From a virus, in IMG/VR virus record IMGVR_UViG_3300024319_000587, positions 1-64,000 of that record: a DNA stretch of 64,000 nt; one strand, 5' to 3'. The position numbers and the translations under genes are program-made. The notes under the pieces were generated by a model. That model did no database searches. It was not told the origin of the DNA and saw only the letters and a list, made by a program, of their open reading frames with translations. Positions 1-64,000 of the stretch are shown here, in pieces; positions within the stretch are counted from its first letter, which is position 1; every line of letters begins with the position of its first letter.

Positions 1-264
1 TATCCCTTGTAACTCTTGTTCGTTCTTTAAACATATAGGACAACAAAAATCTTTAGCAGGTCTTACGTGTTGTTTTCTAAGTCTGGCTCTGACTGTTTGT
101 AAATGCTTTTCGCATTTTTTACATTCATGTCTTTGTTTTCGTATACCAAAGTTTATTCCCCAACTAAAATTGTCAGATTCCAATATCTCATTGCATTTGG
201 AACATTGTTTAAAAGTTGTTTCTGGTTCTTTATCACCATCGAAAAGATTATTAAAGCTATTCAA
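1..264 (-). CDS. Endonuclease VII-like zinc protein (3' part missing)
   Basis: The reading frame runs open off the left edge of the window, so only the N-terminal ~88 codons are seen. Translation shows a C-x2-C pair (QCSKC), a second C-x2-C pair (ECKKC) and a third Cys cluster (CCPIC) within about 70 residues, with basic residues between. That spacing resembles the phage recombination endonuclease VII/HNH family, which cleaves branched DNA before packaging in T4. There is no in-frame ATG: the likeliest start is a TTG at 262-264 that overlaps the end of the DHFR gene, which suggests translational coupling. The catalytic part lies outside the window, so another HNH or zinc-ribbon nuclease cannot be excluded. 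Confidence 0.5.
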   Translation of the reverse strand, partial: MNSFNNLFDGDKEPETTFKQCSKCNEILESDNFSWGINFGIRKQRHECKKCEKHLQTVRARLRKQHVRPAKDFCCPICLKNEQELQGI

Positions 265-781
265 TTCTCTGCCACACTTCAAATGTACAATGGGGTTCCG
301 GGTGTGGGTTTAATTCTTTACTTGCTGTTAATTGTGTATAATCTTTTAAATAAGTTGTTATATCACATGTAGTATCCACTGAATGAACACCATCTATCCT
401 TGTCAAATAAATCTTATCACAAAATTTATAAGCATCATCGTATAAGTGTTTACCACCAATGATGAATATTTCTTTACTAGGGTGTCTTGATTGAATTGCA
501 GTAACAATATTTTCTAATGAATATTCTGTATGGTCATATAAATCATGGGCACCTGTGAATTCATCCATACTCTTAGATGTTATTACGTAATTAATTCTAT
601 TCTTAAGTGGGGCTATTTTGCCTAAACTTTTCCATGTATTTGAACCCATAACAACTACATTATCTGTAGTATGTTCCGAAAACCATTTCAAGTCTCGTTT
701 GATTTTAGCCCAAGGTAAATCGTTGTTATAACCAATGCCACCGTAACTATCAGCGGCGAGAATCATATTAGTCGCCATCAT
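257..781 (-). CDS. folA: Dihydrofolate reductase
   Basis: This gene encodes a 174-residue dihydrofolate reductase, which reduces dihydrofolate to tetrahydrofolate with NADPH and so supports thymidylate and purine synthesis (T4 frd is the phage counterpart). The N-terminus has the typical MILAAD...GIGYNNDLPW strand-loop. The catalytic acidic residue lies in RDLKWF, the NADPH-binding strand is VVVMGSNTWKSLG, and the C-terminal IIGGKHLY motif is present. The length is normal for the family. A second ATG follows the first directly and either could start. The 5' end overlaps the preceding gene by 14 bases, so it is part of a tightly packed minus-strand unit. Confidence 0.95.
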   Translation of the reverse strand: MMATNMILAADSYGGIGYNNDLPWAKIKRDLKWFSEHTTDNVVVMGSNTWKSLGKIAPLKNRINYVITSKSMDEFTGAHDLYDHTEYSLENIVTAIQSRHPSKEIFIIGGKHLYDDAYKFCDKIYLTRIDGVHSVDTTCDITTYLKDYTQLTASKELNPHPEPHCTFEVWQRIE

Positions 782-1112
782 CCTTCTCCTGTTTCTTATT
801 GGACTTAGTTTCTAAGTACTCTATGAAATGATTATTTAGTATCTTTTTCACATTCATTACTACGTTTTGCCTAATAGCAGGCATATCAATGAATACTTGG
901 ATATCTTCTATTGCATCGAATTGCTCTACAAGTCTATCCCAACTAAAATCATTAGCAACAGGTAAAGGATTTAGTAACTCATCGCCTTTGAGGACGACAT
1001 GCTGACCGTTCGCTAGTTTAACACTTATGCTTTTAACAAAAGCTGAAGGAATACTTACTGGAAATATCTCTTCCATTACTCGGTCGAATTCTCCTTCTCT
1101 ATCAAATTCCAT
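768..1112 (-). CDS. Hypothetical phage protein, 114 aa
   Basis: I do not recognise this protein. It is acidic in its first quarter (MEFDREGEFDRVMEEIF), has a mixed alpha/beta middle with a VKSISVKLANG strand-turn, and ends in a very charged lysine/aspartate tail. It overlaps DHFR by 14 bases at its 3' end and touches the next upstream gene by one base, so it is probably translated from the same message. No membrane segment or metal motif is visible. It has the look of an accessory protein of the phage DNA-metabolism region, but no function can be assigned. Confidence 0.7.
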   Translation of the reverse strand: MEFDREGEFDRVMEEIFPVSIPSAFVKSISVKLANGQHVVLKGDELLNPLPVANDFSWDRLVEQFDAIEDIQVFIDMPAIRQNVVMNVKKILNNHFIEYLETKSNKKQEKDDGD

Positions 1113-1381
1113 TATGATAATTCGTCCTTGTCTTTCATAGAATCAATATGCTCTATTGCGGCTAAGATTACTGCACCTGCTTTAATGAGGTTTTCTTTAT
1201 AATCATCCGCTGTTGGTGGAGTAAGCATAGTGGCTCTCCGGGTGTTCTGTACAAGATAGTAAGAAGCTATTGCAACCCAATCATTGGGTGTGTTCTTAAT
1301 ATCTAATTCTGAACCTGGCATATCTGTATGCTTTTCACGTTCACGTGTAATTGCATCTAATATTTCACTACGCTTACTCAT
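1112..1381 (-). CDS. Small conserved-looking phage protein, 89 aa
   Basis: The open frame extends upstream to 1534, but those codons lie inside the neighbouring gene. The ATG at 1381, five bases after the end of that gene, is the sensible start. The protein has the pattern ITREREKH...TPNDWVAIASYYL...NLIKAGAVILAAIEHI. I recall this arrangement, an ERE/H helix, an NDW-VAI helix and an alanine-rich closing helix, from small proteins of many phages whose role is unknown. It is predicted to be all-helical and soluble. Its ATG overlaps nothing, and its 3' end shares one base with the next gene. Confidence 0.65.
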   Translation of the reverse strand: MSKRSEILDAITREREKHTDMPGSELDIKNTPNDWVAIASYYLVQNTRRATMLTPPTADDYKENLIKAGAVILAAIEHIDSMKDKDELS

Positions 1382-1385
1382 AGTT

Positions 1386-2024
1386 TTACATCTCCGCTGA
1401 GGTTGTTTTTGCCGCGATAGCTTCCTTAGTAGTACCTTTTGGTCTACCTCTACCACGTTTAGGGGCTTCTGCCGCCTTTTGTGCCAGAGTTGGATCATAT
1501 CTAACTGCCTCTGCACGTTTCTTTTCAGCTTCATTTTCTAATAGAATAGCCTGCTGTAAAAGATTTTGTGCGATTGATTTGTTATCTTGTTCACTATTTA
1601 GTGCAACTTGTTCATCAATCCTTTCGCCTGGCATTTCGCCAACATCTTCTGCTGGTCTTTCAGCACCATCGGCAATCCTTTCCATTTGTTCGAGAATATC
1701 TCCTAATGGAATTTGCTTTTGCGGAGTTGGTTGCATTATCACTGCATCCACTGGTACCTTTTTCAAGTGACCTCTGGTATGTAGTGATTCTAACATTGTT
1801 TCCCCATTCCAAAATGTTTTACGTTGAAGTGCCTCATGCAATGAATTTGCCGCTTGGCCTTCTGGCGATACGATAGCCGCCATAAAATCATCATGGAATT
1901 TGTCTTGCAACATGTCCGAGTAAACTACTAGAGCATGTTCCTTGTCTTCTGGTATTTGCATAAAGACTACACTTAGGCGTTGACCTGTGCCTTTATGTCT
2001 ACCAATGTGTTTAGTAATTGCCAT
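1386..2024 (-). CDS. Hypothetical protein with C-terminal AT-hook
   Basis: This is a 212-residue protein. The first ~110 residues look globular (MAITKHIGRHKGTGQRLSVV at the start, with several strand-like runs). Residues ~110-180 are rich in Glu, Gln and Ala and probably helical. The C-terminus has RGRGRPKG (about residues 190-197), whose R-G-R-P core is the AT-hook that binds the minor groove of AT-rich DNA. This suggests a DNA-associated accessory protein in a replication/recombination region. The gene lies between two small phage genes, with one base to the upstream one and four to the downstream one. Similar proteins occur, as far as I recall, in marine T4-like phages without a known function. 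Confidence 0.7.
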   Translation of the reverse strand: MAITKHIGRHKGTGQRLSVVFMQIPEDKEHALVVYSDMLQDKFHDDFMAAIVSPEGQAANSLHEALQRKTFWNGETMLESLHTRGHLKKVPVDAVIMQPTPQKQIPLGDILEQMERIADGAERPAEDVGEMPGERIDEQVALNSEQDNKSIAQNLLQQAILLENEAEKKRAEAVRYDPTLAQKAAEAPKRGRGRPKGTTKEAIAAKTTSAEM

Positions 2025-2297
2025 TTAACTAGCCGAACCTTCGCCCGTAGTTTCAGCAGGTTGTTCTCCTGCCGCCTCACCAGCCGCGTCCGCCGCCGCT
2101 TTTTGTTGTGCTTGGACATGGTCAACGAATGCCTTCACTTTGTTGGCGATTGCTCCAACTGATGATAATTCCGCGGCTTGAAAAGCGCCACGCTTTGATG
2201 CTAAGTCAATAATATTGTAAATATTAACCAAGTCATTTACTGTTACCGAAGGTTGTTCTGATTGAACTTCCTCTGGATTTTTGTTTGCTTCTGTCAT
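2025..2297 (-). CDS. Small hypothetical phage protein, 90 aa
   Basis: An upstream in-frame ATG exists at 2318. However, an AAGGAG ribosome-binding site lies nine bases before the ATG at 2297, which gives the N-terminus MTEANKNPEEV and is the better start. The middle (VTVNDLVNIYNIIDLASKRGAFQAAELSSVGAIANKV, about residues 18-54) matches, as I remember it, a short conserved protein of T4-like cyanophages of unknown function. The C-terminal third is low-complexity Ala/Glu/Gly and probably disordered. It is the first gene after a strong sigma70-type promoter at 2362-2390 and probably leads the minus-strand unit that runs to DHFR and beyond. Confidence 0.75.
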   Translation of the reverse strand: MTEANKNPEEVQSEQPSVTVNDLVNIYNIIDLASKRGAFQAAELSSVGAIANKVKAFVDHVQAQQKAAADAAGEAAGEQPAETTGEGSAS

Positions 2298-2361
2298 TGT
2301 TGTATACTCCTTTGACATTAGATTATTATATATAATAGAATAACTTAATTATTCAACTACT

Positions 2362-2390
2362 ATTATAACAAATTGAGGGAACGAAGTCAA
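2362..2390 (-). promoter_or_regulatory. Sigma70-type promoter
   Basis: On the minus strand TTGACT (2385-2390) and TATAAT (2362-2367) are separated by 17 bases. This is a near-perfect consensus and sits about 65 bases before the start of the 90-residue gene at 2297. Confidence 0.8.
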
Positions 2391-2404
2391 TACTTTATTT
2401 GAAA

Positions 2405-2947
2405 TTATGCTATAATTTTCACGTATTCTTCCGGCCAATCCAGATATCTGAGCCAAACCTGGTGCCTGACTTTCATTGTAAAATTCTTTTGAGCCATTAA
2501 ACTAAAGAAATTTGGTTTGATTGGTGTTTTGACTGGCTTAATATCAGTACGTGAGCCTTTAGTTGTATTACATTTTTTACATGCCGTCACCATATTTTCC
2601 CAACCAGACTTACCACCTTTGGATCTAGGTTTAACATGGTCCAAAGTCAAGTCTTTATGATTAAAAGAATCCAAACAATATTGACAAGTGTAATGGTCAC
2701 GTATGAATACATTTTTACGTGAAAAGTTTATACCTTCTCTATCTTGGGATACATATTCACGTACTGCAATTACGGCAGGAACTTTCATAGTATGACTAGG
2801 CGAATGTACTTCCCAATCATCATGCCATTCTAATACATTAATTTTATCCAACCAAATGAGTTTAATACTTTCTTGCCATGTTAAAGTAGAAAGTGGCGAG
2901 AGGCATAAAGGTTTGTAGTCCGCATTTAGTAGTAAGGTATCGCTCAT
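2405..2947 (-). CDS. HNH endonuclease
   Basis: This 180-residue protein has an N-terminal ~80-residue region followed by an HNH nuclease domain: a C-x2-C pair (YTCQYC), the LTLDHVKPRSKGG strand with the catalytic His, the WENMVTACKKCN segment with the Asn and the second C-x2-C pair, then TTKG. Such proteins resemble the McrA/HNH family and are frequent in T4-like marine phages, either as free-standing homing-type nucleases or as genome-maintenance enzymes. It has its own late promoter core at 2993-3000 and follows a terminator, so it is probably expressed separately from the VWA gene upstream. Which DNA it cuts cannot be told. Confidence 0.9.
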   Translation of the reverse strand: MSDTLLLNADYKPLCLSPLSTLTWQESIKLIWLDKINVLEWHDDWEVHSPSHTMKVPAVIAVREYVSQDREGINFSRKNVFIRDHYTCQYCLDSFNHKDLTLDHVKPRSKGGKSGWENMVTACKKCNTTKGSRTDIKPVKTPIKPNFFSLMAQKNFTMKVRHQVWLRYLDWPEEYVKIIA

Positions 2948-2969
2948 TAATGATATTTATTCTCGTATG

Positions 2970-2990
2970 AAAAGGGAGTTTTATACTCCC
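2970..2990 (-). terminator. Rho-independent terminator of the VWA gene
   Basis: The minus strand reads GGGAG, a seven-base loop, CTCCC and then TTTT, just after the stop of the VWA/metallopeptidase gene. The late promoter core lies directly upstream, so the same stem could also form near the 5' end of the HNH message. Confidence 0.65.
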
Positions 2991-2992
2991 TA

Positions 2993-3000
2993 GTATTTAT
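2993..3000 (-). promoter_or_regulatory. T4-type late promoter core (ATAAATAC)
   Basis: ATAAATAC on the minus strand overlaps the stop codon of the VWA gene and lies about 45 bases before the HNH gene. It matches the core of T4-like late promoters, which are read by the gp55 sigma factor with the sliding clamp. Confidence 0.55.
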
Positions 3001-4319
3001 GCGGCTTCTTTGTGGTAGTAAGCGTGTTCACCGAACGGTGGGACGATTGAGTCACTGCCATGAATTACAAATAGTGTATCACAGTAATTTGGATTACCCC
3101 AACTACCAAATGGGTATCCATCAGTAAACATTACAAACTTATCAGGATTGATATCGTTTTGTTCCATGAAGTTAAAGTTACATTCAAAATCAGTACCACC
3201 TCCACCAACGATTTCATAATCTTTGATTTCTTCTTGGTTCATCGGAGTAAACTCCTTGAATGAAAATTCATTAACCTCAGTATCGAAAGTCCAAACTCTA
3301 AGTCTAAAGTCCTGAAACTGTTGCATGATGCCTCCAACTTCACCCATGAAGTCAGCTAACATTTTATTATCAATAGAACCTGAAACATCAAGTCCGATAC
3401 CTAAGTCAACCATAGTATCATTGTCTTGACCTGGAAGATAAACACCCATAGACCTAGATTTCCTTGATTGACGCATCCATGTAAAATCTGATTTAAGTAA
3501 ACTTAAAATAGATGTATTAAGTAACTGTCGCCAATCCATTTTAGGTTCTGTCATAGACTTAACAAGTCTTTTGATATCACCAGGCATATTACCAGCACCA
3601 GCAGTTTGAGCCGCTTGAATAACAGCCTGTTTCATTTGGTCTTTAAGTTGTTTTGCTTCCTGTTTAGAAATTTTGATAGGCGCTTTACGTCCTGTAGGAT
3701 CGTTACCACCTGTGCCACCTGTTTCATCATTGCCATTACCCATGATATGTTGGTCAAGTGTTTTTTTGTCTTCACCTTGACCTGTTTGTTTCAGATGTTG
3801 ATAAATTTCCTCAGTGTATTTACCATGATACTTAGGATCGAATAGTGCAGATTTTGGCATAACACCAATTCTACTTTCAACACAACCTTGATTAACTTTA
3901 TAGTCAGCGGCTACATTCCAAAGTTGAGCATCACGATCCTCCTCTTCAAAATCGAATAGACGACCGCCCTCACCACAATGGTCATATACACAGTGAAGAA
4001 CCTCATGACCTACTACAAAGTCAATCTCTTCCGGTGTTAGAGTTCTGAAAAAATCACAGTTATAATAAAAATGTTTGCCATCAACTGCGGCTGTTGGGCA
4101 CCATTCTGCCTCAACTAGTTTTAATCGTGTAGCAAGTGTACCAAAGAACGGATGTTTGATAAGCATACGTACTCGACCGCCGACAATCATTTCTTTTACT
4201 TCTCGGTCAGTGTATTCGAATACTACGGGTTCTTCTGAATTTTCATCTACTTCAATGCCTGCATCTTTCAATACATCATCTACTATTTCATCAACTGTTT
4301 TCTGATTTGATACTTGCAT
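2997..4319 (-). CDS. VWA-like protein with metallopeptidase domain
   Basis: This 440-residue protein has two parts. The N-terminal ~200 residues form a putative metallopeptidase domain with HEVLH at about 105-109 and a later AADYKVNQ segment, as in proteins whose zinc ligands are HExxH plus a downstream acidic residue. After a Gly/Thr/Asn-rich linker, a C-terminal von Willebrand A-like domain has a D-V-S-G-S metal-site motif at about 311-315. Families of this type work with MoxR AAA+ ATPases, and one is encoded at 11270-12397 under the same promoter type. An ATG at 4343 lies at about +3 of the promoter; the ATG at 4319 preceded by AAAGG is preferred. The substrate is unknown. Confidence 0.85.
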   Translation of the reverse strand: MQVSNQKTVDEIVDDVLKDAGIEVDENSEEPVVFEYTDREVKEMIVGGRVRMLIKHPFFGTLATRLKLVEAEWCPTAAVDGKHFYYNCDFFRTLTPEEIDFVVGHEVLHCVYDHCGEGGRLFDFEEEDRDAQLWNVAADYKVNQGCVESRIGVMPKSALFDPKYHGKYTEEIYQHLKQTGQGEDKKTLDQHIMGNGNDETGGTGGNDPTGRKAPIKISKQEAKQLKDQMKQAVIQAAQTAGAGNMPGDIKRLVKSMTEPKMDWRQLLNTSILSLLKSDFTWMRQSRKSRSMGVYLPGQDNDTMVDLGIGLDVSGSIDNKMLADFMGEVGGIMQQFQDFRLRVWTFDTEVNEFSFKEFTPMNQEEIKDYEIVGGGGTDFECNFNFMEQNDINPDKFVMFTDGYPFGSWGNPNYCDTLFVIHGSDSIVPPFGEHAYYHKEAA

Positions 4320-4352
4320 GTGAACGTTACCTTTATCTTTCATTATGTATAC

Positions 4353-4380
4353 ATATTAACACGATTCGCTGTATTGTCAA
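4353..4380 (-). promoter_or_regulatory. Promoter with CGAATC spacer motif
   Basis: TTGACA (4375-4380), a 16-base spacer and TAATAT (4353-4358) on the minus strand. The spacer carries CGAATC at positions 7-12, as in five other promoters of this window. The predicted start of transcription is next to 4346, which rules against the ATG at 4343 and supports the one at 4319. Confidence 0.8.
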
Positions 4381-4562
4381 GTTTTCAATACTTCATTAAT
4401 CGCATTACGTTCTTTAATTAGTTGTTCCCTGGTTAAAGCAAACTTAGTGTAATAATCCATATCACTTGTAGTAATCTTATGATATTTACCATCCCTATTG
4501 CCTTTTACGTATTTAACTGGCAATGACACATTTGATAGACTAGACAATGTAAGCACTCCCAA
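4377..4562 (-). CDS. Small hypothetical protein without ATG start
   Basis: This frame of about 61 codons overlaps the 3' end of the next upstream gene by 23 bases. It has no ATG at its 5' end: candidate starts are TTG at 4562, or TTG at 4547 with a GGGAG ribosome-binding site eight bases before it. The product is basic in the middle (VKYVKGNRDGKYHKIT) and ends in a helix (TREQLIKERNAINEVL). Its stop overlaps the -35 box of the VWA promoter. I do not recognise it. It may be a real coupled gene or a chance frame. Confidence 0.45.
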   Translation of the reverse strand: MGVLTLSSLSNVSLPVKYVKGNRDGKYHKITTSDMDYYTKFALTREQLIKERNAINEVLKT

Positions 4563-4824
4563 TATGAGCAGAAGGTCTATTATGCTCTACCGGCTTAGTA
4601 GCATATTCATCTGAACCAGGAACATATACACTTTCCACCATATATTCTACATCTTTTCCTAACATAGGGACTCTAACACCTCTGTCCAATATCTTTTGTA
4701 TGATATCTTTAGCATGGTCACTATCATAAGCAAACACTGATAATTGGTCAACTTCTCCAGCTGGAGCATCAACAGGTCTAATGTTTACTATATAGTCATT
4801 TTTTAGCGATTTTAGTGTTATCAT
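4540..4824 (-). CDS. Hypothetical protein, 94 aa
   Basis: I do not recognise this protein. It begins MITLKSLKNDYIVNIRP, then has a helix with HAKDIIQKILDRG, and a beta-rich second half (VEYMVESVYVPG). No metal site or membrane segment is visible. A purine-rich AGAGAG ribosome-binding site precedes the ATG, and a clear promoter lies at 4855-4882. It is probably an early or middle gene of the small accessory type. Confidence 0.65.
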   Translation of the reverse strand: MITLKSLKNDYIVNIRPVDAPAGEVDQLSVFAYDSDHAKDIIQKILDRGVRVPMLGKDVEYMVESVYVPGSDEYATKPVEHNRPSAHIGSAYIV

Positions 4825-4854
4825 TTGGTCTCTCTTTATTGTTAATATACTTAT

Positions 4855-4882
4855 ATTATACTACAGATTTACAACCTGTCAA
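4855..4882 (-). promoter_or_regulatory. Sigma70-type promoter
   Basis: TTGACA (4877-4882), a 16-base spacer and TATAAT (4855-4860) on the minus strand, about 30 bases before the gene at 4824. The spacer contains AAATCTG rather than the full CGAATC motif. Confidence 0.8.
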
Positions 4883-4905
4883 CCTTTTGAGAGATAAAAA
4901 ACTAA

Positions 4906-6054
4906 TTATTTTATCAAAATACTAGCATTTGTGCCACCAAAACCGAAAGAATTGCACAATACAGAGGTTATTTCTGCACGTTCTGACTTACTACGTATGT
5001 TTGGACTATAACCTTCTTCAAACGCTTCTACGTTCACCGTAGGCGGTATAATAGCGTGTTTTAGAGACATAATAGACATAGCAAGTTCTACAGAACCAGC
5101 GGCGCCCATACAGTGTCCTAACTGTGATTTGTTAGCAACTATGGGTACATCCTGTAATCCTAATCTATTGATAGCATCTAGTTCCGCATAATCTCCCATA
5201 GGTGTTGATGTTCCGTGTACATTAATAAGACTAGGTGTTGTGTCTTTTAAAGCATCTTTCATGCATTCTTGTACAACCTTGCCGTCAGGATGAGGAGCAA
5301 CAGTTTGATAGGCATCATTATTGATAGCATAACCATCAATCTCGCATATTGTATTGTCCGTCTTATGTTTACTCAATAAGAATAACGCACCGCCTTCACT
5401 TAATACTAATCCATCACGTTGAGTATCATAAGGTCTTGATGCTTTTTCTGGTGTATCATTATATTTGGTTGATAAGGCTCTGAGTTTTCCCATCTGTTTG
5501 AATGCATCTGGGTGTATAGTTTTATCTACAGAACCTGCTATTACATTATCTACCATACCCATTTCAATCATCATGGCCGCCCATATAACACTATAGATGC
5601 CTGTGCTACATGCAGTCAAGGTCATTGCACTAGCACCAGTTAAACCATATTTCATGTTTATATTATGTGCAATCATATCAGGACAATAGTGATAAATGTT
5701 ATCAGCATTTTCCTTATTTGACTGTAAAATTTCTAAGTACATAGAGAAGCCCGGAGATACAATAACACCTGTACGACTTTTATCTAATCCATCTAAGTTT
5801 ATTTGACTTGCTAATGCTAAAGCCCATTGATTTGATTCTGGAAGTCTATCACGTTCTGACTCAGTTATGATAGGATATTCTTTTGCATCGAAATGAAACT
5901 CTCCAGCTACTTTGCTTCGTGTCCATCTACTTTCATTTGGGTCAAACTTTGTAATTGGCCCATATGCTACTTTGTTATTGGTAACTCCTTTCCATGTTTC
6001 CTGTAAATCACCGAAGGGCGTGAAACATGAAAGGTCGTTAATATATACGGTCAT
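4906..6054 (-). CDS. Beta-ketoacyl synthase (FabF/KAS II-like)
   Basis: This 382-residue protein is a complete condensing enzyme of the FabF type, which extends an acyl-ACP with malonyl-ACP. The Cys-His-His triad can be read: nucleophile Cys149 in LTACSTG, His279 in NVHGTSTPMGD, and His313 in SQLGHCMGAAGS preceded by Lys308. The C-terminal glycine loop SFGFGGTNAS is also present. It is slightly shorter than bacterial FabF (~410). The gene is the last of six that overlap or abut from 11198 down to 4906, with two desaturases, a GNAT-like protein, a halogenase and an AMP ligase. A matching ACP gene lies at 57121-57360. Whether it serves normal fatty acids or a special product is unknown. Confidence 0.93.
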   Translation of the reverse strand: MTVYINDLSCFTPFGDLQETWKGVTNNKVAYGPITKFDPNESRWTRSKVAGEFHFDAKEYPIITESERDRLPESNQWALALASQINLDGLDKSRTGVIVSPGFSMYLEILQSNKENADNIYHYCPDMIAHNINMKYGLTGASAMTLTACSTGIYSVIWAAMMIEMGMVDNVIAGSVDKTIHPDAFKQMGKLRALSTKYNDTPEKASRPYDTQRDGLVLSEGGALFLLSKHKTDNTICEIDGYAINNDAYQTVAPHPDGKVVQECMKDALKDTTPSLINVHGTSTPMGDYAELDAINRLGLQDVPIVANKSQLGHCMGAAGSVELAMSIMSLKHAIIPPTVNVEAFEEGYSPNIRSKSERAEITSVLCNSFGFGGTNASILIK

Positions 6055-6826
6055 ATTTTAAATCCGTTGCTATAATGTATTTGATGATTAATCCTGTTGG
6101 ATCAAATTGATACCACTTCTCTTGTGTAGTGTAACTTAAACTGTTATTATGATGGTTATTATGCCAACCTTCACCGAATGTGATTAATGCTAAGAACCAG
6201 TTATTCTTACTATCATCACCTGTATCGTGTTCTGGCTTACCAAATATGTGTAGTAAATGTACAATACCAAATGTACCTACCCAAAATTGATACACGCCTG
6301 TAATACCTAATACATATCCCGGTAAGATTGGATCGATAAGAAATAGAATAATCATAGCAACTGTAATAATTTGAAAATAATAACGTTGCATAAATCTTAC
6401 TTGCGGATCCATATATAAGTCTTTAAAAATTCTACGTTCAGGAGGAAAGTCTTCATAGAAACCCATTAAGTTTTCCCACCATGATTTTTCTCTTGGACTA
6501 TGTATGTCCATACCTTCTACATCGGAATATTTGTGATGTAATCTATGTCCACCTATCGTTGCTAATGGTTTACCTGGAAAGCCTAATGCGCCCCACCAGA
6601 GCAATAGTACCTGACGTTTCCTTCCAGTCTGATAACTTCTATGTGCCCAATATCTGTGCCAACCTGCAAATCCACCTATCATAGTTGTTATACAACCCCA
6701 TGCAAACGAGTACCAAAAATACTCTGGTGCGGTTATAATACTAAAGAGTAATACCAGGTGCAAAACAATCCATAGTGTTCGCATCTTCCAACCATAAGTA
6801 TATTTTTCTAGTAGACTTTTAATCAT
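6038..6826 (-). CDS. Membrane fatty-acid desaturase
   Basis: This 262-residue protein is an integral-membrane di-iron desaturase of the delta-9/acyl-lipid type. The three histidine boxes are present: HRYWAH (57-62), HRLHH (94-98) and HNNHH (222-226). Four hydrophobic segments surround them (about residues 17-52, 75-85, 150-175 and 178-195). The family inserts a cis double bond in acyl-CoA or lipid-bound chains using oxygen and an electron donor. Its 3' end overlaps the ketosynthase gene by 17 bases, and its 5' end overlaps the GNAT-like gene. A second, distinct desaturase lies two genes upstream. The substrate and electron donor are unknown. Confidence 0.92.
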   Translation of the reverse strand: MIKSLLEKYTYGWKMRTLWIVLHLVLLFSIITAPEYFWYSFAWGCITTMIGGFAGWHRYWAHRSYQTGRKRQVLLLWWGALGFPGKPLATIGGHRLHHKYSDVEGMDIHSPREKSWWENLMGFYEDFPPERRIFKDLYMDPQVRFMQRYYFQIITVAMIILFLIDPILPGYVLGITGVYQFWVGTFGIVHLLHIFGKPEHDTGDDSKNNWFLALITFGEGWHNNHHNNSLSYTTQEKWYQFDPTGLIIKYIIATDLKYDRIY

Positions 6827-7433
6827 GTTTTTCTATCCTCTCTCCTGTTCTAAAGTTTCTCCAATTAAACTTCCAAACATCTTGCTTAATCCCATACAAT
6901 GGGAAATCTTTATGTAATAGAGTTAGCTTATCTTCGTGTGGCCATGCCACATAAGCAAATCTCCATATCTTGTGCATCGTGCCACTTCTATCTTCACTGT
7001 GGTCTTGTGATGCTGTTGTAACCACACAATCTGTGGCTCCTTGTTCATGTGCCCAATCTACCATAAAAGGAACTAATCTTGCAAATCCAAACTCATGATA
7101 CATTCTTCTAGTATTCTGTCTATCGTCTGCCATATTACGCCACTCAGGTAGTGTTGCCAATCTATAGTTTATCATATAACATGTATCATGTACATGTGGC
7201 AAGTAATGTGCACCTGCCATTGATACTATCTTATCCTCGTGATAAACAAACCACCAGTTCTCTTGTGAACCCCATTTGCCAAACTTCAATGCTTTGAGAC
7301 TAGCATTATTTAGTATACCTGCATCACCACACTTATCGCAGAATTCTTCTAAGTCTGCTTTTAATGTGCTATCGTATTCTACTACTTTAAATTCGTAACC
7401 CTCTGCACCAGTGAATGTTTCTAATACTTTCAT
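6819..7433 (-). CDS. GNAT-like acyltransferase, paralogue of the protein at 46749
   Basis: This 204-residue protein has the layout of a GNAT-type acyltransferase: an N-terminal LEEFCDKCG helix, a WWFVYHEDKIVSMAGAH beta pair, a central strand with NYRLATLPEWR, and a C-terminal part with FARLVPFMVDWAHEQG followed by DCVVTTASQ. The clear P-loop of typical GNATs is not obvious. It is recognisably related to the 179-residue protein at 46749-47288 (shared N-N-x-(S/T)-L-x-x-(L/M)-K-F and (K/R)-(I/M)-V-S-(M/V)-(A/S)-G-(A/I)-H patterns). Both copies stand next to an AMP-ligase gene, so a role in transferring an activated acyl group is plausible. It overlaps both neighbours. Confidence 0.6.
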   Translation of the reverse strand: MKVLETFTGAEGYEFKVVEYDSTLKADLEEFCDKCGDAGILNNASLKALKFGKWGSQENWWFVYHEDKIVSMAGAHYLPHVHDTCYMINYRLATLPEWRNMADDRQNTRRMYHEFGFARLVPFMVDWAHEQGATDCVVTTASQDHSEDRSGTMHKIWRFAYVAWPHEDKLTLLHKDFPLYGIKQDVWKFNWRNFRTGERIEKHD

Positions 7434-8155
7434 TTCTTAGCCAATAACATTGGAATATAATATTTACCAGCCCAATCAGTTAGGTCATCACGTGACATAT
7501 CAAGTCTTGCTGAATACTTGTGATGTATGTCGTGACATCCCTCTCCCATCATCCAGATGTTTGAAAAGCCACCTAATCTAGCAGGCCCACCCTCTTTGTG
7601 TGCTGAGAAGTTTAACCAAGTAAGTGCTACCCACATGTGAGTAAAGTTAAATGCTTGCCATACAACTAACCACGGGCTGATTATTAAATGTATTAATGTG
7701 AATAATGCATATAGTTTCCAATAGTTTCTATCAACATAAACTACATCACGTTTCTTTAATAGAAAACGTAAACTAATATAATCCTCTGGCGTCTTATAAT
7801 GTCCTAACCACATTTTCCAGAAGCCTAGGTCAGCTGGATTATGCGTGTCCTTATCTGTATCTGAATTCTTATGATGATTTAAATGAGAGTACACATATTG
7901 TATTGGACTTCCATTTGCACTCATAATAATACCATACAACATTGCATAGCGTCCTACGATATGAGGAACAAATTGGTCATGACATAACCATCGATGATAT
8001 GCAATCTGTGACAATGCATTTGTTACACAACCATATAAGGTAAATGTTAATGCAAGTTGCCAAGATCCACCTGTAATAAAGTATGCCGGTATACCAATTA
8101 AGGTAATTGCTAACATGAAAAATACTTTTACTGTTACTTTATTTTGATATGTCAT
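7430..8155 (-). CDS. Second membrane fatty-acid desaturase
   Basis: This is a 241-residue desaturase with the same three-box signature but a sequence clearly different from its neighbour: HRWLCH (54-59), HLNHH (91-95) and HDIHH near residue 205. Hydrophobic stretches near the N-terminus (residues 10-50) and around 65-80 and 150-175 are membrane segments. It overlaps the GNAT-like gene by four bases and shares a base with the halogenase gene, which is the translational coupling typical of one enzyme pathway. Two desaturases in one operon could set two double bonds or act on different chains. Confidence 0.92.
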   Translation of the reverse strand: MTYQNKVTVKVFFMLAITLIGIPAYFITGGSWQLALTFTLYGCVTNALSQIAYHRWLCHDQFVPHIVGRYAMLYGIIMSANGSPIQYVYSHLNHHKNSDTDKDTHNPADLGFWKMWLGHYKTPEDYISLRFLLKKRDVVYVDRNYWKLYALFTLIHLIISPWLVVWQAFNFTHMWVALTWLNFSAHKEGGPARLGGFSNIWMMGEGCHDIHHKYSARLDMSRDDLTDWAGKYYIPMLLAKK

Positions 8156-9831
8156 TACTTCTTTAGTGATTCCTCTAATACTTCTTCGTGGCTTTTGCCA
8201 TCAAACAAAAACTTTCTATGCCAATCGTATGCATGTGGAGCCAAATCGCCTTGTGCCTTACTTAATTTCTTGCAATACTCGAACATTATATCTGCTTTGT
8301 CTAACAGTTCTTTCTTAGTATTTAGTTCAACTGAATCATCAAAACACCCCATAGCAGTGGCTACATTCATCCACATATAATCAGGATATAAACTATTACC
8401 TATATGATTGTCAGGGTTTCTATATTCTTCCCAACATGCTTTGGCATGATTGTGCTTCTTGCCATACTCTTTTTGTTTCTTCCAGAAATTAGTATCTTCT
8501 CTATTTGATAATGTATAATGATATGCAATAAAGTTTGCAGTATGGTCTTCTAATTTATTCATACTCTTATTATATGCATGTACACTTCCAGGTGATATAG
8601 TTTTATCCTCGTCCCATGCACGTTTTACTAATCTATCTAATATCTGTATGCCCCATTGTGTTATGTATAATGCATTACCTTCCATTGGTTCAATAAATGA
8701 ATGACTCATTCCGATGCTTAGTACGTTTTTATTCCAAGGAGTAACCATACGTCCTGCCTTCCATGAAATATGTTTTGGTGGTTTGATAAACTCATAACCT
8801 TCCCAATATTTCATAAACTTTGCTTTTGCATCTTCGACAGATATTTCAGTCTTATCAAAAATATAACCTGAACCCATTCTGTTATATAATGAAATAACAA
8901 AGTTCCAGCCTTCGTCTTGTGCATACGTTTGTGTATACGGTTTGAATTCGTTATATATGTCCTTGTACTTTAGTGGACCAACAATAGCATCTTGTGTATG
9001 AATAAAATCGTAATCATGCCATTCATTATTCATCCCATCCACTAATACTTTGTGGAAGCCTGAACAATCGATAAACAAATCACCTTCATGTTCTATGCCA
9101 TCTTCCATTATTAGTTTTGTAATGTATCCATCCTCATCTTTAATGATATCTTTGACATCACCAATGGAATGATTAACCCCTTTTGGTATGGCAACTTTAT
9201 CTCTAATGATTTCTGGAAATCTATTTGCATCTAAATGATATGTATATGCTGACCAGTCACCGACTAAGCAGTTATCATCCATATCAAATGGTGCCTTGTT
9301 ACCTTTCATTAAATAATGTTGTTCATGCATATCCTCTGAAAGTTCATTAATGTTTTTTCTACCATCACGTACTAATTGCAACCAATAGTCGTTCCACTTA
9401 TCATTTACTCCGGCTTCGCCTTTAGAATTAGTAAAGTAATCATCTGTAGTAAGTTGTCCATAAAAACTTCTGGTTAGATGTTTCTCAGGTAGTGCGAATG
9501 AAAATGAATAGTATTGTACATCTTCCTTTGGTGCATTCCAATGGTCTGTTACATGGTGTCGTTTACCTGGTGTACTCCAACCAACAAATTTGTTACCTAA
9601 TTTATAAACTGAATTAGTATAACTCATCCAGTCTCTTTCCTCAAGACCCATTGTTGATAATAAATCATTTACTTGAGGCACTACACTTTCACCTACACCT
9701 ATTGTAGGAATGTTATCACTCTCAATTAAAGTAATGTCTAACCACGGGTGCTTATTTTTCATGTAACCTGCAGTGAACCAACCGTTTATTCCACCACCAA
9801 CGATTACAAGTTTTTTTAGTTTGGCTTTCAT
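8155..9831 (-). CDS. Tryptophan-halogenase family flavoprotein
   Basis: This 558-residue protein belongs to the FAD-dependent tryptophan-halogenase family. The N-terminal dinucleotide-binding motif is GGGINGW (12-18), followed by LIESDNIPTIGVGES. The lysine that guides HOCl in PrnA/RebH is present as Lys77 in VYKLGNKFVGW. FIDCSGFH (about 253-260) and IGMSHSFIEPMEG complete the fold. Two features are unusual: the family marker WxWxIP reads W-N-F-V-I-S at 309-314, and the Ser after the catalytic Glu is Gly. It may therefore halogenate a different substrate or act as a monooxygenase. It needs reduced FAD, and no flavin reductase is evident beside it. Confidence 0.88.
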   Translation of the reverse strand: MKAKLKKLVIVGGGINGWFTAGYMKNKHPWLDITLIESDNIPTIGVGESVVPQVNDLLSTMGLEERDWMSYTNSVYKLGNKFVGWSTPGKRHHVTDHWNAPKEDVQYYSFSFALPEKHLTRSFYGQLTTDDYFTNSKGEAGVNDKWNDYWLQLVRDGRKNINELSEDMHEQHYLMKGNKAPFDMDDNCLVGDWSAYTYHLDANRFPEIIRDKVAIPKGVNHSIGDVKDIIKDEDGYITKLIMEDGIEHEGDLFIDCSGFHKVLVDGMNNEWHDYDFIHTQDAIVGPLKYKDIYNEFKPYTQTYAQDEGWNFVISLYNRMGSGYIFDKTEISVEDAKAKFMKYWEGYEFIKPPKHISWKAGRMVTPWNKNVLSIGMSHSFIEPMEGNALYITQWGIQILDRLVKRAWDEDKTISPGSVHAYNKSMNKLEDHTANFIAYHYTLSNREDTNFWKKQKEYGKKHNHAKACWEEYRNPDNHIGNSLYPDYMWMNVATAMGCFDDSVELNTKKELLDKADIMFEYCKKLSKAQGDLAPHAYDWHRKFLFDGKSHEEVLEESLKK

Positions 9832-9833
9832 TT

Positions 9834-11198
9834 TTACTCCACAAATTGTTCTTTGACTACGTGTCTCTGAACTTTGCCCATAGGATTTCTAGGTAGTGGA
9901 TCTTTGGTAATAACAATTTCTTTAGGTAATTCATACTGAAATAATTTATCTTTAACAAAGTCCATCAACTCAAGACTATTTATCTCACTGTCCGCACTGA
10001 CTACTGCAACAATTTCTTTTTCCCCTAGTCCTCTATCACGATATGTAACACAAACTTCGTTAACCTCTTCATGAGGTAATAACATATTTTCAATTTTAAT
10101 AGGCGATACATTGAAACTGTTTACTTTTATTAAATCTGTTTTACGTGATTTATAAAATAAAAGATTATGCTGAGTTTCTAATACATCACCAGTACACCAA
10201 TAGCCATCATCATCTATAGGTGTTTCTTGATTCAGATATCCTTCTGTAACACAACTACCTTTAATCCAAGCAACACCATATCTATCTAATTTGAAATCAT
10301 AGTTATCAGTAATATGAATTTGTAAAGGATGTGGATCATCTGGAGTTGCCAAGTGTGTAAACATTGGTACATGTGTTTCAGTACAGCCATACAAGTTTCT
10401 TAATGCAGGTGCACCTTTATCAAATAGTTCTTGTAGCATTTCTTCCGGACAAACTGTACTACCAAAACCTAACTCACGCCAATGAGACAAGTCTGCGTCT
10501 TTCCAACCACGTGTCTTAGACAGGGCCAACATCATTGCAGGAACCATAATACCTATCGTAGGTTTCATTTCGTTACAAATCTTAATAAACTTTCTGGGAT
10601 TAAACATTTCACAAATTACTGTACACCCTTTCATTAAACCAGGAAGTGTATAAAGATACAGACCACCAATAGTCCAAGGAGGAAGTTGTGAGAGTATTAC
10701 ATCATCAGATGTTAAAGTTTGAATTAGAATGTTTTGTATTGAGCCTTGGACACATGCCATTCTAGTATGTGGGACTGCCTTAGGCTCTCCTGTAGTACCG
10801 CTAGTAAATATAACAGTATATAAATCATCTGCACCTTTGGCAAATACTAATCCTTTGTTATGAGGTTTTAGATTAGATGCATCATCCTCATTTAGAATAA
10901 TATGATTTGGTTTACTGGCATTCTCAATACGAGATACCATACCTTCAGTTAGATTTGGCATAGTGGGCATGAATGTGACTCCTAACATATCACAAGCTAA
11001 TACCATTCTTACATAATGATATTCTTTTTCACTTGAAAATAGTAGACGCTCACCAGGCCTGATGGCAGTAGACAACGTAGCACCTAGTTTTTCAACACTG
11101 GTGATTAGTTCGTTGTATGTATAACTCTTATCGTGGCAAATCAGGGCAGTCTTGCTACCGTGATTCTTTGCCTGTGCTTTTATTGTTTCCCAAATCAT
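9834..11198 (-). CDS. AMP-dependent acyl ligase / acyl-CoA synthetase
   Basis: This 454-residue protein is a full-length member of the adenylate-forming (ANL) superfamily. Core motif A3 is TSGTTGEPK (132-140), A5 is NLYGCTETHVP, A7 is YWCTGDV, and the C-terminal A10 lysine is Lys442 in NPMGKVQRH. It would activate a carboxylic acid as acyl-AMP and load it on CoA or an ACP. It is the first gene of the six-gene biosynthetic operon and has its own promoter at 11204-11232. The closest family guess is a fatty or aryl acid ligase; the substrate cannot be read from sequence. A truncated relative lies at 47263-47961. Confidence 0.92.
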   Translation of the reverse strand: MIWETIKAQAKNHGSKTALICHDKSYTYNELITSVEKLGATLSTAIRPGERLLFSSEKEYHYVRMVLACDMLGVTFMPTMPNLTEGMVSRIENASKPNHIILNEDDASNLKPHNKGLVFAKGADDLYTVIFTSGTTGEPKAVPHTRMACVQGSIQNILIQTLTSDDVILSQLPPWTIGGLYLYTLPGLMKGCTVICEMFNPRKFIKICNEMKPTIGIMVPAMMLALSKTRGWKDADLSHWRELGFGSTVCPEEMLQELFDKGAPALRNLYGCTETHVPMFTHLATPDDPHPLQIHITDNYDFKLDRYGVAWIKGSCVTEGYLNQETPIDDDGYWCTGDVLETQHNLLFYKSRKTDLIKVNSFNVSPIKIENMLLPHEEVNEVCVTYRDRGLGEKEIVAVVSADSEINSLELMDFVKDKLFQYELPKEIVITKDPLPRNPMGKVQRHVVKEQFVE

Positions 11199-11203
11199 AT
11201 CTA

Positions 11204-11232
11204 ATTATAACAAAAAAAGGGAGAGAAGTCAA
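11204..11232 (-). promoter_or_regulatory. Sigma70-type promoter of the biosynthetic operon
   Basis: TTGACT (11227-11232), 17 bases and TATAAT (11204-11209) on the minus strand. The -35 box lies in the loop of the upstream gene's terminator hairpin, and the -10 box comes just after its T-run. Transcription starts next to the AMP-ligase gene, so its ATG at 11198 may have almost no leader. Confidence 0.8.
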
Positions 11233-11244
11233 CACCTCTCTCCC
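11212..11244 (-). terminator. Rho-independent terminator after the MoxR gene
   Basis: An eight-base-pair stem GGGAGAGA/TCTCTCCC (11219-11226 with 11237-11244) with a ten-base loop is followed on the minus strand by seven T. It lies 26 bases after the MoxR stop. Confidence 0.85.
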
Positions 11245-11269
11245 TTAAAACGCAATAAAGTGTCTGCTC

Positions 11270-12397
11270 TTATGCGTTATGAGCCTCGATAATTAGCTTA
11301 CCGTATTTCTTAAAGAACTCCTCGATACAAGGAACCTTCCTAGGCTCAAGTGGAAGTTTGTAAACTTTTAGTGCAGTACGACCACCTAGAACAATCATTT
11401 CAGTTTCAAAGTTATCCATCATGAACCTGAAAAAGTTATCAGCCATTTTGTACAACTCATCCATTTTGCCTTTGTTTTTCTCTGCATGTTCTTTCAACTC
11501 ATAACATAGTGAAGCAGTTAGTGAGAACATAGCTGAGATTTCCTTAGCTTCCCTAGACACCGTTTTTACCTTACCATTTAAGATATCAGTTGGATTAGGA
11601 AGTTTACCAGAAATTGCTCGGTGAGCCATAAACTTAGTAGCAACACCATCACCAACAGTACCAGCAATTAAGTCATGCAGTTTACTATCATCGATATTTT
11701 CATCTTTCATTGGCATCAACTGTGATGCAAAAGTCCATGAACGAGGAGTTGCGAAAGCCCGTGATGCAGTTCGTGGGTCAAAGTTAAACAAGTCCATCTT
11801 ATTAGATGTTAAGTAACCAACAACATCAGAATGGATTTTGTTTTCAAGAGCCCAAGTCTGCCAATCTTCAAAGTCAACACCCATTTCTAAGTGAACGAAA
11901 CGGTTAGCAAGTGGGCTTGGCATACGATAAGCAACACCTCTATCACTCTCACGGTTACCAGCGGCAACAATAAGAACATTATCAGGTAGAGTGTAATTAC
12001 CTAGACGCCTGTTAAGAATAAGTTGATAAGCCGCCGCTTGTACTGATTGCGGTGCTTGGTTCATTTCATCTAAAAACAATACAATGTTTTCAAACTGGTC
12101 AGCAAGTTCCTGACTAGGCAAATCAGACGGTGTCGCCCAATCCATAGTATTTGTTTTCTCATTATAGTATGGGATACCTCGTAAATCAGTAGGTTCCATA
12201 AGAGCAAGTCGTAAGTCAATCATATAACCTGAACGCTCTTGTGTGATTGAATCAACAATCTCAGATTTACCTACTCCCGGAGGACCCCAAATAAAGACGG
12301 GTCGTTGACGATTAAAAGCATAATTAATTTCAGCTTTAATATCACTCGGACGTACAATTCGTACATCCATATCATTCATTGAAACTTGTGCAGACAT
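11270..12397 (-). CDS. MoxR-type AAA+ ATPase
   Basis: This 375-residue AAA+ ATPase is of the MoxR type. Walker A is GPPGVGKS (about 38-45), Walker B is IVLFLDE (about 105-111), sensor 1 is VAAGNRESD, and the MPSPLANRF arginine segment follows. MoxR ATPases act as chaperones with VWA-domain partners; the likely partner is the VWA/metallopeptidase at 2997-4319. Both genes are driven by promoters with the same CGAATC spacer motif. An earlier ATG (12424) coincides with the predicted transcription start, and the ATG at 12397 has AAAGGA nine bases before it, so the later start is chosen. A terminator follows. Its process in infection is unknown. Confidence 0.9.
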   Translation of the reverse strand: MSAQVSMNDMDVRIVRPSDIKAEINYAFNRQRPVFIWGPPGVGKSEIVDSITQERSGYMIDLRLALMEPTDLRGIPYYNEKTNTMDWATPSDLPSQELADQFENIVLFLDEMNQAPQSVQAAAYQLILNRRLGNYTLPDNVLIVAAGNRESDRGVAYRMPSPLANRFVHLEMGVDFEDWQTWALENKIHSDVVGYLTSNKMDLFNFDPRTASRAFATPRSWTFASQLMPMKDENIDDSKLHDLIAGTVGDGVATKFMAHRAISGKLPNPTDILNGKVKTVSREAKEISAMFSLTASLCYELKEHAEKNKGKMDELYKMADNFFRFMMDNFETEMIVLGGRTALKVYKLPLEPRKVPCIEEFFKKYGKLIIEAHNA

Positions 12398-12431
12398 ATT
12401 TTCATTTCCTTTGTTTTGTATCATTAACTAT

Positions 12432-12459
12432 ATAATAGCACGATTCGTGATTCTGTCAA
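12432..12459 (-). promoter_or_regulatory. Promoter with CGAATC spacer motif
   Basis: TTGACA (12454-12459), a 16-base spacer with CGAATC at spacer positions 7-12, and TATTAT (12432-12437) on the minus strand, directly before the MoxR gene. The layout is the same as at 4353-4380. Confidence 0.8.
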
Positions 12460-12488
12460 GTTTTTTGACCTAAATAAATGAAGTTTTT

Positions 12489-12878
12489 TTAAATTATATT
12501 GGAAATGCCATATATGGTGTGTTTTTGCTCAACCCAGTCTTGTAATCCAAGTAAGGATATCTCTGCGGCTATGCTTTCTTCAAACACTCGTAATCTATGG
12601 TTAGTAAGGATATATGGACTGTTAAGGTATCGGTCTAAGACGAGAATCATCTTACCCGTTTGGTCAATCTTAAGATTGATACCAACTGAATTAGTATTTT
12701 TGATTACGTACTCTTTGAAATGTGACTTTAGTATACCAGCACCAAATGATGTTAATCTAAAGTTCTTATCATTTTCAGAAGAACTAATGAAAATATCATT
12801 TGTACGAAACTCTTTACGGCCTGCTTTTCGACCTTTAGTGTTATCATTCAGATACTTTATTAGTTCATCTTTTAACAT
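12489..12878 (-). CDS. Hypothetical protein, 129 aa
   Basis: I do not recognise this protein. It is basic in the first 25 residues (NTKGRKAGRKEFRTNDIF) and then has an alpha/beta pattern with LTSFGAGILKSHFKEYVI and a beta pair VGINLKIDQTGKMILVLDR. The run LTSFGAGILKSHF resembles a winged-helix-like turn, but this is weak. It ends 30 bases upstream of the MoxR promoter. A reading frame on the other strand covers the same DNA but lacks a ribosome-binding site and is taken as a shadow. Confidence 0.65.
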   Translation of the reverse strand: MLKDELIKYLNDNTKGRKAGRKEFRTNDIFISSSENDKNFRLTSFGAGILKSHFKEYVIKNTNSVGINLKIDQTGKMILVLDRYLNSPYILTNHRLRVFEESIAAEISLLGLQDWVEQKHTIYGISNII

Positions 12879-12885
12879 TTAACAT

Positions 12886-13176
12886 TTAGTCTAACTCAAG
12901 TTTTTCGCCCTTAGTCAAGACAAAAACTTCAAAATCATCGCAACGAAATAAACTGTTTAGTCTCTGTGCCAGATTGATAGCATGTCCTGGATTAGAGAAC
13001 GATACTTTTTTATATTTTGGTCCTGGGAAATTAACTAATGAGTTCAAGCTACGTAGATTTATTGCTACTCCTTTGTGGAATACCGCATACACGGCATCTG
13101 CTTTTAGGACTTGCTCACTACGATATGTTTTGTTATCCGTATGCTCAAGTAGAATTGTAGGTTTAGGTCTTGCCAT
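12886..13176 (-). CDS. Conserved small T4-like phage protein, 96 aa
   Basis: This protein starts MARPKPTILLEHTDNKTYRS and continues with a compact beta-rich body (VFHKGVAINLRSL, GPKYKKVSFSNPGHAINLAQRLN). The middle pattern PGPKYKKVSF-NPGHA is one I recall from short conserved proteins of T4-like cyanophages, for which no function is known. Two late-promoter cores lie upstream, at 13205-13212 and 13244-13251, and AAGG lies before the ATG. It is therefore probably expressed late. The downstream gene at 12489 follows after seven bases. Confidence 0.75.
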   Translation of the reverse strand: MARPKPTILLEHTDNKTYRSEQVLKADAVYAVFHKGVAINLRSLNSLVNFPGPKYKKVSFSNPGHAINLAQRLNSLFRCDDFEVFVLTKGEKLELD

Positions 13177-13204
13177 ATGAAATCCTTGTTAATTATTACT
13201 ACAT

Positions 13205-13212
13205 GTATTTAT
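13205..13212 (-). promoter_or_regulatory. T4-type late promoter core (ATAAATAC)
   Basis: GATAAATACATG on the minus strand, about 30 bases before the ATG of the 96-residue gene. Confidence 0.6.
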
Positions 13213-13243
13213 CAAAATCTCTGAATATATATACGTAGTTAAT

Positions 13244-13251
13244 GTATTTAT
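13244..13251 (-). promoter_or_regulatory. T4-type late promoter core (TATAAATAC)
   Basis: GTATAAATACATT on the minus strand includes the exact T4 late consensus TATAAATA. It overlaps the end region of the HtrA-like gene and could drive the genes at 13176 and 12878. Confidence 0.65.
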
Positions 13252-13254
13252 ACG

Positions 13255-14526
13255 TTACTTGCCTCGTGGTGTGTTCCTTTGGTCAAGCCAGCCTTGCAAT
13301 TCTACTCTGTCTTTTTCAGTAAGTATAAAACTAAATTCAAGTTCTTCGTACCCAGTAAATTCATCACCACGCTTAACTTTAAGTGTCATTGTTTCACCCG
13401 GAAACGAATGCAGACCTTCTTGCATAATATTCATGGGTCCGTATACTTTTTTACCATTTATCTCTAAAAAGAAATCACCAGTACGCAATCCAGCTTCATA
13501 GGCTGATGAATCTTCATTATCATCCATGAATGCATACATCATATGCCTGTCCTCTCTAGGCAAATCTAACATTTCCATTTCTTTTAATTCTTCATATGTA
13601 TATATTTTAAATGTAAAAGGAAGTTCGGCATATGGTACCCAATCAACTACGTCTGAAACATGAGTTTCTAAAATGTAATTCATTGCACGTTGGGCAATCT
13701 CAGATTGAACAGCTAATCCAACACCATCCCATCCTGGTATTGCTCTACCTGGTGACAAAATACTTAGTATAACACCTGCAACTTTGCCGTCTGTAGTTAT
13801 AACAGGACCTCCACTATTGCCTTGATTGACAACTGCATCTACTTGTAGATGTAATGTATAAGGACCAGTACCAAATCTATTTACATATGTAATTGCACCT
13901 ACACTCGCAGTATATGGTAAAGACATTCCATGACCAATGACAACAACTGGATCACCTTCTGTTATATCTTTTCTGGAATCTTCTATAAATTCTAATGCTT
14001 CCCATTCTTCATTATCTTTCTTTTCAATTTTAATAACTGCAATATCGGCAACTGGATCAAACCCAATGATTTCACCGTCATACGGCCACCATTCAGTTGC
14101 AGTGTTTATTTGAAGTTTAAGATTTAATGGAAGTTCTGATTTGCGTTCTATAACATGATAGTTTGTTACAATGTAAGCATGTTTATCTGTTACTTTGGCA
14201 AAGAAGCCCGTGCCCTGCCCGCCTAGATTTTGCACAAATGCATTATCTGATGGCATGAGTTTTACCTGTACGATACTCTTATAGCTACGGTTGATTGCGT
14301 GTTTAATGTCACGTTCACCATCGAATCCCTTGCCATTAAATACGACACCATTAAGGTCATACAGAAAATCACCTGTATCTCGTCCAAACTGGTCGTATGA
14401 CCAGCCTATTCCTTTATGTATGGATTCTTGTATCTCTCTTACATATGAATTAGTAACAAATGAAAACACCACTGCCACTAATAATAACCCTGACCACTTT
14501 AACAACTTCTTCATCATTAGAATCAT
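13255..14526 (-). CDS. HtrA/DegP-like serine protease with PDZ domain
   Basis: This 423-residue protein starts with a signal anchor (KKLLKWSGLLLVAVVFSFV, about residues 6-24), so the protease probably acts in the periplasm tethered to the inner membrane. The trypsin-like triad is complete: His in VTNYHVIE, Asp in DPVADIAVI and Ser in NQGNSGGPV. A C-terminal PDZ-like part has AYEAGLRTGDFFLEINGKK. The length fits DegS/HtrA with one PDZ domain. AAGGAG stands seven bases before the ATG at 14526. HtrA-type proteases degrade or signal misfolded envelope proteins; in a phage this could counter host envelope stress or process an envelope protein. It stands at the end of a unit with two small genes. 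Confidence 0.92.
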   Translation of the reverse strand: MILMMKKLLKWSGLLLVAVVFSFVTNSYVREIQESIHKGIGWSYDQFGRDTGDFLYDLNGVVFNGKGFDGERDIKHAINRSYKSIVQVKLMPSDNAFVQNLGGQGTGFFAKVTDKHAYIVTNYHVIERKSELPLNLKLQINTATEWWPYDGEIIGFDPVADIAVIKIEKKDNEEWEALEFIEDSRKDITEGDPVVVIGHGMSLPYTASVGAITYVNRFGTGPYTLHLQVDAVVNQGNSGGPVITTDGKVAGVILSILSPGRAIPGWDGVGLAVQSEIAQRAMNYILETHVSDVVDWVPYAELPFTFKIYTYEELKEMEMLDLPREDRHMMYAFMDDNEDSSAYEAGLRTGDFFLEINGKKVYGPMNIMQEGLHSFPGETMTLKVKRGDEFTGYEELEFSFILTEKDRVELQGWLDQRNTPRGK

Positions 14527-14541
14527 AAAGATTCTCCTTTA

Positions 14542-14730
14542 TTATGATTGGAATTGTCCTCCGTCTAGTGTTATGTTCTTATCCTTATCACTCTCTTTTA
14601 ATTCTAGTAGAAGTTGTGCTAACTCACTTTCAACGCCGTTTGCAATGTCTATTGACAAACGAATACTTGTCTCGCCTCGTAAATTTGCCCTATTTACAAT
14701 AGCAATGAAATCTTTTAAGTTTTTATACAT
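14542..14730 (-). CDS. Small hypothetical protein, 62 aa
   Basis: A short acidic protein made of two predicted helices (MYKNLKDFIAIVNRA and VESELAQLLLELKESDKDK). Its ATG overlaps the stop of the upstream 164-residue gene by one base, so the two are probably co-translated. I do not recognise it. Confidence 0.6.
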   Translation of the reverse strand: MYKNLKDFIAIVNRANLRGETSIRLSIDIANGVESELAQLLLELKESDKDKNITLDGGQFQS

Positions 14731-15224
14731 TAATCTTGTTTACTAGCCTTTAGTACCTCTGCCTCAAGTTCTGATTTGGTCTTGAACGGACCGACGAATT
14801 CATAATTATCCAATGTTTCTAGTTTGACACAGTAAGTATTTCTCCATACTCCGCTAAAATGTAATCCATAATAACCAGCCGCATAAAATGTCTTACTAGT
14901 GTCACTTTTTGTATACACAGGTATCTGTTTTCCTTGAACAGTTTGCATACCTGAGTTACATGCCTTGTGTTTACACGGATAACCTTCAACTTCGTCTAGT
15001 GCCTTTCCGTACTCTACACTTTCAATCTTCTTAACAAGTTTTGGTGTGAGGATAGTTTTGCCATATTTTGTAGTTAGAGCATCGAGGTCTAGGTAGTCAA
15101 CACCTTTGTTCCTCGTGATTACTTCAAAGTTAGCATCACTGTCCCCTTTCCTAATAGTGCCAAGTTTAACACCAGCATCTTCTAGGATCCAAAACTTATC
15201 TTTTATAATTTCTGTTGTATACAT
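14730..15224 (-). CDS. Hypothetical phage protein, 164 aa
   Basis: This protein begins with a beta-rich part (KDKFWILEDAGVKLGTIRKG), followed by a helical stretch around DYLDLDALTTKYGKTILTP. A central region has two Cys (PCKHKACNSG), and a final beta part contains YYGLHFSGVWRNTYCVK. I recall proteins of this build as conserved but uncharacterised in marine T4-like phages. It stands behind a late-promoter core and a large inverted repeat (15242-15280), which suggests late expression. No catalytic motif is visible. Confidence 0.7.
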   Translation of the reverse strand: MYTTEIIKDKFWILEDAGVKLGTIRKGDSDANFEVITRNKGVDYLDLDALTTKYGKTILTPKLVKKIESVEYGKALDEVEGYPCKHKACNSGMQTVQGKQIPVYTKSDTSKTFYAAGYYGLHFSGVWRNTYCVKLETLDNYEFVGPFKTKSELEAEVLKASKQD

Positions 15225-15241
15225 ATAATACCCATTGAAAC

Positions 15242-15280
15242 CATTTGTACAAAGAGTTAACTTCGTACAAATGTATTTAT
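15242..15280 (-). promoter_or_regulatory. Late promoter core followed by 5' stem-loop
   Basis: ATAAATAC (15273-15280, minus strand) is followed at once by a perfect nine-base inverted repeat CATTTGTAC...GTACAAATG spanning 15242-15272. A transcript starting here would begin inside or next to the stem. The repeat could also act as an operator. Confidence 0.6.
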
Positions 15281-15300
15281 CCTTTTCGTCTGTTCATTTT

Positions 15301-16272
15301 TTATTTTTCGTTGATTTGACGTTCAAATTCTCTTAAACGTTTGAATACACTCATTAACTCAATAAGTGTTGGCCATGCTTTAAATAGATATTGAAGTGAG
15401 CCTTCTACTCTACCAAATGCACGAATAATCTGTTGCATTACACCAAGTGTTACAACGCCTGCTACAATAGCCGGTGCTAAGAACACATAAGCACTTAGTA
15501 CGTTTGCTTGTAAGTATGTAATACGTCCTACATTAAAATACAAATAACGCAAGTAAGATTTAAAGTGAATACTACGAACGCCATCAAACAATTCGTTAAT
15601 AGTCTTTGGTCTCACAGTTTCATCATCTTCTGCAATAACTAATATCTTTCGATATGCGGCTTCTTTCTTTTGTAAGTCATATTCAACTCCTACTAATCGT
15701 AGTAACCAACCTAGTCCAATTAAGAATAGTGTACCACCTACTGACCAAACAATAGCACCTGTAATCAATCCATATTGCCAATCTCCAAAGAAGAAGATAG
15801 GAATACCTACTGATAAACCAAATAGAATAGGAACGAACTGAACTAGAACCATAATCGATTCAATAAAACTTGTACCTAGTCCTTCCATAATACGACTAAA
15901 CTTAATAGTATCTTCTTGTACCCTTTGTGCGGCACCTTCAATAGTTCTTGCTTTATCATATACTGAATGATACCATTCAACCATTGCCGTACGCCATCTA
16001 AACAAATAGTGTGCTGTAAAGTAACTTACTAGCACTGCAATAGCAACATATATCATTGCTAGATAGATAAACGTTCCTAAACTGGCCCAATATTCACCTA
16101 TAGTGATTGCATTAGGTGTTGCTAAAGCCGTTTGAATCATATCATAAAACTGACCAAACCATTCGTTAATCTTAACATCAATCTCAACTTGTATCCAGAG
16201 TGATGATAAGATTAATGCTGACCCTAACCAGGCCCATAAGGACCATTTCTTTTCTGTAAAAAATCTAAACAT
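15301..16272 (-). CDS. SbmA/BacA-like inner-membrane peptide transporter
   Basis: This 323-residue protein resembles the SbmA/BacA family, proton-driven importers of peptide antibiotics and modified peptides. It has hydrophobic segments at about 12-30, 65-90, 135-165, 170-200 and 262-290. Family-like stretches include the soluble WYHSVYDKARTIEGAAQRVQEDT, the VGVEYDLQKKEAAYRKILV region, and the C-terminal RAFGRVEGSLQYLF before the WPTLIELMSVFKRL helix. E. coli SbmA has about 400 residues, so this copy lacks some sequence but appears intact. It overlaps the phosphomannomutase gene by eight bases. Phage use could be nutrient or antibiotic uptake or an effect on superinfection; none can be shown. 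Confidence 0.82.
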   Translation of the reverse strand: MFRFFTEKKWSLWAWLGSALILSSLWIQVEIDVKINEWFGQFYDMIQTALATPNAITIGEYWASLGTFIYLAMIYVAIAVLVSYFTAHYLFRWRTAMVEWYHSVYDKARTIEGAAQRVQEDTIKFSRIMEGLGTSFIESIMVLVQFVPILFGLSVGIPIFFFGDWQYGLITGAIVWSVGGTLFLIGLGWLLRLVGVEYDLQKKEAAYRKILVIAEDDETVRPKTINELFDGVRSIHFKSYLRYLYFNVGRITYLQANVLSAYVFLAPAIVAGVVTLGVMQQIIRAFGRVEGSLQYLFKAWPTLIELMSVFKRLREFERQINEK

Positions 16273-17026
16273 TTTCTTTTCCTTTTAATATTTCCCAAGT
16301 ATCTTTATAGCTTTCTACTTGATAACTCTTTCCATTTACCAATAGCTTCACTGCTTCTGATATATCATAATCGTTACCACCATGCATAGTCTTATCACCT
16401 ATAAAGATAATTTCATCTAAATCATTAAAATCTTTAATGATTTGCTGTTTTCCTTTACCTACTGGCATAATATCTAGCCCTGTCTCACCGGCTACTTGGG
16501 CTACTACTTTCTCTGAAACCATAAAATTATCGTTGAATTTCTTTGCGATAGTCCAACGTTCTTTTGTTTCAGTGTCATACTTTACGTATTCTTCTCTTTG
16601 TTCCGTTGTTGCACCCCTGCCAACAACACTAAAATTCATTAGACCTGGCCTTGCATCAAAATGATTACCAGTTCTAGTAGTAAATTCACTTTGGAATAAC
16701 TCTCTATCCAAAAACAACTGAGGTACTTTTGCTAATACCCAATCGTTGTTATATATGTTGATGCCGTTTTCCCATACTGAATTACCGCTACAATTATATA
16801 CTCTTTCTACTGAGTTAAATAAGTCTTGTCCTATTTGTTCAATAGTTTTTGGTGCATCACTTCCTGTGGCTAAGTATACTTTATTTTCTTTTATGAATTC
16901 ATTGAAAAATTCTAGGAACTCTGGATCTATTTTACCCCTACTTGGTGTTAAGGTTCCATCAACATCAAATATGTATTTGCGGTTCATGTTCTTGAATGCC
17001 TCAATATCTTCATTAGTTATATTCAT
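16265..17026 (-). CDS. Eukaryote-type phosphomannomutase (HAD superfamily)
   Basis: This 253-residue protein has the signature of the alpha-phosphomannomutase family known from eukaryotes (PMM1/PMM2). These include the HAD nucleophile motif FDVDGTLTPSR (Asp21/Asp23), the RPGLMNFSVVGR cap-domain segment (PMM2 has NGMLNVSPIGR), and the metal-binding GDKTMHGGNDYD near the C-terminus. The enzyme interconverts mannose-6-phosphate and mannose-1-phosphate, the precursor of GDP-mannose. The length matches PMM2 (246). Bacteria usually use an unrelated phosphomannomutase family. It overlaps the SbmA-like gene and could feed sugar nucleotides to a glycosyltransferase such as 22241-23311, but that link is speculation. 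Confidence 0.9.
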   Translation of the reverse strand: MNITNEDIEAFKNMNRKYIFDVDGTLTPSRGKIDPEFLEFFNEFIKENKVYLATGSDAPKTIEQIGQDLFNSVERVYNCSGNSVWENGINIYNNDWVLAKVPQLFLDRELFQSEFTTRTGNHFDARPGLMNFSVVGRGATTEQREEYVKYDTETKERWTIAKKFNDNFMVSEKVVAQVAGETGLDIMPVGKGKQQIIKDFNDLDEIIFIGDKTMHGGNDYDISEAVKLLVNGKSYQVESYKDTWEILKGKENV

Positions 17027-17030
17027 TATA

Positions 17031-18032
17031 TCATCCGTGAGGATATGATTTGTTTAAGATAGCGGCCATTTCATCAGGCGCTTTAGATAAGTTCTGTAAG
17101 TCCCACACCCCACACCACTTTAGAAAGTTAACGCCGACGCCATTGATATTCTTAGGCTTACTTGCTTCTGCTATAGTCTCTACAAAATCTACTTTTAACT
17201 CTGTAGGCTGTGCAGTCAAGTCAATAAGTTTTACATTGCGTTCATAGTCTTCACGTACTGTATGCTCATCACCATGATGGTCAGTCCATTTCTGTAACAT
17301 GAAGTTATTCCAATTAAAACCGCCTGTTGCTTTATCTTCAAATGCTTCAATCATACCTGTCTTATTGCGTGAACCCTTTTTACGTACACCAGGGTATGCA
17401 CTAAAGATATTATCCGATGTATCACCACGAATACACTTCTCAAACAGTAACCACTCAGGGTCTGGAGCAGGGAGAAGTTCTTTAGTCTTTTTGTCTTTCA
17501 TTGGTGTCATGTTCTTATCATCTTTGAAGAAGCCTTCTTTAGTAATGATACGATTTTGTACACCATCATAAATCTTTACATTGTCTGTGACTAGTTGCAT
17601 GTAATCACTGTCACTTGATACGATAATATGCTCATCGTCTGGATGTGATTCAATAAACAAAGCAATCATATCATCTGCTTCTGCTTGTTTATTATGTAAC
17701 ATAGTACAATTAGTCTTTTTATCTAAGAAACCAATCATATCATCATACGCATCAAACATGATTTGATTTTCTTCTTGCTCACGTACTGATAATGACTCAC
17801 GTGCAATCTTGCGATTAGCTTTATATGGCGTGTAAAAGTCTTTACGCCAACTACGTCCTTCTAAACAAAATACTGCATGGTCGGCATTGAATTTGTTATA
17901 ACACATTTTGACGCTTGACATCATAATGTGAAAAGCCATACCGATTTTCATATCGACATTAGCACCACGCATTGCCACGTGTTTTGCTCTATGATACATG
18001 TTGAAACTATCAACAAGAATAAATGTAGCCAT
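17031..18032 (-). CDS. rnh: T4 RNase H-type 5'-3' exonuclease (FEN family)
   Basis: This 333-residue protein belongs to the FEN/5'-3' exonuclease family used by T4-like phages to remove RNA primers on the lagging strand. Metal-binding acidic motifs are in order: Asp8 in ILVDSFNMYHRA, EADDMIALF, SSDSDYMQL, and GDTSDNIFSAYPGVRKKG, which includes the helix-hairpin-helix. T4 RNase H has 305 residues, so the length is close. It stands five bases from the phosphomannomutase gene and has a promoter-like site upstream (18065-18093). Confidence 0.9.
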   Translation of the reverse strand: MATFILVDSFNMYHRAKHVAMRGANVDMKIGMAFHIMMSSVKMCYNKFNADHAVFCLEGRSWRKDFYTPYKANRKIARESLSVREQEENQIMFDAYDDMIGFLDKKTNCTMLHNKQAEADDMIALFIESHPDDEHIIVSSDSDYMQLVTDNVKIYDGVQNRIITKEGFFKDDKNMTPMKDKKTKELLPAPDPEWLLFEKCIRGDTSDNIFSAYPGVRKKGSRNKTGMIEAFEDKATGGFNWNNFMLQKWTDHHGDEHTVREDYERNVKLIDLTAQPTELKVDFVETIAEASKPKNINGVGVNFLKWCGVWDLQNLSKAPDEMAAILNKSYPHG

Positions 18033-18064
18033 TAGTAGATCCTCTTAGTTTTATATACAGTACT

Positions 18065-18093
18065 AGAATAACACACTTTGTGTTACTTGTCAA
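18065..18093 (-). promoter_or_regulatory. Sigma70-type promoter
   Basis: TTGACA (18088-18093), a 17-base spacer and TATTCT (18065-18070) on the minus strand. The spacer holds ACACAAAGTGT, an inverted repeat in the place where CGAATC sits in other promoters here. Confidence 0.6.
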
Positions 18094-18554
18094 GAATATT
18101 CGGCAGTGTCATCACCGGTTTTTAGTCTTTGAATGATTACACCATCTTTACTTTTAGTGTCTGCACTTTTAGTGGTACCTTCATCATCTTCAAGTCCTTC
18201 CATTACAATGTTCTTACATAAATCATTGAACCAGTTGTCAACAATAGTATCATTGTCAGAACCTTCATAGCCATTATTAGCAAGATACTCTACAAAGTCT
18301 TCGTTAAAGTCAATCTCAAAGAAACCTGAACCGGGTTTATTAAGTTCAAGTTCCATCTTTAATACTTTAACCCAAGGCTCTCCTTTTAAAGTAGCAACTT
18401 TTTTATCATGGTCATCGTTTGTAATATGGCCATATTTTAAATCAAGTCCAGCTAACGCAATGTCACGTTCTTTTTCGTTACTTAATTTTTTCGCTTGTAT
18501 TCTATCAGTTTCTTCTTCTGACTTGAACCAAGTGTTTGGTTTCATTATATCCAT
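18090..18554 (-). CDS. Hypothetical phage protein, 154 aa
   Basis: This acidic protein begins MDIMKPNTWFKSEEETDRI (a start at the internal ATG in MKPNTW is also possible). A helical part KERDIALAGLDLKYG follows, then a Gly/Ser/Pro turn with FFEIDFNEDFVEYL, and a charged C-terminal tail. The WVKVLKMELELNKPGSGFFEIDFN section looks like a beta-rich core. I recall similar proteins in cyanophages near replication genes but no role. It lies six bases from the rhodanese-like gene. Confidence 0.65.
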   Translation of the reverse strand: MDIMKPNTWFKSEEETDRIQAKKLSNEKERDIALAGLDLKYGHITNDDHDKKVATLKGEPWVKVLKMELELNKPGSGFFEIDFNEDFVEYLANNGYEGSDNDTIVDNWFNDLCKNIVMEGLEDDEGTTKSADTKSKDGVIIQRLKTGDDTAEYS

Positions 18555-18559
18555 AATTA

Positions 18560-18898
18560 TTATCCTTTCAATTCAGGCACTGCCTGTATTAATTCGTCAA
18601 TCCCTCCCTTGATATAAAGCATATTCTTATATCCATTATTCTTAAGATACTTTGTTACTTGTTCTGACTTTGTACTGTCTTGGCATAAAATCAAACACAC
18701 AATATGTGTAGGCGCCATTTCAATTTGGTCAGGTATTTCATACATTGAAATATTAAACGTTTGTTTAACAACTCCTGCACTTTTACGTTCTTCTGTATCT
18801 CTGATATCGACAAGAATATAATCTTGTTTCTCATACCATTCATCAACGAATTCTGTAACTGTAATTCCTAAAATTTCTTCATTAGTTTTATAAAACAT
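18560..18898 (-). CDS. Rhodanese-like sulfurtransferase
   Basis: This 112-residue single-domain rhodanese has DYILVDIRDTEERKSAGV, the CDC25-like N-terminal motif. The active loop CQDSTKS begins with the sulfur-carrying Cys, and KNNGYKNMLYIKGGI precedes the C-terminus, as in GlpE-type proteins. The family moves sulfane sulfur from thiosulfate or a persulfide to acceptors. The gene is packed between a 154-residue hypothetical gene and metK. The same phage encodes Fe-S assembly proteins (IscU, A-type carriers), so a sulfur-donor role is conceivable, although no cysteine desulfurase is seen in the window. Confidence 0.85.
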   Translation of the reverse strand: MFYKTNEEILGITVTEFVDEWYEKQDYILVDIRDTEERKSAGVVKQTFNISMYEIPDQIEMAPTHIVCLILCQDSTKSEQVTKYLKNNGYKNMLYIKGGIDELIQAVPELKG

Positions 18899-18901
18899 AT
18901 T

Positions 18902-20047
18902 TTAGCATCCTCTATTGATTTCGGCTTCTAGTGCATCCGCATCTTCGTTCTGTACGCCGTTCCACCCTATTTGTTCCCATGGGACATTCTTGTCACCAAA
19001 GTGTCCATATGTACAGTTCTCACTATACTTATAAAAATTAAATAAATCAAATCTATCAATGATACCTTTAGGTGTCAAGTCGATATTGTTTCTAATAAAC
19101 TTTTGAATTGAACGATTATGCCCGTTACTATCAACATAGATACTAGTTGGTTCCTTAACACCAATAGCATAGCTTAATTGTATATTACACCAATCTGCCA
19201 TGTTATCTGCTACAATATTCTTTGCTAACCATCTTGCCATATAAGCCGCTGACCTATCTACTTTCGTAGGATCTTTTCCACTAAAAGCACCCCCACCGTG
19301 AGGAGCAAAACCCCCATAGGTATCCACGATAATTTTGCGTCCGGTGAGTCCTGTATCACCATCAGGGCCACCAATAACAAACTTGCCAGTAGGATTGATA
19401 TGCCATATAGTATCTTTATCAATTAAATCTCCCATTACATTATTAACTGCTTCACCAACTGTGCTTTTAAGAAGTTGCTCAGAACCCTCAGTATGTTGTG
19501 TACTTACAACAATCTGGTCAGCACGTTTTACTTTACCACCTTCATATTGTAAACTTACTTGTGATTTCGCATCTGGTAATAGAAATTTATAAGCAGTATT
19601 TCGTTTCTCTTTGAGGTCTTTAAGTATCTCATGTGCGTAATGTATCGGAGCAGGCATCATACTATCTGTGTGGTTACATGCATATCCGAACATCAACCCT
19701 TGGTCACCAGCACCGAAATCATCAGTACCTAGTCCAATGTCTCCACTCTGTGAATGAATTTCATTATAAATTTTTAATTTATTCCAATGAAATCCCATTT
19801 GTTCATATCCAATTTCTTTAACTTTATTACGTATAATACGTTCAACAGTCGCATCTGTTAGATTAAAGTTTTTTACTTCGCCCGCTACCGTTACATGGTT
19901 GGTGGTTACAAGTGTCTCAATGGCTACACGTGTTGTTTCATCACCCTTCTCAAGTCCAGCGTCAACTAGTGCATCACTAATTTGGTCTGCTACTTTATCT
20001 GGGTGCCCATCACTGACACTCTCGCTTGTAAAAATATAGTTATTCAT
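18902..20047 (-). CDS. metK: S-adenosylmethionine synthetase
   Basis: This is a complete 381-residue methionine adenosyltransferase (E. coli MetK has 384). It has the N-terminal SVSDGHPDKVADQISDALVD, the GAGDQGLMFGYAC motif, and GGGAFSGKDPTKVDRSAAYMAR with the ATP-binding loop. It makes S-adenosylmethionine from ATP and methionine. Users of SAM in this window are the radical-SAM QueE (20148-21086), a second radical-SAM protein (33373-34695) and a DNA methylase-like protein (26878-27423). A four-base gap links it to the rhodanese gene. An intact metK is uncommon in phages and suggests a high SAM demand during infection. Confidence 0.97.
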   Translation of the reverse strand: MNNYIFTSESVSDGHPDKVADQISDALVDAGLEKGDETTRVAIETLVTTNHVTVAGEVKNFNLTDATVERIIRNKVKEIGYEQMGFHWNKLKIYNEIHSQSGDIGLGTDDFGAGDQGLMFGYACNHTDSMMPAPIHYAHEILKDLKEKRNTAYKFLLPDAKSQVSLQYEGGKVKRADQIVVSTQHTEGSEQLLKSTVGEAVNNVMGDLIDKDTIWHINPTGKFVIGGPDGDTGLTGRKIIVDTYGGFAPHGGGAFSGKDPTKVDRSAAYMARWLAKNIVADNMADWCNIQLSYAIGVKEPTSIYVDSNGHNRSIQKFIRNNIDLTPKGIIDRFDLFNFYKYSENCTYGHFGDKNVPWEQIGWNGVQNEDADALEAEINRGC

Positions 20048-20059
20048 TTTAACTCCTTA

Positions 20060-20164
20060 TTAATATCCAGCTTCCCGAATTCTTTGTTCAAGTCCTGTTT
20101 TGTCTTTGACTTCATAATCTTCATCATGCCTTGAGGCAGTACCATCATCATGTGCCCCATGCAT
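20060..20164 (-). CDS. Possible 34-residue protein downstream of queE
   Basis: Past the queE stop, another frame has an ATG at 20164 and runs 35 codons to 20060, overlapping queE by 17 bases. The product is highly charged and hydrophilic (MHGAHDDGTASRHDEDYEVK at the start). There is no good ribosome-binding site, so it would depend on translational coupling. It may be a real small gene or just the space before metK. Confidence 0.3.
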   Translation of the reverse strand: MHGAHDDGTASRHDEDYEVKDKTGLEQRIREAGY

Positions 20165-21086
20165 TTCCGAATAAGTTGATGTGTAATCTGGGCGTGAAAC
20201 GCCACCCTTTCTCCATGCAAAGTTGGGCCACCTGCTTGACTGTAAAATCATATCCTTCACTTCTACCGCCCATTGGCATACAATAGACAGGGCACTCAAC
20301 GCCCGCTTTCCTGTATAGTTCAACAGCTTTATGCACTTCATCAACATCAATAGCATCAGCAACAACAAATTTGAGATAGATATCGCTACCATCAACAAGA
20401 GCATACTCATGAGCCACATCAGGCTTAATAGCAGTATCCCAAGATTCTCCAGAAACGGATAGCTTAGGCGAACAACTCCATGTGACTTTAATGCGGTCAT
20501 TGTCTGTGAGATAGTCAAATAACTCGTTGTGTAATGCTTGTGTAGTGTTTGTTTCAAATGTGACATTTTTTAAGTCCTTCATACGTGGATGTTCGAATAG
20601 TTCTACGTACAATCGTTGCCACGCCAACAACGGTTCGCCTCCTGTTAAAATTAAATGAATGTCTTGTCCATTGTCTTGAGTCCATTTTCCTTCTGGAGTA
20701 AGCGATAATAGATGCTCTACTACTTCATCAATAGTTTTGTCCATCACTAAATGCTTAAACTCTGGATAGATACTTGCATAAGTGTCACATCCTGTATGTA
20801 TGATGGGTAAGTCTTCAAATTTCTTTGTAGTTTCATGTACACCATCTTTAATTAATTGTTCTACTTCTGGATTATAACGTGTCTTCTCTCTGCCTCGCTC
20901 AAGACCAAAGTTTTGACAACGTAAATTACAGCCGAAGGTTCGTAGGAATACACTAGGTACTCCTACAAACTTGCCTTCGCCTTGTACAGAATAAAATGCT
21001 TCTGAATATCTCAATTTCATAGCTGACTTTTTGTTAACTGCTTCGTAAGAAGGATAACCTTTTTCAAATACAGGTGCGCCTATCAT
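20148..21086 (-). CDS. queE: 7-carboxy-7-deazaguanine synthase (QueE), variant
   Basis: This 312-residue radical-SAM protein is of the QueE type: FYSVQGEGKFVGVPSVFLRTFGCNLRC at the N-terminus, LILTGGEPLLAWQ (GGE motif), and a PVYCMPMGG...RLHINLFGNAWGT C-terminus. QueE converts 6-carboxytetrahydropterin to 7-carboxy-7-deazaguanine. The cluster motif is unusual: Cys53 and Cys57 are followed by Phe60 where the third Cys of CxxxCxxC is expected, so a later Cys (Cys100 in HTGCDTYAS) may complete the site. I recall this variant from other phage and bacterial QueE-like proteins. It overlaps folE by four bases, and QueD and DpdA lie nearby. Confidence 0.88.
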   Translation of the reverse strand: MIGAPVFEKGYPSYEAVNKKSAMKLRYSEAFYSVQGEGKFVGVPSVFLRTFGCNLRCQNFGLERGREKTRYNPEVEQLIKDGVHETTKKFEDLPIIHTGCDTYASIYPEFKHLVMDKTIDEVVEHLLSLTPEGKWTQDNGQDIHLILTGGEPLLAWQRLYVELFEHPRMKDLKNVTFETNTTQALHNELFDYLTDNDRIKVTWSCSPKLSVSGESWDTAIKPDVAHEYALVDGSDIYLKFVVADAIDVDEVHKAVELYRKAGVECPVYCMPMGGRSEGYDFTVKQVAQLCMEKGWRFTPRLHINLFGNAWGT

Positions 21087-21784
21087 CTTGGTGCAAACTC
21101 CTGTTGTAGTTTAATGTTATCCATAAATTCTGTTTTTACATGTGCATTCTCAAAAAAAGAACCTTTGAGAACAGTTGTTTGTGTAAGACTACTATGAGCC
21201 ATTATACCTCTATTCTCACAACAACCATGTGTTGCTTGAATATACACACCTACATCATCTGAGCCTGTAACTTTACGAATTTCTCTGTTTATGTCCATTG
21301 CTAGTTCTTCTTGTAGTGTACCACGCCTTGCACACCATTGTGCAATACGAGTATACTTGCTTAGACCAATAAGTTTGTCTGCGGCAATGATACCAATGTA
21401 TGCAACACCTTTAACAGGTTGATGATGATGTGAACAGACACTTGTTAGTTCCGAGCGAACAACAAGCATACCTTCATACTTGTCACCTGTTACATTATCT
21501 GGTTCATTAGGAAATGCAGTTGCAGGAGGGGGTAATTCATACCTACCTGCCATGAGTTCGTTGATATACATTTTAGCTAAACGTCTACCTGTATCCATTG
21601 AATTTGGATCAGTTTTTCTGTCTATTACTAAACTGTCTAATACGCCTTCAAACTTTTCAGTGAGTTCGTCTATAAGATTTTCTTTATCACCTTTTTCGAT
21701 AATATCTGATATATTATCTCCTGCCCAATAACGAGCGCCCGAGGCATCTAATCGTGCCTTTAATATTTCGGAAGTCTTTTTCAT
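21083..21784 (-). CDS. folE: GTP cyclohydrolase I
   Basis: This 233-residue GTP cyclohydrolase I converts GTP to 7,8-dihydroneopterin triphosphate, the first step of the 7-deazaguanine pathway and of folate synthesis. The zinc site is clear: TSVCSHHHQPVKG and, near the C-terminus, ATHGCCENRGI. The active-site segment LIGLSKYTRIAQWCARRGTLQEELA is also intact. The length is normal for the family. The gene has its own promoter at 21847-21875 and is coupled to queE. With QueD, QueE and a QueC-like protein, it would complete preQ0 synthesis from GTP. Confidence 0.97.
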   Translation of the reverse strand: MKKTSEILKARLDASGARYWAGDNISDIIEKGDKENLIDELTEKFEGVLDSLVIDRKTDPNSMDTGRRLAKMYINELMAGRYELPPPATAFPNEPDNVTGDKYEGMLVVRSELTSVCSHHHQPVKGVAYIGIIAADKLIGLSKYTRIAQWCARRGTLQEELAMDINREIRKVTGSDDVGVYIQATHGCCENRGIMAHSSLTQTTVLKGSFFENAHVKTEFMDNIKLQQEFAPR

Positions 21785-21846
21785 TTATACTATGTTCCTT
21801 ATCTATATTGTTGTGTATGGTGGAAAACCCACCCATATACAATACT

Positions 21847-21875
21847 ATTATATACGAGTGGGTCTGTAATGTCAA
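21847..21875 (-). promoter_or_regulatory. Sigma70-type promoter of folE-queE
   Basis: TTGACA (21870-21875), 17 bases and TATAAT (21847-21852) on the minus strand. This is a perfect consensus about 60 bases before folE. The leader contains a small GGTGG/CCACC hairpin. Confidence 0.85.
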
Positions 21876-21893
21876 TAGCTAATTTAAAATAAA

Positions 21894-22196
21894 TTAATAT
21901 TGATATGGTTCGTCATTATATCCAAGTCCAGTTCTAGCTGTTTCTGTGATAGAACCCATGTCTTGTGTATCAACTACAACCAAGTCATTAACTGTTGAAA
22001 GATTAACATAACCTCTTGTGGCTGATGTTGAGCCTAAAGCGTCACCTCTATGTGTTGCACCAGATGTTGGTAAGTCTTGCGTTGATTCCGTAATATTACC
22101 AAAGTCTGCCATTTCACGCATATCGATTGAACGTCTTACTTTAACCTTTGGACCAAGCCCTGTGTTATTCATAATCAGTGTTCTATATCTTGCCAT
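21894..22196 (-). CDS. Hypothetical protein, 100 aa
   Basis: The frame is open up to 22244, but GGGAG stands eight bases before the ATG at 22196, giving MARYRTLIMNNTGLG. The upstream codons lie in the hairpin/late-promoter region, so the later start is chosen. The protein is basic at the start and then Ser/Thr/Gly-rich (TSGATHRGDALGSTSATRGY), rather like a small structural protein. A late-promoter core at 22247-22254 supports a virion role, but I do not recognise it. Confidence 0.65.
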   Translation of the reverse strand: MARYRTLIMNNTGLGPKVKVRRSIDMREMADFGNITESTQDLPTSGATHRGDALGSTSATRGYVNLSTVNDLVVVDTQDMGSITETARTGLGYNDEPYQY

Positions 22197-22215
22197 GTTG
22201 TATTCTCCCATAAAA

Positions 22216-22254
22216 GTGATAGCGAGTGGGAGACCCACTATCATCTGTATTTAT
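22216..22254 (-). promoter_or_regulatory. Late promoter core followed by hairpin
   Basis: ATAAATAC (22247-22254, minus strand) is followed by TGATAGTGGG-TCT-CCCACTCGCTATCA, a bulged stem-loop ending with CTTTT. It could end the glycosyltransferase message and also form a 5' stem on the late transcript of the 100-residue gene. Confidence 0.55.
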
Positions 22255-23311
22255 GCAATTCTTTAACTAAATTATCAACAGAGTAAAAGTTTCTTACATT
22301 TTCAATTTCTTTTGACATTGCATCTTCCATGTCAGAGTTTTTATTCATTAAGATACGAATATGTGTCTTAATTTGTTCTATGTTTTCTTTTACTGCATCT
22401 AAACTAGTTGTCCATTCGCTAGGATATTTGAACGTATCAGACCACATTTCTGTATATGATAGTCTATCTGGTACCAATGGGATAGCACCAACTACAAGTC
22501 CTTCAAATACAGATATACCTAAAGTTTCTTGTAAGTTAGCACTAAACACCATCTTTGCCTTACCAAGCATCGTGTGGTATTCTTCTTTCGATAAATTAAG
22601 TTCTTGACACTTCACCCAATTATACTCGGGCATTTGCTCTGCAAGATAGTCAAAAACTTCTGGTTGCTTTTCAGGCGCTAACCTGTGAGGAAATAAAATA
22701 GTATCCTCTTTTGCCATACCCTTATAGTCTGCTAAATCGCTTTCTATATATTCCATAGGCCAACCCACTTGTCGTATAGAGTGAAGGAGTTGCCGGTCGA
22801 TATCCCTATCGTCTTCAAAAAATGTCTGGGTAAAAAGGTCAATATGAAATCTAGTTGCAAAGAAGTTATCATCGAAACATTCATACATTGACATTTCAGC
22901 ATTTCGAACCCATGGACGGTTCCCTATTAATCTACCTAAAAAGTCATGAGGGTCATACGAACCCGCATGCCACATACCCCCAATCCGGATATCAATACCC
23001 AACAGTTCAGCCATATATTTTAATTGGATAACTGTTGGGTTCCAAGCATCAGTGTACAGAAAATAATCACCATCTTTAATTTTGCCTTCACAAAACAGTT
23101 GTGAAATTTTTGTAATCTGTGCCGCCTTGTAGATATTAGTACCACCGAAATTCAAAAAAGCACCGGGTGTAGTGGCTTCGGGAATGCCTGCACTAGGGCC
23201 GTCTATCACCGTCACATTCAGTCCGTTGTTTTTTAGAACAGTTGGGAAATGTGTCTTCCATTGCTTAGTGTAGCGGGATTCAACACTTTCCAAATCTACA
23301 AGATATATCAT
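22241..23311 (-). CDS. GT-B type glycosyltransferase
   Basis: This 356-residue protein has a GT-B/GT4-like C-terminal half: DTILFPHRLAPEKQPEVFDYLAEQM (domain start with the basic donor-contact segment), then LQETLGISVFEGLVVGAIPLVPDRLSY, with the E-x7-E type donor motif. The N-terminal half (MIYLVDLESVESRYTKQWK, then DYFLYTDAWNP) is more divergent. Such enzymes transfer a sugar from a nucleotide donor. In this place, between folE and queD/dpdA, the acceptor could be the modified DNA base; a lipid or protein acceptor is equally possible. It abuts the apt gene. Confidence 0.82.
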   Translation of the reverse strand: MIYLVDLESVESRYTKQWKTHFPTVLKNNGLNVTVIDGPSAGIPEATTPGAFLNFGGTNIYKAAQITKISQLFCEGKIKDGDYFLYTDAWNPTVIQLKYMAELLGIDIRIGGMWHAGSYDPHDFLGRLIGNRPWVRNAEMSMYECFDDNFFATRFHIDLFTQTFFEDDRDIDRQLLHSIRQVGWPMEYIESDLADYKGMAKEDTILFPHRLAPEKQPEVFDYLAEQMPEYNWVKCQELNLSKEEYHTMLGKAKMVFSANLQETLGISVFEGLVVGAIPLVPDRLSYTEMWSDTFKYPSEWTTSLDAVKENIEQIKTHIRILMNKNSDMEDAMSKEIENVRNFYSVDNLVKELHKYR

Positions 23312-23314
23312 TCG

Positions 23315-23881
23315 TTACTCCTTTAGGATACTATAAACTTCGTACCCTTGAGATTTTAGTTTAGCAGAACCACCTAAGAAAGTCAAGTCCATAATACTTG
23401 CTATTCCTATAGTCTCTCCGCCTAGTCGTGTAATCAATGACGTTACTGCTTCCAGTGTTCCACCGGTTGCAATAACATCATCAAGTACTAAAACACGGTC
23501 GCCGTCTAACACTGAATCAGATTGTAGGTGTAGTTCGTCTGTACCGTATTCAAGTTCGTATTCTGTAAAAATAGTTTCGCCTGGTAGTTTACCTTTTTTT
23601 CTTGCCATCGCAAATGGTCTATGCATTTCTGCACTAAGGGCTCCTGCTAATGGGAATCCACGTGCATCTAATCCAACTATGCGATTGTAGTTATATGCAA
23701 TTTCTGTTTCATATAACCAATCCTGAATGAGTGACATTACCTTAGATAGTCCTTGTGGCGTATTAAAAATACTTGCCATATCTTGGTACATAATACCAGG
23801 TTTAGGATGATCCGGTATAACTCGGACCATATCCTGTATATCCTGTGTTATTAATTCTCTGTAATCAGGTGTCATACTCAA
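23315..23881 (-). CDS. apt: Adenine/purine phosphoribosyltransferase
   Basis: This 188-residue protein is a type I phosphoribosyltransferase most like APT: IPDHPKPGIMYQDMASIF at the N-terminus, IVGLDARGFPLAGALS in the middle, and the PRPP loop VLVLDDVIATGGTLEAV. APT joins adenine to PRPP to give AMP. In this setting it might also act on another purine or deazapurine base, but no residue change proves that. It overlaps queD by 17 bases and follows the glycosyltransferase, so the gene is part of the modification operon. Confidence 0.93.
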   Translation of the reverse strand: MSMTPDYRELITQDIQDMVRVIPDHPKPGIMYQDMASIFNTPQGLSKVMSLIQDWLYETEIAYNYNRIVGLDARGFPLAGALSAEMHRPFAMARKKGKLPGETIFTEYELEYGTDELHLQSDSVLDGDRVLVLDDVIATGGTLEAVTSLITRLGGETIGIASIMDLTFLGGSAKLKSQGYEVYSILKE

Positions 23882-24326
23882 TCAACGCCCCATTTTCTCC
23901 GTCTTCGGATACTTCAATTTTAACACTACGATTAGGATATTTCTCTGCAATCTTATCGAACAAATCATCACTCATCATTTCACATGACTTGTAATCTAGT
24001 TCTAAAGTTTTCTCTGCATATAGCTTCTCTAACCAACGTTTAAATTGGATAAACTCAATATCCCTGTCGTTGTGCGTGACTGTAATTGCTACACGAAAAT
24101 GAAAGATATGTCGATGAGGATATCCTAGAAAACTAACATCATACTCATCGCCAGTTGCCAACGCAGGGTCATCAAGTGCCGCTGGATATTTGTGTATACC
24201 TTCTTTCTGAAACGTAACCCAAATCCATCTTGTTGCATTCTGTTTTTGTTTTTTAATATCGTCTGCCATATTTGCCTTTCTACTTTCGTCTAACATAAAG
24301 TCGTAATAACCTTTTCTATTGGTCAT
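23865..24326 (-). CDS. queD: QueD/PTPS-like protein, active site altered
   Basis: This 153-residue protein has the 6-pyruvoyl-tetrahydropterin synthase/QueD layout: KEGIHKYP with a possible zinc His45, the HRHIFHFRV zinc strand (His71/73), DIEFIQFKRWLEKL in place of the G-M-V-x-D-F-x-x-L-K stretch, and a closing beta strand SVKIEVSEDGENG. QueD normally turns dihydroneopterin triphosphate into 6-carboxytetrahydropterin. The catalytic Cys before the zinc site is missing and the LDH catalytic motif reads LDY, with a Cys115 close by. I recall this variant from T4-like cyanophages. It may have rearranged its catalysis or act differently. Confidence 0.75.
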   Translation of the reverse strand: MTNRKGYYDFMLDESRKANMADDIKKQKQNATRWIWVTFQKEGIHKYPAALDDPALATGDEYDVSFLGYPHRHIFHFRVAITVTHNDRDIEFIQFKRWLEKLYAEKTLELDYKSCEMMSDDLFDKIAEKYPNRSVKIEVSEDGENGALIEYDT

Positions 24327-24519
24327 CTAGTTGCTCTTGTTCTTTTTCAAGTGCTACAATTTCTTCTTTAATTCTCATCTTTTCTACTTTCTTAACCTGA
24401 ACATCTTGATACTTATTATAATCTTTTGTAATCTGATTGTCAAGTGCCCGATGTACCTCTCTGAGTTTTTCTAATCGGCGTCCTTTCTTTTTAGCGAATG
24501 CTCTTTGTCCTTTTGCCAT
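24316..24519 (-). CDS. Small coiled-coil protein, 67 aa
   Basis: The frame reaches back to 24678, but AAGGAGGAAATA stands directly before the ATG at 24519, and the codons above it lie in dpdA. The product is very basic at the start (MAKGQRAFAKKKGRRLEKL) and forms one long charged helix toward the C-terminus (VEKMRIKEEIVALEKEQEQL), a probable coiled coil. It overlaps queD by 11 bases. It might bind nucleic acid or a partner of the modification enzymes; I do not recognise it. Confidence 0.7.
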   Translation of the reverse strand: MAKGQRAFAKKKGRRLEKLREVHRALDNQITKDYNKYQDVQVKKVEKMRIKEEIVALEKEQEQLDDQ

Positions 24520-24538
24520 TATTTCCTCCTTGGTTGAA

Positions 24539-26080
24539 TTAGCTAAACAAGTCTGAAACAGTATCAGGTGTATCATACTCTTTACGTTTACCTTTGACTG
24601 CTTCCACAAACTCATCTGTCTTTGTATTTGCATCTTCGAACTCCATAAAATCTGGAGTTGTAGATATATTTTGAACACGTGATCCTTGACATTTGCGTAA
24701 AAATGCTTTGAAGTCTGATAACATGTTCATTGGATCATCTGATACAAATAATTCTTCAACAAATTTTGCAAAATACAATACTGTATCAGGCACAACATCA
24801 CTTAACACATTAGTTTTGCCTAAGTTCATGTTGTGTATATCAATCTTATCATGTAACATTTCATATTCATGGTCAAATCTACGTAATGCATCTTGCATAC
24901 CTTTGATATGATACTCTGTGTTATGTGCTTGAATTAATATATAAGATAGACTATCCCAACTTGATTTGGCTTCTTTTTTGTTTCTATTCAACATGCCTGG
25001 TTGCATGTAATTGATATCTCTCATATTAAGTCGAGAACCAATTTCCCCATCATACATCCAAGGTTGATCCGGATTAGAAATATCTTGTCTCCAGTTCAAC
25101 TTCTTAGTCTTGTAAGACCAAGCGTTTCCATTCAAGTCGGGATAATCATATGCTAAACCTTTAGATGCAGTTATATATGGAGAAGCCGCATCAAAAGATA
25201 TAGTGATATTTGGATTAACATGTTTTCGTAGTTGTCTCTGTATAGCAGTTAAGAAACAACCCCACGGGAGAACACTAATGCCTAGTGTATGTATCCAAAC
25301 ATCGTCACCTGCTAACATACCATCATCACGCATTGTGATTAATCGTCTTAGCAGAAGTTCTGCATCACCGGCATGGTCGCCAGCCATAGCCCAACCTTCA
25401 AATGCTCTATCACCATATACTTTTGGGTCATTGAACTTTTTGACTGCTTGGTACCATTTCTCGCTTGTTTCCCAATTAGCACCATGTAGTGTATTGAGAA
25501 ATTTAGTCTTACCGGGAATACGATTGTCGATAAAAAATTGATGATTAAAGATTGTCTTTTCTAAACATTCATCTGCTGTTTTAAGACCTGTCTTATCACG
25601 ATACTGCGGAAGATATCCCCACATAGGAATATCAAGTGTCATACTATAATCACAGTATTCTTCTAACCATGTCATAATACTACAACGTGTCTTTTGCCAA
25701 TCTGCACCAGTTTCGAAATTACTCCAGTCTAGCTTCCAAGCACCACTACCAATTTGATAGCCGCCTGAATCACCTACTAATACTGTGTTTTCTCTATCAC
25801 GGTTAACGACCATACCATCATCAATTTTAGAACCTTCTAAATCAAGATTGGCATGCCCTGCGGAGTAAAGACCATGAGCGTAATGTACATAGCCTTTATC
25901 TTTATCCAAGATATTTAATCCATCTAACCCGTGTTCAAATCCTTTAGGGATACGTTCTGGTGGGAACATATCTGTCTTGTCCGCATAATGCTGAGAGATT
26001 TTGCGAACATAGAAATTTGAAATAGCCGGCAAAAAGATTGCATAACCGGAACTTAGATTATTTTTACCTAAGTCTTTCAC
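24539..26080 (-). CDS. dpdA: DpdA-like DNA 7-deazaguanine transglycosylase
   Basis: This 513-residue protein has the signature of the tRNA-guanine transglycosylase superfamily in its DNA-modifying (DpdA) form: DSGGYQ (104-109), with the first catalytic Asp. Next come TLDIP (148-152), WAMAGDHAGDAELLL, IHTLGISVLPWGCFLTAIQ and finally ISFDAASPY, which takes the place of the second catalytic Asp motif. DpdA exchanges guanine in DNA for a preQ0-type base, which protects phage DNA from host nucleases. The precursor genes folE, queD and queE lie within 6 kb. The later steps (e.g. to ADG or preQ1) are not evident. Confidence 0.85.
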   Translation of the reverse strand: MKDLGKNNLSSGYAIFLPAISNFYVRKISQHYADKTDMFPPERIPKGFEHGLDGLNILDKDKGYVHYAHGLYSAGHANLDLEGSKIDDGMVVNRDRENTVLVGDSGGYQIGSGAWKLDWSNFETGADWQKTRCSIMTWLEEYCDYSMTLDIPMWGYLPQYRDKTGLKTADECLEKTIFNHQFFIDNRIPGKTKFLNTLHGANWETSEKWYQAVKKFNDPKVYGDRAFEGWAMAGDHAGDAELLLRRLITMRDDGMLAGDDVWIHTLGISVLPWGCFLTAIQRQLRKHVNPNITISFDAASPYITASKGLAYDYPDLNGNAWSYKTKKLNWRQDISNPDQPWMYDGEIGSRLNMRDINYMQPGMLNRNKKEAKSSWDSLSYILIQAHNTEYHIKGMQDALRRFDHEYEMLHDKIDIHNMNLGKTNVLSDVVPDTVLYFAKFVEELFVSDDPMNMLSDFKAFLRKCQGSRVQNISTTPDFMEFEDANTKTDEFVEAVKGKRKEYDTPDTVSDLFS

Positions 26081-26083
26081 GCT

Positions 26084-26839
26084 TTAATTACCTGATTTAG
26101 CTGGTAAGATGTATTCGTATAGACCTAATCCGCTATCTACTTGAATCATCATTGCACCTTGGTCTGAGATTTTAACACTCATTGTGCTAGTATCACCAAG
26201 TTTCAAAATTGTAAGTACAGTCGATAGAGGGAAACTCCAACCAGTGTTTAGTTCACCGTTAACATTCTGTGCGAATGGAAGTTCTACTCTGTCTGTTGAA
26301 CGGTCACCGATAAAGAATTTCAGTACACCGTCTACTGTCTTAACAGTAAAGAGTGGATCAAATGCTCCTAGAATACCTGCAAAGTATTGTAAGTCTTTGA
26401 TTGCTTTTTGTGTTGGCATAACTTCAACGTCCCATTTGGCACCTTTAAAGTTTGCTGTTTTAATCTGTGCATCAACAAGTTCACTTACGATTACACGATA
26501 AGTTGATTGCATTGCACCTTCGATTGAGAATGATAGTTGTGTAGGGACCATTTCGCCATTGCGTTCCTCATGTCCAACTTCTACACCGGCTTTAACTGAT
26601 TTACCTTCTCTATCTTCACCTTCATAGTTTAGATAACCGTTGAGTACGCCTAGTCTACCAAGACCAAACTTGCCTTTGAATTCGTTAACTGGTGTATGTA
26701 GTTTGCCTCGTAACACCACTGTTCTATCGTCATCCATAGCATCAATCGTTGTACCAGTATCATCTGTAGTGACTTTAGCCGCTTGAATGATACCTAACGA
26801 ATGAGTATGCTTAACAATATCCTTTAAAATATCCTGCAT
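26084..26839 (-). CDS. 45: Sliding clamp, DNA polymerase accessory protein (gp45-like)
   Basis: This 251-residue protein matches T4 gp45-type processivity clamps in size and layout. It starts with the KDIVKHTHSLGIIQAAKVT helix and has the repeated beta-helical clamp units (VVLRGKL, GKFGLGRLGVLNGYLNY) and a C-terminus (STMSVKISDQGAMMIQVDS, then GLYEYILPAKS). It tethers gp43 polymerase to DNA and in T4 also activates late transcription, which fits the many ATAAATA late cores here. A promoter is at 26869-26897. It stands beside dpdA and three genes from the polymerase. Confidence 0.88.
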   Translation of the reverse strand: MQDILKDIVKHTHSLGIIQAAKVTTDDTGTTIDAMDDDRTVVLRGKLHTPVNEFKGKFGLGRLGVLNGYLNYEGEDREGKSVKAGVEVGHEERNGEMVPTQLSFSIEGAMQSTYRVIVSELVDAQIKTANFKGAKWDVEVMPTQKAIKDLQYFAGILGAFDPLFTVKTVDGVLKFFIGDRSTDRVELPFAQNVNGELNTGWSFPLSTVLTILKLGDTSTMSVKISDQGAMMIQVDSGLGLYEYILPAKSGN

Positions 26840-26868
26840 TTTCTTTCTCCTTATGGTTTATTAATACT

Positions 26869-26897
26869 ATATTAACACTATTTGCTATCAATGTCAA
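26869..26897 (-). promoter_or_regulatory. Sigma70-type promoter, relaxed spacer motif
   Basis: TTGACA (26892-26897), 17 bases and TAATAT (26869-26874) on the minus strand. The stretch AGCAAATAGTGTTAATAT is nearly the same as the AGCGAATCGTGTTAATAT of the VWA promoter at 4353-4380. Confidence 0.7.
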
Positions 26898-27423
26898 TAC
26901 CCTTTTTAGTTTTTCCTGCTACTGGATTATCTACCCAATGTATTTGGTTTGGAGGCATAAAACCCCATATAAACCAAGCATTACCGAATGTAGGCGAACC
27001 TTTTCCAGTAAAATCAATACGATAATTATACACAAGTGCGGACATTCCTTTGTCCATAAACATCTTCCCTCGTCTTGCTCCCTGAAAACTTGTCACGGGA
27101 AGTAACAAAGCAAACGGCTTATCTAATGCATAACAATGCTCTAAGAATTGGTCTTTCTTGCTATACGGTGGATTAGTTATAATGCCATCATAGACATCAC
27201 TCCGTGTACAATCAAAGAAATCCCTACCATCAGACCCAACAATATTATAACCGTATTTGTTGAATCCGGAAACAATGCTACCGCTTTTTTCACTAGTCGC
27301 TTCATAATAAGTCTTATCCTTATCTAAATATTTTAGCAGAGGAAGTATTTGATCCTCTGGTGTATAGCATTCATCAGACGCTTCATTAGTCGCTCTACGA
27401 TTAATTAAGTCAGTATATGACAT
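26878..27423 (-). CDS. DNA N6-adenine methylase-like protein
   Basis: This 181-residue protein resembles small phage N6-adenine methyltransferase-like proteins. Its TNPPYSKKDQF segment has the N-P-P-Y catalytic motif IV. YYEATSEKSGSIVSGFNKYGYNIVGSD has the place of motif I, and GFNKYGYNIVGSDGRDFF the acidic ribose-binding residue. The N-terminal DECYTPEDQILPLLKYL is typical of this group. The SAM motif I (FxGxG) is poorly preserved, so activity is uncertain. Its end overlaps the clamp promoter and its start shares a base with the SGNH-like gene. Confidence 0.75.
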   Translation of the reverse strand: MSYTDLINRRATNEASDECYTPEDQILPLLKYLDKDKTYYEATSEKSGSIVSGFNKYGYNIVGSDGRDFFDCTRSDVYDGIITNPPYSKKDQFLEHCYALDKPFALLLPVTSFQGARRGKMFMDKGMSALVYNYRIDFTGKGSPTFGNAWFIWGFMPPNQIHWVDNPVAGKTKKGIDIDSK

Positions 27424-28175
27424 TATTTTATTCTCTCTAATTTAGGTGCAATAAAATCTCTTATCATTTCTTCATTAGTTTCATCATTGAAATGATTACC
27501 ATCGCATGTAATATCTTTATCGGCATACTTCTTTGTATAATACTCATGTGCATTTGTACCATCAAAGTCTATATACAATGATTTCTGTAGCATTGATTCA
27601 AATCCAGGATAGTTATAGAAGTCCCACGATTTGTGCCATGTTACAACCTTTATATCTAATAGTTTGCATAATTTAATTGCCTGATACACATCTAACATGC
27701 CCCAAAACTCTGGTGACATATGATTTGCCGCCATCTGTTCTTGTGTTTCTTTCCAATGCTGAAAAGTTTTTCTAGTTTTTGCAAACCATTCTTCTTCCAT
27801 ATCTTGCGTTAATGCTCTCATAAATTCATATATCGATGCAGAATCTTTATAAACATCATCTTCGATGATAGACATATCAGTGACATGTTTTATCTTTAGA
27901 TAAGGTTCTGTAAGACATTTAAAGTTTAATTCTGACCTATTGTTTACTAACTCCATTAACAGAATATCAATGTTATATTTTTCTTTTAAGTATACAATCT
28001 TATTTAGGTAAAGTTCTGTGCCCTTGCTAGAACATGCTGAATTAACAAACGACATGTTTGTTGTATATTTCTCTAGCCATGTTTCAAATGGCAATGCTAA
28101 ATTGTTTTCTCCGGTCTCTTTGTTATGGTGACAACCTACACTATAACTAGACCCTACTATTCCTACATTGTGCAT
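27423..28175 (-). CDS. SGNH/GDSL-like hydrolase family protein
   Basis: The frame runs up to 28223 within the polymerase gene, but the ATG at 28175, one base after the polymerase stop, is the natural start (MHNVGIVGSSYSVGCHH). The product of 250 residues has the block I-like VGIVGSSYSVG with the Ser and, near the C-terminus, CDGNHFNDETNEEMI with D-x-x-H as in SGNH hydrolases. A middle strand IDILLMELVNNRSE is like block III. The family includes esterases and acyl or acetyl hydrolases. A second SGNH-like gene lies at 42187-43020. Its substrate is unknown. Confidence 0.68.
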   Translation of the reverse strand: MHNVGIVGSSYSVGCHHNKETGENNLALPFETWLEKYTTNMSFVNSACSSKGTELYLNKIVYLKEKYNIDILLMELVNNRSELNFKCLTEPYLKIKHVTDMSIIEDDVYKDSASIYEFMRALTQDMEEEWFAKTRKTFQHWKETQEQMAANHMSPEFWGMLDVYQAIKLCKLLDIKVVTWHKSWDFYNYPGFESMLQKSLYIDFDGTNAHEYYTKKYADKDITCDGNHFNDETNEEMIRDFIAPKLERIK

Positions 28176-28176
28176 A

Positions 28177-30972
28177 TCAAAAATCAAACAGATTGGTGAA
28201 TTGCTCAGACGCATCAGCATCACTTAAGTCCCACTTAAGAACACCAATAAGATTATCTAGTTTCTTATCAATAATTGTTGATTCCATTAAATCATCATCA
28301 AAAGGAAGTTCTTGAAACCATTCAGGAATACGCTTTTCATCAATTGGAATTGCAACACTTGTCATTTTTAAAGCGTTTGGTTTAAGTTTACATACAATAG
28401 TCTTCATACCATCGGTAATTTCAACAGAATATTTGTCACCATGTAATTCACGTAGTGTATTCCAATTCAAAGCCGCACTAACATGTCCCGGCAAGTGTAC
28501 TTTATCTTTTTTGCTATTATTTCCCTCTAGTTTGAAATCTTTGCCTTGTTGCTTTGCAATCTTTTTTACTTTATTTCTATACATAGTAAGATTATTAACA
28601 CGTTTAGGAGTACCTTTCTCCCAACCAGGCTTTGCTCTGAATTCTTTCTTAAATATCTTAACCATATCGATTACGTTTTGTTCTGTACCGTCTGTTAGAA
28701 TTGTAACAAGAACATCACTCAAAAAGTTCTGCATATAATCAGGAGTATCACTACGTTTTAAATCGAGACCCATAGCTTTTACTTTACCAGGTTTACCATC
28801 TACGTCTTTTCTTACGCCTTCATCATCAAAGATAAGCATTGCGTATCGTTTCTTCTTAATGAAGATACCCATAGTTGCACAGTTCTCTCGACCCGCCGCA
28901 ATAATCTCACCTTGTTTGCGTGGAGCATTAAAGAAGTCTTTCATAAAGTCAGGGAAACTTGCATTGACTTGATTTGCAATTTCATCGTACAGTTCAATAA
29001 CTTTTTCTTTAGTCCATTCAATCTTACCTGCATCAATGTCTTCCTTGTAAACAGGATACATAGAATAATAGATACTATCTGTATCACCATAGATAATGGA
29101 CTCGCCTTTGTAATCATAAGTACCAGCGATTACTTCATTAGTTTTAGCACCCATGTGTCTTGTAATACAACGACCAGATAGAGTTGTACTTTGACCAATA
29201 CGTTTGTCATAAAATCTACAACCAGCGTTCAAAATCGCACCATACAAACTGTTCAAGTTAATCTTCTTAACTAGCTGTCGTTTATCCCAAAATGTAATAG
29301 CTTCTTTGTCGCCATCTTCAATAGCTTTTTTCTTGTTTGCTTGTAGTATCTTACGTTCAGCATACCAACGTTCTAATAAACTAGGAATGATACCTTGTAC
29401 GTCTTGTTTTAGAATTGTACCATTGGCAGTAATTGCCCATTGCAAGTCACTTTGAAATACTAAGTTGTGTATCTCTGCGCCTGTCATTTCATTTCGAACA
29501 TCTTTATTATCTTCTAATACAAGATTAATCTTTTCTGTTTTATCTTTTTCATTAACAAGTCTAAATTCTTCTGCACTAAACGTATCTTCCCAAGCCTGCG
29601 CCGCACCAAAGCCTTTACCGCCACCTCGTCTACCATTAGCAATTCTATCACCAATCATTTTTTCTGTTAGAGTTGGTTCGAGTTGTGCAACAATAGTTTC
29701 TGGAGACATATTTAATGCACGAATAATAGATGGATAGAGTGAGTTAATATCAATACCTGATACCCATCGTTGAATTCCAGTCTTTGGATCTGCAACAAAG
29801 GCGCCCGCGGCTTTCTGTTTCTCTGCCGCTTCTAACTCTGCGTCAGTGGGTTCAATATCTTCTTCTGTCCAGTCACGCTTCTTTCTATCTGGAACAACCA
29901 TACCTCGTCTATGTGCTTCATTAATGATTGCTTGTTCTGTAACTGCAACTGCACCCATAGTTGTTTTGATATTAACTGTATTGTCGTGTGCAATTTCATT
30001 TGCTAAATCAATAAATTGTAGCTTCTTATCCATTTCACCAAGAAGTGCAACGTCCTGTCTGTTGTATTCAACAAACTTATAGAAGTCTCTGTTATACAAT
30101 TGGTCTAGTGTGCCTTCATATGCAATTTTCTTTTCACCAAGTTCGTATTCGCCGATAGCATCAAGTGAGTACGAATGCATTTCGTGGTATGTATACTTAC
30201 GATAAAGTTCAAGATAGTCTAGGTGAATTCGCCCTGACAAATCATATGTAATTTGTTCTCTGCCATATTTTACTACTTTTCTTTCATGCGGAAACAAGTC
30301 CCATAAACACAGTTTGCGTGTATGTGATTTACTCATCATGCGAGTAATACGTCTAACTGTATATGGAATATCAAAACCTTCTGAGTTCCAACCTGATAAA
30401 ACATCTGCATCATCAATCAATGCAATGAAATCATTTAACATATCTACTTCATCAAGATATAAAAATGTATCATCAAATTGATTACAAATGCGTTCTGCTT
30501 CTTCAAGTCCTTCTCCCTCTTGCATATGTTTAGGAGGGATAGCGAATGTTACAAGTTTATCTAACCACTGTAGATAAACAGTGATTGCAGTGATAGGCAT
30601 AAAGGGATCCTCTGGTGGAGCAAATCCCTTATCTGCATCAAAGTCTACTTCGATATCAAAAAAAGCAGTATGTAGCTTTGGAGAATCTACACCGTTGTAG
30701 TTCTCACTTAAGCATCTTACTTCTGGTTTGATATCGCTTTCGTATAGTGACTTACCTGCATTTATTCTTCGTTCTTTGTGTAGGTCTTTGAGCCGTTTAC
30801 ACTTTACTTCACGGACTTTATCTCCGTGAATACTTAAGTGTTGTCCTCGAGGATCTTTCACATAGAAAGTTCGCCATGCAGGGAAATCGTTATAGACACG
30901 TTTTCCATCGACACGTTCTATTACTTGAACAATGTCTTTATCTCTATTGTAATAAGCGTCTACATAACTCAT
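28177..30972 (-). CDS. 43: Family B DNA polymerase (gp43-like)
   Basis: This 931-residue family B polymerase is close in length to T4 gp43 (898). The proofreading exonuclease has FFDIEVDFD, LSGWNSEGFDIPY and YNRQDVALL. The polymerase has SLYPSIIRALN, KINLNSLYGA and the catalytic YGDTDSIYYS, and a KKKRYAMLIFD thumb motif. It is complete, with no frameshift or intein visible. It would replicate the phage DNA with the gp45-like clamp. It abuts the DsbA-like gene (stop and start nearly touching) and a probable promoter at 31287-31315. Confidence 0.98.
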   Translation of the reverse strand: MSYVDAYYNRDKDIVQVIERVDGKRVYNDFPAWRTFYVKDPRGQHLSIHGDKVREVKCKRLKDLHKERRINAGKSLYESDIKPEVRCLSENYNGVDSPKLHTAFFDIEVDFDADKGFAPPEDPFMPITAITVYLQWLDKLVTFAIPPKHMQEGEGLEEAERICNQFDDTFLYLDEVDMLNDFIALIDDADVLSGWNSEGFDIPYTVRRITRMMSKSHTRKLCLWDLFPHERKVVKYGREQITYDLSGRIHLDYLELYRKYTYHEMHSYSLDAIGEYELGEKKIAYEGTLDQLYNRDFYKFVEYNRQDVALLGEMDKKLQFIDLANEIAHDNTVNIKTTMGAVAVTEQAIINEAHRRGMVVPDRKKRDWTEEDIEPTDAELEAAEKQKAAGAFVADPKTGIQRWVSGIDINSLYPSIIRALNMSPETIVAQLEPTLTEKMIGDRIANGRRGGGKGFGAAQAWEDTFSAEEFRLVNEKDKTEKINLVLEDNKDVRNEMTGAEIHNLVFQSDLQWAITANGTILKQDVQGIIPSLLERWYAERKILQANKKKAIEDGDKEAITFWDKRQLVKKINLNSLYGAILNAGCRFYDKRIGQSTTLSGRCITRHMGAKTNEVIAGTYDYKGESIIYGDTDSIYYSMYPVYKEDIDAGKIEWTKEKVIELYDEIANQVNASFPDFMKDFFNAPRKQGEIIAAGRENCATMGIFIKKKRYAMLIFDDEGVRKDVDGKPGKVKAMGLDLKRSDTPDYMQNFLSDVLVTILTDGTEQNVIDMVKIFKKEFRAKPGWEKGTPKRVNNLTMYRNKVKKIAKQQGKDFKLEGNNSKKDKVHLPGHVSAALNWNTLRELHGDKYSVEITDGMKTIVCKLKPNALKMTSVAIPIDEKRIPEWFQELPFDDDLMESTIIDKKLDNLIGVLKWDLSDADASEQFTNLFDF

Positions 30973-31233
30973 TTACAGGGTGCGTCCTACAGTCTCTAAC
31001 ACTTCTTCAACATCAGCAAAGTCTTGTTTTGCTTCTGTTAGTTTTGCCTTATGTGCTAGGCTAATCGCTTTATTTAGAACACCTGGTTTGATATCAAACT
31101 CATCTGCGATTGCTTTAACTGTATCACGTAGACCACCTTTAAGGTCTTCACATTCCTGTAAAACTGAACAACCTTCATCCACGAGTTGTGTTAGTTTTGC
31201 TTTGTCTTCTGGACTTAATGTATCGATTGACAT
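30973..31233 (-). CDS. dsbA: DsbA-like small DNA-binding protein
   Basis: This 86-residue helical protein resembles T4 DsbA, a small double-stranded DNA-binding protein linked to late transcription. It has an acidic N-terminal helix (LSPEDKAKLTQLVDEG), GLRDTVKAIADEFDIKPGVLNKAISLAHKAKL as the conserved core, and a C-terminal acidic helix. The size (T4 DsbA 89) and pattern match. It is directly upstream of the polymerase gene and behind a promoter/terminator combination (31253-31315). The match is by pattern only. Confidence 0.65.
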   Translation of the reverse strand: MSIDTLSPEDKAKLTQLVDEGCSVLQECEDLKGGLRDTVKAIADEFDIKPGVLNKAISLAHKAKLTEAKQDFADVEEVLETVGRTL

Positions 31234-31252
31234 ATAGTTGCCTCCTTAGGTT

Positions 31253-31286
31253 AAAAAAGAGCGCCCTATTTCTAGGACACTCTTTT
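31253..31286 (-). terminator. Strong terminator with GAAA loop
   Basis: On the minus strand a ten-pair stem (two G-U pairs) capped by a GAAA tetraloop is followed by TCTTTTTT. The stem lies between the 599-residue late gene and the DsbA-like gene. The promoter at 31287-31315 stands directly before it, so its start point would fall in the left arm. Confidence 0.85.
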
Positions 31287-31315
31287 ATAATACATTAAGT
31301 GACTACGAAAGTCAA
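31287..31315 (-). promoter_or_regulatory. Sigma70-type promoter next to terminator
   Basis: TTGACT (31310-31315), 17 bases and TATTAT (31287-31292) on the minus strand. The probable start near 31280 falls in the left arm of the terminator, which would weaken the hairpin for this transcript while stopping messages from upstream. Confidence 0.65.
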
Positions 31316-31318
31316 TAG

Positions 31319-33118
31319 TTATTTTCGTTTTTTTCCATGTGAACCGCAACTTGCGTCCATTAGTTTCTGTGCTACTACATCGATTTTTGCAAAGTCTGAG
31401 TCAGTTAGGTCAGACATTTTCTTTGGATTAGATTTTAGTTTGATGTTCTTACCACCAACTGAGATAGAGTCACCAGCTTTCTTACCTTGCTTAGCCGCTT
31501 TATCTAGTTCTTTGTAGAATTCATTGTACTCTGACATTGCAAGTCTAGCCGAATTGTTAACAATTCTGTCTGCTACATCGTCTGCATTGAATACTTTTTT
31601 CTTACTTGTTGGGACAGCACCACCACTAACACCAGATAGTTTGTTTTGCATACCAATTGCCGCCGCTTTCGCAACACCACCGATACCTTTACCTACTGCT
31701 TTTGTGATTGGTGAATTCTTTACTGCTTTGCCAACTGCGATACCCTTTTCAATGCCTCTAGCTGTTTTAATTGCTGTTTTCTTATCCATTCCTGCTTTAG
31801 CCGCCATACCTACGCCTACTTTAGCAAGTGTGCCTAATTTGCCCTCTTTAAGTGAGGACATAGCAAAGTCGGCAATCTTTAACATACCAGCTTTAGTTTT
31901 TAGCATGTTGTCAATTTTTTCTTTGTTAGCATCGTTAACTTTATCATAAACTTGTGTAACAGCCGATGCAGTAAATAAATCTACTTTCATCTGGCCATCA
32001 TCAAATTTAACAGGCATATTTTGTTTGTCTGCTACGATTTTCTTTAGAGTATCCATTGCACCTTCTTCAATCATTGCTGATTCTTCTACTGCCAAATGTG
32101 CATCGATACCAGCAGTTGATTTCATCTTCCAATGTTCAGCCGCCTTTTTAGCCGCTCCGTATGAGGTAGTCGCATGACATTCGTGTTTGCCTTTTTTAGC
32201 ATGTACACAAATGTATGGTTTTTCATCTGCTTCTGAAACTGATTCATTTGCGTGACCAAGTTCTGCCATTCTTTTAGCAACAATATCTCTAACGTCTTTG
32301 TTACCTTGTTCTTGTGCTTCGGCCATATCATCTAATAATTCATCATCAAACACAAAAGACATAACCATATCAGTTGTTTCGTCATTTGCTTCACGTGGTT
32401 CATCCATGAATTCATTATATTTTGAAACTGCCTCAGCATATTCTTCTTCTGGTTGACCATCATATTTCATTAGTCCGCCAATCATAGTACCTTCTTTGAT
32501 ACCTGATGCTTTGGCTTCTGCATTAAGTGATGCTATTCTACGCATAAGTTCTGCTTTTAATTCTGGGTCTTTGCTTGTCTCAGGGTCCAACTGAATGTCT
32601 TGTAATGCTTTTCTTTTTGCATCGTAATCATCTTGGGTGAGCGACCCTGCTGATTCTTCCATGCTTTCTTCTGCGTCTGGCTTGTTGGCCATCACTGCAT
32701 CATAGTCTGCCATTTCTTCATCGTTTGGCATTTCCTCTGCACCTGGAACATTCATGTCCATACCGCTCATTTCACCATCTTCTGGTTCTTCGGGAGACAT
32801 ATCAGGCGCCATGTCCATGTCGCTTGGTGCTTCTGGATCCATCGATGGGATTTCACCAGGCATATCCATAGCCGGAGCCTGGTCATTACCTAATTCTAGT
32901 GTATGCATACGAGCCGCTAGACTATCAGACATACGTTCATATGCCTCATAAGACTTATTATGCTGTTGTGAAAATGTTAAGGCTAAATCATGAACCGCAT
33001 CACGGGCATTCTTTCCACCTTCTAATTCTGTTTTGAGTTGTTCCGTACCACGGTTTAAGTAATCTTCAAACTCATCGTTGTTGATTACAAAACTCTCTGT
33101 TAATTGTGTAAGTTTCAT
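31319..33118 (-). CDS. Large late protein with capsid-targeting-like N-terminus and internal protease-like sites
   Basis: This 599-residue modular protein starts MKLTQLTESF; the first nine residues match the short N-termini of four other genes in this block. Residues 80-150 are acidic and Met/Pro-rich. At about 299-343 lies the compact domain EKPYICVHAKKGKHECHATT...HWKMKSTAGIDAHLA. Residues ~425-490 are Gly/Ala/Lys-rich, and the C-terminus is basic. Sites of the form (L/I)-x-E|(G/S) as cut by T4-type prohead protease occur at E8, E209, E352 and E425. A polyprotein packed in the head and cut on maturation is therefore a good guess. The gene ends before a promoter and terminator. Confidence 0.7.
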   Translation of the reverse strand: MKLTQLTESFVINNDEFEDYLNRGTEQLKTELEGGKNARDAVHDLALTFSQQHNKSYEAYERMSDSLAARMHTLELGNDQAPAMDMPGEIPSMDPEAPSDMDMAPDMSPEEPEDGEMSGMDMNVPGAEEMPNDEEMADYDAVMANKPDAEESMEESAGSLTQDDYDAKRKALQDIQLDPETSKDPELKAELMRRIASLNAEAKASGIKEGTMIGGLMKYDGQPEEEYAEAVSKYNEFMDEPREANDETTDMVMSFVFDDELLDDMAEAQEQGNKDVRDIVAKRMAELGHANESVSEADEKPYICVHAKKGKHECHATTSYGAAKKAAEHWKMKSTAGIDAHLAVEESAMIEEGAMDTLKKIVADKQNMPVKFDDGQMKVDLFTASAVTQVYDKVNDANKEKIDNMLKTKAGMLKIADFAMSSLKEGKLGTLAKVGVGMAAKAGMDKKTAIKTARGIEKGIAVGKAVKNSPITKAVGKGIGGVAKAAAIGMQNKLSGVSGGAVPTSKKKVFNADDVADRIVNNSARLAMSEYNEFYKELDKAAKQGKKAGDSISVGGKNIKLKSNPKKMSDLTDSDFAKIDVVAQKLMDASCGSHGKKRK

Positions 33119-33348
33119 TATTTTGCTCTCTTAATCATTGGACTCTTGACAGGCTTATTGTAAACTAAATTACCTACATTAGCAGAAAAACCCATCTTAT
33201 AGTTCTTTTGTTTCTTACCAGGTGTCAAATACCCATATGGGTCTACTGCCTTTTTGGCATCCTTAGCTTTCGTACCCGGTGTCATTGGCATAGCCACACC
33301 TGCAAACGCTCCACTAAAATTTTCACCTAATAATTCTGTTAATTTCAT
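33118..33348 (-). CDS. Small basic late protein with capsid-targeting-like N-terminus
   Basis: The chosen start at 33348 gives MKLTELLGENFSGAFAG; upstream in-frame codons offer only TTG. The protein has 76 residues, is basic (KAKDAKKAVDPYGYLTPGKKQK) and has the same M-K-L-x-x-L start as the gene downstream, with an L-G-E pattern at residues 7-9 where a prohead protease could cut. A small basic protein beside head-type genes fits a T4-like internal protein. A late-core-like GATAAATAG lies directly before the ATG, but there is no clear ribosome-binding site. Its 3' end shares a base with the next gene. Confidence 0.65.
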   Translation of the reverse strand: MKLTELLGENFSGAFAGVAMPMTPGTKAKDAKKAVDPYGYLTPGKKQKNYKMGFSANVGNLVYNKPVKSPMIKRAK

Positions 33349-33372
33349 ATTACTATTTATCAAATTAATTAA

Positions 33373-34695
33373 TTAATTGGAATTTACTAGTTCATTGAAG
33401 TGTGGGAAGCACTCTGAATATGAGATTTTGCGTCTATCTTCTAATATTTTAAACTGTTTTTGTGCTATTAGCTTAGTTTCTACTGGCACTTCGCTTTCTA
33501 CTAGTGATTTCATTGTCTTCATTAATCTAATATATCTTTGTTTTTTATAGAAATTACCAGACATATTCTGAAAATATTCTATTTGTTCTTCTATTGCATC
33601 TGCATGATGTGGCTCTAATGAATCTACTGCTAAATGCACTGGATTATCTACCCAATTCTGATGCATTAATATTGTCTTATCGTATTCATACTTATTTATT
33701 TTATCATTAAGGTACACTAAAAAATCTTTGAAGTAGGGAAGACTTAAACTATTGTGGGCGCAACCAAAACCAATAATTAGATTATCAATATCCTTTGATT
33801 TCTCAAAAAATAAATCTAAGTTTTCATCCCATTTATTAAAATCTAATCCCCACCTAATCAATTCACTCTGCTTATTTAATGCTTCACCTGATAGTTGCAT
33901 TTCGTAACGTATATTTGGAGTTCTATGTACTAGTTCAATAAATTTATCGAATTTCTTTTTAGGGAAGTTTAAATTTGTTGTAACAGTGATTACTACTATT
34001 TGTCCTTCAGTGTGAGTGTCATTGATGTTTACCATAAATTCTTCAATAAACTTAAACATATGGTCAGTAAAAAACGGCTCTCCGCCTAGTAAACTAAAGT
34101 TAACATGTCCTTGTCCTACTAATTTCTTATCCCAATAATCATTTAAAATATTCAGTGTCTTATCAAACATTGCATCATCTGTATCTGGAAAACGCTGACC
34201 TACTTCTTTTTGCCAACGAGTACTAGAACCAGCCCAACAATATACACACGCCATGTTGCATTTATTTGTTAATTCTATTTCAATAAACTTGAAGTTGTCA
34301 CGTTCCATCATATCTCTATGAAATTGTTTAGCCATGTTTGGATGATTGCCAGCTTTTTGTAAACGCATTCTCCACGGATAATCGTAATTACTGTTATATG
34401 ATGTTCTAACACTCTCTCCGCCTGCATCTTCTGTTCTCCAACAACCTGAACAATCTGTACTGCGGGTGCCTCCACTTAATTCATACTTTCGTTGTTGTAG
34501 TATAGGATGATTAAATAAAAAATCTTCGGTAAGCGTATCTATGTCAAATGTTAGTTCTTTCATTTGCTCAGGCGTATGTTGTGTTTTACAACACCACTTT
34601 ACTGTTCTTTGAGGTAAGGATATTATAATGTCGTTCCAGTTTTTGAAACACATTGTATTTTTTAAATTATGAAGATTTGGATTTAGTTCATTCAT
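33373..34695 (-). CDS. Radical-SAM protein, twitch-domain type
   Basis: This 440-residue radical-SAM protein has the cluster motif CNMACVYC (Cys146, 150, 153), a GGEP-type LLGGEPFF, and an N-terminal Cys-rich region (WCC around 34-36 and DCSGCWRTE around 81-89) that could bind another cluster. I recall this group, often labelled twitch-domain radical SAM, from marine T4-like phages with no known substrate. It overlaps the 1247-residue gene by four bases but lacks the shared MKL/MRL start. The phage's own Fe-S assembly and MetK genes would support such enzymes. Confidence 0.85.
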   Translation of the reverse strand: MNELNPNLHNLKNTMCFKNWNDIIISLPQRTVKWCCKTQHTPEQMKELTFDIDTLTEDFLFNHPILQQRKYELSGGTRSTDCSGCWRTEDAGGESVRTSYNSNYDYPWRMRLQKAGNHPNMAKQFHRDMMERDNFKFIEIELTNKCNMACVYCWAGSSTRWQKEVGQRFPDTDDAMFDKTLNILNDYWDKKLVGQGHVNFSLLGGEPFFTDHMFKFIEEFMVNINDTHTEGQIVVITVTTNLNFPKKKFDKFIELVHRTPNIRYEMQLSGEALNKQSELIRWGLDFNKWDENLDLFFEKSKDIDNLIIGFGCAHNSLSLPYFKDFLVYLNDKINKYEYDKTILMHQNWVDNPVHLAVDSLEPHHADAIEEQIEYFQNMSGNFYKKQRYIRLMKTMKSLVESEVPVETKLIAQKQFKILEDRRKISYSECFPHFNELVNSN

Positions 34696-37600
34696 TTTTT
34701 CTTTGTACGCAGTAGCTTTTTAGGTTTCCCATCCTTGTCTACGTCATTACCAAACTTTTTAGCTTGTTTAGTAATTTCATTGGGTCCTACATCAACTGTG
34801 GTATTTATACCTGGTACGACACGCCCTACGCCTGCCGCCTCTTTAACATCTTTTCTACTGAATACTTTTTTAATTGCTTGTACTGTATTGGCTGTAGTCG
34901 TTGTGTGATGTTTAATTGCGATACCACCTGCTGATTGCCATCCTTTGACATTCTTACCAAAATCATCAATTAACAAGTTCGGTGTACCGTCTTGCTTAGT
35001 TGCATATTTTGATTTGTTATGGTCAATGATAACTTGCTCTGGTTTAAAGAAGTTTAAATGTTTTCTCACCCACTCTCTTTTACCAGGATCCACGTTTGGA
35101 TCGTTTGCAAGAGGGGAACTTAATATTTTATATTTGCCTTTTGTGGCTTTAATTGTGTTGAGCAGTTCTTTATGACCTGCTAGTGTTGGCAAATCTTCCC
35201 AGAAGTTTGGAGTATTAACAATCTTCTTAAGTGCTTTGCCTATTTGCTCTTTTGGTATGTCTCTGTATGATTTGACATTCATAATTCTAGCCCACTCATT
35301 AAAGAAATCAACCAATACGCCATCCATATCCACATATACATCAGGAGTATTATCTTCTAATAGTCTTTCGAAATCTTCATCTAATGATTTTTTATTCATC
35401 CAATTATCATACTTGCTTTCAGCCCAATTTGCAACCTTTTTCGTATCTGTTTTTACCCATGGTCCTCGATGCATGAATTTTGCTGAGATAGATACTTGTT
35501 TACCGAACAGTTCTTTTGGATGAAGTATGGATATATGATAAAGTCTCTTGTCATTATCAACACCTGTGACTTCAACTTCAATTTGTTCATACTTCTTACC
35601 AGCAAACTTGACATTATGTCCTGTCATAAACTTGCCTACTGCTTCTAATACTATGGTTTCTTTAACTGGAACTTTATTTAACAAGTCTTCCTTGCTTAGT
35701 TTGTAGTTAGATTTCATCCACTCATCTTTTAAATCAGCAATCATCTTACCAAGATTAGGACCAGCTACATAACCTCTTGCTAGTAAGTCTTTACCATTGA
35801 TTGGGAAGTCTGGTTGTTCAAATCCGTGTACTGCATCATATACATCATTCTTGCCATGCATGTTTGCCCATGCAAGTAAATGATCCTGTGAGGCACCATT
35901 GATAATCATATCTTGTGCTTGTTTTGGATTGATGTTTTCACCTTTGTGCTTGATTAAGAAGTCAAACATTTCTCTATCGTAATTGCTCATCTTCCAATCT
36001 CTTGCAATACCACTACTGTCCAGCATTCTTGCAAGGGCAATAATAGGTCCTGTAGGCTCACCTAGTTTAGCTGGATTGATACCTTCAAGTCCAATCTTAC
36101 TTGATACGCCTGTCTTGTTCATCCATTCAAGTGCTTCTTTGGCACTCGAACCCATTAACAATTTGCTCATTTCTTGCCAAATTCTTTCAACAGATAAACC
36201 TGTCATGCCATCTGCATTATCTTTGATTGCATTTAATGTGACATCGTCCCACTTTGGACTATCTAACTTAGATTGAAATCTAAAGTATCTTAAGATACGC
36301 AAATAATCTTCTTTAATTCTTTCTTCTGGATCCCCTACGAACCTACTTACTTTATCTTGCAAGTCGTCCATACCACCATTGTAATCATGTACTGTACCGT
36401 CAATGTCCATTGACATTGCGTTGTATGTTAAGTCTCTACGTTTGGCATCTTCTTCCCATGAACGTACAAATTCTACATCAGCATGTCTACCATCAGTATT
36501 TGTATCTGCACGTAGAGTTGTTATTTCAAAATCTTCACCATCGATAACCGCAGTTATTGTACCATGCTCTATGCCTGTAGGAATGTGTCTGATACCTTCT
36601 TTGTCAAGCATAGCAATCATTTCATCCGGTGTAGCATCTGTGGCAAAGTCAATATCTTTTGGCTCTTTACCTAATGCAATATCTCTTACAGCGCCACCTA
36701 CTATTCTGACTTCATATTGATTCTTTTTAAATACTTTATCTAGCTTACGAATAGCCTGGGTAATGATAGGTTTGACGTTCAATGCTTCTTCTCTTAATGC
36801 TGATAACATAGTGTTCAGTGCTTCATTAACTCTTTCGTTTGTTTGTGGATAACGGATCATTGTTTCTCTAAAACGAAAGTCTTTGTTGCGACCTTTGTTT
36901 GGTACAAAACCAAAACGCTTGTAAAACTTAATCAGTCTATTCTTATTCCCACCAAATGCATCATCTGGTGTTAGTGCAATAATGGCGCCTTCTCTATCCA
37001 TTCTATCAACGATATTTTGCATTTCTTTGGTCCCTTGACCAGCATTGCGTTCATCGCCTGATACTTCAATCTTAGATAGTACATAACCTTTTTTAGCATC
37101 GCCATGTAACGATACTTCAACTTCTTCGCCTACGTAGGCTTTGACTGTTTTAATACCTTGTGCCTTGTATGCTTGAAGTCTATGGTTGCCATCTAATAGA
37201 TATCCATCGTTGCCTATTACCATTGGGGGGAATTGAGATGTGTCTGCTTTTTTATATTTTTCAACATTTGCCTGACTCATTCCATCGCTCTTTACTGCTG
37301 TTGGTATCTTATCAACTTGTACGTCTTTTAGTTTAAACCCTTTATGAGATAGAACAAACTTTGACCAGTCTGAGTTTGGATCCATTGCGCCCGTATGTGT
37401 GCCTTGCATTTCTTTTGATAGTTTTGTCAACATTTGTTGTGATGATATTACTGAATTAGCAAGTTTAACTTCTTCTTCGACTTGAGAATTTGCTATTGCT
37501 TTAAGTTCATCAGGTAACATATTGATAGCTTCTTTTCGTAGACTAGCTTTTCCATTTTTCATAACTCTTAACAGGTCAGCCTTTTCTGCATGGTAAACTT

Positions 37601-38435
37601 TAGCAAACTTAGGATCGTTCTTGCCGATATCTCTGCCATTGCTTATCAAATCGGCATATTTAACTGTTTGTGCTTCTGCACTAACACCTGCAAGTTTATC
37701 TCTGTCTATGCCTTTGCGTACTTTTCTATTACCGTCTTCTGGTTTACTTACATCAGTAAGTTCAACAACTAGTTTTGCAATCTGAGGACCAAATTCTCTT
37801 GTTACATCTGCTGGTGTAACACTTGTATCTTCTACTGTATCATGCAACAAAGCGGCACACTGTTGATTCACAGAACCACCTGCCTGTTTAACGATATTTC
37901 TCACTTCATCTAAGTGTACATAGTATGGTTCACCAGTGTACTTTCTCTTGTGGTCTTTGTGAGCCTCTTGAGCAAATTGTTCTGCCTTTGCTATGATATC
38001 CATTGATTCGTCCTCTGTGTAGATATCTTTGAAGTATACACTAGGAAACTTTAATGTCAAGGATAAAAGTTCATGAACATCAACATTTGCACGTAAAATA
38101 TTAATATCTCTACCTGTATTCAAAGCGGCCAACCACCGATGATGTCCATCTATAATCCAACTGTCACTACTTGCTAGTAGAGGTTTTGGGTTCTGGCCGT
38201 CATATTTTTTGTTCTTTGTAAGTTGTCTTTCAACACCTTGGTCTGAAAATTCTTTTTGTATTGGTTTTAAATCTTTTGCACTTACGACTTGTGAAGTTAG
38301 AGTTACGCCGTTCTTTTTAAGATAAGATTTATATTCGTCATAGTCTGTAGATTTCACTTGAGGCATTTTGTCCCTTGTGATACCCATAGTATCTTCTGGT
38401 TTAGGCTTCTCTATTTTGAATTCAGCTAGGCGCAT
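34692..38435 (-). CDS. Giant multidomain late protein: ParB-like, HD, ParB-like, GNAT, tRNA-nucleotidyltransferase, HAD
   Basis: This 1247-residue protein begins MRLAEFKIE, the short N-terminus shared by its neighbours. Domains by motif: a ParB/sulfiredoxin-like module with DGHHR (96-100); an HD hydrolase domain like RelA/SpoT or MESH1 (about 143-310; LLHDTVEDT at 196-204); a second ParB-like module with DGNHR (415-419); a GNAT-like part (about 437-530); a poly(A) polymerase/CCA-type nucleotidyltransferase with GGAVRDIALGKEPKDIDFAT (580-599) and its RNA-binding helices; and a HAD 5'-nucleotidase-like domain with DMDGVLVDF (1036-1044). A fusion of this breadth was probably built by accretion. 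It may be packaged and split after injection. Confidence 0.85.
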   Translation of the reverse strand: MRLAEFKIEKPKPEDTMGITRDKMPQVKSTDYDEYKSYLKKNGVTLTSQVVSAKDLKPIQKEFSDQGVERQLTKNKKYDGQNPKPLLASSDSWIIDGHHRWLAALNTGRDINILRANVDVHELLSLTLKFPSVYFKDIYTEDESMDIIAKAEQFAQEAHKDHKRKYTGEPYYVHLDEVRNIVKQAGGSVNQQCAALLHDTVEDTSVTPADVTREFGPQIAKLVVELTDVSKPEDGNRKVRKGIDRDKLAGVSAEAQTVKYADLISNGRDIGKNDPKFAKVYHAEKADLLRVMKNGKASLRKEAINMLPDELKAIANSQVEEEVKLANSVISSQQMLTKLSKEMQGTHTGAMDPNSDWSKFVLSHKGFKLKDVQVDKIPTAVKSDGMSQANVEKYKKADTSQFPPMVIGNDGYLLDGNHRLQAYKAQGIKTVKAYVGEEVEVSLHGDAKKGYVLSKIEVSGDERNAGQGTKEMQNIVDRMDREGAIIALTPDDAFGGNKNRLIKFYKRFGFVPNKGRNKDFRFRETMIRYPQTNERVNEALNTMLSALREEALNVKPIITQAIRKLDKVFKKNQYEVRIVGGAVRDIALGKEPKDIDFATDATPDEMIAMLDKEGIRHIPTGIEHGTITAVIDGEDFEITTLRADTNTDGRHADVEFVRSWEEDAKRRDLTYNAMSMDIDGTVHDYNGGMDDLQDKVSRFVGDPEERIKEDYLRILRYFRFQSKLDSPKWDDVTLNAIKDNADGMTGLSVERIWQEMSKLLMGSSAKEALEWMNKTGVSSKIGLEGINPAKLGEPTGPIIALARMLDSSGIARDWKMSNYDREMFDFLIKHKGENINPKQAQDMIINGASQDHLLAWANMHGKNDVYDAVHGFEQPDFPINGKDLLARGYVAGPNLGKMIADLKDEWMKSNYKLSKEDLLNKVPVKETIVLEAVGKFMTGHNVKFAGKKYEQIEVEVTGVDNDKRLYHISILHPKELFGKQVSISAKFMHRGPWVKTDTKKVANWAESKYDNWMNKKSLDEDFERLLEDNTPDVYVDMDGVLVDFFNEWARIMNVKSYRDIPKEQIGKALKKIVNTPNFWEDLPTLAGHKELLNTIKATKGKYKILSSPLANDPNVDPGKREWVRKHLNFFKPEQVIIDHNKSKYATKQDGTPNLLIDDFGKNVKGWQSAGGIAIKHHTTTTANTVQAIKKVFSRKDVKEAAGVGRVVPGINTTVDVGPNEITKQAKKFGNDVDKDGKPKKLLRTKKK

Positions 38436-38446
38436 TTAAAACAATC

Positions 38447-39586
38447 CTAATTTTTAATATTTCTATCTAAGCTGGCTAAATTTGCGTTTGCATTTTTGCC
38501 AAAGTTACTCTTGTTTAATTGCATTTTATTTACAATTTTCTTGAAGCCTTCTTTAGTTCTTAGATATTGTTTAATGATTTCTTTTTGTTCTGGTCTTGCA
38601 ATATCATGATACGCCATTGTAAATCTTTTCGCAAGTTCAGGTGTAACTTTAATTTCTTCATTATCTTTAAATTTAATTGGAAAAGGCATATTATCTGCAC
38701 GTGCGGCTAAGTTATCTAATACTCTCAAAGGATCAGATTGTTTAACAGGCTGACCTTTATTATATTCTACGATTAGATAAAAATCATCTTCGTTAGATTC
38801 GTGTATCTTATTATATACGTCTGCAAGTTCTCTTGCATTTATTCCATGCATGGTACGAGAAATATCAAATGCGTATCCACTTACACTTTGTCTGTTGCCT
38901 TTAGAAGTCACAAGCCTATGCAATGCATCTAGGGCCGCCTTCATATATCTTTCTGGTACATTTAATATAGCTTTATCAGGATGACTAAAATCTTCTGGTA
39001 AGGCATAATCTGCAATATTCTGTCCTAGTCTTTTTGTTTTTTGTTGTAAACTACGTAACTTCTTAATACCTTTACCAGTTGTAATTGCAACCTTAAACAT
39101 ACCTTTAAGTACATCAACTGTTGTCTTTGCCAACACAGCCATAATAATTAATTCTGCTAACGGAGGGACTGAACCAAAATCTTCACTAACATCTACAGTG
39201 GACTCTACTGGAAATTCTTTGTTTGATGTTTTGAAGTTCTTTTTACGCATGACAGTTTTTGCAACTAAGTCTAGTTCTTCGTTGTCTCTGTCCCATTTCA
39301 ATACAAAAGGAATATTGATATCACTTTCTAAGTCTTTCATCACTGCCTCAGCATCAGGACCCATCTGTGCAATTGGTTTACCCCAACGCTTGTATTCTTT
39401 TTTAAACAAATTTACCAACTCAGGCATAGTGATTTGTTGACCATTACGGTCATCGTTTGCTCTATCGATAAAGTGTCTAGTGAATTCTACATCGATGTTG
39501 AGACTAGAAAACAAATTATCTAATGCTTTTTCTAAAGCATTTAATTGAGTGTTAGTTATTGGTTGTTCTACTTCATCTAATCTCAT
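38447..39586 (-). CDS. Late protein with phage RelE/nuclease-like N-terminal domain
   Basis: This 379-residue protein starts MRLDEVEQPITN. Residues ~30-125 (DVEFTRHFIDRANDDRNG...INIPFVLKWDRDNEELDLVAKTVMRKKNF) form a compact domain I recall from many marine T4-like phages, often next to capsid-targeted proteins; its fold has been likened to small RNases or toxins, but this is not proved. A hydrophobic helix (PPLAELIIMAVLAKTTVDVLKGM, about 140-165) and a basic helical C-terminus follow. It abuts the genes on each side within 1-12 bases. Function unknown; packaged nuclease-like protein is one idea. Confidence 0.65.
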   Translation of the reverse strand: MRLDEVEQPITNTQLNALEKALDNLFSSLNIDVEFTRHFIDRANDDRNGQQITMPELVNLFKKEYKRWGKPIAQMGPDAEAVMKDLESDINIPFVLKWDRDNEELDLVAKTVMRKKNFKTSNKEFPVESTVDVSEDFGSVPPLAELIIMAVLAKTTVDVLKGMFKVAITTGKGIKKLRSLQQKTKRLGQNIADYALPEDFSHPDKAILNVPERYMKAALDALHRLVTSKGNRQSVSGYAFDISRTMHGINARELADVYNKIHESNEDDFYLIVEYNKGQPVKQSDPLRVLDNLAARADNMPFPIKFKDNEEIKVTPELAKRFTMAYHDIARPEQKEIIKQYLRTKEGFKKIVNKMQLNKSNFGKNANANLASLDRNIKN

Positions 39587-39587
39587 T

Positions 39588-40709
39588 TTATTTTCCCTTT
39601 TGTGACTTCAAAACTTGTATTTCTTTTTGCAATACTTCTATTGCTTTAGTAAGTCTTGCCAATTCTTTTTCTTGTTTATAGTCAGCTTTGTCGCCGTCTC
39701 TTTCATTCTTTTCTACGTCTGCCAATAAAGCCGATAACACATTGTCTGCCTGCGGATATTTAGTTTTCAACTGAACCAATGCTCTTGCAGTTTTAGGGTC
39801 AAACCCTTTTAACAAATCTTCTGATTTTTCTTTTTCTTTAACAGGAGTTGGTTCATTCCTACGTTGATTAACTTTGGAAGGATCCATACCTAATTCAGAT
39901 GCTTTACGATATTTTGCCATTGTTTTGAGTGCGTATGCTTTCTTTCTGGCTCGTCTTGCCATTGCAGGCGATAATGCTTCACCCATATCCTGCATTAGTT
40001 GTGCTTCCATAAGAGACTCATACAACGAATGCTCTTCCCAATTTTCATTTGTAATTCCTTTTTGTAATTTATTTTGAAATAATTGCATTACATCTTTTGG
40101 AATATTAGGATTGCCATATAAATCTTGTAAAATCTGTTCTAGTGTTGACTCGTCTGCCTTCGCAATCATGTCACGAATTTGGGTAGCACTATTAATTGCC
40201 TGTCCTCTTATTTCGAACTTAAACGTAGGTACTGTAGTAATATATGAATGGTCACGCAATGGTTTAGCATTCTCAATCCCAGGCCATTTTTGCATATGAG
40301 CAGGTTGTCCTTTTTTAGCACCTCTAGTTAATAGAGCCATACCAGTGTCCGGGAAGTTAAATCTAGGGTCTTCTGCCATATCTTTCTCTGATACTGCATA
40401 AACTATTACGGTCTTATCTGGGTCAAATCTGTCTGTAATCTCTGTAGCAACATAAGGAACTTTACATTGAACGATAGAATTAGGGTCTACACCAGCTAAT
40501 TGCATCATCTTTTTCTTCTCTTGGAATGTAAAGGGAGACTTATGATTATCCGTTTTATCAGAAGATGCAATAAATACTTGTGCACCTTTATATTGTTGTT
40601 TTAGATACTTGAATACTTTCCCATGTCCAATGTGAAATGGGTGAAATCTTCCTGGATATATTACAACAAGATTGCTGTTTTCGTTCTCAAATAAGTCGTA
40701 TAATCTCAT
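39588..40709 (-). CDS. Nucleotidyltransferase (HxGH family) with coiled-coil tail and capsid-targeting-like N-terminus
   Basis: This 373-residue protein starts MRLYDLFENENSN and continues with LVVIYPGRFHPFHIGHGKVFKYL, the HxGH motif of the cytidylyltransferase/NMN adenylyltransferase superfamily. A possible second nucleotide site is at INSATQIRDMI (the ISSTxIR position). Residues ~195-250 contain LYESLMEAQ and GEALSP linkers, and the C-terminal 100 residues are a charged coiled coil. Members of the superfamily join a nucleotide to a base- or phosphate-bearing substrate; NAD synthesis is one guess. Terminator, late core (40739-40746) and ATG follow one another, so the gene heads the late unit. 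Confidence 0.85.
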   Translation of the reverse strand: MRLYDLFENENSNLVVIYPGRFHPFHIGHGKVFKYLKQQYKGAQVFIASSDKTDNHKSPFTFQEKKKMMQLAGVDPNSIVQCKVPYVATEITDRFDPDKTVIVYAVSEKDMAEDPRFNFPDTGMALLTRGAKKGQPAHMQKWPGIENAKPLRDHSYITTVPTFKFEIRGQAINSATQIRDMIAKADESTLEQILQDLYGNPNIPKDVMQLFQNKLQKGITNENWEEHSLYESLMEAQLMQDMGEALSPAMARRARKKAYALKTMAKYRKASELGMDPSKVNQRRNEPTPVKEKEKSEDLLKGFDPKTARALVQLKTKYPQADNVLSALLADVEKNERDGDKADYKQEKELARLTKAIEVLQKEIQVLKSQKGK

Positions 40710-40738
40710 GTTTTTCTACCTATAATTAACTGCTATGT

Positions 40739-40746
40739 GTATTTAT
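40739..40746 (-). promoter_or_regulatory. T4-type late promoter core (ATAAATAC)
   Basis: GATAAATACACA on the minus strand, about 30 bases before the nucleotidyltransferase gene and just after the upstream terminator. It probably drives the 40.7-31.3 kb late block. Confidence 0.65.
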
Positions 40747-40755
40747 CTTTATTAT

Positions 40756-40782
40756 AAAAAAAGACCCACTCAGAAGTGGGCC
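40756..40782 (-). terminator. Rho-independent terminator
   Basis: GGCCCACT-TCTG-AGTGGGTC followed by seven T on the minus strand ends the early small-gene cluster just before the late block. Confidence 0.9.
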
Positions 40783-40811
40783 AGTTAGTTCACAATATGA
40801 ACAAGGAGACT

Positions 40812-40910
40812 TTAAAAGAAAAAGTATATATTCAGTGAAATCATAACACCTGTTAGTGCTAGACCAAAGATAGTGCTTTTATTGAATTCTAGGCTATTTG
40901 GATGTCTCAT
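40812..40910 (-). CDS. Membrane microprotein, 32 aa
   Basis: An ATG at 40910 with AGAGG before it opens a 33-codon frame. It translates to a short hydrophilic start (MRHPNSLEFNKS) and one hydrophobic segment (TIFGLALTGVMISLNIYFFF) that reaches the C-terminus, so a single-span membrane peptide is likely. It is in line with the small-gene cluster and before its terminator. Coding status rests on frame, ribosome-binding site and hydrophobic pattern only. Confidence 0.6.
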   Translation of the reverse strand: MRHPNSLEFNKSTIFGLALTGVMISLNIYFFF

Positions 40911-40918
40911 GTTACCTC

Positions 40919-41116
40919 TCAATCTAAATCGCATTGCCAATACTTACCATCATACCAAGCACGAAGCCCGCCCAATGGATAATCCGTATGTTCAAAGAAT
41001 ATGTAAGGACGGCCCTTTGCATCAATTTTCTGTTCTATGATACTGGCTTCTTCTAAAGGTATTAGACGTTCAGCACCAGTATCTTCGTAAACTGCACTAT
41101 TAAAAATGCGTATCAT
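40919..41116 (-). CDS. Small protein, paralogue of the gene at 41423
   Basis: This 65-residue protein starts MIRIFNSAVYEDTG and ends YWQCDLD. It is clearly a duplicate of the 62-residue gene at 41423-41611 (shared MIRIFNSA start, FEHTDYP/FEHSDYP middle and W-x-C-D-L-D end). It starts two bases from the 79-residue gene. I do not recognise the family. It is probably an early accessory protein against the host. Confidence 0.65.
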   Translation of the reverse strand: MIRIFNSAVYEDTGAERLIPLEEASIIEQKIDAKGRPYIFFEHTDYPLGGLRAWYDGKYWQCDLD

Positions 41117-41117
41117 C

Positions 41118-41357
41118 TTACGCCGCCTCTCCGAAAAGTTTGCTCATGTTTGAAAATACTACATTATAAGCATTTGCTTCATACTCATAATTATCCCAGA
41201 AGTTATCATCATCATTGCCTGATGCACAATGCTCTTCCCAAACACGGTTCATTGCGTTCATTCCTTCTAGTGCATCGCCACGACCAAAACTTTCGATTGT
41301 CTTCCAAGCATCTTCAAAACTTGGTGTTGCTTCATAAAAACTAGGGATTCTAAACAT
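41118..41357 (-). CDS. Hypothetical acidic protein, 79 aa
   Basis: A small acidic protein (MFRIPSFYEATPSFEDAWKT at the start, and CASGNDDDNFWDNYEYEANAY in the middle), probably helical. A promoter with the CGAATC motif (41391-41418) and an AGAGAG ribosome-binding site stand before it. No family recognised; probably early. Confidence 0.65.
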   Translation of the reverse strand: MFRIPSFYEATPSFEDAWKTIESFGRGDALEGMNAMNRVWEEHCASGNDDDNFWDNYEYEANAYNVVFSNMSKLFGEAA

Positions 41358-41390
41358 ATTATTCTCTCTCTTTTGATTAACTATACTTAT

Positions 41391-41418
41391 AGTATACAGC
41401 GATTCGCTATTTTGTCAA
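41391..41418 (-). promoter_or_regulatory. Promoter with CGAATC spacer motif
   Basis: TTGACA (41413-41418), a 16-base spacer with CGAATC at positions 7-12, and TATACT (41391-41396) on the minus strand. Confidence 0.8.
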
Positions 41419-41422
41419 GTTT

Positions 41423-41611
41423 TTAGTCTAAATCACAAGACCAATGTTCGCCATTATATTCTGCCTTTAACGAACCCATGGGGTAATCGCTATGCTCAAA
41501 TAAGATATAAGGAGAACTATATACTGGACAAATCTTTTGTGTCACTATGTTTACTTCATCTAGTGACAACCAACGTTCTCCGGGGATAGCTGAATTAAAA
41601 ATACGAATCAT
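41423..41611 (-). CDS. Small protein, paralogue of the gene at 40919
   Basis: This 62-residue protein has the same beginning (MIRIFNSA), the LFEHSDYPMGSL middle and a WSCDLD end as the gene at 40919. AGAGAGG stands before its ATG and a CGAATC promoter lies at 41638-41665. Tandem duplication with divergence is the likely origin; function is unknown. Confidence 0.65.
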   Translation of the reverse strand: MIRIFNSAIPGERWLSLDEVNIVTQKICPVYSSPYILFEHSDYPMGSLKAEYNGEHWSCDLD

Positions 41612-41637
41612 TTGAACCTCTCTCTGATTACTTAATT

Positions 41638-41665
41638 AATATAGCACGATTCGTTAATTTGTCAA
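41638..41665 (-). promoter_or_regulatory. Promoter with CGAATC spacer motif
   Basis: TTGACA (41660-41665), a 16-base spacer with CGAATC at positions 7-12, and TATATT (41638-41643) on the minus strand. Confidence 0.8.
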
Positions 41666-41667
41666 GT

Positions 41668-42138
41668 TTAAACTAGACTTGTACGGGTATCGCCTTCAAT
41701 TTTAAGGACGCATTCGCCTGTACTAAGGTTATCGACATTACCAACAAACTTACCAATAAGATGTTCATATTCTGTTCCTTCCTGAAATCCACCAACTATA
41801 TAGCCACGTTTCATATACCAATCACCTTTGTCATTCTTACGAACAACATTATCAAGGTACAAAGTATCCCAACCTTTTGGGTCGTACTCTTTTTGTGATT
41901 GTACGTATTCTGATTCAAAGTTATCTTCAACTTGATAACAATCAAAGAAGTTTTCTTCGTATGCTTCGTTTGAAGATGTAACTAAATCTATAACGGAAGA
42001 AGCCTCATCATAATTGCTGGCTTCAACAACATAGGTGCTACCACCTTTGTTCTTCCAATAAGAAGTAACACCATCCCAATCTGAATCATGGGCGGCATAG
42101 TTTTCACGGATAGCAGTTTCGATAACAAATTTGTTCAT
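41668..42138 (-). CDS. Hypothetical protein, 156 aa
   Basis: AAGGAG lies six bases before the ATG at 42138 (MNKFVIETAIRENY); an earlier ATG at 42153 lies just upstream of that site and close to the promoter, so the later start is used. The protein is acidic and mixed alpha/beta, with YVVEASNYDEASSVIDLV and two Trp/Tyr-rich strands (DKGDWYMKRGYIVGG). No catalytic residues are evident and I do not recognise it. It is the first of four small early-type genes driven by CGAATC promoters. Confidence 0.65.
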   Translation of the reverse strand: MNKFVIETAIRENYAAHDSDWDGVTSYWKNKGGSTYVVEASNYDEASSVIDLVTSSNEAYEENFFDCYQVEDNFESEYVQSQKEYDPKGWDTLYLDNVVRKNDKGDWYMKRGYIVGGFQEGTEYEHLIGKFVGNVDNLSTGECVLKIEGDTRTSLV

Positions 42139-42162
42139 AGCTTTCTCCTTCATTATGTATAT

Positions 42163-42190
42163 AATATATCATGATTCGGAGATATGTCAA
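42163..42190 (-). promoter_or_regulatory. Promoter with CGAATC spacer motif
   Basis: TTGACA (42185-42190), a 16-base spacer with CGAATC at positions 7-12, and TATATT (42163-42168) on the minus strand. It overlaps the end of the SGNH-like gene. Confidence 0.8.
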
Positions 42191-43020
42191 GTTTTTAATA
42201 GATGTTTTACTACTTCTTTTTGAAAATTCAACCCAGGATGAGCGCCAGTTACGATGCCTGGTGTGTATCCATGCACTAAAGTATGATGAAATTTAGCTAT
42301 ATCTAGTATATCATTGCCTAAATCTAGTGATAATTCAGAGTTTTCTAAGTATCTTTTATGTCTGATACTGAATAAAAGTGAAGGATTAACTATTGAATAT
42401 TTAATTTTATGTTTGTCTAAAAATTCTTTTATAATAGTTTCTTCTTTTGGTATATCTTCATGTACTATTTCATTCCATTTCTTATCTATAATTTCTAGCA
42501 ATGATTTATCTAAATCTTTAGTCATGGCTTCTTTAGTAGATGCATTTATATTGATATATTGCCCACCATCATATACAGAAAATCTAGGATGATGAAAGCC
42601 GAATATGTATATATGTTCAGGTTTATGCCTTGAATGTTCAACCCAGTTTTCAATTAGTCGCCATACCATATCAGCGCCTGAACCAGCAACACCAAAGTTC
42701 TTTGTTTTAAAATCTATTTGCTTTTCTAGTATATGAGGCCATGTATGATGAAGTGGTAATCCAATTCCCATTGTATGACTACACCCAAAACACCATACCT
42801 CGTTAGGTTGGTTTTCTAAATGATAGTCTTCATTAGACCTAAAACCATAATTGTTTAGACGTATTTCTAGTGTTAGCAGGTCATTCCAAGTGTAGTCTTC
42901 ATCGATATTGAAATGCTTATGGTATTTTTCAGGAAGTTGTTGTAGATTATTTAATTCTGGTATATCAGCTTTCGATATTTCAGGACCTAGGTGGCGTCCC
43001 ATTAACAACTGGTCGTGCAT
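42187..43020 (-). CDS. SGNH/GDSL-like protein, 277 aa
   Basis: This protein has the SGNH pattern: block I NEVWCFGCSHTMGIGLPLHH with the Ser, KNFGVAGSGADMVWRLIENW as block II with the Gly/Asn, PEHIYIFGFHHPRFS, and a C-terminal GAHPGLNFQKEVV with a His in the position of the catalytic D-x-x-H. It is related in type, not closely, to the gene at 27423-28175. It may remove acyl or acetyl groups from lipids or sugars. The start ATG overlaps the stop of the next gene upstream (TAATG). Function is inferred by motif only. Confidence 0.65.
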   Translation of the reverse strand: MHDQLLMGRHLGPEISKADIPELNNLQQLPEKYHKHFNIDEDYTWNDLLTLEIRLNNYGFRSNEDYHLENQPNEVWCFGCSHTMGIGLPLHHTWPHILEKQIDFKTKNFGVAGSGADMVWRLIENWVEHSRHKPEHIYIFGFHHPRFSVYDGGQYININASTKEAMTKDLDKSLLEIIDKKWNEIVHEDIPKEETIIKEFLDKHKIKYSIVNPSLLFSIRHKRYLENSELSLDLGNDILDIAKFHHTLVHGYTPGIVTGAHPGLNFQKEVVKHLLKT

Positions 43021-43595
43021 TATGAATTGTTTGGGTTAAAAATATGTTTGAAGGCTTCGCTGTTCTTTGCTTCATTGACATTTTTTATTGAACCCATGTT
43101 GATTAGTACTGTATCTCTGTGATATTCTCTAGTATTTTCATATGAATGAAAACTAGTGGTTGATGGAACAAACGACATTGCACGATTTTCTTTCCATTCT
43201 ACTTGCCCAACAATTCTACTGAACTCAGATGCGTCTTCATGAAATAGTGTTCCTTGATTGAATGCTCCAACATATAACACTGTAGACAATCTTTTCCATG
43301 GTGAATCGATATGATTTTTATACTTAGCGAATGGTATTTGTCTGTTAGCCCATATGATATAATCATTTGGCGTCATTTCTCGGTCTGATGCATTCGGCAC
43401 CTGCTCAAGTAATTTATTGCGTATATTCTGTAATTCATTACCAAAGACATTTCTAACTTCATCTGCTTCTGGTAATGCCTGTAAGCCACCGTACATGTGT
43501 TGCATGTTTTCTTTAATTCTATTATATAACTCTTGAGGTAAAAAGTTATCAATTATTACATAGGGGAACGGTTTCTCAAAATACTGAATATCCAT
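43020..43595 (-). CDS. 2-oxoglutarate/Fe(II)-oxygenase-like protein
   Basis: This 191-residue protein resembles small prolyl-4-hydroxylase-type oxygenases. KNHIDSPWKRLSTVLYVGAFN has the H-x-D iron pair, GTLFHEDAS follows, and a distal His in TSFHSYEN and an Arg in TREYHRDTVLINM give the third ligand and the 2-oxoglutarate contact. The N-terminus starts with a beta strand EKPFPYVIIDNFLPQELY as in this class. It is one of four oxygenase-like genes in the window (with 44034, 51789 and 52466). It lies one base from iscU and may be co-expressed with it. Confidence 0.75.
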   Translation of the reverse strand: MDIQYFEKPFPYVIIDNFLPQELYNRIKENMQHMYGGLQALPEADEVRNVFGNELQNIRNKLLEQVPNASDREMTPNDYIIWANRQIPFAKYKNHIDSPWKRLSTVLYVGAFNQGTLFHEDASEFSRIVGQVEWKENRAMSFVPSTTSFHSYENTREYHRDTVLINMGSIKNVNEAKNSEAFKHIFNPNNS

Positions 43596-44003
43596 TTAAT
43601 CTATCCTGACTGCCTTTGCGTTTATTTCTTGCTTACCACCGTAATCTCTAACTGCGGCTTTGATGGCATCTTCTGCCAATACGCTACAGTGAATTTTTAC
43701 TGGAGGCAACGCCAGTTCTTCAACTATTGTTGTGTTCTTAATTTCTTGTGCTTCATCTAATGTCATACCTTTTAGCATTGTTGTTACCATGCTTGAACTA
43801 GCAATAGCACTGCCGCATCCGTATGTTTTAAATTTTGCATCTTCTATAATTCCTTCATCGTTTACTTTTATTTGTAAACGCATAACATCACCACATGCAG
43901 GCGCACCTACCATGCCTGTTCCAATGTCAGGGTCTTTTGGATCAAATTTGCCTACGTTACGTGGATTATTATAATGGTCTAACACTTTGTCTGAATAAGC
44001 CAT
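43596..44003 (-). CDS. iscU: Fe-S cluster scaffold IscU
   Basis: This 135-residue protein is a complete IscU-type scaffold. The three cluster-binding Cys are at Cys37 (GAPACGDVM), Cys63 (TYGCGSAIASSS) and Cys106 (PPVKIHCSVLAEDA), exactly as in E. coli IscU. IscU assembles 2Fe-2S clusters and passes them to carriers. The first residues MAYSDKVLDHYNNPRNVG are typical. The LPPVK motif that binds HscA is also here. The gene has a late core (44030-44037) before it. The carriers and a HscB-like protein are encoded at 57-59 kb; no IscS is seen. Confidence 0.96.
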   Translation of the reverse strand: MAYSDKVLDHYNNPRNVGKFDPKDPDIGTGMVGAPACGDVMRLQIKVNDEGIIEDAKFKTYGCGSAIASSSMVTTMLKGMTLDEAQEIKNTTIVEELALPPVKIHCSVLAEDAIKAAVRDYGGKQEINAKAVRID

Positions 44004-44029
44004 AATATTTCCTGTATGATTATATAATA

Positions 44030-44037
44030 GTATTTAT
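44030..44037 (-). promoter_or_regulatory. T4-type late promoter core (ATAAATAC)
   Basis: ATAAATACTATTATATAATC on the minus strand, about 26 bases before iscU. Confidence 0.55.
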
Positions 44038-44573
44038 GTTGTTTTACTAATAATTTTATCTCGTAATGACTCGAAACTTTCACTGTTGACTGACAGTCTA
44101 AAAAGTATTCTTGCTGAGTCACCATTAGTAACACCATGTTTTTTAGAAACATTTATTAATGCTTGTGTATAATGATGTGTTGTATCGCTTTCTTGAAAAC
44201 GTATCGGTGCTGGGTTATCACCTATCATAATGTTTATTGAGCATTGCATACCGTAATCACTATGAAATGGCAAAACAAAATTCGGTACCATATGATAGTA
44301 CTTGAATTTTGCATCTGTTATTTCGAATAAGTCACAAATTTCCATACCGTAATCAAACTCTTTAACATTTAAGTCTGCTACTTTGAAGCCTTCATCATCG
44401 TAGTCTTCTACACCGAATGAATTCATAATCTTTTTGAAGTATTCTTTATCTTTGCGCCACTCTGCAAACCTAGGGTCTGTATATGTTTCAACTGTATGTT
44501 TATACTTTTCCCATCCAGCCCATAGTTTATCCTTGTCAAAGTTATAGTTTATGTGATGTATATCATTTTGCAT
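44034..44573 (-). CDS. Aspartyl/asparaginyl hydroxylase-like cupin oxygenase
   Basis: This 179-residue protein has the pattern of small Fe(II)-oxygenase/cupin proteins: VLPFHSDYGMQCSINIMIGDNPAPIRF with H-x-D, KKHGVTNGDSARILFRLSV with a distal His and Arg, and an N-terminal helical part (WAGWEKYKHTVETY). It stands just after tRNA-Asn and upstream of iscU. The substrate may be a protein residue or a small molecule; it cannot be told. Confidence 0.65.
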   Translation of the reverse strand: MQNDIHHINYNFDKDKLWAGWEKYKHTVETYTDPRFAEWRKDKEYFKKIMNSFGVEDYDDEGFKVADLNVKEFDYGMEICDLFEITDAKFKYYHMVPNFVLPFHSDYGMQCSINIMIGDNPAPIRFQESDTTHHYTQALINVSKKHGVTNGDSARILFRLSVNSESFESLRDKIISKTT

Positions 44574-44592
44574 TTTCTATCCTTTGCAAACT

Positions 44593-44668
44593 TGGCTCCC
44601 GAAGCTGGACTCGAACCAGCGACATACGGATTAACAGTCCGTTGTTCTACCAACTGAACTATTCGGGA
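44593..44668 (-). tRNA. tRNA-Asn (GUU)
   Basis: A full cloverleaf reads on the minus strand: acceptor TCCCGAA/TTCGGGA, discriminator G, anticodon loop with GTT flanked by CGGAC/... stem, T-arm GGTTCGAGTCC, and an encoded CCA. Confidence 0.95.
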
Positions 44669-44706
44669 ACAATGCTCCCCAATATTGGAGAGCATATTAT
44701 GTATAT

Positions 44707-46197
44707 TTATTTAACTGTTGGTCTTAGCTTAGTCAATGCAATAAAGATTAAGCTAGATACAATTAAACCAGGAACTATCGGCTCAACAAAGTTGTATACA
44801 CCCATATCATAAGTGATACCAGTGAATAGCTTTGATTCTTTGAAGTGTACGAATAGTACCCAAATGATACTCACCGAAGCACCACCGATAAAACTAGTAA
44901 GAGCATGACGACCATTAGATAGTCCTCTTGCCATACCAATAACGAGTGGAAGCATCGCCGCTCCTATAATACCAAAGTACAACGCAGTAGCACGTGCAAT
45001 GATGGCCACTTGACCATTAAATGCAATAGTCATCCAGACTGCTAATACAATAACTGCAATCATAGAAATATATGCTACTTTCAAACTTGGGTTTTTAGTT
45101 TTGATAATATCATTTGAAATAGTAGTTGATAACAAGTGCATCAAACTATTAAGTGTTGTAAATGCGGCCGCTAAAATTGTAACGAACAACGCACTACTTA
45201 CCCAAGCAGGAAATCCTTCCTTAATCCAATAAGGGATTACATTTGCAGTCCCTCCACCAGATGCTTGTGATACGGTAATACCTTCAGTCGCAAACGTATA
45301 TGAGTTAGCCGAAATTGCCGCTAACATAAATGTTACGATTGCTAGACCTGGGATAATAACACCCCACCTTGCAATAGTTTTAAAACTCTTTTCATCTTTA
45401 GCCATCATCCAACGTGTTTGTAGTTGAGGCAAAGTGATAAGTCCTACTGGAATAGTGAATACCAATAATGTAGTAATCATTAACCAGCCTCTAGACCAAA
45501 ACTCTGGCCAGCTAGTAAACCCAGTAAATCCTAACTTATGCAACGCATCACCTTCTGGAACTGCTGTCCAGGCTAGTGATAAGTTTTCCCAAAATCCAAC
45601 TGCCTGCATATGACTAAACACTGTAATAGCAAGTACGATAAGTGAACCTAAAATAACAATGATACCTTGTACCATATCATTTTTTAGAACTGCACTCATT
45701 CCGCCATATGCGATTGTGCCAAATACTAAAACACTAAATCCAACTACAGCAAGTGTGAAATCAACACCTGTAAATGCTGTAATAAATTTACCGACACCTA
45801 TTAGCACCGCAACACAGTAAAACGGAATTAATCCAACTGTGATGATTGCCAATAGTTTTGAAATCATTGGAGAGTTATAATGCTTACCAATCATTTCAAT
45901 ATAGGTTTTAGCTTTATGCTTTTTGTTTGCCTTATAAACTTTAGGACCGATATACACGGTCGCAAAATAAATTAAGCCTACAAATGGAATTGTCATTGTT
46001 AGTGGAACTGCAAATCCAATCCAACCAGCAAGGCCTCCGAATCCGATGATAGCAGACGTTGAAATTAACGTTGCACCATAAGACAGCCCTAGGTTCATAT
46101 TACTATCTGATGTAGTTAGAAAGTAATTATCCCCTTTAGACCTGTAGGCTACATAACCTACTGCTACAATAAAAAGTAGCATTAATATTGTGTTCAT
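44707..46197 (-). CDS. Sodium:solute symporter (SSS family)
   Basis: This 496-residue polytopic membrane protein is of the SSS family (PutP/PanF/SGLT type). I count about 13 hydrophobic segments. The N-terminal YFLTTSDSNMNLGLSYGATLISTSAIIGFGGLAG region resembles the Na+-binding start of the family, and the GGMSAVLKNDMVQGIIVILGSL helix has the family-like G-G-x-x-A-V-x-x-x-D. A strong ribosome-binding site (AGGAGG) lies eight bases upstream. A whole active transporter is rare on a phage; it could keep a nutrient such as proline, pantothenate or a sugar flowing in. It is transcribed with tRNA-Ser. Confidence 0.88.
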   Translation of the reverse strand: MNTILMLLFIVAVGYVAYRSKGDNYFLTTSDSNMNLGLSYGATLISTSAIIGFGGLAGWIGFAVPLTMTIPFVGLIYFATVYIGPKVYKANKKHKAKTYIEMIGKHYNSPMISKLLAIITVGLIPFYCVAVLIGVGKFITAFTGVDFTLAVVGFSVLVFGTIAYGGMSAVLKNDMVQGIIVILGSLIVLAITVFSHMQAVGFWENLSLAWTAVPEGDALHKLGFTGFTSWPEFWSRGWLMITTLLVFTIPVGLITLPQLQTRWMMAKDEKSFKTIARWGVIIPGLAIVTFMLAAISANSYTFATEGITVSQASGGGTANVIPYWIKEGFPAWVSSALFVTILAAAFTTLNSLMHLLSTTISNDIIKTKNPSLKVAYISMIAVIVLAVWMTIAFNGQVAIIARATALYFGIIGAAMLPLVIGMARGLSNGRHALTSFIGGASVSIIWVLFVHFKESKLFTGITYDMGVYNFVEPIVPGLIVSSLIFIALTKLRPTVK

Positions 46198-46233
46198 AAA
46201 TTGTCCTCCTAGACATTTATTGTCTTATTTTTC

Positions 46234-46324
46234 TGGCGGAGAGTGAGAGATTCGAACTCTCGGTGGACTATTCACCCACGCTGGTTTTCAAGACCAGTGC
46301 ATTAAACCGCTCTGCCAACTCTCC
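46234..46324 (-). tRNA. tRNA-Ser (UGA)
   Basis: Acceptor GGAGAGT/ACTCTCC, discriminator G, encoded CCA, anticodon loop CTTGAAA with TGA, and a long variable arm typical of class II tRNA-Ser. Preceded by a strong promoter at 46358-46386. Confidence 0.95.
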
Positions 46325-46357
46325 AGAACAACCGCATTTATTGTACGGTTAATCCCT

Positions 46358-46386
46358 ATTATACACTGAAAATTATACAGTGTCAA
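46358..46386 (-). promoter_or_regulatory. Sigma70-type promoter of tRNA-Ser and symporter
   Basis: TTGACA (46381-46386), 17 bases and TATAAT (46358-46363) on the minus strand: a perfect consensus 34 bases before tRNA-Ser. Confidence 0.9.
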
Positions 46387-46389
46387 TAC

Positions 46390-46572
46390 TTATTTCGTAA
46401 TAGTTTTGTTATCGATTGGAATGCAACTTATCGTTTGTCCTTTACCTGTAACTAGTATATGTGCTTTGCTGAGAGCATTACCGCACAGTTTTTCTTCACT
46501 GTAAGTACCTAAATGATAATATTCCATATTACCTGCTGGTGTAACTGCTAACCATATTAGAATCCATATCAT
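46390..46572 (-). CDS. Small exported or membrane-anchored protein, 60 aa
   Basis: This protein starts MIWILIWLAVTPAGNMEYYHL, a short hydrophobic segment that could be a signal or anchor, followed by a polar part with two Cys (LCGNALSKA, ISCIP) which may form a disulfide. GAGGAG lies eight bases before the ATG. It stands between tRNA-Gly and the promoter of tRNA-Ser. No family recognised. Confidence 0.6.
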   Translation of the reverse strand: MIWILIWLAVTPAGNMEYYHLGTYSEEKLCGNALSKAHILVTGKGQTISCIPIDNKTITK

Positions 46573-46611
46573 AACACTGTCTCCTCTATGCTATGGGATA
46601 ATCTATAGAAT

Positions 46612-46686
46612 TGGAGCGGGTGATGAGATTCGAACTCACGACAACCTCGTTGGCAACGAGGTACTCTACCACTGAGTTACACCCGC
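46612..46686 (-). tRNA. tRNA-Gly (GCC)
   Basis: Acceptor GCGGGTG/CACCCGC, anticodon loop TTGCCAA with GCC, T-arm GAGTTCGAATC, discriminator T and encoded CCA on the minus strand. Confidence 0.95.
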
Positions 46687-46694
46687 CTTTTCTA

Positions 46695-46723
46695 TTGACT
46701 TCTAGTTATTTATCAAGTATAAT
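46695..46723 (+). promoter_or_regulatory. Sigma70-type promoter of the plus-strand island
   Basis: TTGACT (46695-46700), 17 bases and TATAAT (46718-46723) on the plus strand, 25 bases before the first gene. A minus-strand promoter (46719-46747) overlaps it and shares the -10 region. Confidence 0.85.
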
Positions 46724-46747
46724 ACACGTATATAAATAGATTGTCAA
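46719..46747 (-). promoter_or_regulatory. Divergent sigma70-type promoter toward tRNA-Gly
   Basis: TTGACA (46742-46747), 17 bases and TATTAT (46719-46724) on the minus strand. It overlaps the plus-strand promoter so closely that both cannot bind polymerase together. Confidence 0.65.
46731..46738 (+). promoter_or_regulatory. T4-type late promoter core (TATAAATA)
   Basis: TATAAATAG on the plus strand, ten bases before the ATG at 46749. It gives the exact T4 late consensus but leaves little room for a leader. Confidence 0.5.
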
Positions 46748-46748
46748 G

Positions 46749-47288
46749 ATGATTATTACAGAAGAACTAAAAGTAATAACACCTGAACTGAAAGATTTTC
46801 TAAAAGTATGCGATGAAAAAGATTTCATGAACAACAATACATTAGAAAATATGAAGTTTGAATGGTGCTTAGAGCGAGGTGGCATGTGGTATGCTACCTA
46901 TGACAATGGACGTATGGTTAGTGTCAGTGGAATACATCCATGGGCAAACGGTTGGCGTGCTTTATTCAGAGGTGTGCAGACTGAAAGCAAAAAGATAGGT
47001 TTGAACAGACACCATATGCAAAGCTATTGCTTTCATAGTCAGTTGCCATATCAGATTGAATATGCGTCAAGTAAAGAAACAGATTTAGATAATATGTTTA
47101 TCTATATTACTACTAACACAGAGAATGATGCAAGTGGTAAGATGAATAGAATTGATAAAACATTCTTTCATTTAGAAAAGTTAGAGTTAGTTAAGAACTT
47201 AGGAACAAGTGAAGTTTTTGGTGTAAATCAAAACACGTGGATATTAAACATAAACAAATACAATGAAATTAGAAGACAGTATAACTAA
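46749..47288 (+). CDS. GNAT-like acyltransferase, paralogue of the protein at 6819
   Basis: This 179-residue protein shares its layout with the 204-residue protein at 6819-7433: (N)NNTLENMKFEW against NNASLKALKFGKW, and RMVSVSGIHPW against KIVSMAGAHYL. It is shorter but complete. A GNAT-like fold fits the beta-turn-helix order, but the acyl-CoA loop is not clear. It starts the plus-strand island and overlaps the mini AMP-ligase gene by 26 bases. The same pairing with an AMP ligase occurs in the minus-strand operon, so the two genes probably work together. No clear ribosome-binding site is seen. Confidence 0.6.
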   Translation: MIITEELKVITPELKDFLKVCDEKDFMNNNTLENMKFEWCLERGGMWYATYDNGRMVSVSGIHPWANGWRALFRGVQTESKKIGLNRHHMQSYCFHSQLPYQIEYASSKETDLDNMFIYITTNTENDASGKMNRIDKTFFHLEKLELVKNLGTSEVFGVNQNTWILNINKYNEIRRQYN

Positions 47289-47961
47289 AAACGAATTTGA
47301 TGATATGCTTAAAGAAGGCTGTATACTGCAAAGTAGCGGAACAACAGGCGTACCAAAGAATATATTTCAAAATCCTGATAAATTAAGACATGCAAATGCT
47401 GTTGCTAGAAAAATACAAGGTATTGATAGTGATAGTAAAATACTTACTGTTTGTACATTACGGCATGCAGGTGGGCTATTAGCCCAAACATTGCCAGGAT
47501 ATGAAGTAGGGGCAGAAATCGAGGTAGAGAAATTTAACCCGTTCTCATGGGTCAGAAAGATACAAAACTTTTCTCATAGTCACCTGACGCCTGATATGGC
47601 AAGAGCAATAATGAAAACAAAAAGTTTTAATAGTCTTAATTTACAAGATAAGATTATCATGTGTGGCAGTGATAGAGTACATAGTTCTATTATAAAAGAA
47701 TTTATTAACAAGGGAGCAATCTTTATTGTAAATTGGGGTATGACAGAAGTAGGACCAGTAGCAATTAACAAGACGTTTGTTCCTGGAATGGAAGTTCGTA
47801 CTACTGAAACAATAATGGGCAACGCCGCACAATGTGAAACTAAGATTGTAAATGATGAATTATATGTCAAGGGAGATATATGTGTATATGATGATTGGTT
47901 TGCTACTGGAGATTTAGTACAAAACAAGGAAGGTATGTTCTACTATGTTGGACGAAAGTAG
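47263..47961 (+). CDS. Truncated AMP-ligase (adenylation core only)
   Basis: This 232-residue protein holds the central motifs of the adenylate-forming superfamily: SSGTTGVPK (24-32), NWGMTEVGP, WFATGDLV and ends at YYVGRK (232), the A8 hinge. The N-terminal third and the whole C-terminal domain with the A10 lysine are missing. Since that lysine is needed for adenylation in the family, the protein may act only in a partial reaction, need a partner, or bind a ligand. The frame is intact and overlaps both neighbours by 17-26 bases, so it is probably a functional mini-form rather than a decaying gene. Confidence 0.75.
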   Translation: MKLEDSITKNEFDDMLKEGCILQSSGTTGVPKNIFQNPDKLRHANAVARKIQGIDSDSKILTVCTLRHAGGLLAQTLPGYEVGAEIEVEKFNPFSWVRKIQNFSHSHLTPDMARAIMKTKSFNSLNLQDKIIMCGSDRVHSSIIKEFINKGAIFIVNWGMTEVGPVAINKTFVPGMEVRTTETIMGNAAQCETKIVNDELYVKGDICVYDDWFATGDLVQNKEGMFYYVGRK

Positions 47962-48712
47962 AATTATATTCATATCATTTGAACAGGGATGTGGTGGACA
48001 TAAATTAGGGAGAGTATTGTCTTGCTTACCTGATGTATATTGGTATAGTCATAAAGATAACGGTACTAACCCATGGAATGTTTATTTTAAAAATTCAGAT
48101 ATACGACAACGGCATATAAGTCGCTATCATTTTGATAGACTAGTACCTAATGGTTCCTTGCCGCCAATACATGATTATGTAAAAGATTTTATACCAGATG
48201 AGGAACATTACTATACTAGGTTCTTTTACCCACGCTTCGAAAAGATGGGTGGCCATGCGATAATCAAAAAGAATAGAATTATTATATGCACACACGAATT
48301 GCCAGAGAAATTACTAAAAAGATTTCCTAATGCAAAAGTATTAAATTTGATAGATGATGAATATACAACAGGCGAACGATACTTGCGAACAACTGCGGTG
48401 TTTCCTGGATTTCTTAAAATGAAATGGCTAGGTGGAGAAAATACAGAATATGGGAAAAAGCTAAGAACAATCGCCAAAGAGATAGGCTCTGATTTCACAA
48501 TACGAGATATTTGGTCTTGGGATAAATATAAATTGAAGTTCAATGATAAACATCACATTGAGTACTCTATGCATATACACGACATTATAAGAATGAATAT
48601 GTGGAAAAGACGTTATCTACCCTCACGTTATATAAATTCATCAAACATATATGAAATAGATAAAAACTATGTAAACTATAAAGGTATAAAAAGGTTCTTG
48701 AATGATAGATGA
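47945..48712 (+). CDS. P-loop/sulfotransferase-like protein
   Basis: This 255-residue protein begins with a beta strand and loop IIFISFEQGCGGHKLGRVLS like the PAPS-binding start of sulfotransferases, though the typical motif is weak. A middle strand with NRIIICTHELPEKLLKRFPNAKVLNLIDDEYT resembles the second half of that fold. It overlaps both neighbours (17 and 11 bases). I treat it as a distant member of the family of 48702 and 50485, with unknown acceptor. Confidence 0.5.
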   Translation: MLDESRIIFISFEQGCGGHKLGRVLSCLPDVYWYSHKDNGTNPWNVYFKNSDIRQRHISRYHFDRLVPNGSLPPIHDYVKDFIPDEEHYYTRFFYPRFEKMGGHAIIKKNRIIICTHELPEKLLKRFPNAKVLNLIDDEYTTGERYLRTTAVFPGFLKMKWLGGENTEYGKKLRTIAKEIGSDFTIRDIWSWDKYKLKFNDKHHIEYSMHIHDIIRMNMWKRRYLPSRYINSSNIYEIDKNYVNYKGIKRFLNDR

Positions 48713-49415
48713 AAGTAAACTTATATTTTTTACAGGTGCTCCTGGAAGTAAATGGAGTGCAGTAAGTAATGTGTTGTCTATGACAAAAAAGATTAACATC
48801 AATACTACTGATAGAAATGAAGATAGAGAATATACACATCCAACTAAATTTAATAAAGCACAACATCTAGGAAGTTACTTTGGCACGGGCATGGAGTTCG
48901 GTGAAGGTTGGCATGAGATTAATAAGTTCTCAAAACAAGAAATATTAAATGAAATAGATAAAGCCTGGAAAGAAGAAAAAAGAACTGATTACAGAATTGT
49001 AAAATCACATATGATATCAAATAACTTAGATTTTATTGCAGAGACATTTCCTAAGAGTAAGATTATAATAGTGTTCAGACCTATAGAAAGTTGTTATAAA
49101 GGTTGGTTTGGTGCAGGTGGGTTTGATATAACTTATCCAAAGTATCATGGTTACTATAAAGATGAACAAACTGCACGTGAATATATAAAAGAAGAAACTA
49201 AAGATGCAAGACAATGGATATTTAATAGAAACTTAACAATTCATACTGCAACCAGTAAGCATTGGAAAGATTATTGGGATATAACTGATAGTCAAAATAG
49301 ATTTATAAAAAGTATAGAGGGTTATTTCTTTGAAAAGAAAGATCCTAGTAGAGATGTTTCGTTAGACACTCATATTGCTTATTATAATTTTGATAAAATA
49401 GATGAAAGATTATAA
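48702..49415 (+). CDS. Sulfotransferase-like P-loop protein
   Basis: This 237-residue protein has the loop FFTGAPGSKWSAVSN in the position of the 5'-phosphosulfate loop, and KIIIVFRPIESCYKGWFGAGG in the position of the 3'-phosphate site of sulfotransferases. It is clearly related to the gene at 50485-51186 (shared TGAPGS(K/R)WS and K-S-H segments). Sulfotransferases move sulfate from PAPS to an alcohol or amine. No PAPS synthesis gene is seen here. The start overlaps the previous gene by 11 bases. Confidence 0.6.
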   Translation: MIDESKLIFFTGAPGSKWSAVSNVLSMTKKININTTDRNEDREYTHPTKFNKAQHLGSYFGTGMEFGEGWHEINKFSKQEILNEIDKAWKEEKRTDYRIVKSHMISNNLDFIAETFPKSKIIIVFRPIESCYKGWFGAGGFDITYPKYHGYYKDEQTAREYIKEETKDARQWIFNRNLTIHTATSKHWKDYWDITDSQNRFIKSIEGYFFEKKDPSRDVSLDTHIAYYNFDKIDERL

Positions 49416-50503
49416 TGTTATTAAAATATGCAATCGTTGTACTTAGAAGTGGCGATGACCATTTTGATAAGATTGCTCTAAATTATACACAATTAAGTTT
49501 AGACTATCAAGAATGCAATAGATTACCAACAGAAAACCAAGTTGATTATTATGTAATGGACAGTTACACATACTTGCATGATTACGATATTGTTATGGTT
49601 GTCAATGCTGGAACTATATTCTTATGGGGTGCATACGAACATCATTATAAAAAAATGATTGAAGCATCAAATCATGAATATATACATTTTAGTGATGACG
49701 TTTGGTTTCATAAGCCATTGGGCGACGGCACAACCCACATAGAAGCAAAGTTTATTCATAAGTTAAACACAGATAGTGCAGAAGAATTCTACAATAGCCA
49801 TGATACTATTTTAACAAGTTTAATTGATGATAGCAATATTACATATCTAATGCACAATGAAATACCAAACTACGGAGATATAACTAAACCAGTTGATTGG
49901 GCAATAACAGTAAGCAGTGGATTTTTCATTAACTGTATATTAGACCATCATGGGTTTAATGAGAAGTCTGTAATACATCATGTCGATATCTCAAAGATAA
50001 GTCTTCATGTTCACAAGTATACTATTGAAAATTGGGATGGAAATGATTTTGAATCATGGATAGAACATCTTAACAATAAATTTCCTAGCATGTCACTTTG
50101 GAATAGAAAGAAATTTACTAGTGAAGATAGAAAATGGAAAGTCGTATGGGAAGATGTACAGAATCATTTCGGAGACAAATGGCAAGAACACTGGAACAAA
50201 TATAAAAGTTTAAATCATAAGTGGCATAGAATGAATATAAAAGATATTAGTTCTATTGATACTAATGGGCAAGGAATGATATGGTGGGACGGTGCATTAA
50301 AAAGAATACCAAGTAACCTACTAAAGACAAGTAAACAAAGTCATCAAAATGCAATAGATTTCTTATGGAGATTACCAGAAGATACGATATGCTATGGCAA
50401 CGACCATTGCAATTTGCAATTTGATGGTGTAAGTTCTAAACTAGCACTTAAAAAAGTTCTATCACACAATAGCAGAGAGAAATTATGGACGGACAAGATT
50501 TAA
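49415..50503 (+). CDS. Hypothetical protein, 362 aa
   Basis: I do not recognise this protein. The N-terminus (MLLKYAIVVLRSGDDHF) and the segment YLHDYDIVMVVNAGTIFLWG look like the start and second strand of a Rossmann-type or glycosyltransferase-A fold. A central HEYIHFSDDVWFHKPLGDG contains an acidic pair that could bind metal. The second half is rich in Trp, Lys and Asn, with repeated W-K-x-x-W segments. It sits between two sulfotransferase-like genes and overlaps both, so a role in the same modification pathway is likely. Confidence 0.65.
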   Translation: MLLKYAIVVLRSGDDHFDKIALNYTQLSLDYQECNRLPTENQVDYYVMDSYTYLHDYDIVMVVNAGTIFLWGAYEHHYKKMIEASNHEYIHFSDDVWFHKPLGDGTTHIEAKFIHKLNTDSAEEFYNSHDTILTSLIDDSNITYLMHNEIPNYGDITKPVDWAITVSSGFFINCILDHHGFNEKSVIHHVDISKISLHVHKYTIENWDGNDFESWIEHLNNKFPSMSLWNRKKFTSEDRKWKVVWEDVQNHFGDKWQEHWNKYKSLNHKWHRMNIKDISSIDTNGQGMIWWDGALKRIPSNLLKTSKQSHQNAIDFLWRLPEDTICYGNDHCNLQFDGVSSKLALKKVLSHNSREKLWTDKI

Positions 50504-51186
50504 TATTGGCAACAGGTGCTCCTGGGAGTAGATGGAGTGGCACCTTACGTGCTATTAGTACTAATCCAAATATCAATATTAGTGACGAAAGAAGTGAACT
50601 AGAATACGCCAGAGACTATGTTACGCCTGATGGTAAAACAAAACAGTATGGTTGGCATCGAGGTGCTTATTGGGGTCCATATCATAATCAAGGTCAAAGA
50701 TTTGATAATCTACAAGATATGACAAAAGATGAAATCATAAAAGAATTCAAAAAGCCATATAAAGATTTTAACTATGGTGTTAAGATAATAAAAAGTCATT
50801 GGTTTGCATATCATCTTCCTTTACTACAAGACTTATTTCCAAAAGCAAAGATTATGGCTGTATATATGCCATCTGATTTTTGTTTTGATTGGTGGAGAAA
50901 TAAAGTAGGTGGTTGGGATATATCATATCCACATTATGATTGGTATGAGAATGATGCACGTATGATTAAACAGATTAACATAGAAAATACAAATATAGAA
51001 AACTTCTTTGATTTACAACAACTATCAATATATGAAGTGTTTGAAAAACTTGGTCTACCATCTGAATTTAGAAGTGAAGAAGAATTAATTTCACAAGATT
51101 CTAAATTGAAAGATTTAACTAAGAATAAAGATTATAAAAAAGTTTTAGATAACACAGTACATCGTAGTTTTACTGGTATAAAATAA
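50485..51186 (+). CDS. Sulfotransferase-like P-loop protein, second copy
   Basis: This 233-residue protein starts MDGQDLILATGAPGSRWSGT and has KIIKSHWFAYHL, KAKIMAVYMPSDFCFDWWRNKVGGWD and YPHYDWYEND. It matches the gene at 48702 in order and spacing (shared TGAPGS-WS, KSH and YP-Y segments). Duplication with divergence is the simplest explanation. It overlaps the gene before it by 19 bases and the QueC-like gene by one. The acceptor is unknown. Confidence 0.6.
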   Translation: MDGQDLILATGAPGSRWSGTLRAISTNPNINISDERSELEYARDYVTPDGKTKQYGWHRGAYWGPYHNQGQRFDNLQDMTKDEIIKEFKKPYKDFNYGVKIIKSHWFAYHLPLLQDLFPKAKIMAVYMPSDFCFDWWRNKVGGWDISYPHYDWYENDARMIKQINIENTNIENFFDLQQLSIYEVFEKLGLPSEFRSEEELISQDSKLKDLTKNKDYKKVLDNTVHRSFTGIK

Positions 51187-51773
51187 TGAAAGATGTACCT
51201 AACTCTGGAACATATGTAATGATGTTGAGTGGCGGACTTGATAGTGCGTTGCTCTCTTATCTAGTTCTAAAAGAGTTACCAAATACAAAGCTGGTCTTAA
51301 GTAGTGTATGTCATCAATCTTTAAATTACTATAATCTATTTAATGTAATAGCAATTACAAATTGGTTACATGCTAGATTTCCAAACAGAATTGAAGAACA
51401 TTATATTGGTTACTATAAAGATAGAAATGAAGCACGAAACAATAGAACCAAAACTAGAGATAGACTTATTGATAAACATAAAGCATCAGGTATATTAACT
51501 GGTATGACACTAAATCCCTCTGAATTAATGACAGAAGGACGTGATGAAAGTAGAGACAAAAAGCGAGAAATTAGAGTAATCTCATCACATGGGGTATATC
51601 ATTATCGTCCGTTTATAAATAGTACTAAACAAACGGTAGCAGAATTATATAACGAACATAATTTACAAGACTTAGCAAATTTAACTATCAGTTGTGAAAG
51701 CGAAAGTTTGCCTAGACCATGTAAAGAATGTTGGTGGTGTAAAGAGAAGTATTGGGCTTTCGGTTACTATTAA
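51186..51773 (+). CDS. queC: QueC-like PP-loop protein
   Basis: This 195-residue protein has the PP-loop ATP pyrophosphatase motif SGGLDS (15-20) and ends with four Cys spaced C170-x8-C179-x2-C182-x2-C185. That is the same spacing as the zinc site of QueC (7-cyano-7-deazaguanine synthase). RPFINSTKQTVAELYNEHNL also matches the QueC C-terminal helix region. QueC makes preQ0 from 7-carboxy-7-deazaguanine, ammonia and ATP. It is about 35 residues shorter than bacterial QueC, and the gene lies in the plus-strand island, far from queE/folE/queD. Another PP-loop amidation role is possible. Confidence 0.65.
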   Translation: MKDVPNSGTYVMMLSGGLDSALLSYLVLKELPNTKLVLSSVCHQSLNYYNLFNVIAITNWLHARFPNRIEEHYIGYYKDRNEARNNRTKTRDRLIDKHKASGILTGMTLNPSELMTEGRDESRDKKREIRVISSHGVYHYRPFINSTKQTVAELYNEHNLQDLANLTISCESESLPRPCKECWWCKEKYWAFGYY

Positions 51774-51788
51774 TGTAAAGGACACGAA

Positions 51789-52469
51789 ATGTCATTAGGA
51801 CTAGAAGAATATAATAAGTTTCATCCAACTGTATTACAACCTCTTGATATGAAAATTGATGTAAATTTGTTTGAAGAACAAATGCATGAATACAGATACG
51901 CATTTAGACGTTGGGGTACTAAACACACTGAATATCCAAGATATGGAGCTCCTCTCGTTAATTTAAACGGAGATATGTTCAACAATCCAGAACCTATATG
52001 TTATCCATTAAATCAATGGAATGAAGGAAAGAAAGAAGAAGATAAAGTACGTGACCCGAAATGTACTTCACCTACTCCAATGTTGGCAGAATCATGCTTT
52101 GATCCTCTTGAACCAATTAAACCTTTTATGTATAGAAGTGCTATATTAAAGTGGCATACTACTGGACATTTTAAACCTCATACAGATACTAAAATACCTA
52201 GTGATATTATTAGACTATGGGGAACAAATGATCCAGATAATATGATATTTCAATTTGATAAAGATAGAAAAACAGCTAGTCCAAGAGAAGTGGCAGAGGG
52301 TAATCTATCATATGATTTAGTAAGAGAAAAAGATATAGAAGCAGGTAGATTATATATAACAGATACACACGTAATACATGATGCAAGTTCTATCGGTGAT
52401 AATGTATATCAATTTTTTATTTCATTAAGCACTGATAGTATGCCAACATTGAAAGAGTTACTATTATGA
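51789..52469 (+). CDS. Fe(II)-oxygenase-like protein
   Basis: This 226-residue protein has the iron facial-triad pattern HFKPHTDTK (H-x-D) and, about 65 residues later, ITDTHVIHDASS with a distal His, as in aspartyl/asparaginyl hydroxylase-like proteins. The N-terminal part is rich in Tyr/Pro (YPRYGAPLVNLNGDMF). It comes 15 bases after the QueC-like gene and overlaps the next oxygenase-like gene by four bases. The substrate is unknown, and the 2-oxoglutarate Arg is not obvious. Confidence 0.6.
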   Translation: MSLGLEEYNKFHPTVLQPLDMKIDVNLFEEQMHEYRYAFRRWGTKHTEYPRYGAPLVNLNGDMFNNPEPICYPLNQWNEGKKEEDKVRDPKCTSPTPMLAESCFDPLEPIKPFMYRSAILKWHTTGHFKPHTDTKIPSDIIRLWGTNDPDNMIFQFDKDRKTASPREVAEGNLSYDLVREKDIEAGRLYITDTHVIHDASSIGDNVYQFFISLSTDSMPTLKELLL

Positions 52470-52882
52470 ACTACACCAAATTAGACTTACCAAAAATACC
52501 AAAAGATTTGATACTTCCACTAGAAGAAGTATTGAAACTTGAAAATATATTTGGAGGCAAAAGTAAGAATTATACAATACATGAATGCCAACCAGAACTT
52601 AAGGAATATTTGCAAGAGTTATTCCCTGATTGTACTAAATTCAGATATCAGACATTAACAAAGGATATACCAATACACACAGATAGAGGTAGAGAATTTG
52701 CAATTAATTATATTATACAAACTGGTGGACAAAATGCAGAGACATGTTGGTATGAAGAATTTGTACAAGAACCTATAGATTCTGTTATAATACCCAAAGA
52801 AGAATGGCATAAATTAGCAGTAAACGTGCATCATACAGTAAGAAATATCACAGATTGGCGATTTGCTATCACTGTGTGCTAA
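52466..52882 (+). CDS. Small Fe(II)/2-oxoglutarate oxygenase-like protein
   Basis: This 138-residue protein has IPIHTDRGREFAINYIIQTGG with H-x-D, WHKLAVNVHHTVRNI with the distal His and WRFAITV with an Arg, an order seen in small cupin-type oxygenases. It is the fourth oxygenase-like gene in the window. It overlaps 51789-52469 and probably acts with it. No other evidence for a substrate. Confidence 0.6.
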   Translation: MNYTKLDLPKIPKDLILPLEEVLKLENIFGGKSKNYTIHECQPELKEYLQELFPDCTKFRYQTLTKDIPIHTDRGREFAINYIIQTGGQNAETCWYEEFVQEPIDSVIIPKEEWHKLAVNVHHTVRNITDWRFAITVC

Positions 52883-52886
52883 AATA

Positions 52887-52895
52887 GATAAATAG
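52887..52895 (+). promoter_or_regulatory. T4-type late promoter core (GATAAATAG)
   Basis: GATAAATAG on the plus strand, 21 bases before the 89-residue gene, followed by a GGGAG ribosome-binding site. Confidence 0.5.
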
Positions 52896-52916
52896 TAGTA
52901 TATTAGGGAGACAACG

Positions 52917-53186
52917 ATGCCACATATATTAAGATTTAAAAACGAAGGTACAGGCGAAGACGGTAAGCAATGCTCAGATGATGCACAGGCAATTTATGAC
53001 CGTTATGTAGCCGAAAATAAAATTATAGAAATGGATATCATTACTATGGGTTTAGCTGGTGAATACACTAAGATTGCTTTTGCAACATCAGAAGATTGTG
53101 ATGCATTTAGACAAGAAATGTCTGATATCAATGAATCTGAAACAAGCGGTGATAATCGTTCAGATGTATCCAGATATGATGAATAA
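52917..53186 (+). CDS. Hypothetical protein, 89 aa
   Basis: A small acidic protein (MPHILRFKNEGTGEDGKQCS). The middle has a helix (AQAIYDRYVAENKIIEMD) and the second half a strand (EYTKIAFATSEDCDAF) with a Ser/Asp-rich tail. GGGAG and a late core precede it. I do not recognise it. Confidence 0.65.
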   Translation: MPHILRFKNEGTGEDGKQCSDDAQAIYDRYVAENKIIEMDIITMGLAGEYTKIAFATSEDCDAFRQEMSDINESETSGDNRSDVSRYDE

Positions 53187-53197
53187 CTAAGGATTAT

Positions 53198-53368
53198 ATG
53201 AGAGACACTAAATCGCTAACCGGGTATACATCTAAGATGCTACGTGAAGCGAAACAGAAACTTCTTTCTCGTTTCCTACGAAAAGAAGTAAATATTGGAA
53301 ACAATGGTACACAAGATTACATAATAAAAAAAGGACCGAACAAAGGTTCAGTCGCAAAGAAAAAGTAA
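53198..53368 (+). CDS. Small basic protein, 56 aa
   Basis: An ATG at 53198 with AAGGA before it gives 56 codons, which translate to a very basic protein (MRDTKSLTGYTSKMLREAK at the start, KKGPNKGSVAKKK at the end). It is the last gene of the plus-strand island and stops exactly where the convergent minus-strand gene stops. It may bind nucleic acid or serve as a small structural protein. Confidence 0.6.
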   Translation: MRDTKSLTGYTSKMLREAKQKLLSRFLRKEVNIGNNGTQDYIIKKGPNKGSVAKKK

Positions 53369-53659
53369 TTAAAGTAAAGTTTTCAAAAAACCTATACCAT
53401 CTATCATCAAATAAACGATATACATAAAAGTAAATCCAAATGATTTACGGCTGAAAGCCGCCACCATTAATAATCCACTAGCAAGTATGAAAAAAATGTA
53501 AGCCCAAAACATTGGAGGATTTGGGCTATACCACATTAATATTATTGCGGCCATTAAGTTTAAGGTCATACCACTAACCTCTGTAGTAAATCTTACAGGG
53601 TTAGTGTTATAGTCTTCTTTGATCCATTGCAGAACCCGTTTACGTCCTATTCTCGCCAT
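53369..53659 (-). CDS. Small membrane protein, 96 aa
   Basis: This protein has three hydrophobic segments: TLNLMAAIILMWYS (about 32-45), FWAYIFFILASGLLMVAAF (about 51-69) and FTFMYIVYLMIDGIGFL (about 76-92). The start is basic (MARIGRKRVLQWIKEDYNTNPVRFTTEV, seen as two parts). I recall similar short proteins from marine phages. Its neighbour is a DoxX-like protein. Function unknown. Confidence 0.65.
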   Translation of the reverse strand: MARIGRKRVLQWIKEDYNTNPVRFTTEVSGMTLNLMAAIILMWYSPNPPMFWAYIFFILASGLLMVAAFSRKSFGFTFMYIVYLMIDGIGFLKTLL

Positions 53660-53663
53660 ACAT

Positions 53664-54083
53664 CTATTTAGTCCTATTTCCTCTTAAAGCAAAAAATAAA
53701 CCACCTACCCATAGAAATACGTGGAAGTTATCATATAAAATTACGTCTAATATACTTTCTGGTTCACCAACCCAGATAACACCTGTCATTATACAACAGA
53801 TTGTGATACCACAAAATCGTGTAAGTAAATCACCGATATATGGCCATAACTTTTCTGTATTTAACAGTCCTCCTACGATTAGGCCTAAGCCTGCACCTAG
53901 TTCTCCGTAACTGACAACCCACCAAACCAAGTATGGGAGACCAAAACTTTCAGCATCTTCTATTGATACTGGTAGCTTACTTAGACCTTGTTGAATAAAC
54001 ACAATGGCTAAAGGAATTCTGAATAGCCAATGAGACAAACAGAACTCCGGTAGTTTTTCGCTTATACGTTTAAGATAGTTCAT
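53664..54083 (-). CDS. DoxX-like membrane protein
   Basis: The 139-residue protein has four hydrophobic segments and the DoxX-type segments FRIPLAIVFIQQGLSKLP and SYGELGAGLGLIVGGLLN. DoxX family proteins are small membrane proteins linked to quinone or thiosulfate redox. The ATG at 54083 is taken in place of a TTG one codon earlier. It overlaps the pseudoazurin gene by 14 bases, which suggests that the two work together at the membrane. It is a common but loose family, so the call is about type rather than reaction. Confidence 0.75.
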   Translation of the reverse strand: MNYLKRISEKLPEFCLSHWLFRIPLAIVFIQQGLSKLPVSIEDAESFGLPYLVWWVVSYGELGAGLGLIVGGLLNTEKLWPYIGDLLTRFCGITICCIMTGVIWVGEPESILDVILYDNFHVFLWVGGLFFALRGNRTK

Positions 54084-54507
54084 CAAGCAATGCTTTCAGT
54101 TTCTTTTTACTTTTACCTCTGACCTTTGCTTTGCTGATATCATTTAGTGGGACTTCCCCACCTTCTGCTACTGTTACAATAGCAATCATACCCATTGTTG
54201 CATGTGGAGTACACTGATATAGATATACGCCTGGTACGTCAAAAGTAATACTTACTTCTTTATTATTTTTACTTTTCTTTGGAAGATCCCAACCGTCTGG
54301 TCCTGCAATAAAATGTACATTGTGACCTTTTGATGTCGGTACCCAAGTAATTGTATCGCCTACTTCAATGTTTGCGATATCTTCACTGTAGACCATCTTT
54401 GCTCCATCATCACGTTTGTTAAGCATTTCGATAGTCATATCATCTGCGTATGCAAACGTTCCAATTAAGAGGCTACTAGCGAGTGTAACGATATACGTTA
54501 ATTTCAT
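54070..54507 (-). CDS. Pseudoazurin/plastocyanin-like copper protein
   Basis: This 145-residue protein begins with a typical signal peptide (MKLTYIVTLASSLLIGTFAYA, cut after about residue 21), so it is exported to the periplasm. The type-1 copper ligands are all present with pseudoazurin spacing: His62 in SKGHNVHF, and Cys99, His102 and Met107 in QCTPHATMGM. Such cupredoxins carry electrons between membrane redox complexes and reductases. It has AAGGAA before the ATG. A complete cupredoxin next to a DoxX-like gene suggests that the phage adjusts host electron flow. Confidence 0.92.
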   Translation of the reverse strand: MKLTYIVTLASSLLIGTFAYADDMTIEMLNKRDDGAKMVYSEDIANIEVGDTITWVPTSKGHNVHFIAGPDGWDLPKKSKNNKEVSITFDVPGVYLYQCTPHATMGMIAIVTVAEGGEVPLNDISKAKVRGKSKKKLKALLDELS

Positions 54508-54542
54508 TTTGTATTTCCTTATGTTGAGTTAGGTTTTAAAGA

Positions 54543-54627
54543 TGGTGCCCATGGAGGGATTTGAACCCCCACTCCGTAAAGAACAGGTACCTAAAACCTG
54601 CGTGTCTACCAATTTCACCACATGGGC
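54543..54627 (-). tRNA. tRNA-Leu (UAG)
   Basis: Acceptor GCCCATG/CATGGGC, discriminator A, encoded CCA, anticodon loop TTTAGGT with TAG between CAGGT/ACCTG, a long variable arm, and the T-arm GGTTCAAATCC on the minus strand. Confidence 0.95.
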
Positions 54628-54636
54628 TAAATTTTG

Positions 54637-54852
54637 TTATTCAGATTTTGAAAAATATTTCTCAATCATTTCTAGTCGGTCATTAGCGGCCGCAAGTTTA
54701 TTAAGTTCTTCAATGACTGCCTCGGTAACATCAGAATGTTCTCCGATACCTGCAGGCATAGTTTGATAGACCTGAATATTTGCTAGATGAACCGCTACTT
54801 CACCTTCTGCTTGTTTTTGTGCGGCTAGGATAATTGCTTCGCCTGGTTTCAT
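54637..54852 (-). CDS. Conserved small phage protein, 71 aa
   Basis: This protein (MKPGEAIILAAQKQAEGEVA at the start, PAGIGEHSDVTEAV in the middle) is all-helical. I recall the PGEAI(I/V)LAAQ and PAGIGEH patterns from a short conserved protein of T4-like marine phages of unknown role. AAGGTAAAACC stands before the ATG. It lies between tRNA-Leu and tRNA-Thr. Confidence 0.75.
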   Translation of the reverse strand: MKPGEAIILAAQKQAEGEVAVHLANIQVYQTMPAGIGEHSDVTEAVIEELNKLAAANDRLEMIEKYFSKSE

Positions 54853-54873
54853 GGTTTTACCTTTCTTATTTTG

Positions 54874-54949
54874 TGGTGCCGATTGTCGGATTCGAACTGA
54901 CGACCTACTGATTACAAATCAGTTGCTCTACCAACTGAGCTAAATCGGC
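54874..54949 (-). tRNA. tRNA-Thr (UGU)
   Basis: Acceptor GCCGATT/AATCGGC, discriminator A, encoded CCA, anticodon loop TTTGTAA with TGT between ACTGA/TCAGT, and T-arm AGTTCGAATCC on the minus strand. Confidence 0.95.
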
Positions 54950-55072
54950 ATATTATAACTACGTATTTATTTATCTTTAAGGGATTAACCGTGATCCCTT
55001 GCGTGTTTATTTCGTAACAACCCGTTCTTAACTTATACACTTTTGGTGTAGGTTTTTAAGAAACGCTTTTAT
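54950..55072 (-). other. Structured intergenic region
   Basis: This 123-base stretch holds no gene. It holds an AAGGGAT/ATCCCTT hairpin near 54978-54999, an outer TTCTTAA/TTAAGAA pair with an inner TACAC/GTGTA stem at 55024-55058, and ATAAATA late-type cores at 54963-54973. It precedes tRNA-Thr and could be a leader, a terminator or a processing signal. Confidence 0.4.
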
Positions 55073-55228
55073 TTATTCTTGTATTTCTATTTTTCTATGC
55101 GATAATTCAGAATACACTTCCATCCAACGCATCAAATCATCATGTGTTGGTGAACCTTTTTTTCGTATCATGTAAAATTCTTTTAGTAACTCTTTCACTG
55201 AACGTGACTTCAAGTCTTGTTGATACAT
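55073..55228 (-). CDS. Small basic protein, 51 aa
   Basis: The frame has an ATG at 55258, but the promoter at 55269-55296 would start transcription only about four bases before it. AAAGG lies nine bases before the ATG at 55228 (MYQQDLKSRS), which is chosen. The product is helical and charged, with KELLKEFYMIRKKG and a DDLMRWMEVYSELSH helix. I do not recognise it. It is an early-type gene by its promoter. Confidence 0.55.
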   Translation of the reverse strand: MYQQDLKSRSVKELLKEFYMIRKKGSPTHDDLMRWMEVYSELSHRKIEIQE

Positions 55229-55268
55229 ACCTCGGGACCTTTCGAAATGTTTTCTCATTGATTATTAA

Positions 55269-55296
55269 ATATAACACAGATTCGTTGCATAGTCAA
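55269..55296 (-). promoter_or_regulatory. Promoter with CGAATC spacer motif
   Basis: TTGACT (55291-55296), a 16-base spacer with CGAATC at positions 7-12, and TTATAT (55269-55274) on the minus strand. Confidence 0.75.
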
Positions 55297-55298
55297 TA

Positions 55299-55991
55299 CT
55301 AAAAATCAGTATTTTCATCTACTGCATAGTTTGTCGCATCTGGGTCTATTGGCATTTCTGGAAGGTCTTCGTACGGAAATGCTTGAATTGAAACTGGAGA
55401 AACTGGCTGAGACATTACTTCCTCTTCTCTTCCATTTTCTCTCTGAGAAACACTATCATTTCCACTAGCATCTTCGGGTAATCCCATTCTAGGATTTACC
55501 TCTTTAAGTCCGCCACCATTTATCCTAAAGTCATATGTAGAATATTCACCGCCATTGGTTTCTCCTCTACCTTTTAATTCACCTTCTTTATCTGAATCTG
55601 ACTCCATCTTAGGACCCATTTGTTGCTTGATACCTTGTTCTGTTTTGTCTTTAGCATCTTGCATTGCTTTTTTATTATTCTTTGTATTTGGTATACTTAC
55701 TGCACGTGGTTTATTTTTATTAGGTTCGATAACCCATACAAATATACTTTGTCCATCTGGAGATTCGATGTGTGATAGATATATTGAATCTTCTGGAATA
55801 TTAACATTAATAGGATAACCAAGTATCTTGTCAACAGACATGTAGCTTATAGCTACAGATATCATCACTAATGGTATAATAAAACCTAACAGTAATGCAT
55901 TTCTATGGTTCTTGATTGCAAACCATAGCACAACACATGCTAGAAAAAATAGCGAAATAAATAGTGGTGCTAATTCTGCCGAATATAACAT
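55299..55991 (-). CDS. Membrane-anchored hypothetical protein, 230 aa
   Basis: This protein has two N-terminal hydrophobic segments (about residues 6-26 and 33-52: LFISLFFLACVVLWFAI and LLLGFIIPLVMISVAISYM). They are followed by a soluble beta-rich part (YLSHIESPDGQSIFVWVIEP) and a long acidic, Gly/Ser/Glu-rich, probably disordered tail. It is the third gene in a unit with ExbB-like and ExbD-like genes (56015-57108). It may be an accessory of that complex. No family recognised. Confidence 0.65.
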   Translation of the reverse strand: MLYSAELAPLFISLFFLACVVLWFAIKNHRNALLLGFIIPLVMISVAISYMSVDKILGYPINVNIPEDSIYLSHIESPDGQSIFVWVIEPNKNKPRAVSIPNTKNNKKAMQDAKDKTEQGIKQQMGPKMESDSDKEGELKGRGETNGGEYSTYDFRINGGGLKEVNPRMGLPEDASGNDSVSQRENGREEEVMSQPVSPVSIQAFPYEDLPEMPIDPDATNYAVDENTDF

Positions 55992-56014
55992 ATTGTTTCT
56001 CCATATGTAGAGGA

Positions 56015-56653
56015 CTAAAGCCCGCCTGCACTTGCCCTTCTCGTTATAATATTATTATCTAACGTATTGTATTTAACAAAATTACCATCTTTATCTATCC
56101 AAAAGTTGACTAATGGCAGTTGTTGTCCTCTTATGGAGTATTGTTTTTCACCTATTACTACTTCTACATAAGGATTAATCTTAATTACTTTAAACTTGAC
56201 CACAATTTCAGATGCTTTTAATTTCTTTCTGGCAGATGCATTTGGTGATGCTGAATATATATGTGCGGCAACTTGATATTGTCCCTTAGAAGTTCCACGC
56301 AAAGTGACAACTTCTCTATTGATGTAAATTATATTGCGTTGTCCATATTCATCAATCGTCATATCATTGGCAGTTCCTAAATCATCTTTTTCAAGGTTCA
56401 TTGCGCCTGCCATTTTCTTTATGAAGGATACCGTATTGCCAGCTGGATCTTTAACCCATAAGTCAACATCATCAGGTAATGTATGAGGCCATTCTATAAC
56501 AATCATGTACTCTGCTTTTTTAGGTACATCTTGTTTCTTTGTGATTGGGTTAATAAGGATAAAAGCAATAATGAACAGGAATACAAAACCTACTAGTAGA
56601 TTAAATAGTAAGTCTGTAAATCCTACTGTACTTTTGTACTTATAACGGCTCAT
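56015..56653 (-). CDS. ExbD/TolR/MotB-like membrane protein
   Basis: This 212-residue protein has one N-terminal transmembrane helix, VGFTDLLFNLLVGFVFLFII, with Asp14 in the place of the proton-carrying Asp of ExbD/TolR and MotB. The remainder (MIVIEWPHTLPDDVDLWVKDPAG and following beta-rich parts) would lie in the periplasm. Such proteins pair with ExbB/TolQ/MotA (here the overlapping gene at 56650-57108) to couple proton flow to movement. The periplasmic part does not look like the peptidoglycan-binding OmpA domain of MotB. The task in infection is unknown. Confidence 0.7.
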   Translation of the reverse strand: MSRYKYKSTVGFTDLLFNLLVGFVFLFIIAFILINPITKKQDVPKKAEYMIVIEWPHTLPDDVDLWVKDPAGNTVSFIKKMAGAMNLEKDDLGTANDMTIDEYGQRNIIYINREVVTLRGTSKGQYQVAAHIYSASPNASARKKLKASEIVVKFKVIKINPYVEVVIGEKQYSIRGQQLPLVNFWIDKDGNFVKYNTLDNNIITRRASAGGL

Positions 56654-57108
56654 TCGTAGTCACGACTCTCAAGATTAACTAATTGTATCTTAGTAAACTG
56701 ACTGAATATTAGTCCGGTGAGAGTTGTGTACAATGCAGTACTCATTCCTAATGCCATTGCAGTGAGTGTCGATTTGAGACTGGCTGTATCTTCTACATCT
56801 AATCCTTCGAAACTAGAACCTAGCATAAGAATAAATCCTGCTACAGTTCCAATCATACCCAATGCTAACATACTTTCTGAGATAAACCATCCAATGCCTA
56901 ATCCGGCTTCAATGGACTCACCTTTATTATGTTGAATAGTTAGCTTACCTATATATAGGCTTGCAAAAAAATATAATCCTATAATACCGAAACTAATTTT
57001 TGTAATATCTTTTTCGTATAACTCATGGAATATTCCAAAGTAATGAGCGATACCCATTACAGTCAGTGATATACAAAAGAATAACCACCACCTAAGTGTC
57101 TTTGACAT
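56650..57108 (-). CDS. ExbB/TolQ/MotA-like proton-channel protein
   Basis: This 152-residue protein has hydrophobic segments at about 6-25, 38-55, 78-97 and 115-135. Its GMIGTVAGFILML and LKSTLTAMALGMSTALYTTLTGLIFS stretches match the conserved pore region of ExbB/TolQ/MotA. Members assemble as pentamers around two ExbD-type helices and conduct protons. It overlaps the ExbD-like gene by four bases, giving a two-gene motor-like pair. It comes 12 bases after the ACP gene. It is short for the family (ExbB ~240), so some cytoplasmic parts are missing. Confidence 0.8.
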   Translation of the reverse strand: MSKTLRWWLFFCISLTVMGIAHYFGIFHELYEKDITKISFGIIGLYFFASLYIGKLTIQHNKGESIEAGLGIGWFISESMLALGMIGTVAGFILMLGSSFEGLDVEDTASLKSTLTAMALGMSTALYTTLTGLIFSQFTKIQLVNLESRDYE

Positions 57109-57120
57109 GTCTTATTTTTC

Positions 57121-57360
57121 CTATAATTTATCAACATGCTCCTGAACGCATTGAATGGCATCACCAATCGTGTGGATTAGGTTTGCGTATTCATCTTCAA
57201 TCGCAATACCATAGAATTCTTCCACTTCAAATACAATTTCAACTGTATCGATACTATCAGCACCTAAGTCTTTTTTGAGATTTGTTTCATCATTCAAGTC
57301 AGTAACTTGTTTTTTCAATTTACGTGCAACTATTTCATACACTTTGTCTTTTACTACCAT
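57121..57360 (-). CDS. acpP: Acyl carrier protein
   Basis: This 79-residue acidic protein is a complete acyl carrier protein. The phosphopantetheine Ser is in GADSIDTVEIV (usual D-S-L replaced by D-S-I), followed by the helix III acidic run EVEEFYGIAIEDE. GGGAATA precedes the ATG. ACPs carry acyl chains for the ketosynthase (4906-6054), but the gene lies 50 kb away, inside a run of Fe-S assembly genes. ACP is known to bind IscS-type complexes in bacteria and mitochondria, so either or both links may apply. Confidence 0.95.
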   Translation of the reverse strand: MVVKDKVYEIVARKLKKQVTDLNDETNLKKDLGADSIDTVEIVFEVEEFYGIAIEDEYANLIHTIGDAIQCVQEHVDKL

Positions 57361-57382
57361 TATTCCCTGTAAGTCCTCTTAG

Positions 57383-57715
57383 TTATACTGAAAAGCTACT
57401 ACCACACCCACATGTAGTACTCGCTCCTGGGTTATCGATTACAAATCTATCACCTTGTAGACTTGAAATGTAATCTACTTTTGCATCTGCTAGATACATA
57501 ATGCTCATACTATCTACTACTAACTTTACGCCATTAGTCTCGTAAATACTATCATCATCTTTAAGTTCTTTTTCAAAACCAAAACCATAACTGAAACCAT
57601 GACACCCACCGCCTTCAACAAACACTCTTAGTGCAGTATCAACCGATTCTCCCTGTTCAGTAATAATTTCTTCAACACGTTCTGCCGCTTTTTCTGTAAA
57701 AATCATACTCGCCAT
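57383..57715 (-). CDS. A-type Fe-S carrier (IscA/ErpA-like)
   Basis: This 110-residue protein has the three A-type carrier cysteines: GGGCHGFSYGF and, at the C-terminus, TTCGCGSSFSV. A-type carriers hold and deliver 2Fe-2S or 4Fe-4S clusters. The start may be at MASMIF or at MIFTEK (residue 4). It overlaps the nitroreductase-like gene by 13 bases. A second A-type gene lies at 58428-58757. Length and motif fit ErpA/IscA; which it serves is unknown. Confidence 0.92.
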   Translation of the reverse strand: MASMIFTEKAAERVEEIITEQGESVDTALRVFVEGGGCHGFSYGFGFEKELKDDDSIYETNGVKLVVDSMSIMYLADAKVDYISSLQGDRFVIDNPGASTTCGCGSSFSV

Positions 57716-58431
57716 ACCTTTATATCTCTGGACTGTTTGCTATACATAGAGTATTTCAAATCATCGTCCGTTGATTTAATTGAATAATCAACAGGGCCAC
57801 CTGTCAAATATTCTTTATTATTCTTACTTTGGTACCACTTAAGACTTTCATCTGGATAGCCAATACCTAAACTGTAAGTTAAGTTATTATCTTCTGGTTT
57901 GATGCCTAACACTTCTCCCCATACTTCTTGACTATGCTTAGGTTCTTCTATGTAACCAAAGTTTTTTCCATAACCTGTAACATATCCCATTTGGTTTGCA
58001 CTAAATGCCACTATGCCACTGGCTATACCAATCGATGTAAATGCATTATCCCATCTGCTTGATGCATTTGGGTCTCTTACACTTCCATCTTTTTCGTTAT
58101 TACGAATTTCTTCTTCATTCATTTTTCTATTAAAAACAAATAAACAATTTGCACCCATTTGAGGATTTCTTCCTACCCAATCTTTTACGCCTGGAATCAT
58201 AGTGAAGCCCCATGAATGATCCTTGCATAGATAGTCTATCTTTTCTCTATCAGTAACAACATACAAATCAAAGAAACTTTCATCTTGCTTCGAAGGTGCC
58301 GTAGTTGCTAGATAGACCCAATGGTCTATGTGGTCTTCATTAACTTTTTTAGAAAGGTCCCAGTTTCGTTGACACCTACGTGCTTGATTAATTGCATTTC
58401 TTTCTGCAATCATTTTTTCTTCGTTGGTCAT
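57703..58431 (-). CDS. Nitroreductase-like flavoprotein
   Basis: The chosen ATG at 58431 forms an ATGA overlap with the stop of the upstream IscA-like gene; an earlier start would lie inside that gene. The 242-residue product begins MTNEEKMIAERNAINQARRCQRN and has TTAPSKQDESFFDLYVVTD, a pattern like the A-P-S-x-x-N/D segment of FMN nitroreductases. SIGIASGIVAFSANQMGYVTGYGK is like the second FMN segment. It stands between two Fe-S carrier genes and may supply electrons, but the substrate is open. Confidence 0.7.
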   Translation of the reverse strand: MTNEEKMIAERNAINQARRCQRNWDLSKKVNEDHIDHWVYLATTAPSKQDESFFDLYVVTDREKIDYLCKDHSWGFTMIPGVKDWVGRNPQMGANCLFVFNRKMNEEEIRNNEKDGSVRDPNASSRWDNAFTSIGIASGIVAFSANQMGYVTGYGKNFGYIEEPKHSQEVWGEVLGIKPEDNNLTYSLGIGYPDESLKWYQSKNNKEYLTGGPVDYSIKSTDDDLKYSMYSKQSRDIKVWRV

Positions 58432-58757
58432 ACTGTAAAACTCTCCCCACAACCACATCGTGCTTTTTCATTTGGATTGCTTACAAGTTCAAAATGCGAA
58501 CTCATACTTTTCTCATCAGTAACATAATCCAATGTTGCTTCATCGATAGTGTGAAAATATTTATGCTCTACTAGTATATCAAAATCGCTATACTTTATAG
58601 CAAAGTCATCAGTTATATTAAAATTGTCATCTAATTGCACTTCATACATAAAGCCAGTACATCCTGCAGTTTTGATATGCAATCTTACATGTTTCTCTGG
58701 GTTTTGTGACAGCCAAGTTCTAATTCGTTGAGTGGCGTTATCTGTTAAATACAACAT
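58428..58757 (-). CDS. A-type Fe-S carrier, second copy
   Basis: This 109-residue protein has a lone Cys in TAGCTGFMYEVQL and CGCGESFTV at the end, the A-type carrier pattern. It is less like IscA than the copy at 57383 in its first half, with a VRLHIKTAGCTGF strand. It overlaps the HscB-like gene by 20 bases and the nitroreductase-like gene by four. Two A-type carriers beside each other suggest more than one target cluster type. Confidence 0.9.
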   Translation of the reverse strand: MLYLTDNATQRIRTWLSQNPEKHVRLHIKTAGCTGFMYEVQLDDNFNITDDFAIKYSDFDILVEHKYFHTIDEATLDYVTDEKSMSSHFELVSNPNEKARCGCGESFTV

Positions 58758-59277
58758 ATGTTATCCCCTCCTCAATGTTTTCTTTTTTAGACTTTGCGTC
58801 TTGATGAATTTGTGATATTTCATAAAATCTATTTAGTAATCCACTTGCTGTCCTGTAGTTTTGATAAACATCGATACTTTGTTCTATTTGGTCTTTGATA
58901 AATTGTGTCTGTTCTTTTAGTTCATCAATGAAGCTATTTATTTCGTCAATAGTAACCTGTTCTTCTAACTGCAACTTCAACTGATTAATAAACATCATAT
59001 CATCAGGTCTTGCACCGTCTCTGAAATCATTTTCATGGCCCATTAGTTCAAGAATATACCTCGCACGTTGTATTGGATCTGCAAGAGTTTCAAAGGCTCT
59101 ATTTGCAAATGATAATCTATCTTGACCTATGAATGATGCATCTTTTCTGAGTATCGTAATTATTTTTTTATAGTGTGTAGTAAGACTACGCACACTTATA
59201 CCCTGCTTCTCATCGATGCCAAAGAACTTAAAGTAGTTCTTTTCTTCAAGACCATATATTCGTTTTATTCCAGACAT
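58738..59277 (-). CDS. HscB-like J-domain co-chaperone lacking HPD
   Basis: This 179-residue protein has the HscB order: NYFKFFGIDE at the start, a J-like helix with LTTHYKKIITIL, NRAFETLADPIQRARYILELMG, and a C-terminal coiled helical bundle. HscB brings IscU to the Hsp70 HscA. The HPD tripeptide that stimulates the Hsp70 is replaced by R-K-D (about residues 44-46), so it may bind IscU but not activate a J-dependent Hsp70. The gene heads the Fe-S unit behind a promoter at 59296-59324. Confidence 0.75.
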   Translation of the reverse strand: MSGIKRIYGLEEKNYFKFFGIDEKQGISVRSLTTHYKKIITILRKDASFIGQDRLSFANRAFETLADPIQRARYILELMGHENDFRDGARPDDMMFINQLKLQLEEQVTIDEINSFIDELKEQTQFIKDQIEQSIDVYQNYRTASGLLNRFYEISQIHQDAKSKKENIEEGITYVVFNR

Positions 59278-59295
59278 TTTTTATACCTATATTCT

Positions 59296-59324
59296 ATAAT
59301 ATATCATTTGAGACACAAAGTCAA
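59296..59324 (-). promoter_or_regulatory. Sigma70-type promoter of the Fe-S/ACP/ExbB unit
   Basis: TTGACT (59319-59324), 17 bases and TATTAT (59296-59301) on the minus strand, about 20 bases before the HscB-like gene. It overlaps the stop of the RyR-domain gene and probably drives 59277-55299. Confidence 0.7.
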
Positions 59325-59788
59325 GTCGAAAAATCAATATTTTTTAACTTTTCAGTAAGTTCATGGTATGGTCGTAATCTTGGATCTGTCTTGTCGTTTT
59401 GATTAAATTGTAGACCATATCTCCAGCCTTCCTCTACTCGGCTAGAAACCCATCTATTGTGTCGCATTGATGATAAATCTATTTCGGTCTCACCCTCTGG
59501 GATGTCAAATTTTTCACTGGTAGTAATTTCCATAGTAAAATCTTTATCAGTCCATTTTTGCAGTAGTTGTAATACAACTTCCGCCTCCGCTTCTGTGACG
59601 GCTCTATTCATACGAAAATCATATACGTGAAAATCATCAAGCATATGATACACTACTGCGGTACCGTCTTCTCTTGGTTCAAAGATATTGGCAATAGCTT
59701 TATCCAGAACAGTAATCACGCCTTTAATATCGTGTTTATTCCATTCTTCTTTCATTGATAATCTAATGTGATGTTTGAACTGTGCCAT
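59321..59788 (-). CDS. RyR-domain protein
   Basis: This 155-residue protein ends with a clear RyR-type repeat: RHNRWVSSRVEEGWRYGLQF, then KTDPRLRPYHELTEKLKNID. The N-terminal 95 residues (KGVITVLDKAIANIFEP, then AVTEAEAEVVLQLLQKWTDKD) are mixed alpha/beta. RyR domains are known from ryanodine receptors and some prokaryotic and phage proteins, where ligand binding has been suggested. The gene stands before the Fe-S unit and after a holin-like gene. Function is not known. Confidence 0.65.
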   Translation of the reverse strand: MAQFKHHIRLSMKEEWNKHDIKGVITVLDKAIANIFEPREDGTAVVYHMLDDFHVYDFRMNRAVTEAEAEVVLQLLQKWTDKDFTMEITTSEKFDIPEGETEIDLSSMRHNRWVSSRVEEGWRYGLQFNQNDKTDPRLRPYHELTEKLKNIDFST

Positions 59789-59803
59789 ATCTAAATTCCA
59801 ATA

Positions 59804-60130
59804 TTAATATTCTTTCGGGCCTTTTGCCTCTTGTTTTTCTATAGCTGTATCTCTTGTATCTGATGCTTTCACCATTGTTGTTCCACTACGTACTTCAACT
59901 TGCTCAAACTTACTTGAACTTGAATTAACATATAAACCGAACCATGCCGCTCCAGCGCCTACAATTACTGATACCAATCCCGCTTGTTGTGTATTCGGGT
60001 CTGGTAGAGCCATAAACCATTGCGTCACATCATATAACAAATAAATGTACATACTAATAAACGCTCTTGGAAAAAGTCTCCATCTGCTAAAATATTCTGG
60101 TGCATTCCACCATATACTATTTCTATTCAT
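59804..60130 (-). CDS. Small membrane protein, candidate holin
   Basis: This 108-residue protein has two hydrophobic segments, FPRAFISMYIYLLYDVTQWFMAL (about 20-42) and SVIVGAGAAWFGLYV (about 54-68), and a charged C-terminal tail, a build like phage holins. The WWNAPEYFSRWRLFPR start and the PDPNTQQAGLVSV turn recall a short protein conserved in T4-like cyanophages. A late core (60168-60175) precedes it, and tail-fibre genes lie upstream. No lysozyme is adjacent, so holin function is a guess. Confidence 0.55.
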   Translation of the reverse strand: MNRNSIWWNAPEYFSRWRLFPRAFISMYIYLLYDVTQWFMALPDPNTQQAGLVSVIVGAGAAWFGLYVNSSSSKFEQVEVRSGTTMVKASDTRDTAIEKQEAKGPKEY

Positions 60131-60167
60131 TTCTTTATCCTCGCCTTTGATTATCTCTTATCATATG

Positions 60168-60175
60168 TATTTATC
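60168..60175 (-). promoter_or_regulatory. T4-type late promoter core (ATAAATAC)
   Basis: TGATAAATACATATG on the minus strand, about 38 bases before the holin-like gene. Confidence 0.55.
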
Positions 60176-60234
60176 ATTTGGAAATGGTGAGGTTGCGTGA
60201 ATAGAGGGATTAATCTCATTAAATTATGCAGTGA

Positions 60235-60822
60235 TTATGGTCTGACAAACCAATCTATTCGGGTGATATCAAGACCGGCAGTCGGCCTAGGTTCAGTATT
60301 AAGATATTTACAAAAATTAAGATAAGACTCATCTAAGTTATTAGGGTCACGCATTTTACCCCAATTCCAAAAATCATTGATATGCAACTTATAATGATTA
60401 TAACCTTTGATTTCTAATAACCATTGTTTATATTCTTTTCGATTGGGAGCATCTATTACTCTATGTGGATTATTTTGATTTGAACGATGATGCAGATGTT
60501 CTAAGTCTGGTATAATAACTATTGGCTTGGTAGTTGATGCATCTGCATCAAGCACCTGATGAGGAACTTGCGATTTAACGGCTATATCATAATTATTAAG
60601 TATAGCATCTTGTGTGGATTTAGAGATAGGTCTAGGGCTTTTTTTATTTAATACTAAATTTAAATCTTTATCTACATGCAAAGGCCCATCTAATTGCCGT
60701 GCGATACCAGTATCATTAATAGAAAAGGCTGTTGGTACTTGATAAAAGTTTCTATGTAGATTTATAAAATGACAAACTACACTCCCATAAGACCCAGGCC
60801 AAAAGACAACTGGATAAATCAT
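60235..60822 (-). CDS. Hypothetical protein, P-loop/sulfotransferase-like
   Basis: The start at 60822 overlaps the stop of the fibre gene (TAATG); codons before it lie within that gene. The 195-residue product begins MIYPVVFWPGSYGSVVCHFI, where the PGSYGS loop resembles the P-loop of the sulfotransferase-like proteins at 48-51 kb. It has a strand KPIVIIPDLEHLHH and ends with a basic segment. Whether it belongs to the same family is uncertain. Placed next to tail fibres, it could modify a structural protein. Confidence 0.5.
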   Translation of the reverse strand: MIYPVVFWPGSYGSVVCHFINLHRNFYQVPTAFSINDTGIARQLDGPLHVDKDLNLVLNKKSPRPISKSTQDAILNNYDIAVKSQVPHQVLDADASTTKPIVIIPDLEHLHHRSNQNNPHRVIDAPNRKEYKQWLLEIKGYNHYKLHINDFWNWGKMRDPNNLDESYLNFCKYLNTEPRPTAGLDITRIDWFVRP

Positions 60823-61613
60823 TACGGAGTATCCGCTACTGAGCCCCAATCATCTGGCACATCGATGTTAATCCAACTACTGCCGTTATATCCTTCAAAT
60901 CTACTAGTAGTTGAATTGAATCTAACCATACCTGATGTTGCTGAACCTGGTCTTTGTGCAGTTGTTCCTACTGGAAATTGTAAAGCGCCTGTAGCCGACG
61001 AACCAACTGTGCCTGATGTATAAACATCATTCCAAGTTTTAGTACTTGAACCTAAATCATAAGTTGCATCTGCATCTGGAACAATGTTTGAAACAATTTC
61101 TGCCGATAGTGCCACTGTATCTGTGTCTGCATTACCGAATGTAAGATTACCAGTTATAGTTGCATTACCTGAAACTGTTAGATTGTCTGTTATAGAAACA
61201 TTACCAGAAAAATTAGCAGTATTTGTATTAGTATTTAAAGACCATACATCACCAGTATACCCATCATATTGTAATGGTGTTTCTGCGATAGAACCCCAAT
61301 CACTAGCAAGTCCGCCTACTACTTCGTGCGGTTTCCAACTTGAAGATGAAGAATCATATCTAAGTACATATCCATCTGCTAATCCGGTTAAGTCAACATC
61401 TTCTAATTCACCTATGTAGTCATGTGAGACTAACCATGATGATGAACTTCTATACTTAACTGTTTGTGTGTTTGTGTCAAACCAAATATCATTGTCTGCT
61501 GCTGCATAGCCTGATGTATTTGGGTCACTGGTTCCTTGATAAAGGGTTACTCCAGTTTTTCCTATTTTAAAGTAAGGTACGCTGGTACCTTTTGCGTTTA
61601 ATGTTACTGCCAT
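60822..61613 (-). CDS. Tail-fibre/structural protein, 263 aa
   Basis: This protein is rich in Ser, Thr, Gly and Asn. It contains short beta-structural repeats (GNVSITDNLTVSGNATITGN), DLGSSTKTWNDVYTSGTV, and a pattern of WYNGSSW-type turns (YNGSSWINIDV) as in phage tail fibres. Its final residues DDWGSVADTP resemble the SDWGSIAETP earlier in the same protein, an internal repeat. It sits 154 bases after the larger fibre gene, behind its own late core and leader hairpin. It probably helps in receptor binding or joins the main fibre. Confidence 0.75.
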   Translation of the reverse strand: MAVTLNAKGTSVPYFKIGKTGVTLYQGTSDPNTSGYAAADNDIWFDTNTQTVKYRSSSSWLVSHDYIGELEDVDLTGLADGYVLRYDSSSSSWKPHEVVGGLASDWGSIAETPLQYDGYTGDVWSLNTNTNTANFSGNVSITDNLTVSGNATITGNLTFGNADTDTVALSAEIVSNIVPDADATYDLGSSTKTWNDVYTSGTVGSSATGALQFPVGTTAQRPGSATSGMVRFNSTTSRFEGYNGSSWINIDVPDDWGSVADTP

Positions 61614-61643
61614 ATCTTCCTCAACGTTCTGTTTTTTTAAAGT

Positions 61644-61692
61644 CAGTGATTTCTCACTGTCGTTAAGTTATAGTATTACTTATCTATTTATC
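61644..61692 (-). promoter_or_regulatory. Late promoter core with leader hairpin
   Basis: ATAAATAG (61685-61692, minus strand) is followed in the leader by CAGTGA-GAAA-TCACTG (61644-61661), a stem with a stable tetraloop, before the 263-residue fibre gene. Confidence 0.55.
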
Positions 61693-61709
61693 ATAATTGT
61701 CAGAAAGGC

Positions 61710-61740
61710 AAAAAAAGAGGGGACCCTTTCGGACCCCCTC
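61710..61740 (-). terminator. Strong rho-independent terminator of the large fibre gene
   Basis: GAGGGGGTCC-GAAA-GGGTCCCCTC on the minus strand is followed by seven T, 28 bases after the fibre stop. Confidence 0.95.
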
Positions 61741-61767
61741 CCTTATATAGTATATAACAAGTCTAAC

Positions 61768-64000
61768 TTAGATTTGCTTGTACTCTGCTGTTACAATAAC
61801 ATTACCAGTTGATGGTGAAGCACTTGATCCACCGTTACCGATAGATGCTGTTAGTGTTGCGCCACCTGAGGTTGCTGTTTCGTAACCTAGTTCCATAACA
61901 TAGATTCCACCTTCTGATAGATCCACGTCATTAACGCCTACTAGTGTATTTGTACCATCTGAGACAGTTAGTTCATCTGCGCCTACGAAAGCAGTTGTAA
62001 CTTTTACAGTTATTTTGTTAACGTAGTAAGATTTACCAGATACATTAGCGATTGCGCCTACAGTGAATGATGAAGAACCATTCGCCGCAAATGCTACACG
62101 CTTAACTCTGTCGTCTGAACCAGCAGTTGATGAATCAACGTATGATTTAGTAACAAAAGTCTCAGCCGCGCCACCTGACATGTCATAGCCGCTTGGAGCA
62201 ACTACAAGACCGTCACCTTTTGGTGCTAGTGTAATATTAACATCTGTTGATGAACCAACACCTGCTAATTGTACTGAGCCTGTACCGTTTGTCATTGTAA
62301 AGTTATCAGCCGCTGATGATGTCTCTACGAATGTAGCGATAGCTGTATCATCTGCACCTTTAACTTGTACATTACCGTCTGCTGAACCACCGTTACCACC
62401 TTTGATGATAACTGCGCCAGAGGCACCAGAAGCCGAACCGTTACCACCTTTGATAACTAAGTCACCTGCCGCACCTGATGATGAATCACCACCTGATACT
62501 GTTAGGTCTGTATCTGCTTCACCCTGAATTAGAGCTTCACCTGATTGACCTACGATGAATACATCACCACCGTTCTGACCTTGTAGATACATATCTACAG
62601 CGCCTGAACCTGATGCATTTTTGGCTGTTAGTGTTAACTTGCCAGAAGCGTTAGTTAAGTCTAGGAATTCTGCTGTTCCTGATGAGGCGTTTGCCGCATC
62701 TACAACTTTAACACCTGATGAGTTACGTACTTGCTGAATGTATTCCATTGCAAGTGCTGAACCGTCTGATGTCATTACTTTGTTGTCTGAACCTGCAGAA
62801 GTGATACCTGTACCACCATTTGCGATTGGTAAAGTTCCGTCAACGTCTGCTGTTAAATCAACTTTAGCGTAACCTAGAGCACCTGAGCCATTGACTTTAA
62901 GTACTGTTGAGTTTGCGCCTAGAGCCATTTCAGTCACGCCGCCTGAGCCGTCCATAGTCATTAATGATGATGCCGCATAACCTGATGTATCAGTGTGCGT
63001 ACCACCCATTGACAATGGAAGTGCCTCTGCTAGTGTGATTTCGTTAACAGTTAGGTCGTTGATAGTTAAGTCAGCTTTAGCTGAACCTACATTCATTTCG
63101 AATGCATCTGATGTTTCATTCCATAGGATTGAAGCATTATCAGAAGTACCACGATTGACTTCTACGCCACCGTTTTCGCTTGGAGCACCAGTTTCATTTG
63201 AGTTTAGAACAATAGTGTTGTCTTCGATGTTTACTGTTTCTGATAGAGTAGTAGTTACTGAACCTGAAACTGTTAAGTCACCGTTTACAACCGCATTGCC
63301 TGTTACACTCAATGAAGCTAGAGTTGAAGCACCAGCGTCAAGTGTATTTGTACCTAAGTCAAGGTTAACACCGAATGTAGCATCTGTATCGTCTAATGTC
63401 AATACTGTTGCTGATGTTCCTGTGTCATCGATACCTGTTGAAGCAAAGTTTGAAACAGTACCACCGTCGATTGCGTCACCAGAGATTTGGTCGTTAGCAA
63501 CTGTTAGAGTACCTGAAGATACATCTAATGTCTTGCCTGCACCAACTGTGATATCGTAACCACCGATTGTGTTTCCTGTAGTACCAGCTAATGAAGCCGC
63601 TGAAATTGTACCACCATGTACTTTATCACCATTGATTGCATCAGCATCTAATGTTAGAGTCTGACCGCTCATGTCAACATCCGTACCTGAGATATCACCG
63701 CCAGTAATAGTAGCGTTACCTGAGTTTAGGGCTGTTGCTGTAACTGTTGCCAACGAAGCTGTTCCGCCTGTTAGTGTTACATTGTTTGAAGATAAAGTTG
63801 AGAAAGTACCAGCCGCCGAAGTAGCCGCACCGATAACAACACCGTCAATAGCACCACCGTCAAAGTCTACAACTGATGAAGTCAAGTTTGCACCTGAAAT
63901 CGCACCACCTGTGATTTGAGCGTTGGCTGTAGTTACTGTTGAACCGGTTACTGCCGCTGGAGTAGTTCCACCGATAATAGTTCCGTCAATAGCACCGCCA
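61768..64000 (-). CDS. Large repetitive tail-fibre protein (5' end outside window)
   Basis: The frame is open to the right edge, so at least 743 codons are seen and the N-terminus is missing. The N-terminal part seen is built of short repeats with the pattern G-G-x-I-x-G-x-x-I-G and T-P-A-A-(V)T-G / A-A-G-T-F-S-T-L, as in phage fibres with many repeated beta turns. The middle has PIANGGTGITSAGSDNKVM, and the C-terminal 200 residues contain a Gly/Ser-rich region (KGGNGSASGASGAVIIKGGNG type) and a globular end (SSFTVGAIANVSG, YYVNKITVKVTTAF). It is a probable adhesion fibre. A terminator follows. Confidence 0.85.
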   Translation of the reverse strand, partial: GGAIDGTIIGGTTPAAVTGSTVTTANAQITGGAISGANLTSSVVDFDGGAIDGVVIGAATSAAGTFSTLSSNNVTLTGGTASLATVTATALNSGNATITGGDISGTDVDMSGQTLTLDADAINGDKVHGGTISAASLAGTTGNTIGGYDITVGAGKTLDVSSGTLTVANDQISGDAIDGGTVSNFASTGIDDTGTSATVLTLDDTDATFGVNLDLGTNTLDAGASTLASLSVTGNAVVNGDLTVSGSVTTTLSETVNIEDNTIVLNSNETGAPSENGGVEVNRGTSDNASILWNETSDAFEMNVGSAKADLTINDLTVNEITLAEALPLSMGGTHTDTSGYAASSLMTMDGSGGVTEMALGANSTVLKVNGSGALGYAKVDLTADVDGTLPIANGGTGITSAGSDNKVMTSDGSALAMEYIQQVRNSSGVKVVDAANASSGTAEFLDLTNASGKLTLTAKNASGSGAVDMYLQGQNGGDVFIVGQSGEALIQGEADTDLTVSGGDSSSGAAGDLVIKGGNGSASGASGAVIIKGGNGGSADGNVQVKGADDTAIATFVETSSAADNFTMTNGTGSVQLAGVGSSTDVNITLAPKGDGLVVAPSGYDMSGGAAETFVTKSYVDSSTAGSDDRVKRVAFAANGSSSFTVGAIANVSGKSYYVNKITVKVTTAFVGADELTVSDGTNTLVGVNDVDLSEGGIYVMELGYETATSGGATLTASIGNGGSSASPSTGNVIVTAEYKQI

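Follow-up and report, generated by a model that had tools for sequence, protein, structure and literature searches.

A candidate acyl carrier protein-dependent pathway in a conserved cassette of a jumbo phage family

The window analyzed here, 64,000 nucleotides of the IMG/VR virus record IMGVR_UViG_3300024319_000587, carries a six-gene operon and a distant acyl carrier protein (ACP) gene. Together these are read, with confidence a shade above even, as an ACP-dependent jumbo-phage pathway in which a modified acyl chain would be built and then released as an amide. The metabolic genes of phages usually come singly and encode host-like enzymes. This family of uncultured viruses appears to retain an entire carrier-protein pathway, from activation and condensation through oxidation and unsaturation to release. 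Its genes are under purifying selection and occupy a dedicated slot, of which empty, reduced, and extended alleles exist, and an ACP gene ∼46 kb away tracks the operon. If a compound is made, viruses would be direct sources of specialized metabolites, and if the reading is true, the question of why phages carry tryptophan-halogenase-family genes becomes testable via a defined gene set and its natural deletion variants.

Operon structure and encoded proteins

Six intact open reading frames, all on the minus strand, occupy positions 4906 to 11198, matching the coordinates of an earlier sequence-only reading. Spacing from the ligase gene to the ketosynthase (KS) gene, in operon order, is +2, −1, −4, −8, and −17 nt, consistent with the proposal in that reading of six overlapping or abutting genes behind one promoter. 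No convincing terminator was identified 3′ of the KS gene. A search of contigs for the same gene order, which had been suggested as a check, recovered it in dozens, and dN/dS values of ∼0.06 to 0.33 indicated purifying selection on all genes; the operon is therefore not a chance arrangement.

The first gene (9834 to 11198, minus strand) encodes an ANL-superfamily acyl-AMP ligase of 454 amino acids, with matches to PF00501 (AMP-binding; E value, 6.4e−47) and AMP-binding_C. Both domains are present, as are motifs A3 (TSGTTGEPK), A5 (YGCTE), A7 (TGD), and A8 and the A10 lysine (PRNPMGK); in five four-gene relatives, the A3 lysine is replaced by serine. Its best PDB sequence matches were CoA ligases rather than ACP ligases. 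The last gene (4906 to 6054, minus strand) encodes a 382-amino-acid FabF-like KS matching PF00109/PF02801 (ketoacyl-synt; E value, ∼1e−26), with FabF matches in the PDB down to 4e−67. It carries the motifs ACSTG, VHGTST, and KSQLGH, and the Cys-His-His triad and the lysine of KSxxGH were intact in all 15 orthologues checked. Against the curated FabF equivalog TIGR03150 it scored 256.8 bits, below the cutoff of 493.75, and on these sequence comparisons the protein is classed as a divergent member of the FabF family.

Two genes encode desaturases with three histidine boxes. DES2 (6038 to 6826, minus strand; 262 amino acids), an acyl desaturase, matched PF00487 (FA_desaturase; E value, 3.4e−11) and has the boxes HRYWAH, HRLHH, and HNNHH. 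DES1 (7430 to 8155, minus strand; 241 amino acids), a membrane desaturase, gave no Pfam match alone, is homologous to DES2 (E value, ∼1e−9), and in a joint profile with it matched acyl-CoA desaturase; its boxes HRWLCH, HLNHH, and HDIHH are kept in orthologues, with HHIHH at locus L065. Between the two lies the gene for a 204-amino-acid GNAT-fold acyltransferase (6819 to 7433, minus strand), which likewise gave no Pfam match alone. A first AlphaFold model of this protein, built with 5 sequences, was poor (pLDDT, 62) and was replaced by one built with 19 sequences (pLDDT, 89.6). Foldseek returned 220 PDB matches to the latter at E values of ≤0.001; all 50 of the matches listed were acetyltransferases of the GNAT type (E value, ∼1e−6), and a GNAT fold is supported by the model. 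The acetyl-CoA pyrophosphate loop (Q/RxxGxG/A) was absent from all 19 sequences, which would be compatible with an acyl-ACP donor. The remaining gene, here HAL (8155 to 9831, minus strand), encodes a 558-amino-acid FAD enzyme of the Trp-halogenase family. Pfam, motif, and fold evidence thus upheld the identities first given to the acyl ligase, the two desaturases, the GNAT-like protein, and the KS. The accompanying statement that all active-site boxes appear intact held for the KS triad, the ligase motifs, and the desaturase histidine boxes but not for the signature motifs of the halogenase.

Cassette site and allelic variation

The cassette site is bordered by genes for a MoxR AAA+ ATPase (11270 to 12424, minus strand; phrog_1297, 8.7e−101) and a VWA/DUF2201 metallopeptidase-like co-chaperone (2997 to 4343, minus strand; PF13203, 3.4e−36; PF09967, 2.8e−15). 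MoxR adjoins the site in all relatives, and the operon was found at the same MoxR-VWA junction, with both borders present, in 24 viral contigs. Ligase, HAL, GNAT, and KS were all present in 24/24 contigs with a complete operon interval, and the number of desaturases was two in 8 contigs, one in 4, and none in 12. The invariant core is therefore ligase, HAL, GNAT, and KS, with optional desaturases. Close relatives carried either an empty site (contig G016) or a cassette of truncated ligase and GNAT without KS or HAL (contig G034), and the MoxR-VWA site is a cassette hotspot that includes empty alleles. Truncated ligases without the C-terminal domain co-occurred with GNAT, again without KS and HAL, at L069, L076, L079, L086, and L066; L052 and L097 are contig ends, not short-ligase alleles. 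Because truncated-ligase cassettes keep GNAT while KS and HAL are missing, ligase and GNAT form a pair that recurs, which would suit activation of an acid and then acylation of an amine. HAL and KS always occurred together. Between loci L054 and L058, HAL shared 97% identity, compared with 79% for the ligase, 77% for KS, and 58% for GNAT, a pattern pointing to exchange of HAL alleles between operons. GNAT diverges fast, with identities of 39 to 59% between operons.

Proposed pathway

In the favored pathway, the ANL ligase would adenylate a host carboxylic acid and, we infer, load it onto the phage holo-ACP, for which a host phosphopantetheinyl transferase (PPTase) would be needed. The FabF-like KS would condense the loaded acid with host malonyl-ACP to give a β-ketoacyl-ACP, and HAL would oxidatively tailor the chain, most plausibly by halogenation or hydroxylation of the enolizable α-carbon beside the new ketone. 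In the five- and six-gene forms, the desaturases would introduce unsaturation, and GNAT would move the chain from the ACP onto an amine, yielding an N-acyl amide. The likely purpose would be an altered envelope of the infected cell or a released small amphiphile acting on competitors or superinfecting phages. The substrate, step order, amine acceptor, halide use, product, and purpose set out here are those that we infer. The sequence-only reading had called the pathway complete; one ACP-linked operon is present, but no ketoreductase, dehydratase, or PPTase was recognized among the genes scanned, and therefore these activities and malonyl-ACP would have to be host supplied. No thioesterase was recognized in the operon. 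A more doubtful extension is that the jumbo-phage lineage makes differing oxidized or halogenated N-acyl amides through swapped or fast-diverging HAL and GNAT, for use against competitors or for surface remodeling.

The genes could alternatively remodel host lipids, with the ligase, KS, and desaturases lengthening or unsaturating host fatty acids and with GNAT and the flavoenzyme acting separately or decorating membrane amine lipids. Both the FabF-like KS and the two acyl desaturases belong to ordinary types of membrane-lipid enzyme, an ACP is present, and single desaturase-like genes are known in phages (Pelagibacter phage Mosig). However, it is the desaturases that are dispensable while HAL and GNAT are invariant, altering the output of host fatty acid synthesis needs no ligase, and the HAL allele exchange (L054/L058) is unlike housekeeping lipid enzymes; this alternative is considered unlikely.

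HAL as a halogenase or monooxygenase

HAL matched PF04820 (Trp_halogenase; E value, 4.3e−88) and could be aligned to PrnA. In every orthologue whose N terminus is complete, the FAD motif (GxGxxG) reads GGGxxG, and K77 and E384 (PrnA K79 and E346) are invariant, cyanophage homologues included. In place of WxWxIP, HAL has WNFVIS, and WxFxI[SPT] was found in 15/15 sequences; the Fx.Px.Sx.G tunnel motif is FIEPMEGNA in HAL and [FM][IV]EPME[GA]N[ASVI] across the set, with Ser and Gly lost in 15/15. The original naming of a halogenase, and of a halogenated product, is consistent with the Pfam family and the catalytic Lys and Glu, but because both signature motifs of flavin-dependent halogenases (FDHs) are missing in 15/15 orthologues, it is unproven. 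The WxWxI(P) motif is thought to prevent monooxygenation in FDHs (PMC12871659).

Homologues of HAL from phage isolates were 25 to 32% identical to it, and those aligned keep the WxWxIP proline, with Trp or Tyr as the second aromatic residue. No ligase or KS was found at the three phage-isolate HAL-homologue loci opened. A nitroreductase gene (57703 to 58458) was considered as a flavin reductase partner and rejected, being missing from that block in three operon phages (G012, G005, and G014) and present in the operon-free G034.

HAL also gave weak matches to the flavoenzymes LodB, GoxB, and QhpG. Along with the missing monooxygenation-preventing motif, these would suit modification of a macromolecule, in which GNAT attaches the acyl chain made by the ligase and KS to a lysine of a protein, an amine of a glycan, or a base of DNA and the flavoenzyme, instead of halogenating, hydroxylates a residue in the manner of the LodB/GoxB/QhpG maturases. 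Precedents exist in jumbo-phage GNATs proposed to modify RNA polymerase and Mom-family GNATs proposed to modify DNA (PMC7824862). This scheme is judged distinctly improbable, given that KS and ACP point to a chain exceeding a simple acetyl mark in length and that the fast divergence of GNAT is unexpected for one fixed host protein target.

Linkage of the ACP gene to the operon

The 79-amino-acid ACP (57121 to 57360, minus strand) matched PF00550 (PP-binding; E value, 4.5e−10), and its phosphopantetheine site, DSID, is conserved in 9 loci. The gene sits inside an Fe-S gene block (HscB-like, IscA-type) and adjoins IscA in 9/9 operon contigs covering that block; it was absent from the same HscB-IscA block in both relatives without the operon (G016 and G034). 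As these two fall in separate clades of the tree, they represent two independent correlated absences, a small number for such a test, and both contigs are fragments. ACP presence thus tracks the operon (9/9 versus 0/2), and this co-occurrence supports the link first proposed between the two. It is very unlikely that the ACP instead serves the Fe-S assembly block while the operon relies on ACP or CoA of the host. IscA is its neighbor in all ACP-bearing relatives and the ligase finds its best homologues among CoA ligases, as such a role would predict, but G016 and G034 keep HscB and IscA and are without ACP exactly where KS, HAL, and the full ligase are missing.

Phage origin and searches for relatives

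A sister contig of 342,607 bp (G002) carries the operon together with a Gp23 capsid gene (276.8 bits) and a terminase gene; Gp23 is absent from the window's own 76-kb fragment. The DNA polymerase is of the T4 family. The label "T4-like" therefore applies to this jumbo phage in a broad sense only, through the polymerase and the T4-type Gp23 of the sister contig, and the phage-borne nature of the operon is confirmed by the recurrence of the locus in many viral contigs and by G002. Bacterial-type metabolic genes on a metagenome contig might suggest an assembly chimera or bacterial contamination, but the same order and MoxR-VWA borders recur across many contigs of differing divergence, capsid and terminase accompany the operon in G002, and no close bacterial homologue was found (best HAL, 25 to 30%; GNAT, none), and this explanation is effectively refuted.

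A HAL profile search for a bacterial donor recovered homologues of 25 to 30% identity only, and a GNAT profile found nothing in GTDB genomes, by a pattern step insensitive to distant relatives. No GNAT relative was found among phage isolates; KS and ligase matches there were mostly records judged to resemble host DNA under phage names. The gene set was not found in any phage isolate or bacterium searched. A literature search likewise revealed no described phage ligase/KS/ACP/GNAT operon, in line with the sequence-only reading, which knew of no described phage pathway with this set.

Comparison with known systems

The lipid tail of mycobactin is assembled by the mbt-2 products MbtM (ligase), MbtL (ACP), MbtN (dehydrogenase), and MbtK (GNAT). 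The proposed phage pathway would follow a comparable logic, in which an acid is activated, tethered to an ACP, unsaturated, and passed to an amine by a GNAT. Genes for all four parts (a ligase, a co-occurring ACP, an unsaturating enzyme, and a GNAT) are present in the phage, and its operon may work much as the mycobactin tail is assembled. Rv1347c (PDB 1yk3) was one of the structures matched by fold to the initial, weaker GNAT model. In contrast to mbt-2, the phage adds a KS and a Trp-halogenase-family enzyme, and membrane desaturases replace the acyl dehydrogenase. No siderophore genes were seen in the phage. The jamaicamide alkyne module JamABC also combines an acyl-ACP ligase, a desaturase/acetylenase, and an ACP, whereas the phage ligase resembles CoA ligases and the phage desaturases are optional.

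In the jumbo cyanophage S-SSM6a, a cluster of 10 genes predicted to make a metabolite includes an amino-acid halogenase (Iyer et al. 2021, PMC7824862). Both are jumbo phages with a Trp-halogenase-family gene within a biosynthetic-looking cluster; that of S-SSM6a differs in having carbamoyltransferases, a HemK-like methylase, and 2OG oxygenases. Its description (PMC7824862) mentions neither a ligase nor a KS, ACP, or desaturase, and a Trp-halogenase gene of that phage encodes a protein only 26% identical to HAL. VirX1, a cyanophage FDH (PDB 6qgm), belongs to the same Pfam family, is phage encoded, and was matched by the HAL profile, whereas its kin in phage isolates differ in the low identity and retained proline described above. 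In chloramphenicol biosynthesis, a malonyl thioester enolate has been proposed as the substrate of the FDH CmlS (PMC8407142). An enolizable acyl thioester is likewise pictured for HAL, but CmlS has covalent FAD and its sequence similarity to HAL is weak. To our knowledge, CmlS has no KS partner. The phage-encoded biosynthetic clusters of Dragos et al. 2021 (cited by PMC10452541) lie mostly within prophages; these too are phage-borne biosynthetic genes, whereas the present operon belongs to a large phage family and a conserved cassette slot.

Promoter fused to a terminator

The operon promoter (11232 to 11204) has an 11/12 match to the consensus and an extended −10. Its −10 sequence, TATAAT, spans 11209 to 11204, and its −35 sequence, TTGACT, lies within a 13-bp hairpin (11246 to 11217) with a predicted fold of −21.4 kcal/mol (z, −5.1). 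A promoter had been placed at 11204 to 11232 from the outset, and a strong one is present there, with the correction that it is fused to the intrinsic terminator of the upstream MoxR gene, the joint element covering 11204 to 11246 on the minus strand. The ligase ATG is 5 nt downstream of the −10, and a leaderless operon mRNA is predicted from this position. The fused element is kept in most operon-bearing relatives, with compensating changes in the stem, and no other strong promoter in the list for the window is fused to a terminator.

Composition and phage origin of the operon

The viral record totals 75,967 bp, and the window covers its first 64 kb. The coordinates of the six minus-strand ORFs (4906-11198) agreed exactly with the sequence-only reading, and adjacent genes abut or overlap, with intergenic spacing of +2, −1, −4, −8 and −17 nt. 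Using Pfam, the ligase matched AMP-binding (6.4e−47) plus the C-domain, the flavoenzyme (HAL) matched Trp_halogenase (4.3e−88), the second desaturase (DES2) matched FA_desaturase (3.4e−11), and the FabF-like ketosynthase (KS) matched the ketoacyl-synthase N and C domains (about 1e−26). No Pfam match was identified for the first desaturase (DES1) or the GNAT-like protein alone. DES1 was homologous to DES2 (E about 1e−9), and a joint profile of the two matched acyl-CoA desaturase structures at 1.8e−17. Modelled from 19 orthologue and paralogue sequences, the GNAT-like protein (pLDDT 89.6) had 220 structure matches at E≤0.001 (best E, 9e−7), of which the 50 listed were GNAT-type acetyltransferases. 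In family-library scans, which covered part of the window's genes, none of the six operon proteins, nor the acyl carrier protein (ACP), reached an NCBIfam equivalog cut-off; assignments are therefore at the level of family rather than orthologue.

The operon is phage-borne, lying between MoxR AAA+ and VWA/DUF2201 genes, and the same borders were found repeatedly across many viral contigs. One of these, G002 (342,607 bp), carries the operon and also encodes a capsid protein of the Gp23 type (276.8 bits) as well as a terminase domain. The description of the phage as T4-like holds in a broad sense only. The nearest isolates by MoxR belong to the PA5oct group (53%). MoxR-vWA pairs are a described trait of group 2.2 jumbo phages, with a proposed role in virion assembly (PMC7824862).

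Pattern-based scans, in which distant relatives are missed, identified no GNAT in phage isolates and no close GNAT or HAL in the bacterial genomes searched; HAL homologues in phage isolates were 25 to 32% identical. The claim that no phage pathway with this set had been described was borne out in the literature searched, where no such viral operon was found. Biosynthetic clusters on phages have precedents, as do viral halogenases; the new element is a carrier-protein pathway.

The MoxR|VWA site is a cassette hotspot

The relatives' contigs are fragments, many of them near-duplicates. Among 24 contigs with the full operon and both borders (near-duplicates included), all carried the ligase, HAL, GNAT and KS, with two desaturases in 8, one in 4 (L073 to L075, and L078, where it follows KS) and none in 12. 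In twelve other relatives the site was empty (70 to 193 bp). In five loci (L069, L076, L079, L086 and L066) the ligase ended at the N/C-domain hinge (about 341 to 361 aa) and a GNAT of a second type came next, and in L072 the hinge-truncated ligase preceded an unrelated 255-aa protein reading like a 2OG oxygenase. A ligase core fragment of 227 aa is also present in L076 and L079, and a gene reading like a class IV aminotransferase in L069. In the MoxR tree, operon forms clustered, while empty and truncated forms occurred in more than one place. HAL has been transferred between operons: the HALs of L054 and L058 were 97% identical despite lower identities of the ligase (79%), KS (77%) and GNAT (58%). 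Pairwise dN/dS for every operon gene was 0.06 to 0.33; therefore, the operon proteins are in use.

Active sites and the identity of HAL

Active-site boxes had been read as intact throughout. This stood for the KS Cys-His-His and Lys (15/15 sequences), the desaturase His boxes and the ACP DSID (nine loci), but both HAL signature motifs were degenerate. The ligase has motifs A3 to A10, with A3 reading TSGTxGxPS instead of TSGTTGxPK in five four-gene relatives. HAL retains its FAD motif and both catalytic residues, Lys (PrnA K79) and Glu (E346). However, in 15/15 sequences the WxWxI(P) position reads WxFxI[SPT], and the Ser and Gly of Fx.Px.Sx.G are gone. WxWxI(P) is described as preventing monooxygenation (PMC12871659), although halogenases without it do exist (PMC12871659; PMC8407142). 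Given the motif loss, HAL may be a halogenase but is not established as one; the serious rival reading is a flavin monooxygenase, to which weak matches to LodB/GoxB/QhpG also point. The CoA-loop signature Q/RxxGxG/A was absent from 19/19 GNAT sequences, which would fit an acyl-ACP donor but is no proof of one.

An ACP gene linked to the operon

The ACP gene (57121-57360) proved real by Pfam. It lies ∼46 kb from the operon in a minus-strand Fe-S assembly block conserved in relatives (57121-59277), comprising a J protein that we read as HscB-like (no Pfam match), two IscA-type proteins and a nitroreductase-like protein, after which come ACP and MotA/ExbB-like genes. This location at first suggested an Fe-S role. 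Among contigs covering the HscB/IscA block, however, ACP was present in 9/9 operon phages (G000, G002, G003, G004, G005, G012, G014, G021 and G039). It was absent from the blocks of G016 (HscB-IscA-IscA-ExbB kept), which has an empty MoxR|VWA site, and G034 (HscB-nitroreductase-IscA kept), which has only a truncated ligase and GNAT cassette. As these two fall in different clades of the MoxR tree, the absences are independent and provide modest but pointed evidence that ACP belongs to the operon pathway.

A further carrier-protein locus was seen in relatives (L157, G011:C1:64000-70000; L158, G002:C1:243000-247500), with a radical-SAM-like protein, an ACP-like protein and one or two 333- to 340-aa proteins of no recognised family. 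A similar-looking 332-aa protein occupies the MoxR|VWA slot of L065.

A fused terminator-promoter

The predicted operon promoter was confirmed, and the same element is the terminator of the upstream gene. The loop and 3′ arm of a 13-bp hairpin (z, −5.1) contain the −35 sequence TTGACT, the T-tract forms the spacer, and TATAAT is next. The ligase ATG lies 5 nt past TATAAT with no Shine-Dalgarno sequence, and the transcript is predicted to be leaderless. Most operon-bearing relatives share this layout, with different yet complementary stems (AGAGGGA/TCCCTCT in L060) and the ATG 5 to 9 nt past the −10; the exceptions are L077 and L081 (separate upstream hairpin) and L087 (longer leader). Among the strong promoters listed for the window, only this one is fused. 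In L063, an unrelated 210-aa gene in the slot (11247-11879) follows an element of the same kind, with a Shine-Dalgarno-like sequence; thus, this control element may go with the slot and not with the operon. Separately, five minus-strand window promoters (42190, 41665, 41418, 12459 and 55296) carry CGAATC between −35 and −10 (TTGAC...CGAATC...TATAnT) and may form a temporal class under a separate regulator.

Proposed pathway

In the pathway we infer, the ligase would activate an acid, ACP would hold it, KS would extend the chain by two carbons, HAL would oxidise it, and GNAT would release it onto an amine, with the desaturases as optional tailoring; product, acceptor and purpose are likewise conjectural. 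HAL and KS never occurred one without the other. The product of a KS is a β-ketoacyl thioester with an acidic α-carbon. The flavin-dependent halogenase CmlS is proposed to work on such an enolate (PMC8407142).

Ligase and GNAT alone recur in reduced cassettes and, as a GNAT paralogue (about 20 to 23% to the operon GNAT) with a 232-aa fragment-like AMP ligase, at 46749-47961 (plus strand), which supports activation followed by amine acylation as the putative core act. Among known systems, the mycobactin lipid tail is presumably closest in logic, a likeness in working only, with no membership claimed. Roles in superinfection exclusion or as the source of an antagonistic metabolite have been proposed for a different halogenase-bearing cluster of a jumbo phage (PMC7824862).

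The paralogue pair opens a second, plus-strand cluster (46749-52882) within an otherwise minus-strand region; the remainder comprises sulfotransferase-like genes, a QueC/PP-loop protein and proteins reading like 2OG oxygenases. G002 to G004 carry a similar ligase fragment.

Elsewhere on the minus strand, 34692-38435 encodes a 1,247-aa multidomain protein with nucleotidyltransferase, HD phosphohydrolase, deoxyribonucleotidase and other pieces. A full-length SbmA/BacA transporter (15301-16272; PF05992, 8.6e−140; NCBIfam PRK12369 above cut-off) had no PHROG match; this family transports peptide antibiotics and very-long-chain fatty acids. A small phage protein with a RyR domain (59321-59788; PF02026, 3.8e−11) is kept in relatives.

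Follow-up and report, generated by a model that had tools for sequence, protein, structure and literature searches.

An HscB-like protein without the HPD motif is paired with ErpA in a marine-type phage operon whose acyl carrier protein co-occurs with a distant ketosynthase

Background

In bacteria the genes for Fe-S cluster assembly are arranged in the isc operon in the order iscRSUA-hscBA-fdx. The phage locus described here resembles this operon in carrying homologues of HscB and of A-type carriers, with IscU encoded elsewhere, and differs from it in having no IscS, Hsp70 or Fer2 matches within its record, in an HscB-like protein (HscB*) that lacks the HPD motif and in a carrier of the ErpA rather than the IscA type. 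J-like proteins lacking HPD are represented by Pam16/Tim16, which HscB* resembles in a predicted J-domain-type fold without the motif and in a possible role in regulating an Hsp70 partnership; Pam16 however is mitochondrial and pairs with Pam18, whereas HscB* is phage-borne and keeps the C-terminal domain of HscB. We found no literature report of a phage HscB.

Marine virus genomes, several of them T4-like, encode IscU and A-type carriers, proposed to serve the Fe-S proteins of host and virus alike (Nishimura et al. 2017, PMC5332604). These genes, which our phage shares, are already known, and the section of that paper describing them names no HscB or ACP. Marine T4-like cyanophages carry acyl carrier protein (ACP) and tryptophan halogenase as accessory genes (PMC3037559), the same kinds of gene as found here, but that part of the paper does not group them with ketosynthase, ligase and desaturases. 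The ACP of E. coli is a direct binding partner of IscS, with D35, S36 and D38 required for binding, and IscS activity is increased by acylated ACP (PMC13343975). The phage ACP shares these IscS-binding residues but tracks a ketosynthase and not the Fe-S genes.

Results and discussion

Operon layout and promoter

In the window (the whole stretch of 64,000 nucleotides analysed) five co-directional genes of this marine-type phage occupy 57121-59277 on the minus strand in the order HscB*, a second A-type carrier (ATC2), a nitroreductase-like gene, ErpA and ACP (Table 1), and all five of the overlapping or abutting genes listed by the initial annotation were found there. With each gene called from its longest ATG start, neighbours among the first four share 20, 31 and 13 bases; the ACP start lies 22 bases beyond ErpA, and a gap of 12 bases separates ACP from a MotA/ExbB-like gene, so that the co-directional run extends beyond ACP.

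Table 1 Features of the window discussed in the text
Feature	Coordinates	Strand	Evidence and remarks
Beta-ketoacyl-ACP synthase (KS)	4906..6054	-	PF00109 and PF02801 above cut-off; likely ACP partner
Fatty acid desaturase	6038..6826	-	PF00487 43.8 bits, cut-off 29.7
Second desaturase-like membrane protein	7430..8155	-	His-box-like motifs by eye; no family match
Tryptophan-halogenase-like flavoprotein	8155..9831	-	PF04820 E 4.3e-88
AMP-forming acyl ligase	9834..11198	-	PF00501 E 6.4e-47
IscU scaffold, 135 aa	43596..44003	-	TIGR01999 222 bits, cut-off 192.4; LPPVK and scaffold Cys
MotA/ExbB-like protein	56650..57108	-	PF01618 33.3 bits, cut-off 22.9
Acyl carrier protein (ACP), 79 aa	57121..57360	-	PF00550 40.1 bits, cut-off 20.8; GADSIDTVE site
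ErpA, A-type carrier, 110 aa	57383..57715	-	NF010147 147 bits, cut-off 117
Nitroreductase-like protein, 251 aa	57703..58458	-	PF00881 21.6 bits, E 2.7e-4, cut-off 23.5; weak
A-type Fe-S carrier ATC2, 109 aa	58428..58757	-	TIGR00049 86.1 bits, cut-off 58.8
HscB-like protein (HscB*), 179 aa	58738..59277	-	Predicted HscB fold; HPD motif absent
Putative promoter TTGACT-17-TATTAT	59296..59324	-	Upstream of HscB*; TTGACT in 14/14 records, TATTAT/TATCAT at 17-base spacing in 12/14
RyR-domain protein	59321..59788	-	PF02026 43.5 bits, cut-off 27.4; upstream of promoter, conserved neighbour

The candidate promoter is of sigma-70 type and ends 18 bases 5' of the HscB* start. A promoter scan alone was uninformative, with 22 promoter-like sites against 26.2 expected by shuffling, and for 13 of the 61 other gene starts in the same phage a TTGACA or TTGACT also lies 75 bases away or closer. 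It is the conservation across relatives rather than the scan, TTGACT lying at -47 to -55 in all 14 related records, that argues for a real promoter and bears out the single promoter previously placed ahead of the HscB-like gene. The RyR-domain and MotA-like genes flanking the operon were each present in all 13 other HscB-bearing records compared and are absent from G010. For every gene pair computed (25/25) dN was lower than dS.

HscB* keeps a predicted HscB fold and has lost HPD

HscB* matched the NCBIfam HscB models with E values of 3e-11 to 5e-6, under their cut-offs (35.0 bits for TIGR00714, cut-off 46.75). All 13 aligned copies match HscB models, and the DnaJ/HscB Pfam models returned no match to any of the 13 at E 0.1; the alignment holds 13 of the 15 copies, G002 and G003 being omitted with window identities equal to those of G001. 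The predicted structure (mean pLDDT 78.9) matched 1fpo_A in Foldseek with a TM of 0.70 and gave VIA Z scores of 15.9-16.1, and of up to 11.1 against J-domain chains, pointing to a two-domain HscB fold.

The HPD motif has been described in every J-domain (PMC9596805). We found it in all 14 bacterial HscBs of our alignment and in 78/78 bacterial HscB ORFs, mostly from Pseudomonas, recovered with the phage profile from 80 iscU loci, two of which (L192, L216) yielded no HscB ORF. It is replaced in all 13 phage copies, which represent one lineage, with His and Pro gone and Asp kept throughout. A pattern scan of bacterial genomes, using phage-specific patterns, recovered no HscB*-like relatives. With HPD missing, ATP hydrolysis by Hsp70 should go untriggered and HscB* is probably unable to drive HscA in the normal way; the HscB-like protein had earlier been taken for an ordinary co-chaperone.

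In E. coli the hot spots of HscB for IscU are L92, L96 and F153 (PMC3040723). The first two sites remain hydrophobic in HscB*, with F, Y or L at 96 and, at 100, L in 12 of 13 copies and Y in the other, while the site aligned to F153, where a two-residue register shift is possible, is Glu in 12 copies and Ser in one, such that IscU is perhaps not the client of HscB*. A normal co-chaperone is less likely than either a decoy or an adaptor that works without Hsp70. A bolder reading, less likely than not, is a pseudo-co-chaperone bypassing Hsp70, through which IscU clusters might go direct to ErpA, or host HscA-HscB might be jammed in favour of the phage's needs (IscS sulfur, clusters). A conserved phage lineage in which an HscB fold minus HPD is tied to ErpA offers a way to ask about roles of HscB beyond HscA stimulation and also whether viruses rewire host Fe-S assembly.

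HscB* and ErpA form the constant Fe-S pair

HscB* and ErpA occur together, adjacent or near, in all 15 HscB-bearing records and are the constant Fe-S pair. Phage IscU was detected in seven of these records and was undetectable in the 342 kb G016, where the pair is present. In the window the initial annotation was right to recognise IscU, which lies 13 kb from the operon. The three ligand cysteines are invariant in all 15 A-type rows aligned (ErpA, ATC2). ATC2 and the nitroreductase-like gene are variably present among relatives; as ATC2 reads 10/10 in our 80-gene presence table through cross-match with ErpA, true ATC2 was counted separately. The nitroreductase label is weak, the PF00881 match being below the gathering cut-off; matches of this protein to NADH oxidase/nitroreductase chains among PDB profiles (E 0.019-0.45) sit amid other chance-level hits, and its structure model (pLDDT 30.2 from 4 sequences) is unusable.

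As had been noted, IscS, HscA and ferredoxin are missing, with no IscS-type, Hsp70 or Fer2 family match in the 75,967-base record. Among relatives, whose records may be fragments, IscS family members were found in none of the 15 HscB-bearing records, Hsp70 in none of nine phage records searched (seven of them HscB*-bearing) and Fer2 ferredoxin likewise in none of nine.

If HscB* were instead a decoy co-chaperone, it would occupy IscU, IscS or HscA and so weaken host ISC, with IscS sulfur freed for tRNA thiolation or host Fe-S repair blocked as the benefit. The loss of HPD in 13/13 copies would fit such a role, as would the larger plaques and quick clearing reported for lambda on E. coli lacking iscU, hscA or hscB (PMC2900299) and the binding and slowing of IscS by E. 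coli HscB in vitro (PMC5037179). HscB* is however always encoded with ErpA, which needs a supply of clusters, and sometimes with a phage IscU that keeps the HscA motif LPPVK, both of which a pure inhibitor would counteract, and we regard the decoy, including its proposed benefits, as unlikely.

It is improbable that the neighbourhood is merely a conserved phage gene order of functionally unlinked genes. The RyR-domain and MotA-like neighbours are likewise conserved, and neither ATC2 nor the nitroreductase-like gene is constantly present, as that explanation would have it, but two ISC-pathway homologues, HscB* and ErpA, stay together in every HscB-bearing record, even where HscB* identity falls to 55 percent, with a conserved promoter ahead of them.

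ACP co-occurs with the ketosynthase

The ACP scored 67.4 bits against TIGR00517, 3 bits short of the equivalog cut-off of 70.45, and is possibly a specialised ACP. D35, S36 (the phosphopantetheine serine) and D38 are retained in all six phage ACPs aligned; as the same ACP helix serves fatty-acid enzymes, this conservation would allow binding to a desulfurase but does not discriminate between an Fe-S and an acyl role.

Presence patterns across relatives were more informative on this point. ACP and KS, which are 51 kb apart, were both present in nine and both missing from three of the 12 records covering both places, with no mixed cases; these 12 were drawn from 18 records, G003, G006 and G007 being dropped as their KS place is outside the record and G010-G012 as HscB was not found. 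Of the 80 window genes, only ACP, KS and the tryptophan-halogenase-like gene show a presence pattern of 7/7 and then 0/3. The HscB*-ErpA operon stands without ACP, KS and halogenase in G009, G014 and G016, and G007 likewise has HscB* and ErpA with ACP missing. The KS place of G016 is occupied by a gap of some 765 bases, and in this record a MotA-like gene follows about 50 bases past ErpA. When the joint absence of ACP and KS is mapped on a DNA polymerase tree of 14 records, three changes are needed, at least two of them forced by well supported branches; only two to three independent joint losses support the link, and the records are fragments. The Fe-S genes of the proposed unit hold together, whereas the membership of ACP in it, as the initial annotation had it, is not supported, ACP coming and going with KS and halogenase while HscB* and ErpA persist. 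Adjacency to Fe-S genes is not membership, and the result points to a phage acyl pathway having its own carrier.

An ACP that is a working Fe-S part, binding host IscS in its acylated form and boosting or steering sulfur transfer to the phage carriers, is decidedly doubtful. The E. coli precedent for binding and for activation by acyl-ACP (PMC13343975) and the residues kept in 6/6 phage ACPs speak for it, and ACP adjoins ErpA in all 11 ACP-bearing records, which leaves room for a role near Fe-S assembly. Against it are the four ACP-less HscB*-ErpA operons, the tracking of KS and halogenase rather than Fe-S genes, and the finding that the window ACP had no match in the flanks (up to 6 kb each side) of the 80 best viral IscU loci out of at least 592.

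In 25 further KS-bearing records we found no HscB* match, in a search without positive control, and weak ACP-like matches in six. The RyR-domain neighbour, found in the window as a control, was missing from all 25, as expected if the HscB place lies outside those records, and these were left uncounted either way. 'Acinetobacter phage MD-2021a' records and several Listeria, Staphylococcus and Salmonella 'phage' records were left out as apparent bacterial DNA. Some relatives carry a second divergent ACP-like gene, and it could be this gene, not the operon ACP, that serves KS. A relative of the ligase is kept in G009 and G014 without ACP, so that the ligase is not strictly tied to it.

A probable transcription unit with two proposed jobs

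We consider it likely (probability roughly 0.6) that the operon is one transcription unit with two jobs, Fe-S delivery through HscB* and ErpA and acyl chemistry with ACP as a passenger. In the first job host IscS, host HscA and host ferredoxin would assemble clusters on an IscU of host or phage origin, and the ErpA of the phage, with ATC2 in some phages, would pass them to Fe-S enzymes made in infection, HscB* probably being an adaptor that works without Hsp70 and delivers a scaffold or carrier to ErpA. In the second, ACP would act as carrier for KS, the halogenase-like flavoprotein, the ligase and the desaturases at 4906-11198, its place behind ErpA reflecting co-expression only. It is highly improbable that HscB* acts as a normal co-chaperone of host HscA by way of an altered loop, the retained J-domain fold (Z up to 11.1) and the HPD Asp being offset by the missing His and Pro in all 13 copies.

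QueE was considered as the main Fe-S client and rejected as the sole one, HscB* and ErpA persisting in G008, G009, G013, G014, G015 and G017 without a match to the QueE-like gene of the window. Bacterial matches to the phage IscU, the best 80 of at least 588, were 78-84 percent identical and came mostly from Pseudomonas, with other Gammaproteobacteria and some Methylophilales and other Betaproteobacteria.

Organisation and relatives of the phage Fe-S genes

On the minus strand five genes lie head to tail in the order HscB-like, A-type carrier (ATC2), nitroreductase-like, ErpA and acyl carrier protein (ACP), and the run continues into a MotA/ExbB-like gene 12 bases past ACP. The initial annotation had placed an HscB-like protein, two A-type carriers, a nitroreductase-like protein and ACP at 57121-59277, with IscU elsewhere in the window, and all of these are present, the nitroreductase-like protein below cut-off and the HscB-like protein (HscB*) as a distant match. 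It had also listed IscS, HscA and ferredoxin as missing, and family scans of the 75,967-base record likewise detected none of the cysteine desulfurase, Hsp70 and Fer2 ferredoxin families.

Table. Positions of the Fe-S, ACP and acyl genes in the window
Feature	Position	Strand	Identity or content
HscB-like (HscB*)	59277-58738	-	distant family match only
A-type carrier ATC2	58757-58428	-	above curated cut-off
Nitroreductase-like	58458-57703	-	family match only below cut-off
ErpA	57715-57383	-	above curated cut-off
ACP	57360-57121	-	above Pfam cut-off, slightly under TIGR00517 cut-off
IscU	43596-44003		above curated cut-off
Acyl cluster	4906-11198		ketosynthase, desaturase, second desaturase-like protein, tryptophan-halogenase-like flavoprotein and AMP-forming ligase in one run

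Scans of IMG/VR gave 15 records bearing HscB* including the window's own (G000-G009 and G013-G017), and in all 15 HscB* is followed by ErpA. Between the two, G000-G006 and G016 carry ATC2, while G000-G004 and G009 carry the nitroreductase-like gene, with G016 having a distant nitroreductase-like match elsewhere in the record. In two records whose operon lacks ATC2 a second A-type carrier adjoins IscU (G008) or lies ~340 bases from it (G017). Phage IscU was detected in 7/15 HscB* records (G000-G004, G008 and G017), the IscS family matched none of the 15 and no Hsp70 was found in any of the nine phage records searched (seven with HscB*; two of 342 kb). Viral IscU loci were also compared as a set of their own (the best 80 of at least 592, with up to 6 kb each side): an A-type carrier lay within 600 bases of IscU in 31, and none of the 80 contained an HscB* or ACP match in these flanks. 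No match to HscB* at E 0.01 or better was found among 50,697 named phage records.

In other phages IscU immediately precedes its carrier gene (G010), or a cysteine desulfurase is found near an ErpA-like gene (G011 and G012). At phage locus L014 a full-length cysteine desulfurase (4291-5511) is separated from the ErpA-like gene downstream of it (6001-6339) by ~490 bases that hold small ORFs.

Directly upstream of the Fe-S genes are an RyR-domain protein (59321-59788) and a small membrane protein (59804-60130), both kept in 13/13 other HscB* records compared. Downstream (53664-57108) the MotA/ExbB-like gene is followed by two unknown proteins, a plastocyanin/azurin-like copper protein and a DoxX protein.

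Promoter conservation and selection

A TTGACT-17-TATTAT site is situated between the RyR-domain gene and HscB*. Promoter-like sites in the region overall are not enriched (22 observed vs 26.2 expected), and TTGACA or TTGACT also precedes 13/61 other gene starts of this phage. TTGACT at -47 to -55 upstream of HscB* is nevertheless kept in 14/14 records, a TATTAT or TATCAT box spaced 17 bases from it in 12/14 and TAGGT before the HscB* start in 14/14, and the transcription unit therefore most likely starts at HscB*. All 25 gene pairs compared for HscB*, ErpA, ATC2, ACP, the nitroreductase-like gene and IscU had dN < dS, with some dS values saturated.

A phage HscB fold without the HPD motif

Neither the DnaJ nor the HscB Pfam model matched any of 13 HscB* copies at E 0.1. 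An AlphaFold2 model from 13 sequences (mean pLDDT 78.9, against 57-65 for the four other models) matches, across its two domains, HscB of E. coli, Vibrio cholerae and human and Jac1 of yeast (Foldseek; VIA Z 14.5-16.1). The loop at the HPD position reads KDD in seven of 13 phage copies, KKD in two and RKD, NRD, KQD or KED in one each, while HPD is present in 14/14 aligned bacterial HscBs. The phage-protein profile recovered the HscB ORF in 78/80 bacterial iscU loci (77 distinct; most Pseudomonas), and HPD was found in all 78. The E. coli HscB residues reported to matter most for IscU binding are L92, L96 and F153 (PMC3040723); HscB* is hydrophobic at the first two positions and has Glu (12/13) or Ser (1/13) at the third in the MAFFT alignment, where an Arg-Phe two residues upstream allows a shifted register. 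HMMER alignment to human HscB gave the same register as MAFFT.

Phage IscU and A-type carriers have been reported (PMC5332604). Taken together, the Fe-S genes here represent a familiar type of phage contribution to Fe-S supply in which a single component is unusual. The literature searched, which covers subscription journals poorly, yielded no description of an HscB encoded by a phage, whether HPD-bearing or not. We propose that IscU would be fed by host IscS, HscA and ferredoxin, that ErpA, plus ATC2 where present, would serve Fe-S enzymes of the phage, for example radical SAM proteins, and that HscB* would assist through binding, without Hsp70 action. HscB* might instead be a decoy, an idea with outside support in that E. 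coli strains lacking iscU, hscA or hscB reportedly make better hosts for lambda (PMC2900299, plaque data there 'not shown') and E. coli HscB is reported to slow IscS in vitro (PMC5037179), but its constant pairing with ErpA disfavours a pure decoy.

At 20148-21784 a QueE-like radical SAM protein (under cut-offs) and GTP cyclohydrolase I suggest 7-deazaguanine synthesis. A sodium:solute symporter-like gene at 44707-46197 is flanked by phage tRNA genes.

ACP co-occurs with the ketosynthase

The phage-ACP profile matched 11/18 records and the ketosynthase nine of the same 18. Both places are readable in 12 records, with both genes in nine (G000, G001, G002, G004, G005, G008, G013, G015 and G017) and neither in three (G009, G014 and G016), although 8 vs 3 is the fairer count because G001 and G002 look near-identical. 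Genes flanking both places are present in the latter three: in G016 only ~765 bases separate the VWA-like gene from the MoxR-like gene, the neighbours of the ketosynthase place, and the MotA-like gene lies ~50 bases after ErpA; in G009 and G014 relatives of the ligase and a small neighbour stay while ketosynthase, halogenase and ACP are missing. A 14-record DNA polymerase tree, which has weak support for the exact position of G009 and G014, requires three changes to account for the joint absence, at least two of them forced by well supported branches. Only the ketosynthase, the halogenase-like gene and ACP, of all 80 window genes, were present in 7/7 and absent from 3/3 records (tblastn, E 1e-4), with HscB* and ErpA present in 10/10. 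G007 likewise carries HscB* and ErpA but no ACP, its ketosynthase place being outside the record's coverage. The proposal that ACP forms part of the Fe-S unit is thus not upheld, as ACP tracks the ketosynthase and halogenase, and HscB* and ErpA remain without it.

ACP most likely belongs to a pathway other than Fe-S help. The simplest account is that it would carry the substrate of the acyl cluster while co-expressed with the Fe-S genes. Ligase, halogenase and ketosynthase occur in identical order in 29/33 viral loci with a related ketosynthase. Direct binding of phage ACP to IscS is conceivable from its residues, D35, S36 and D38, reported as needed in E. coli ACP (PMC13343975), being kept in 6/6 aligned phage ACPs (an alignment leaving out those of G013, G015 and G017), but these sit in a helix that fatty-acid enzymes contact too.

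Several relatives have a second, more divergent ACP-like gene elsewhere that could share work with ACP. It carries a GIDSLD or GVDSLD site (L107 1366-1638, L108 1495-1767, L109 1495-1863, L185 1393-1650 and L187 1429-1665, in local coordinates of these loci) and its neighbours, by eye, resemble radical SAM, dioxygenase or SGNH-type proteins. The window also encodes a small protein and a truncated AMP-ligase-like protein at 46749-47961, and in G009 and G014, which lack the ketosynthase, relatives of both are found at its usual place.
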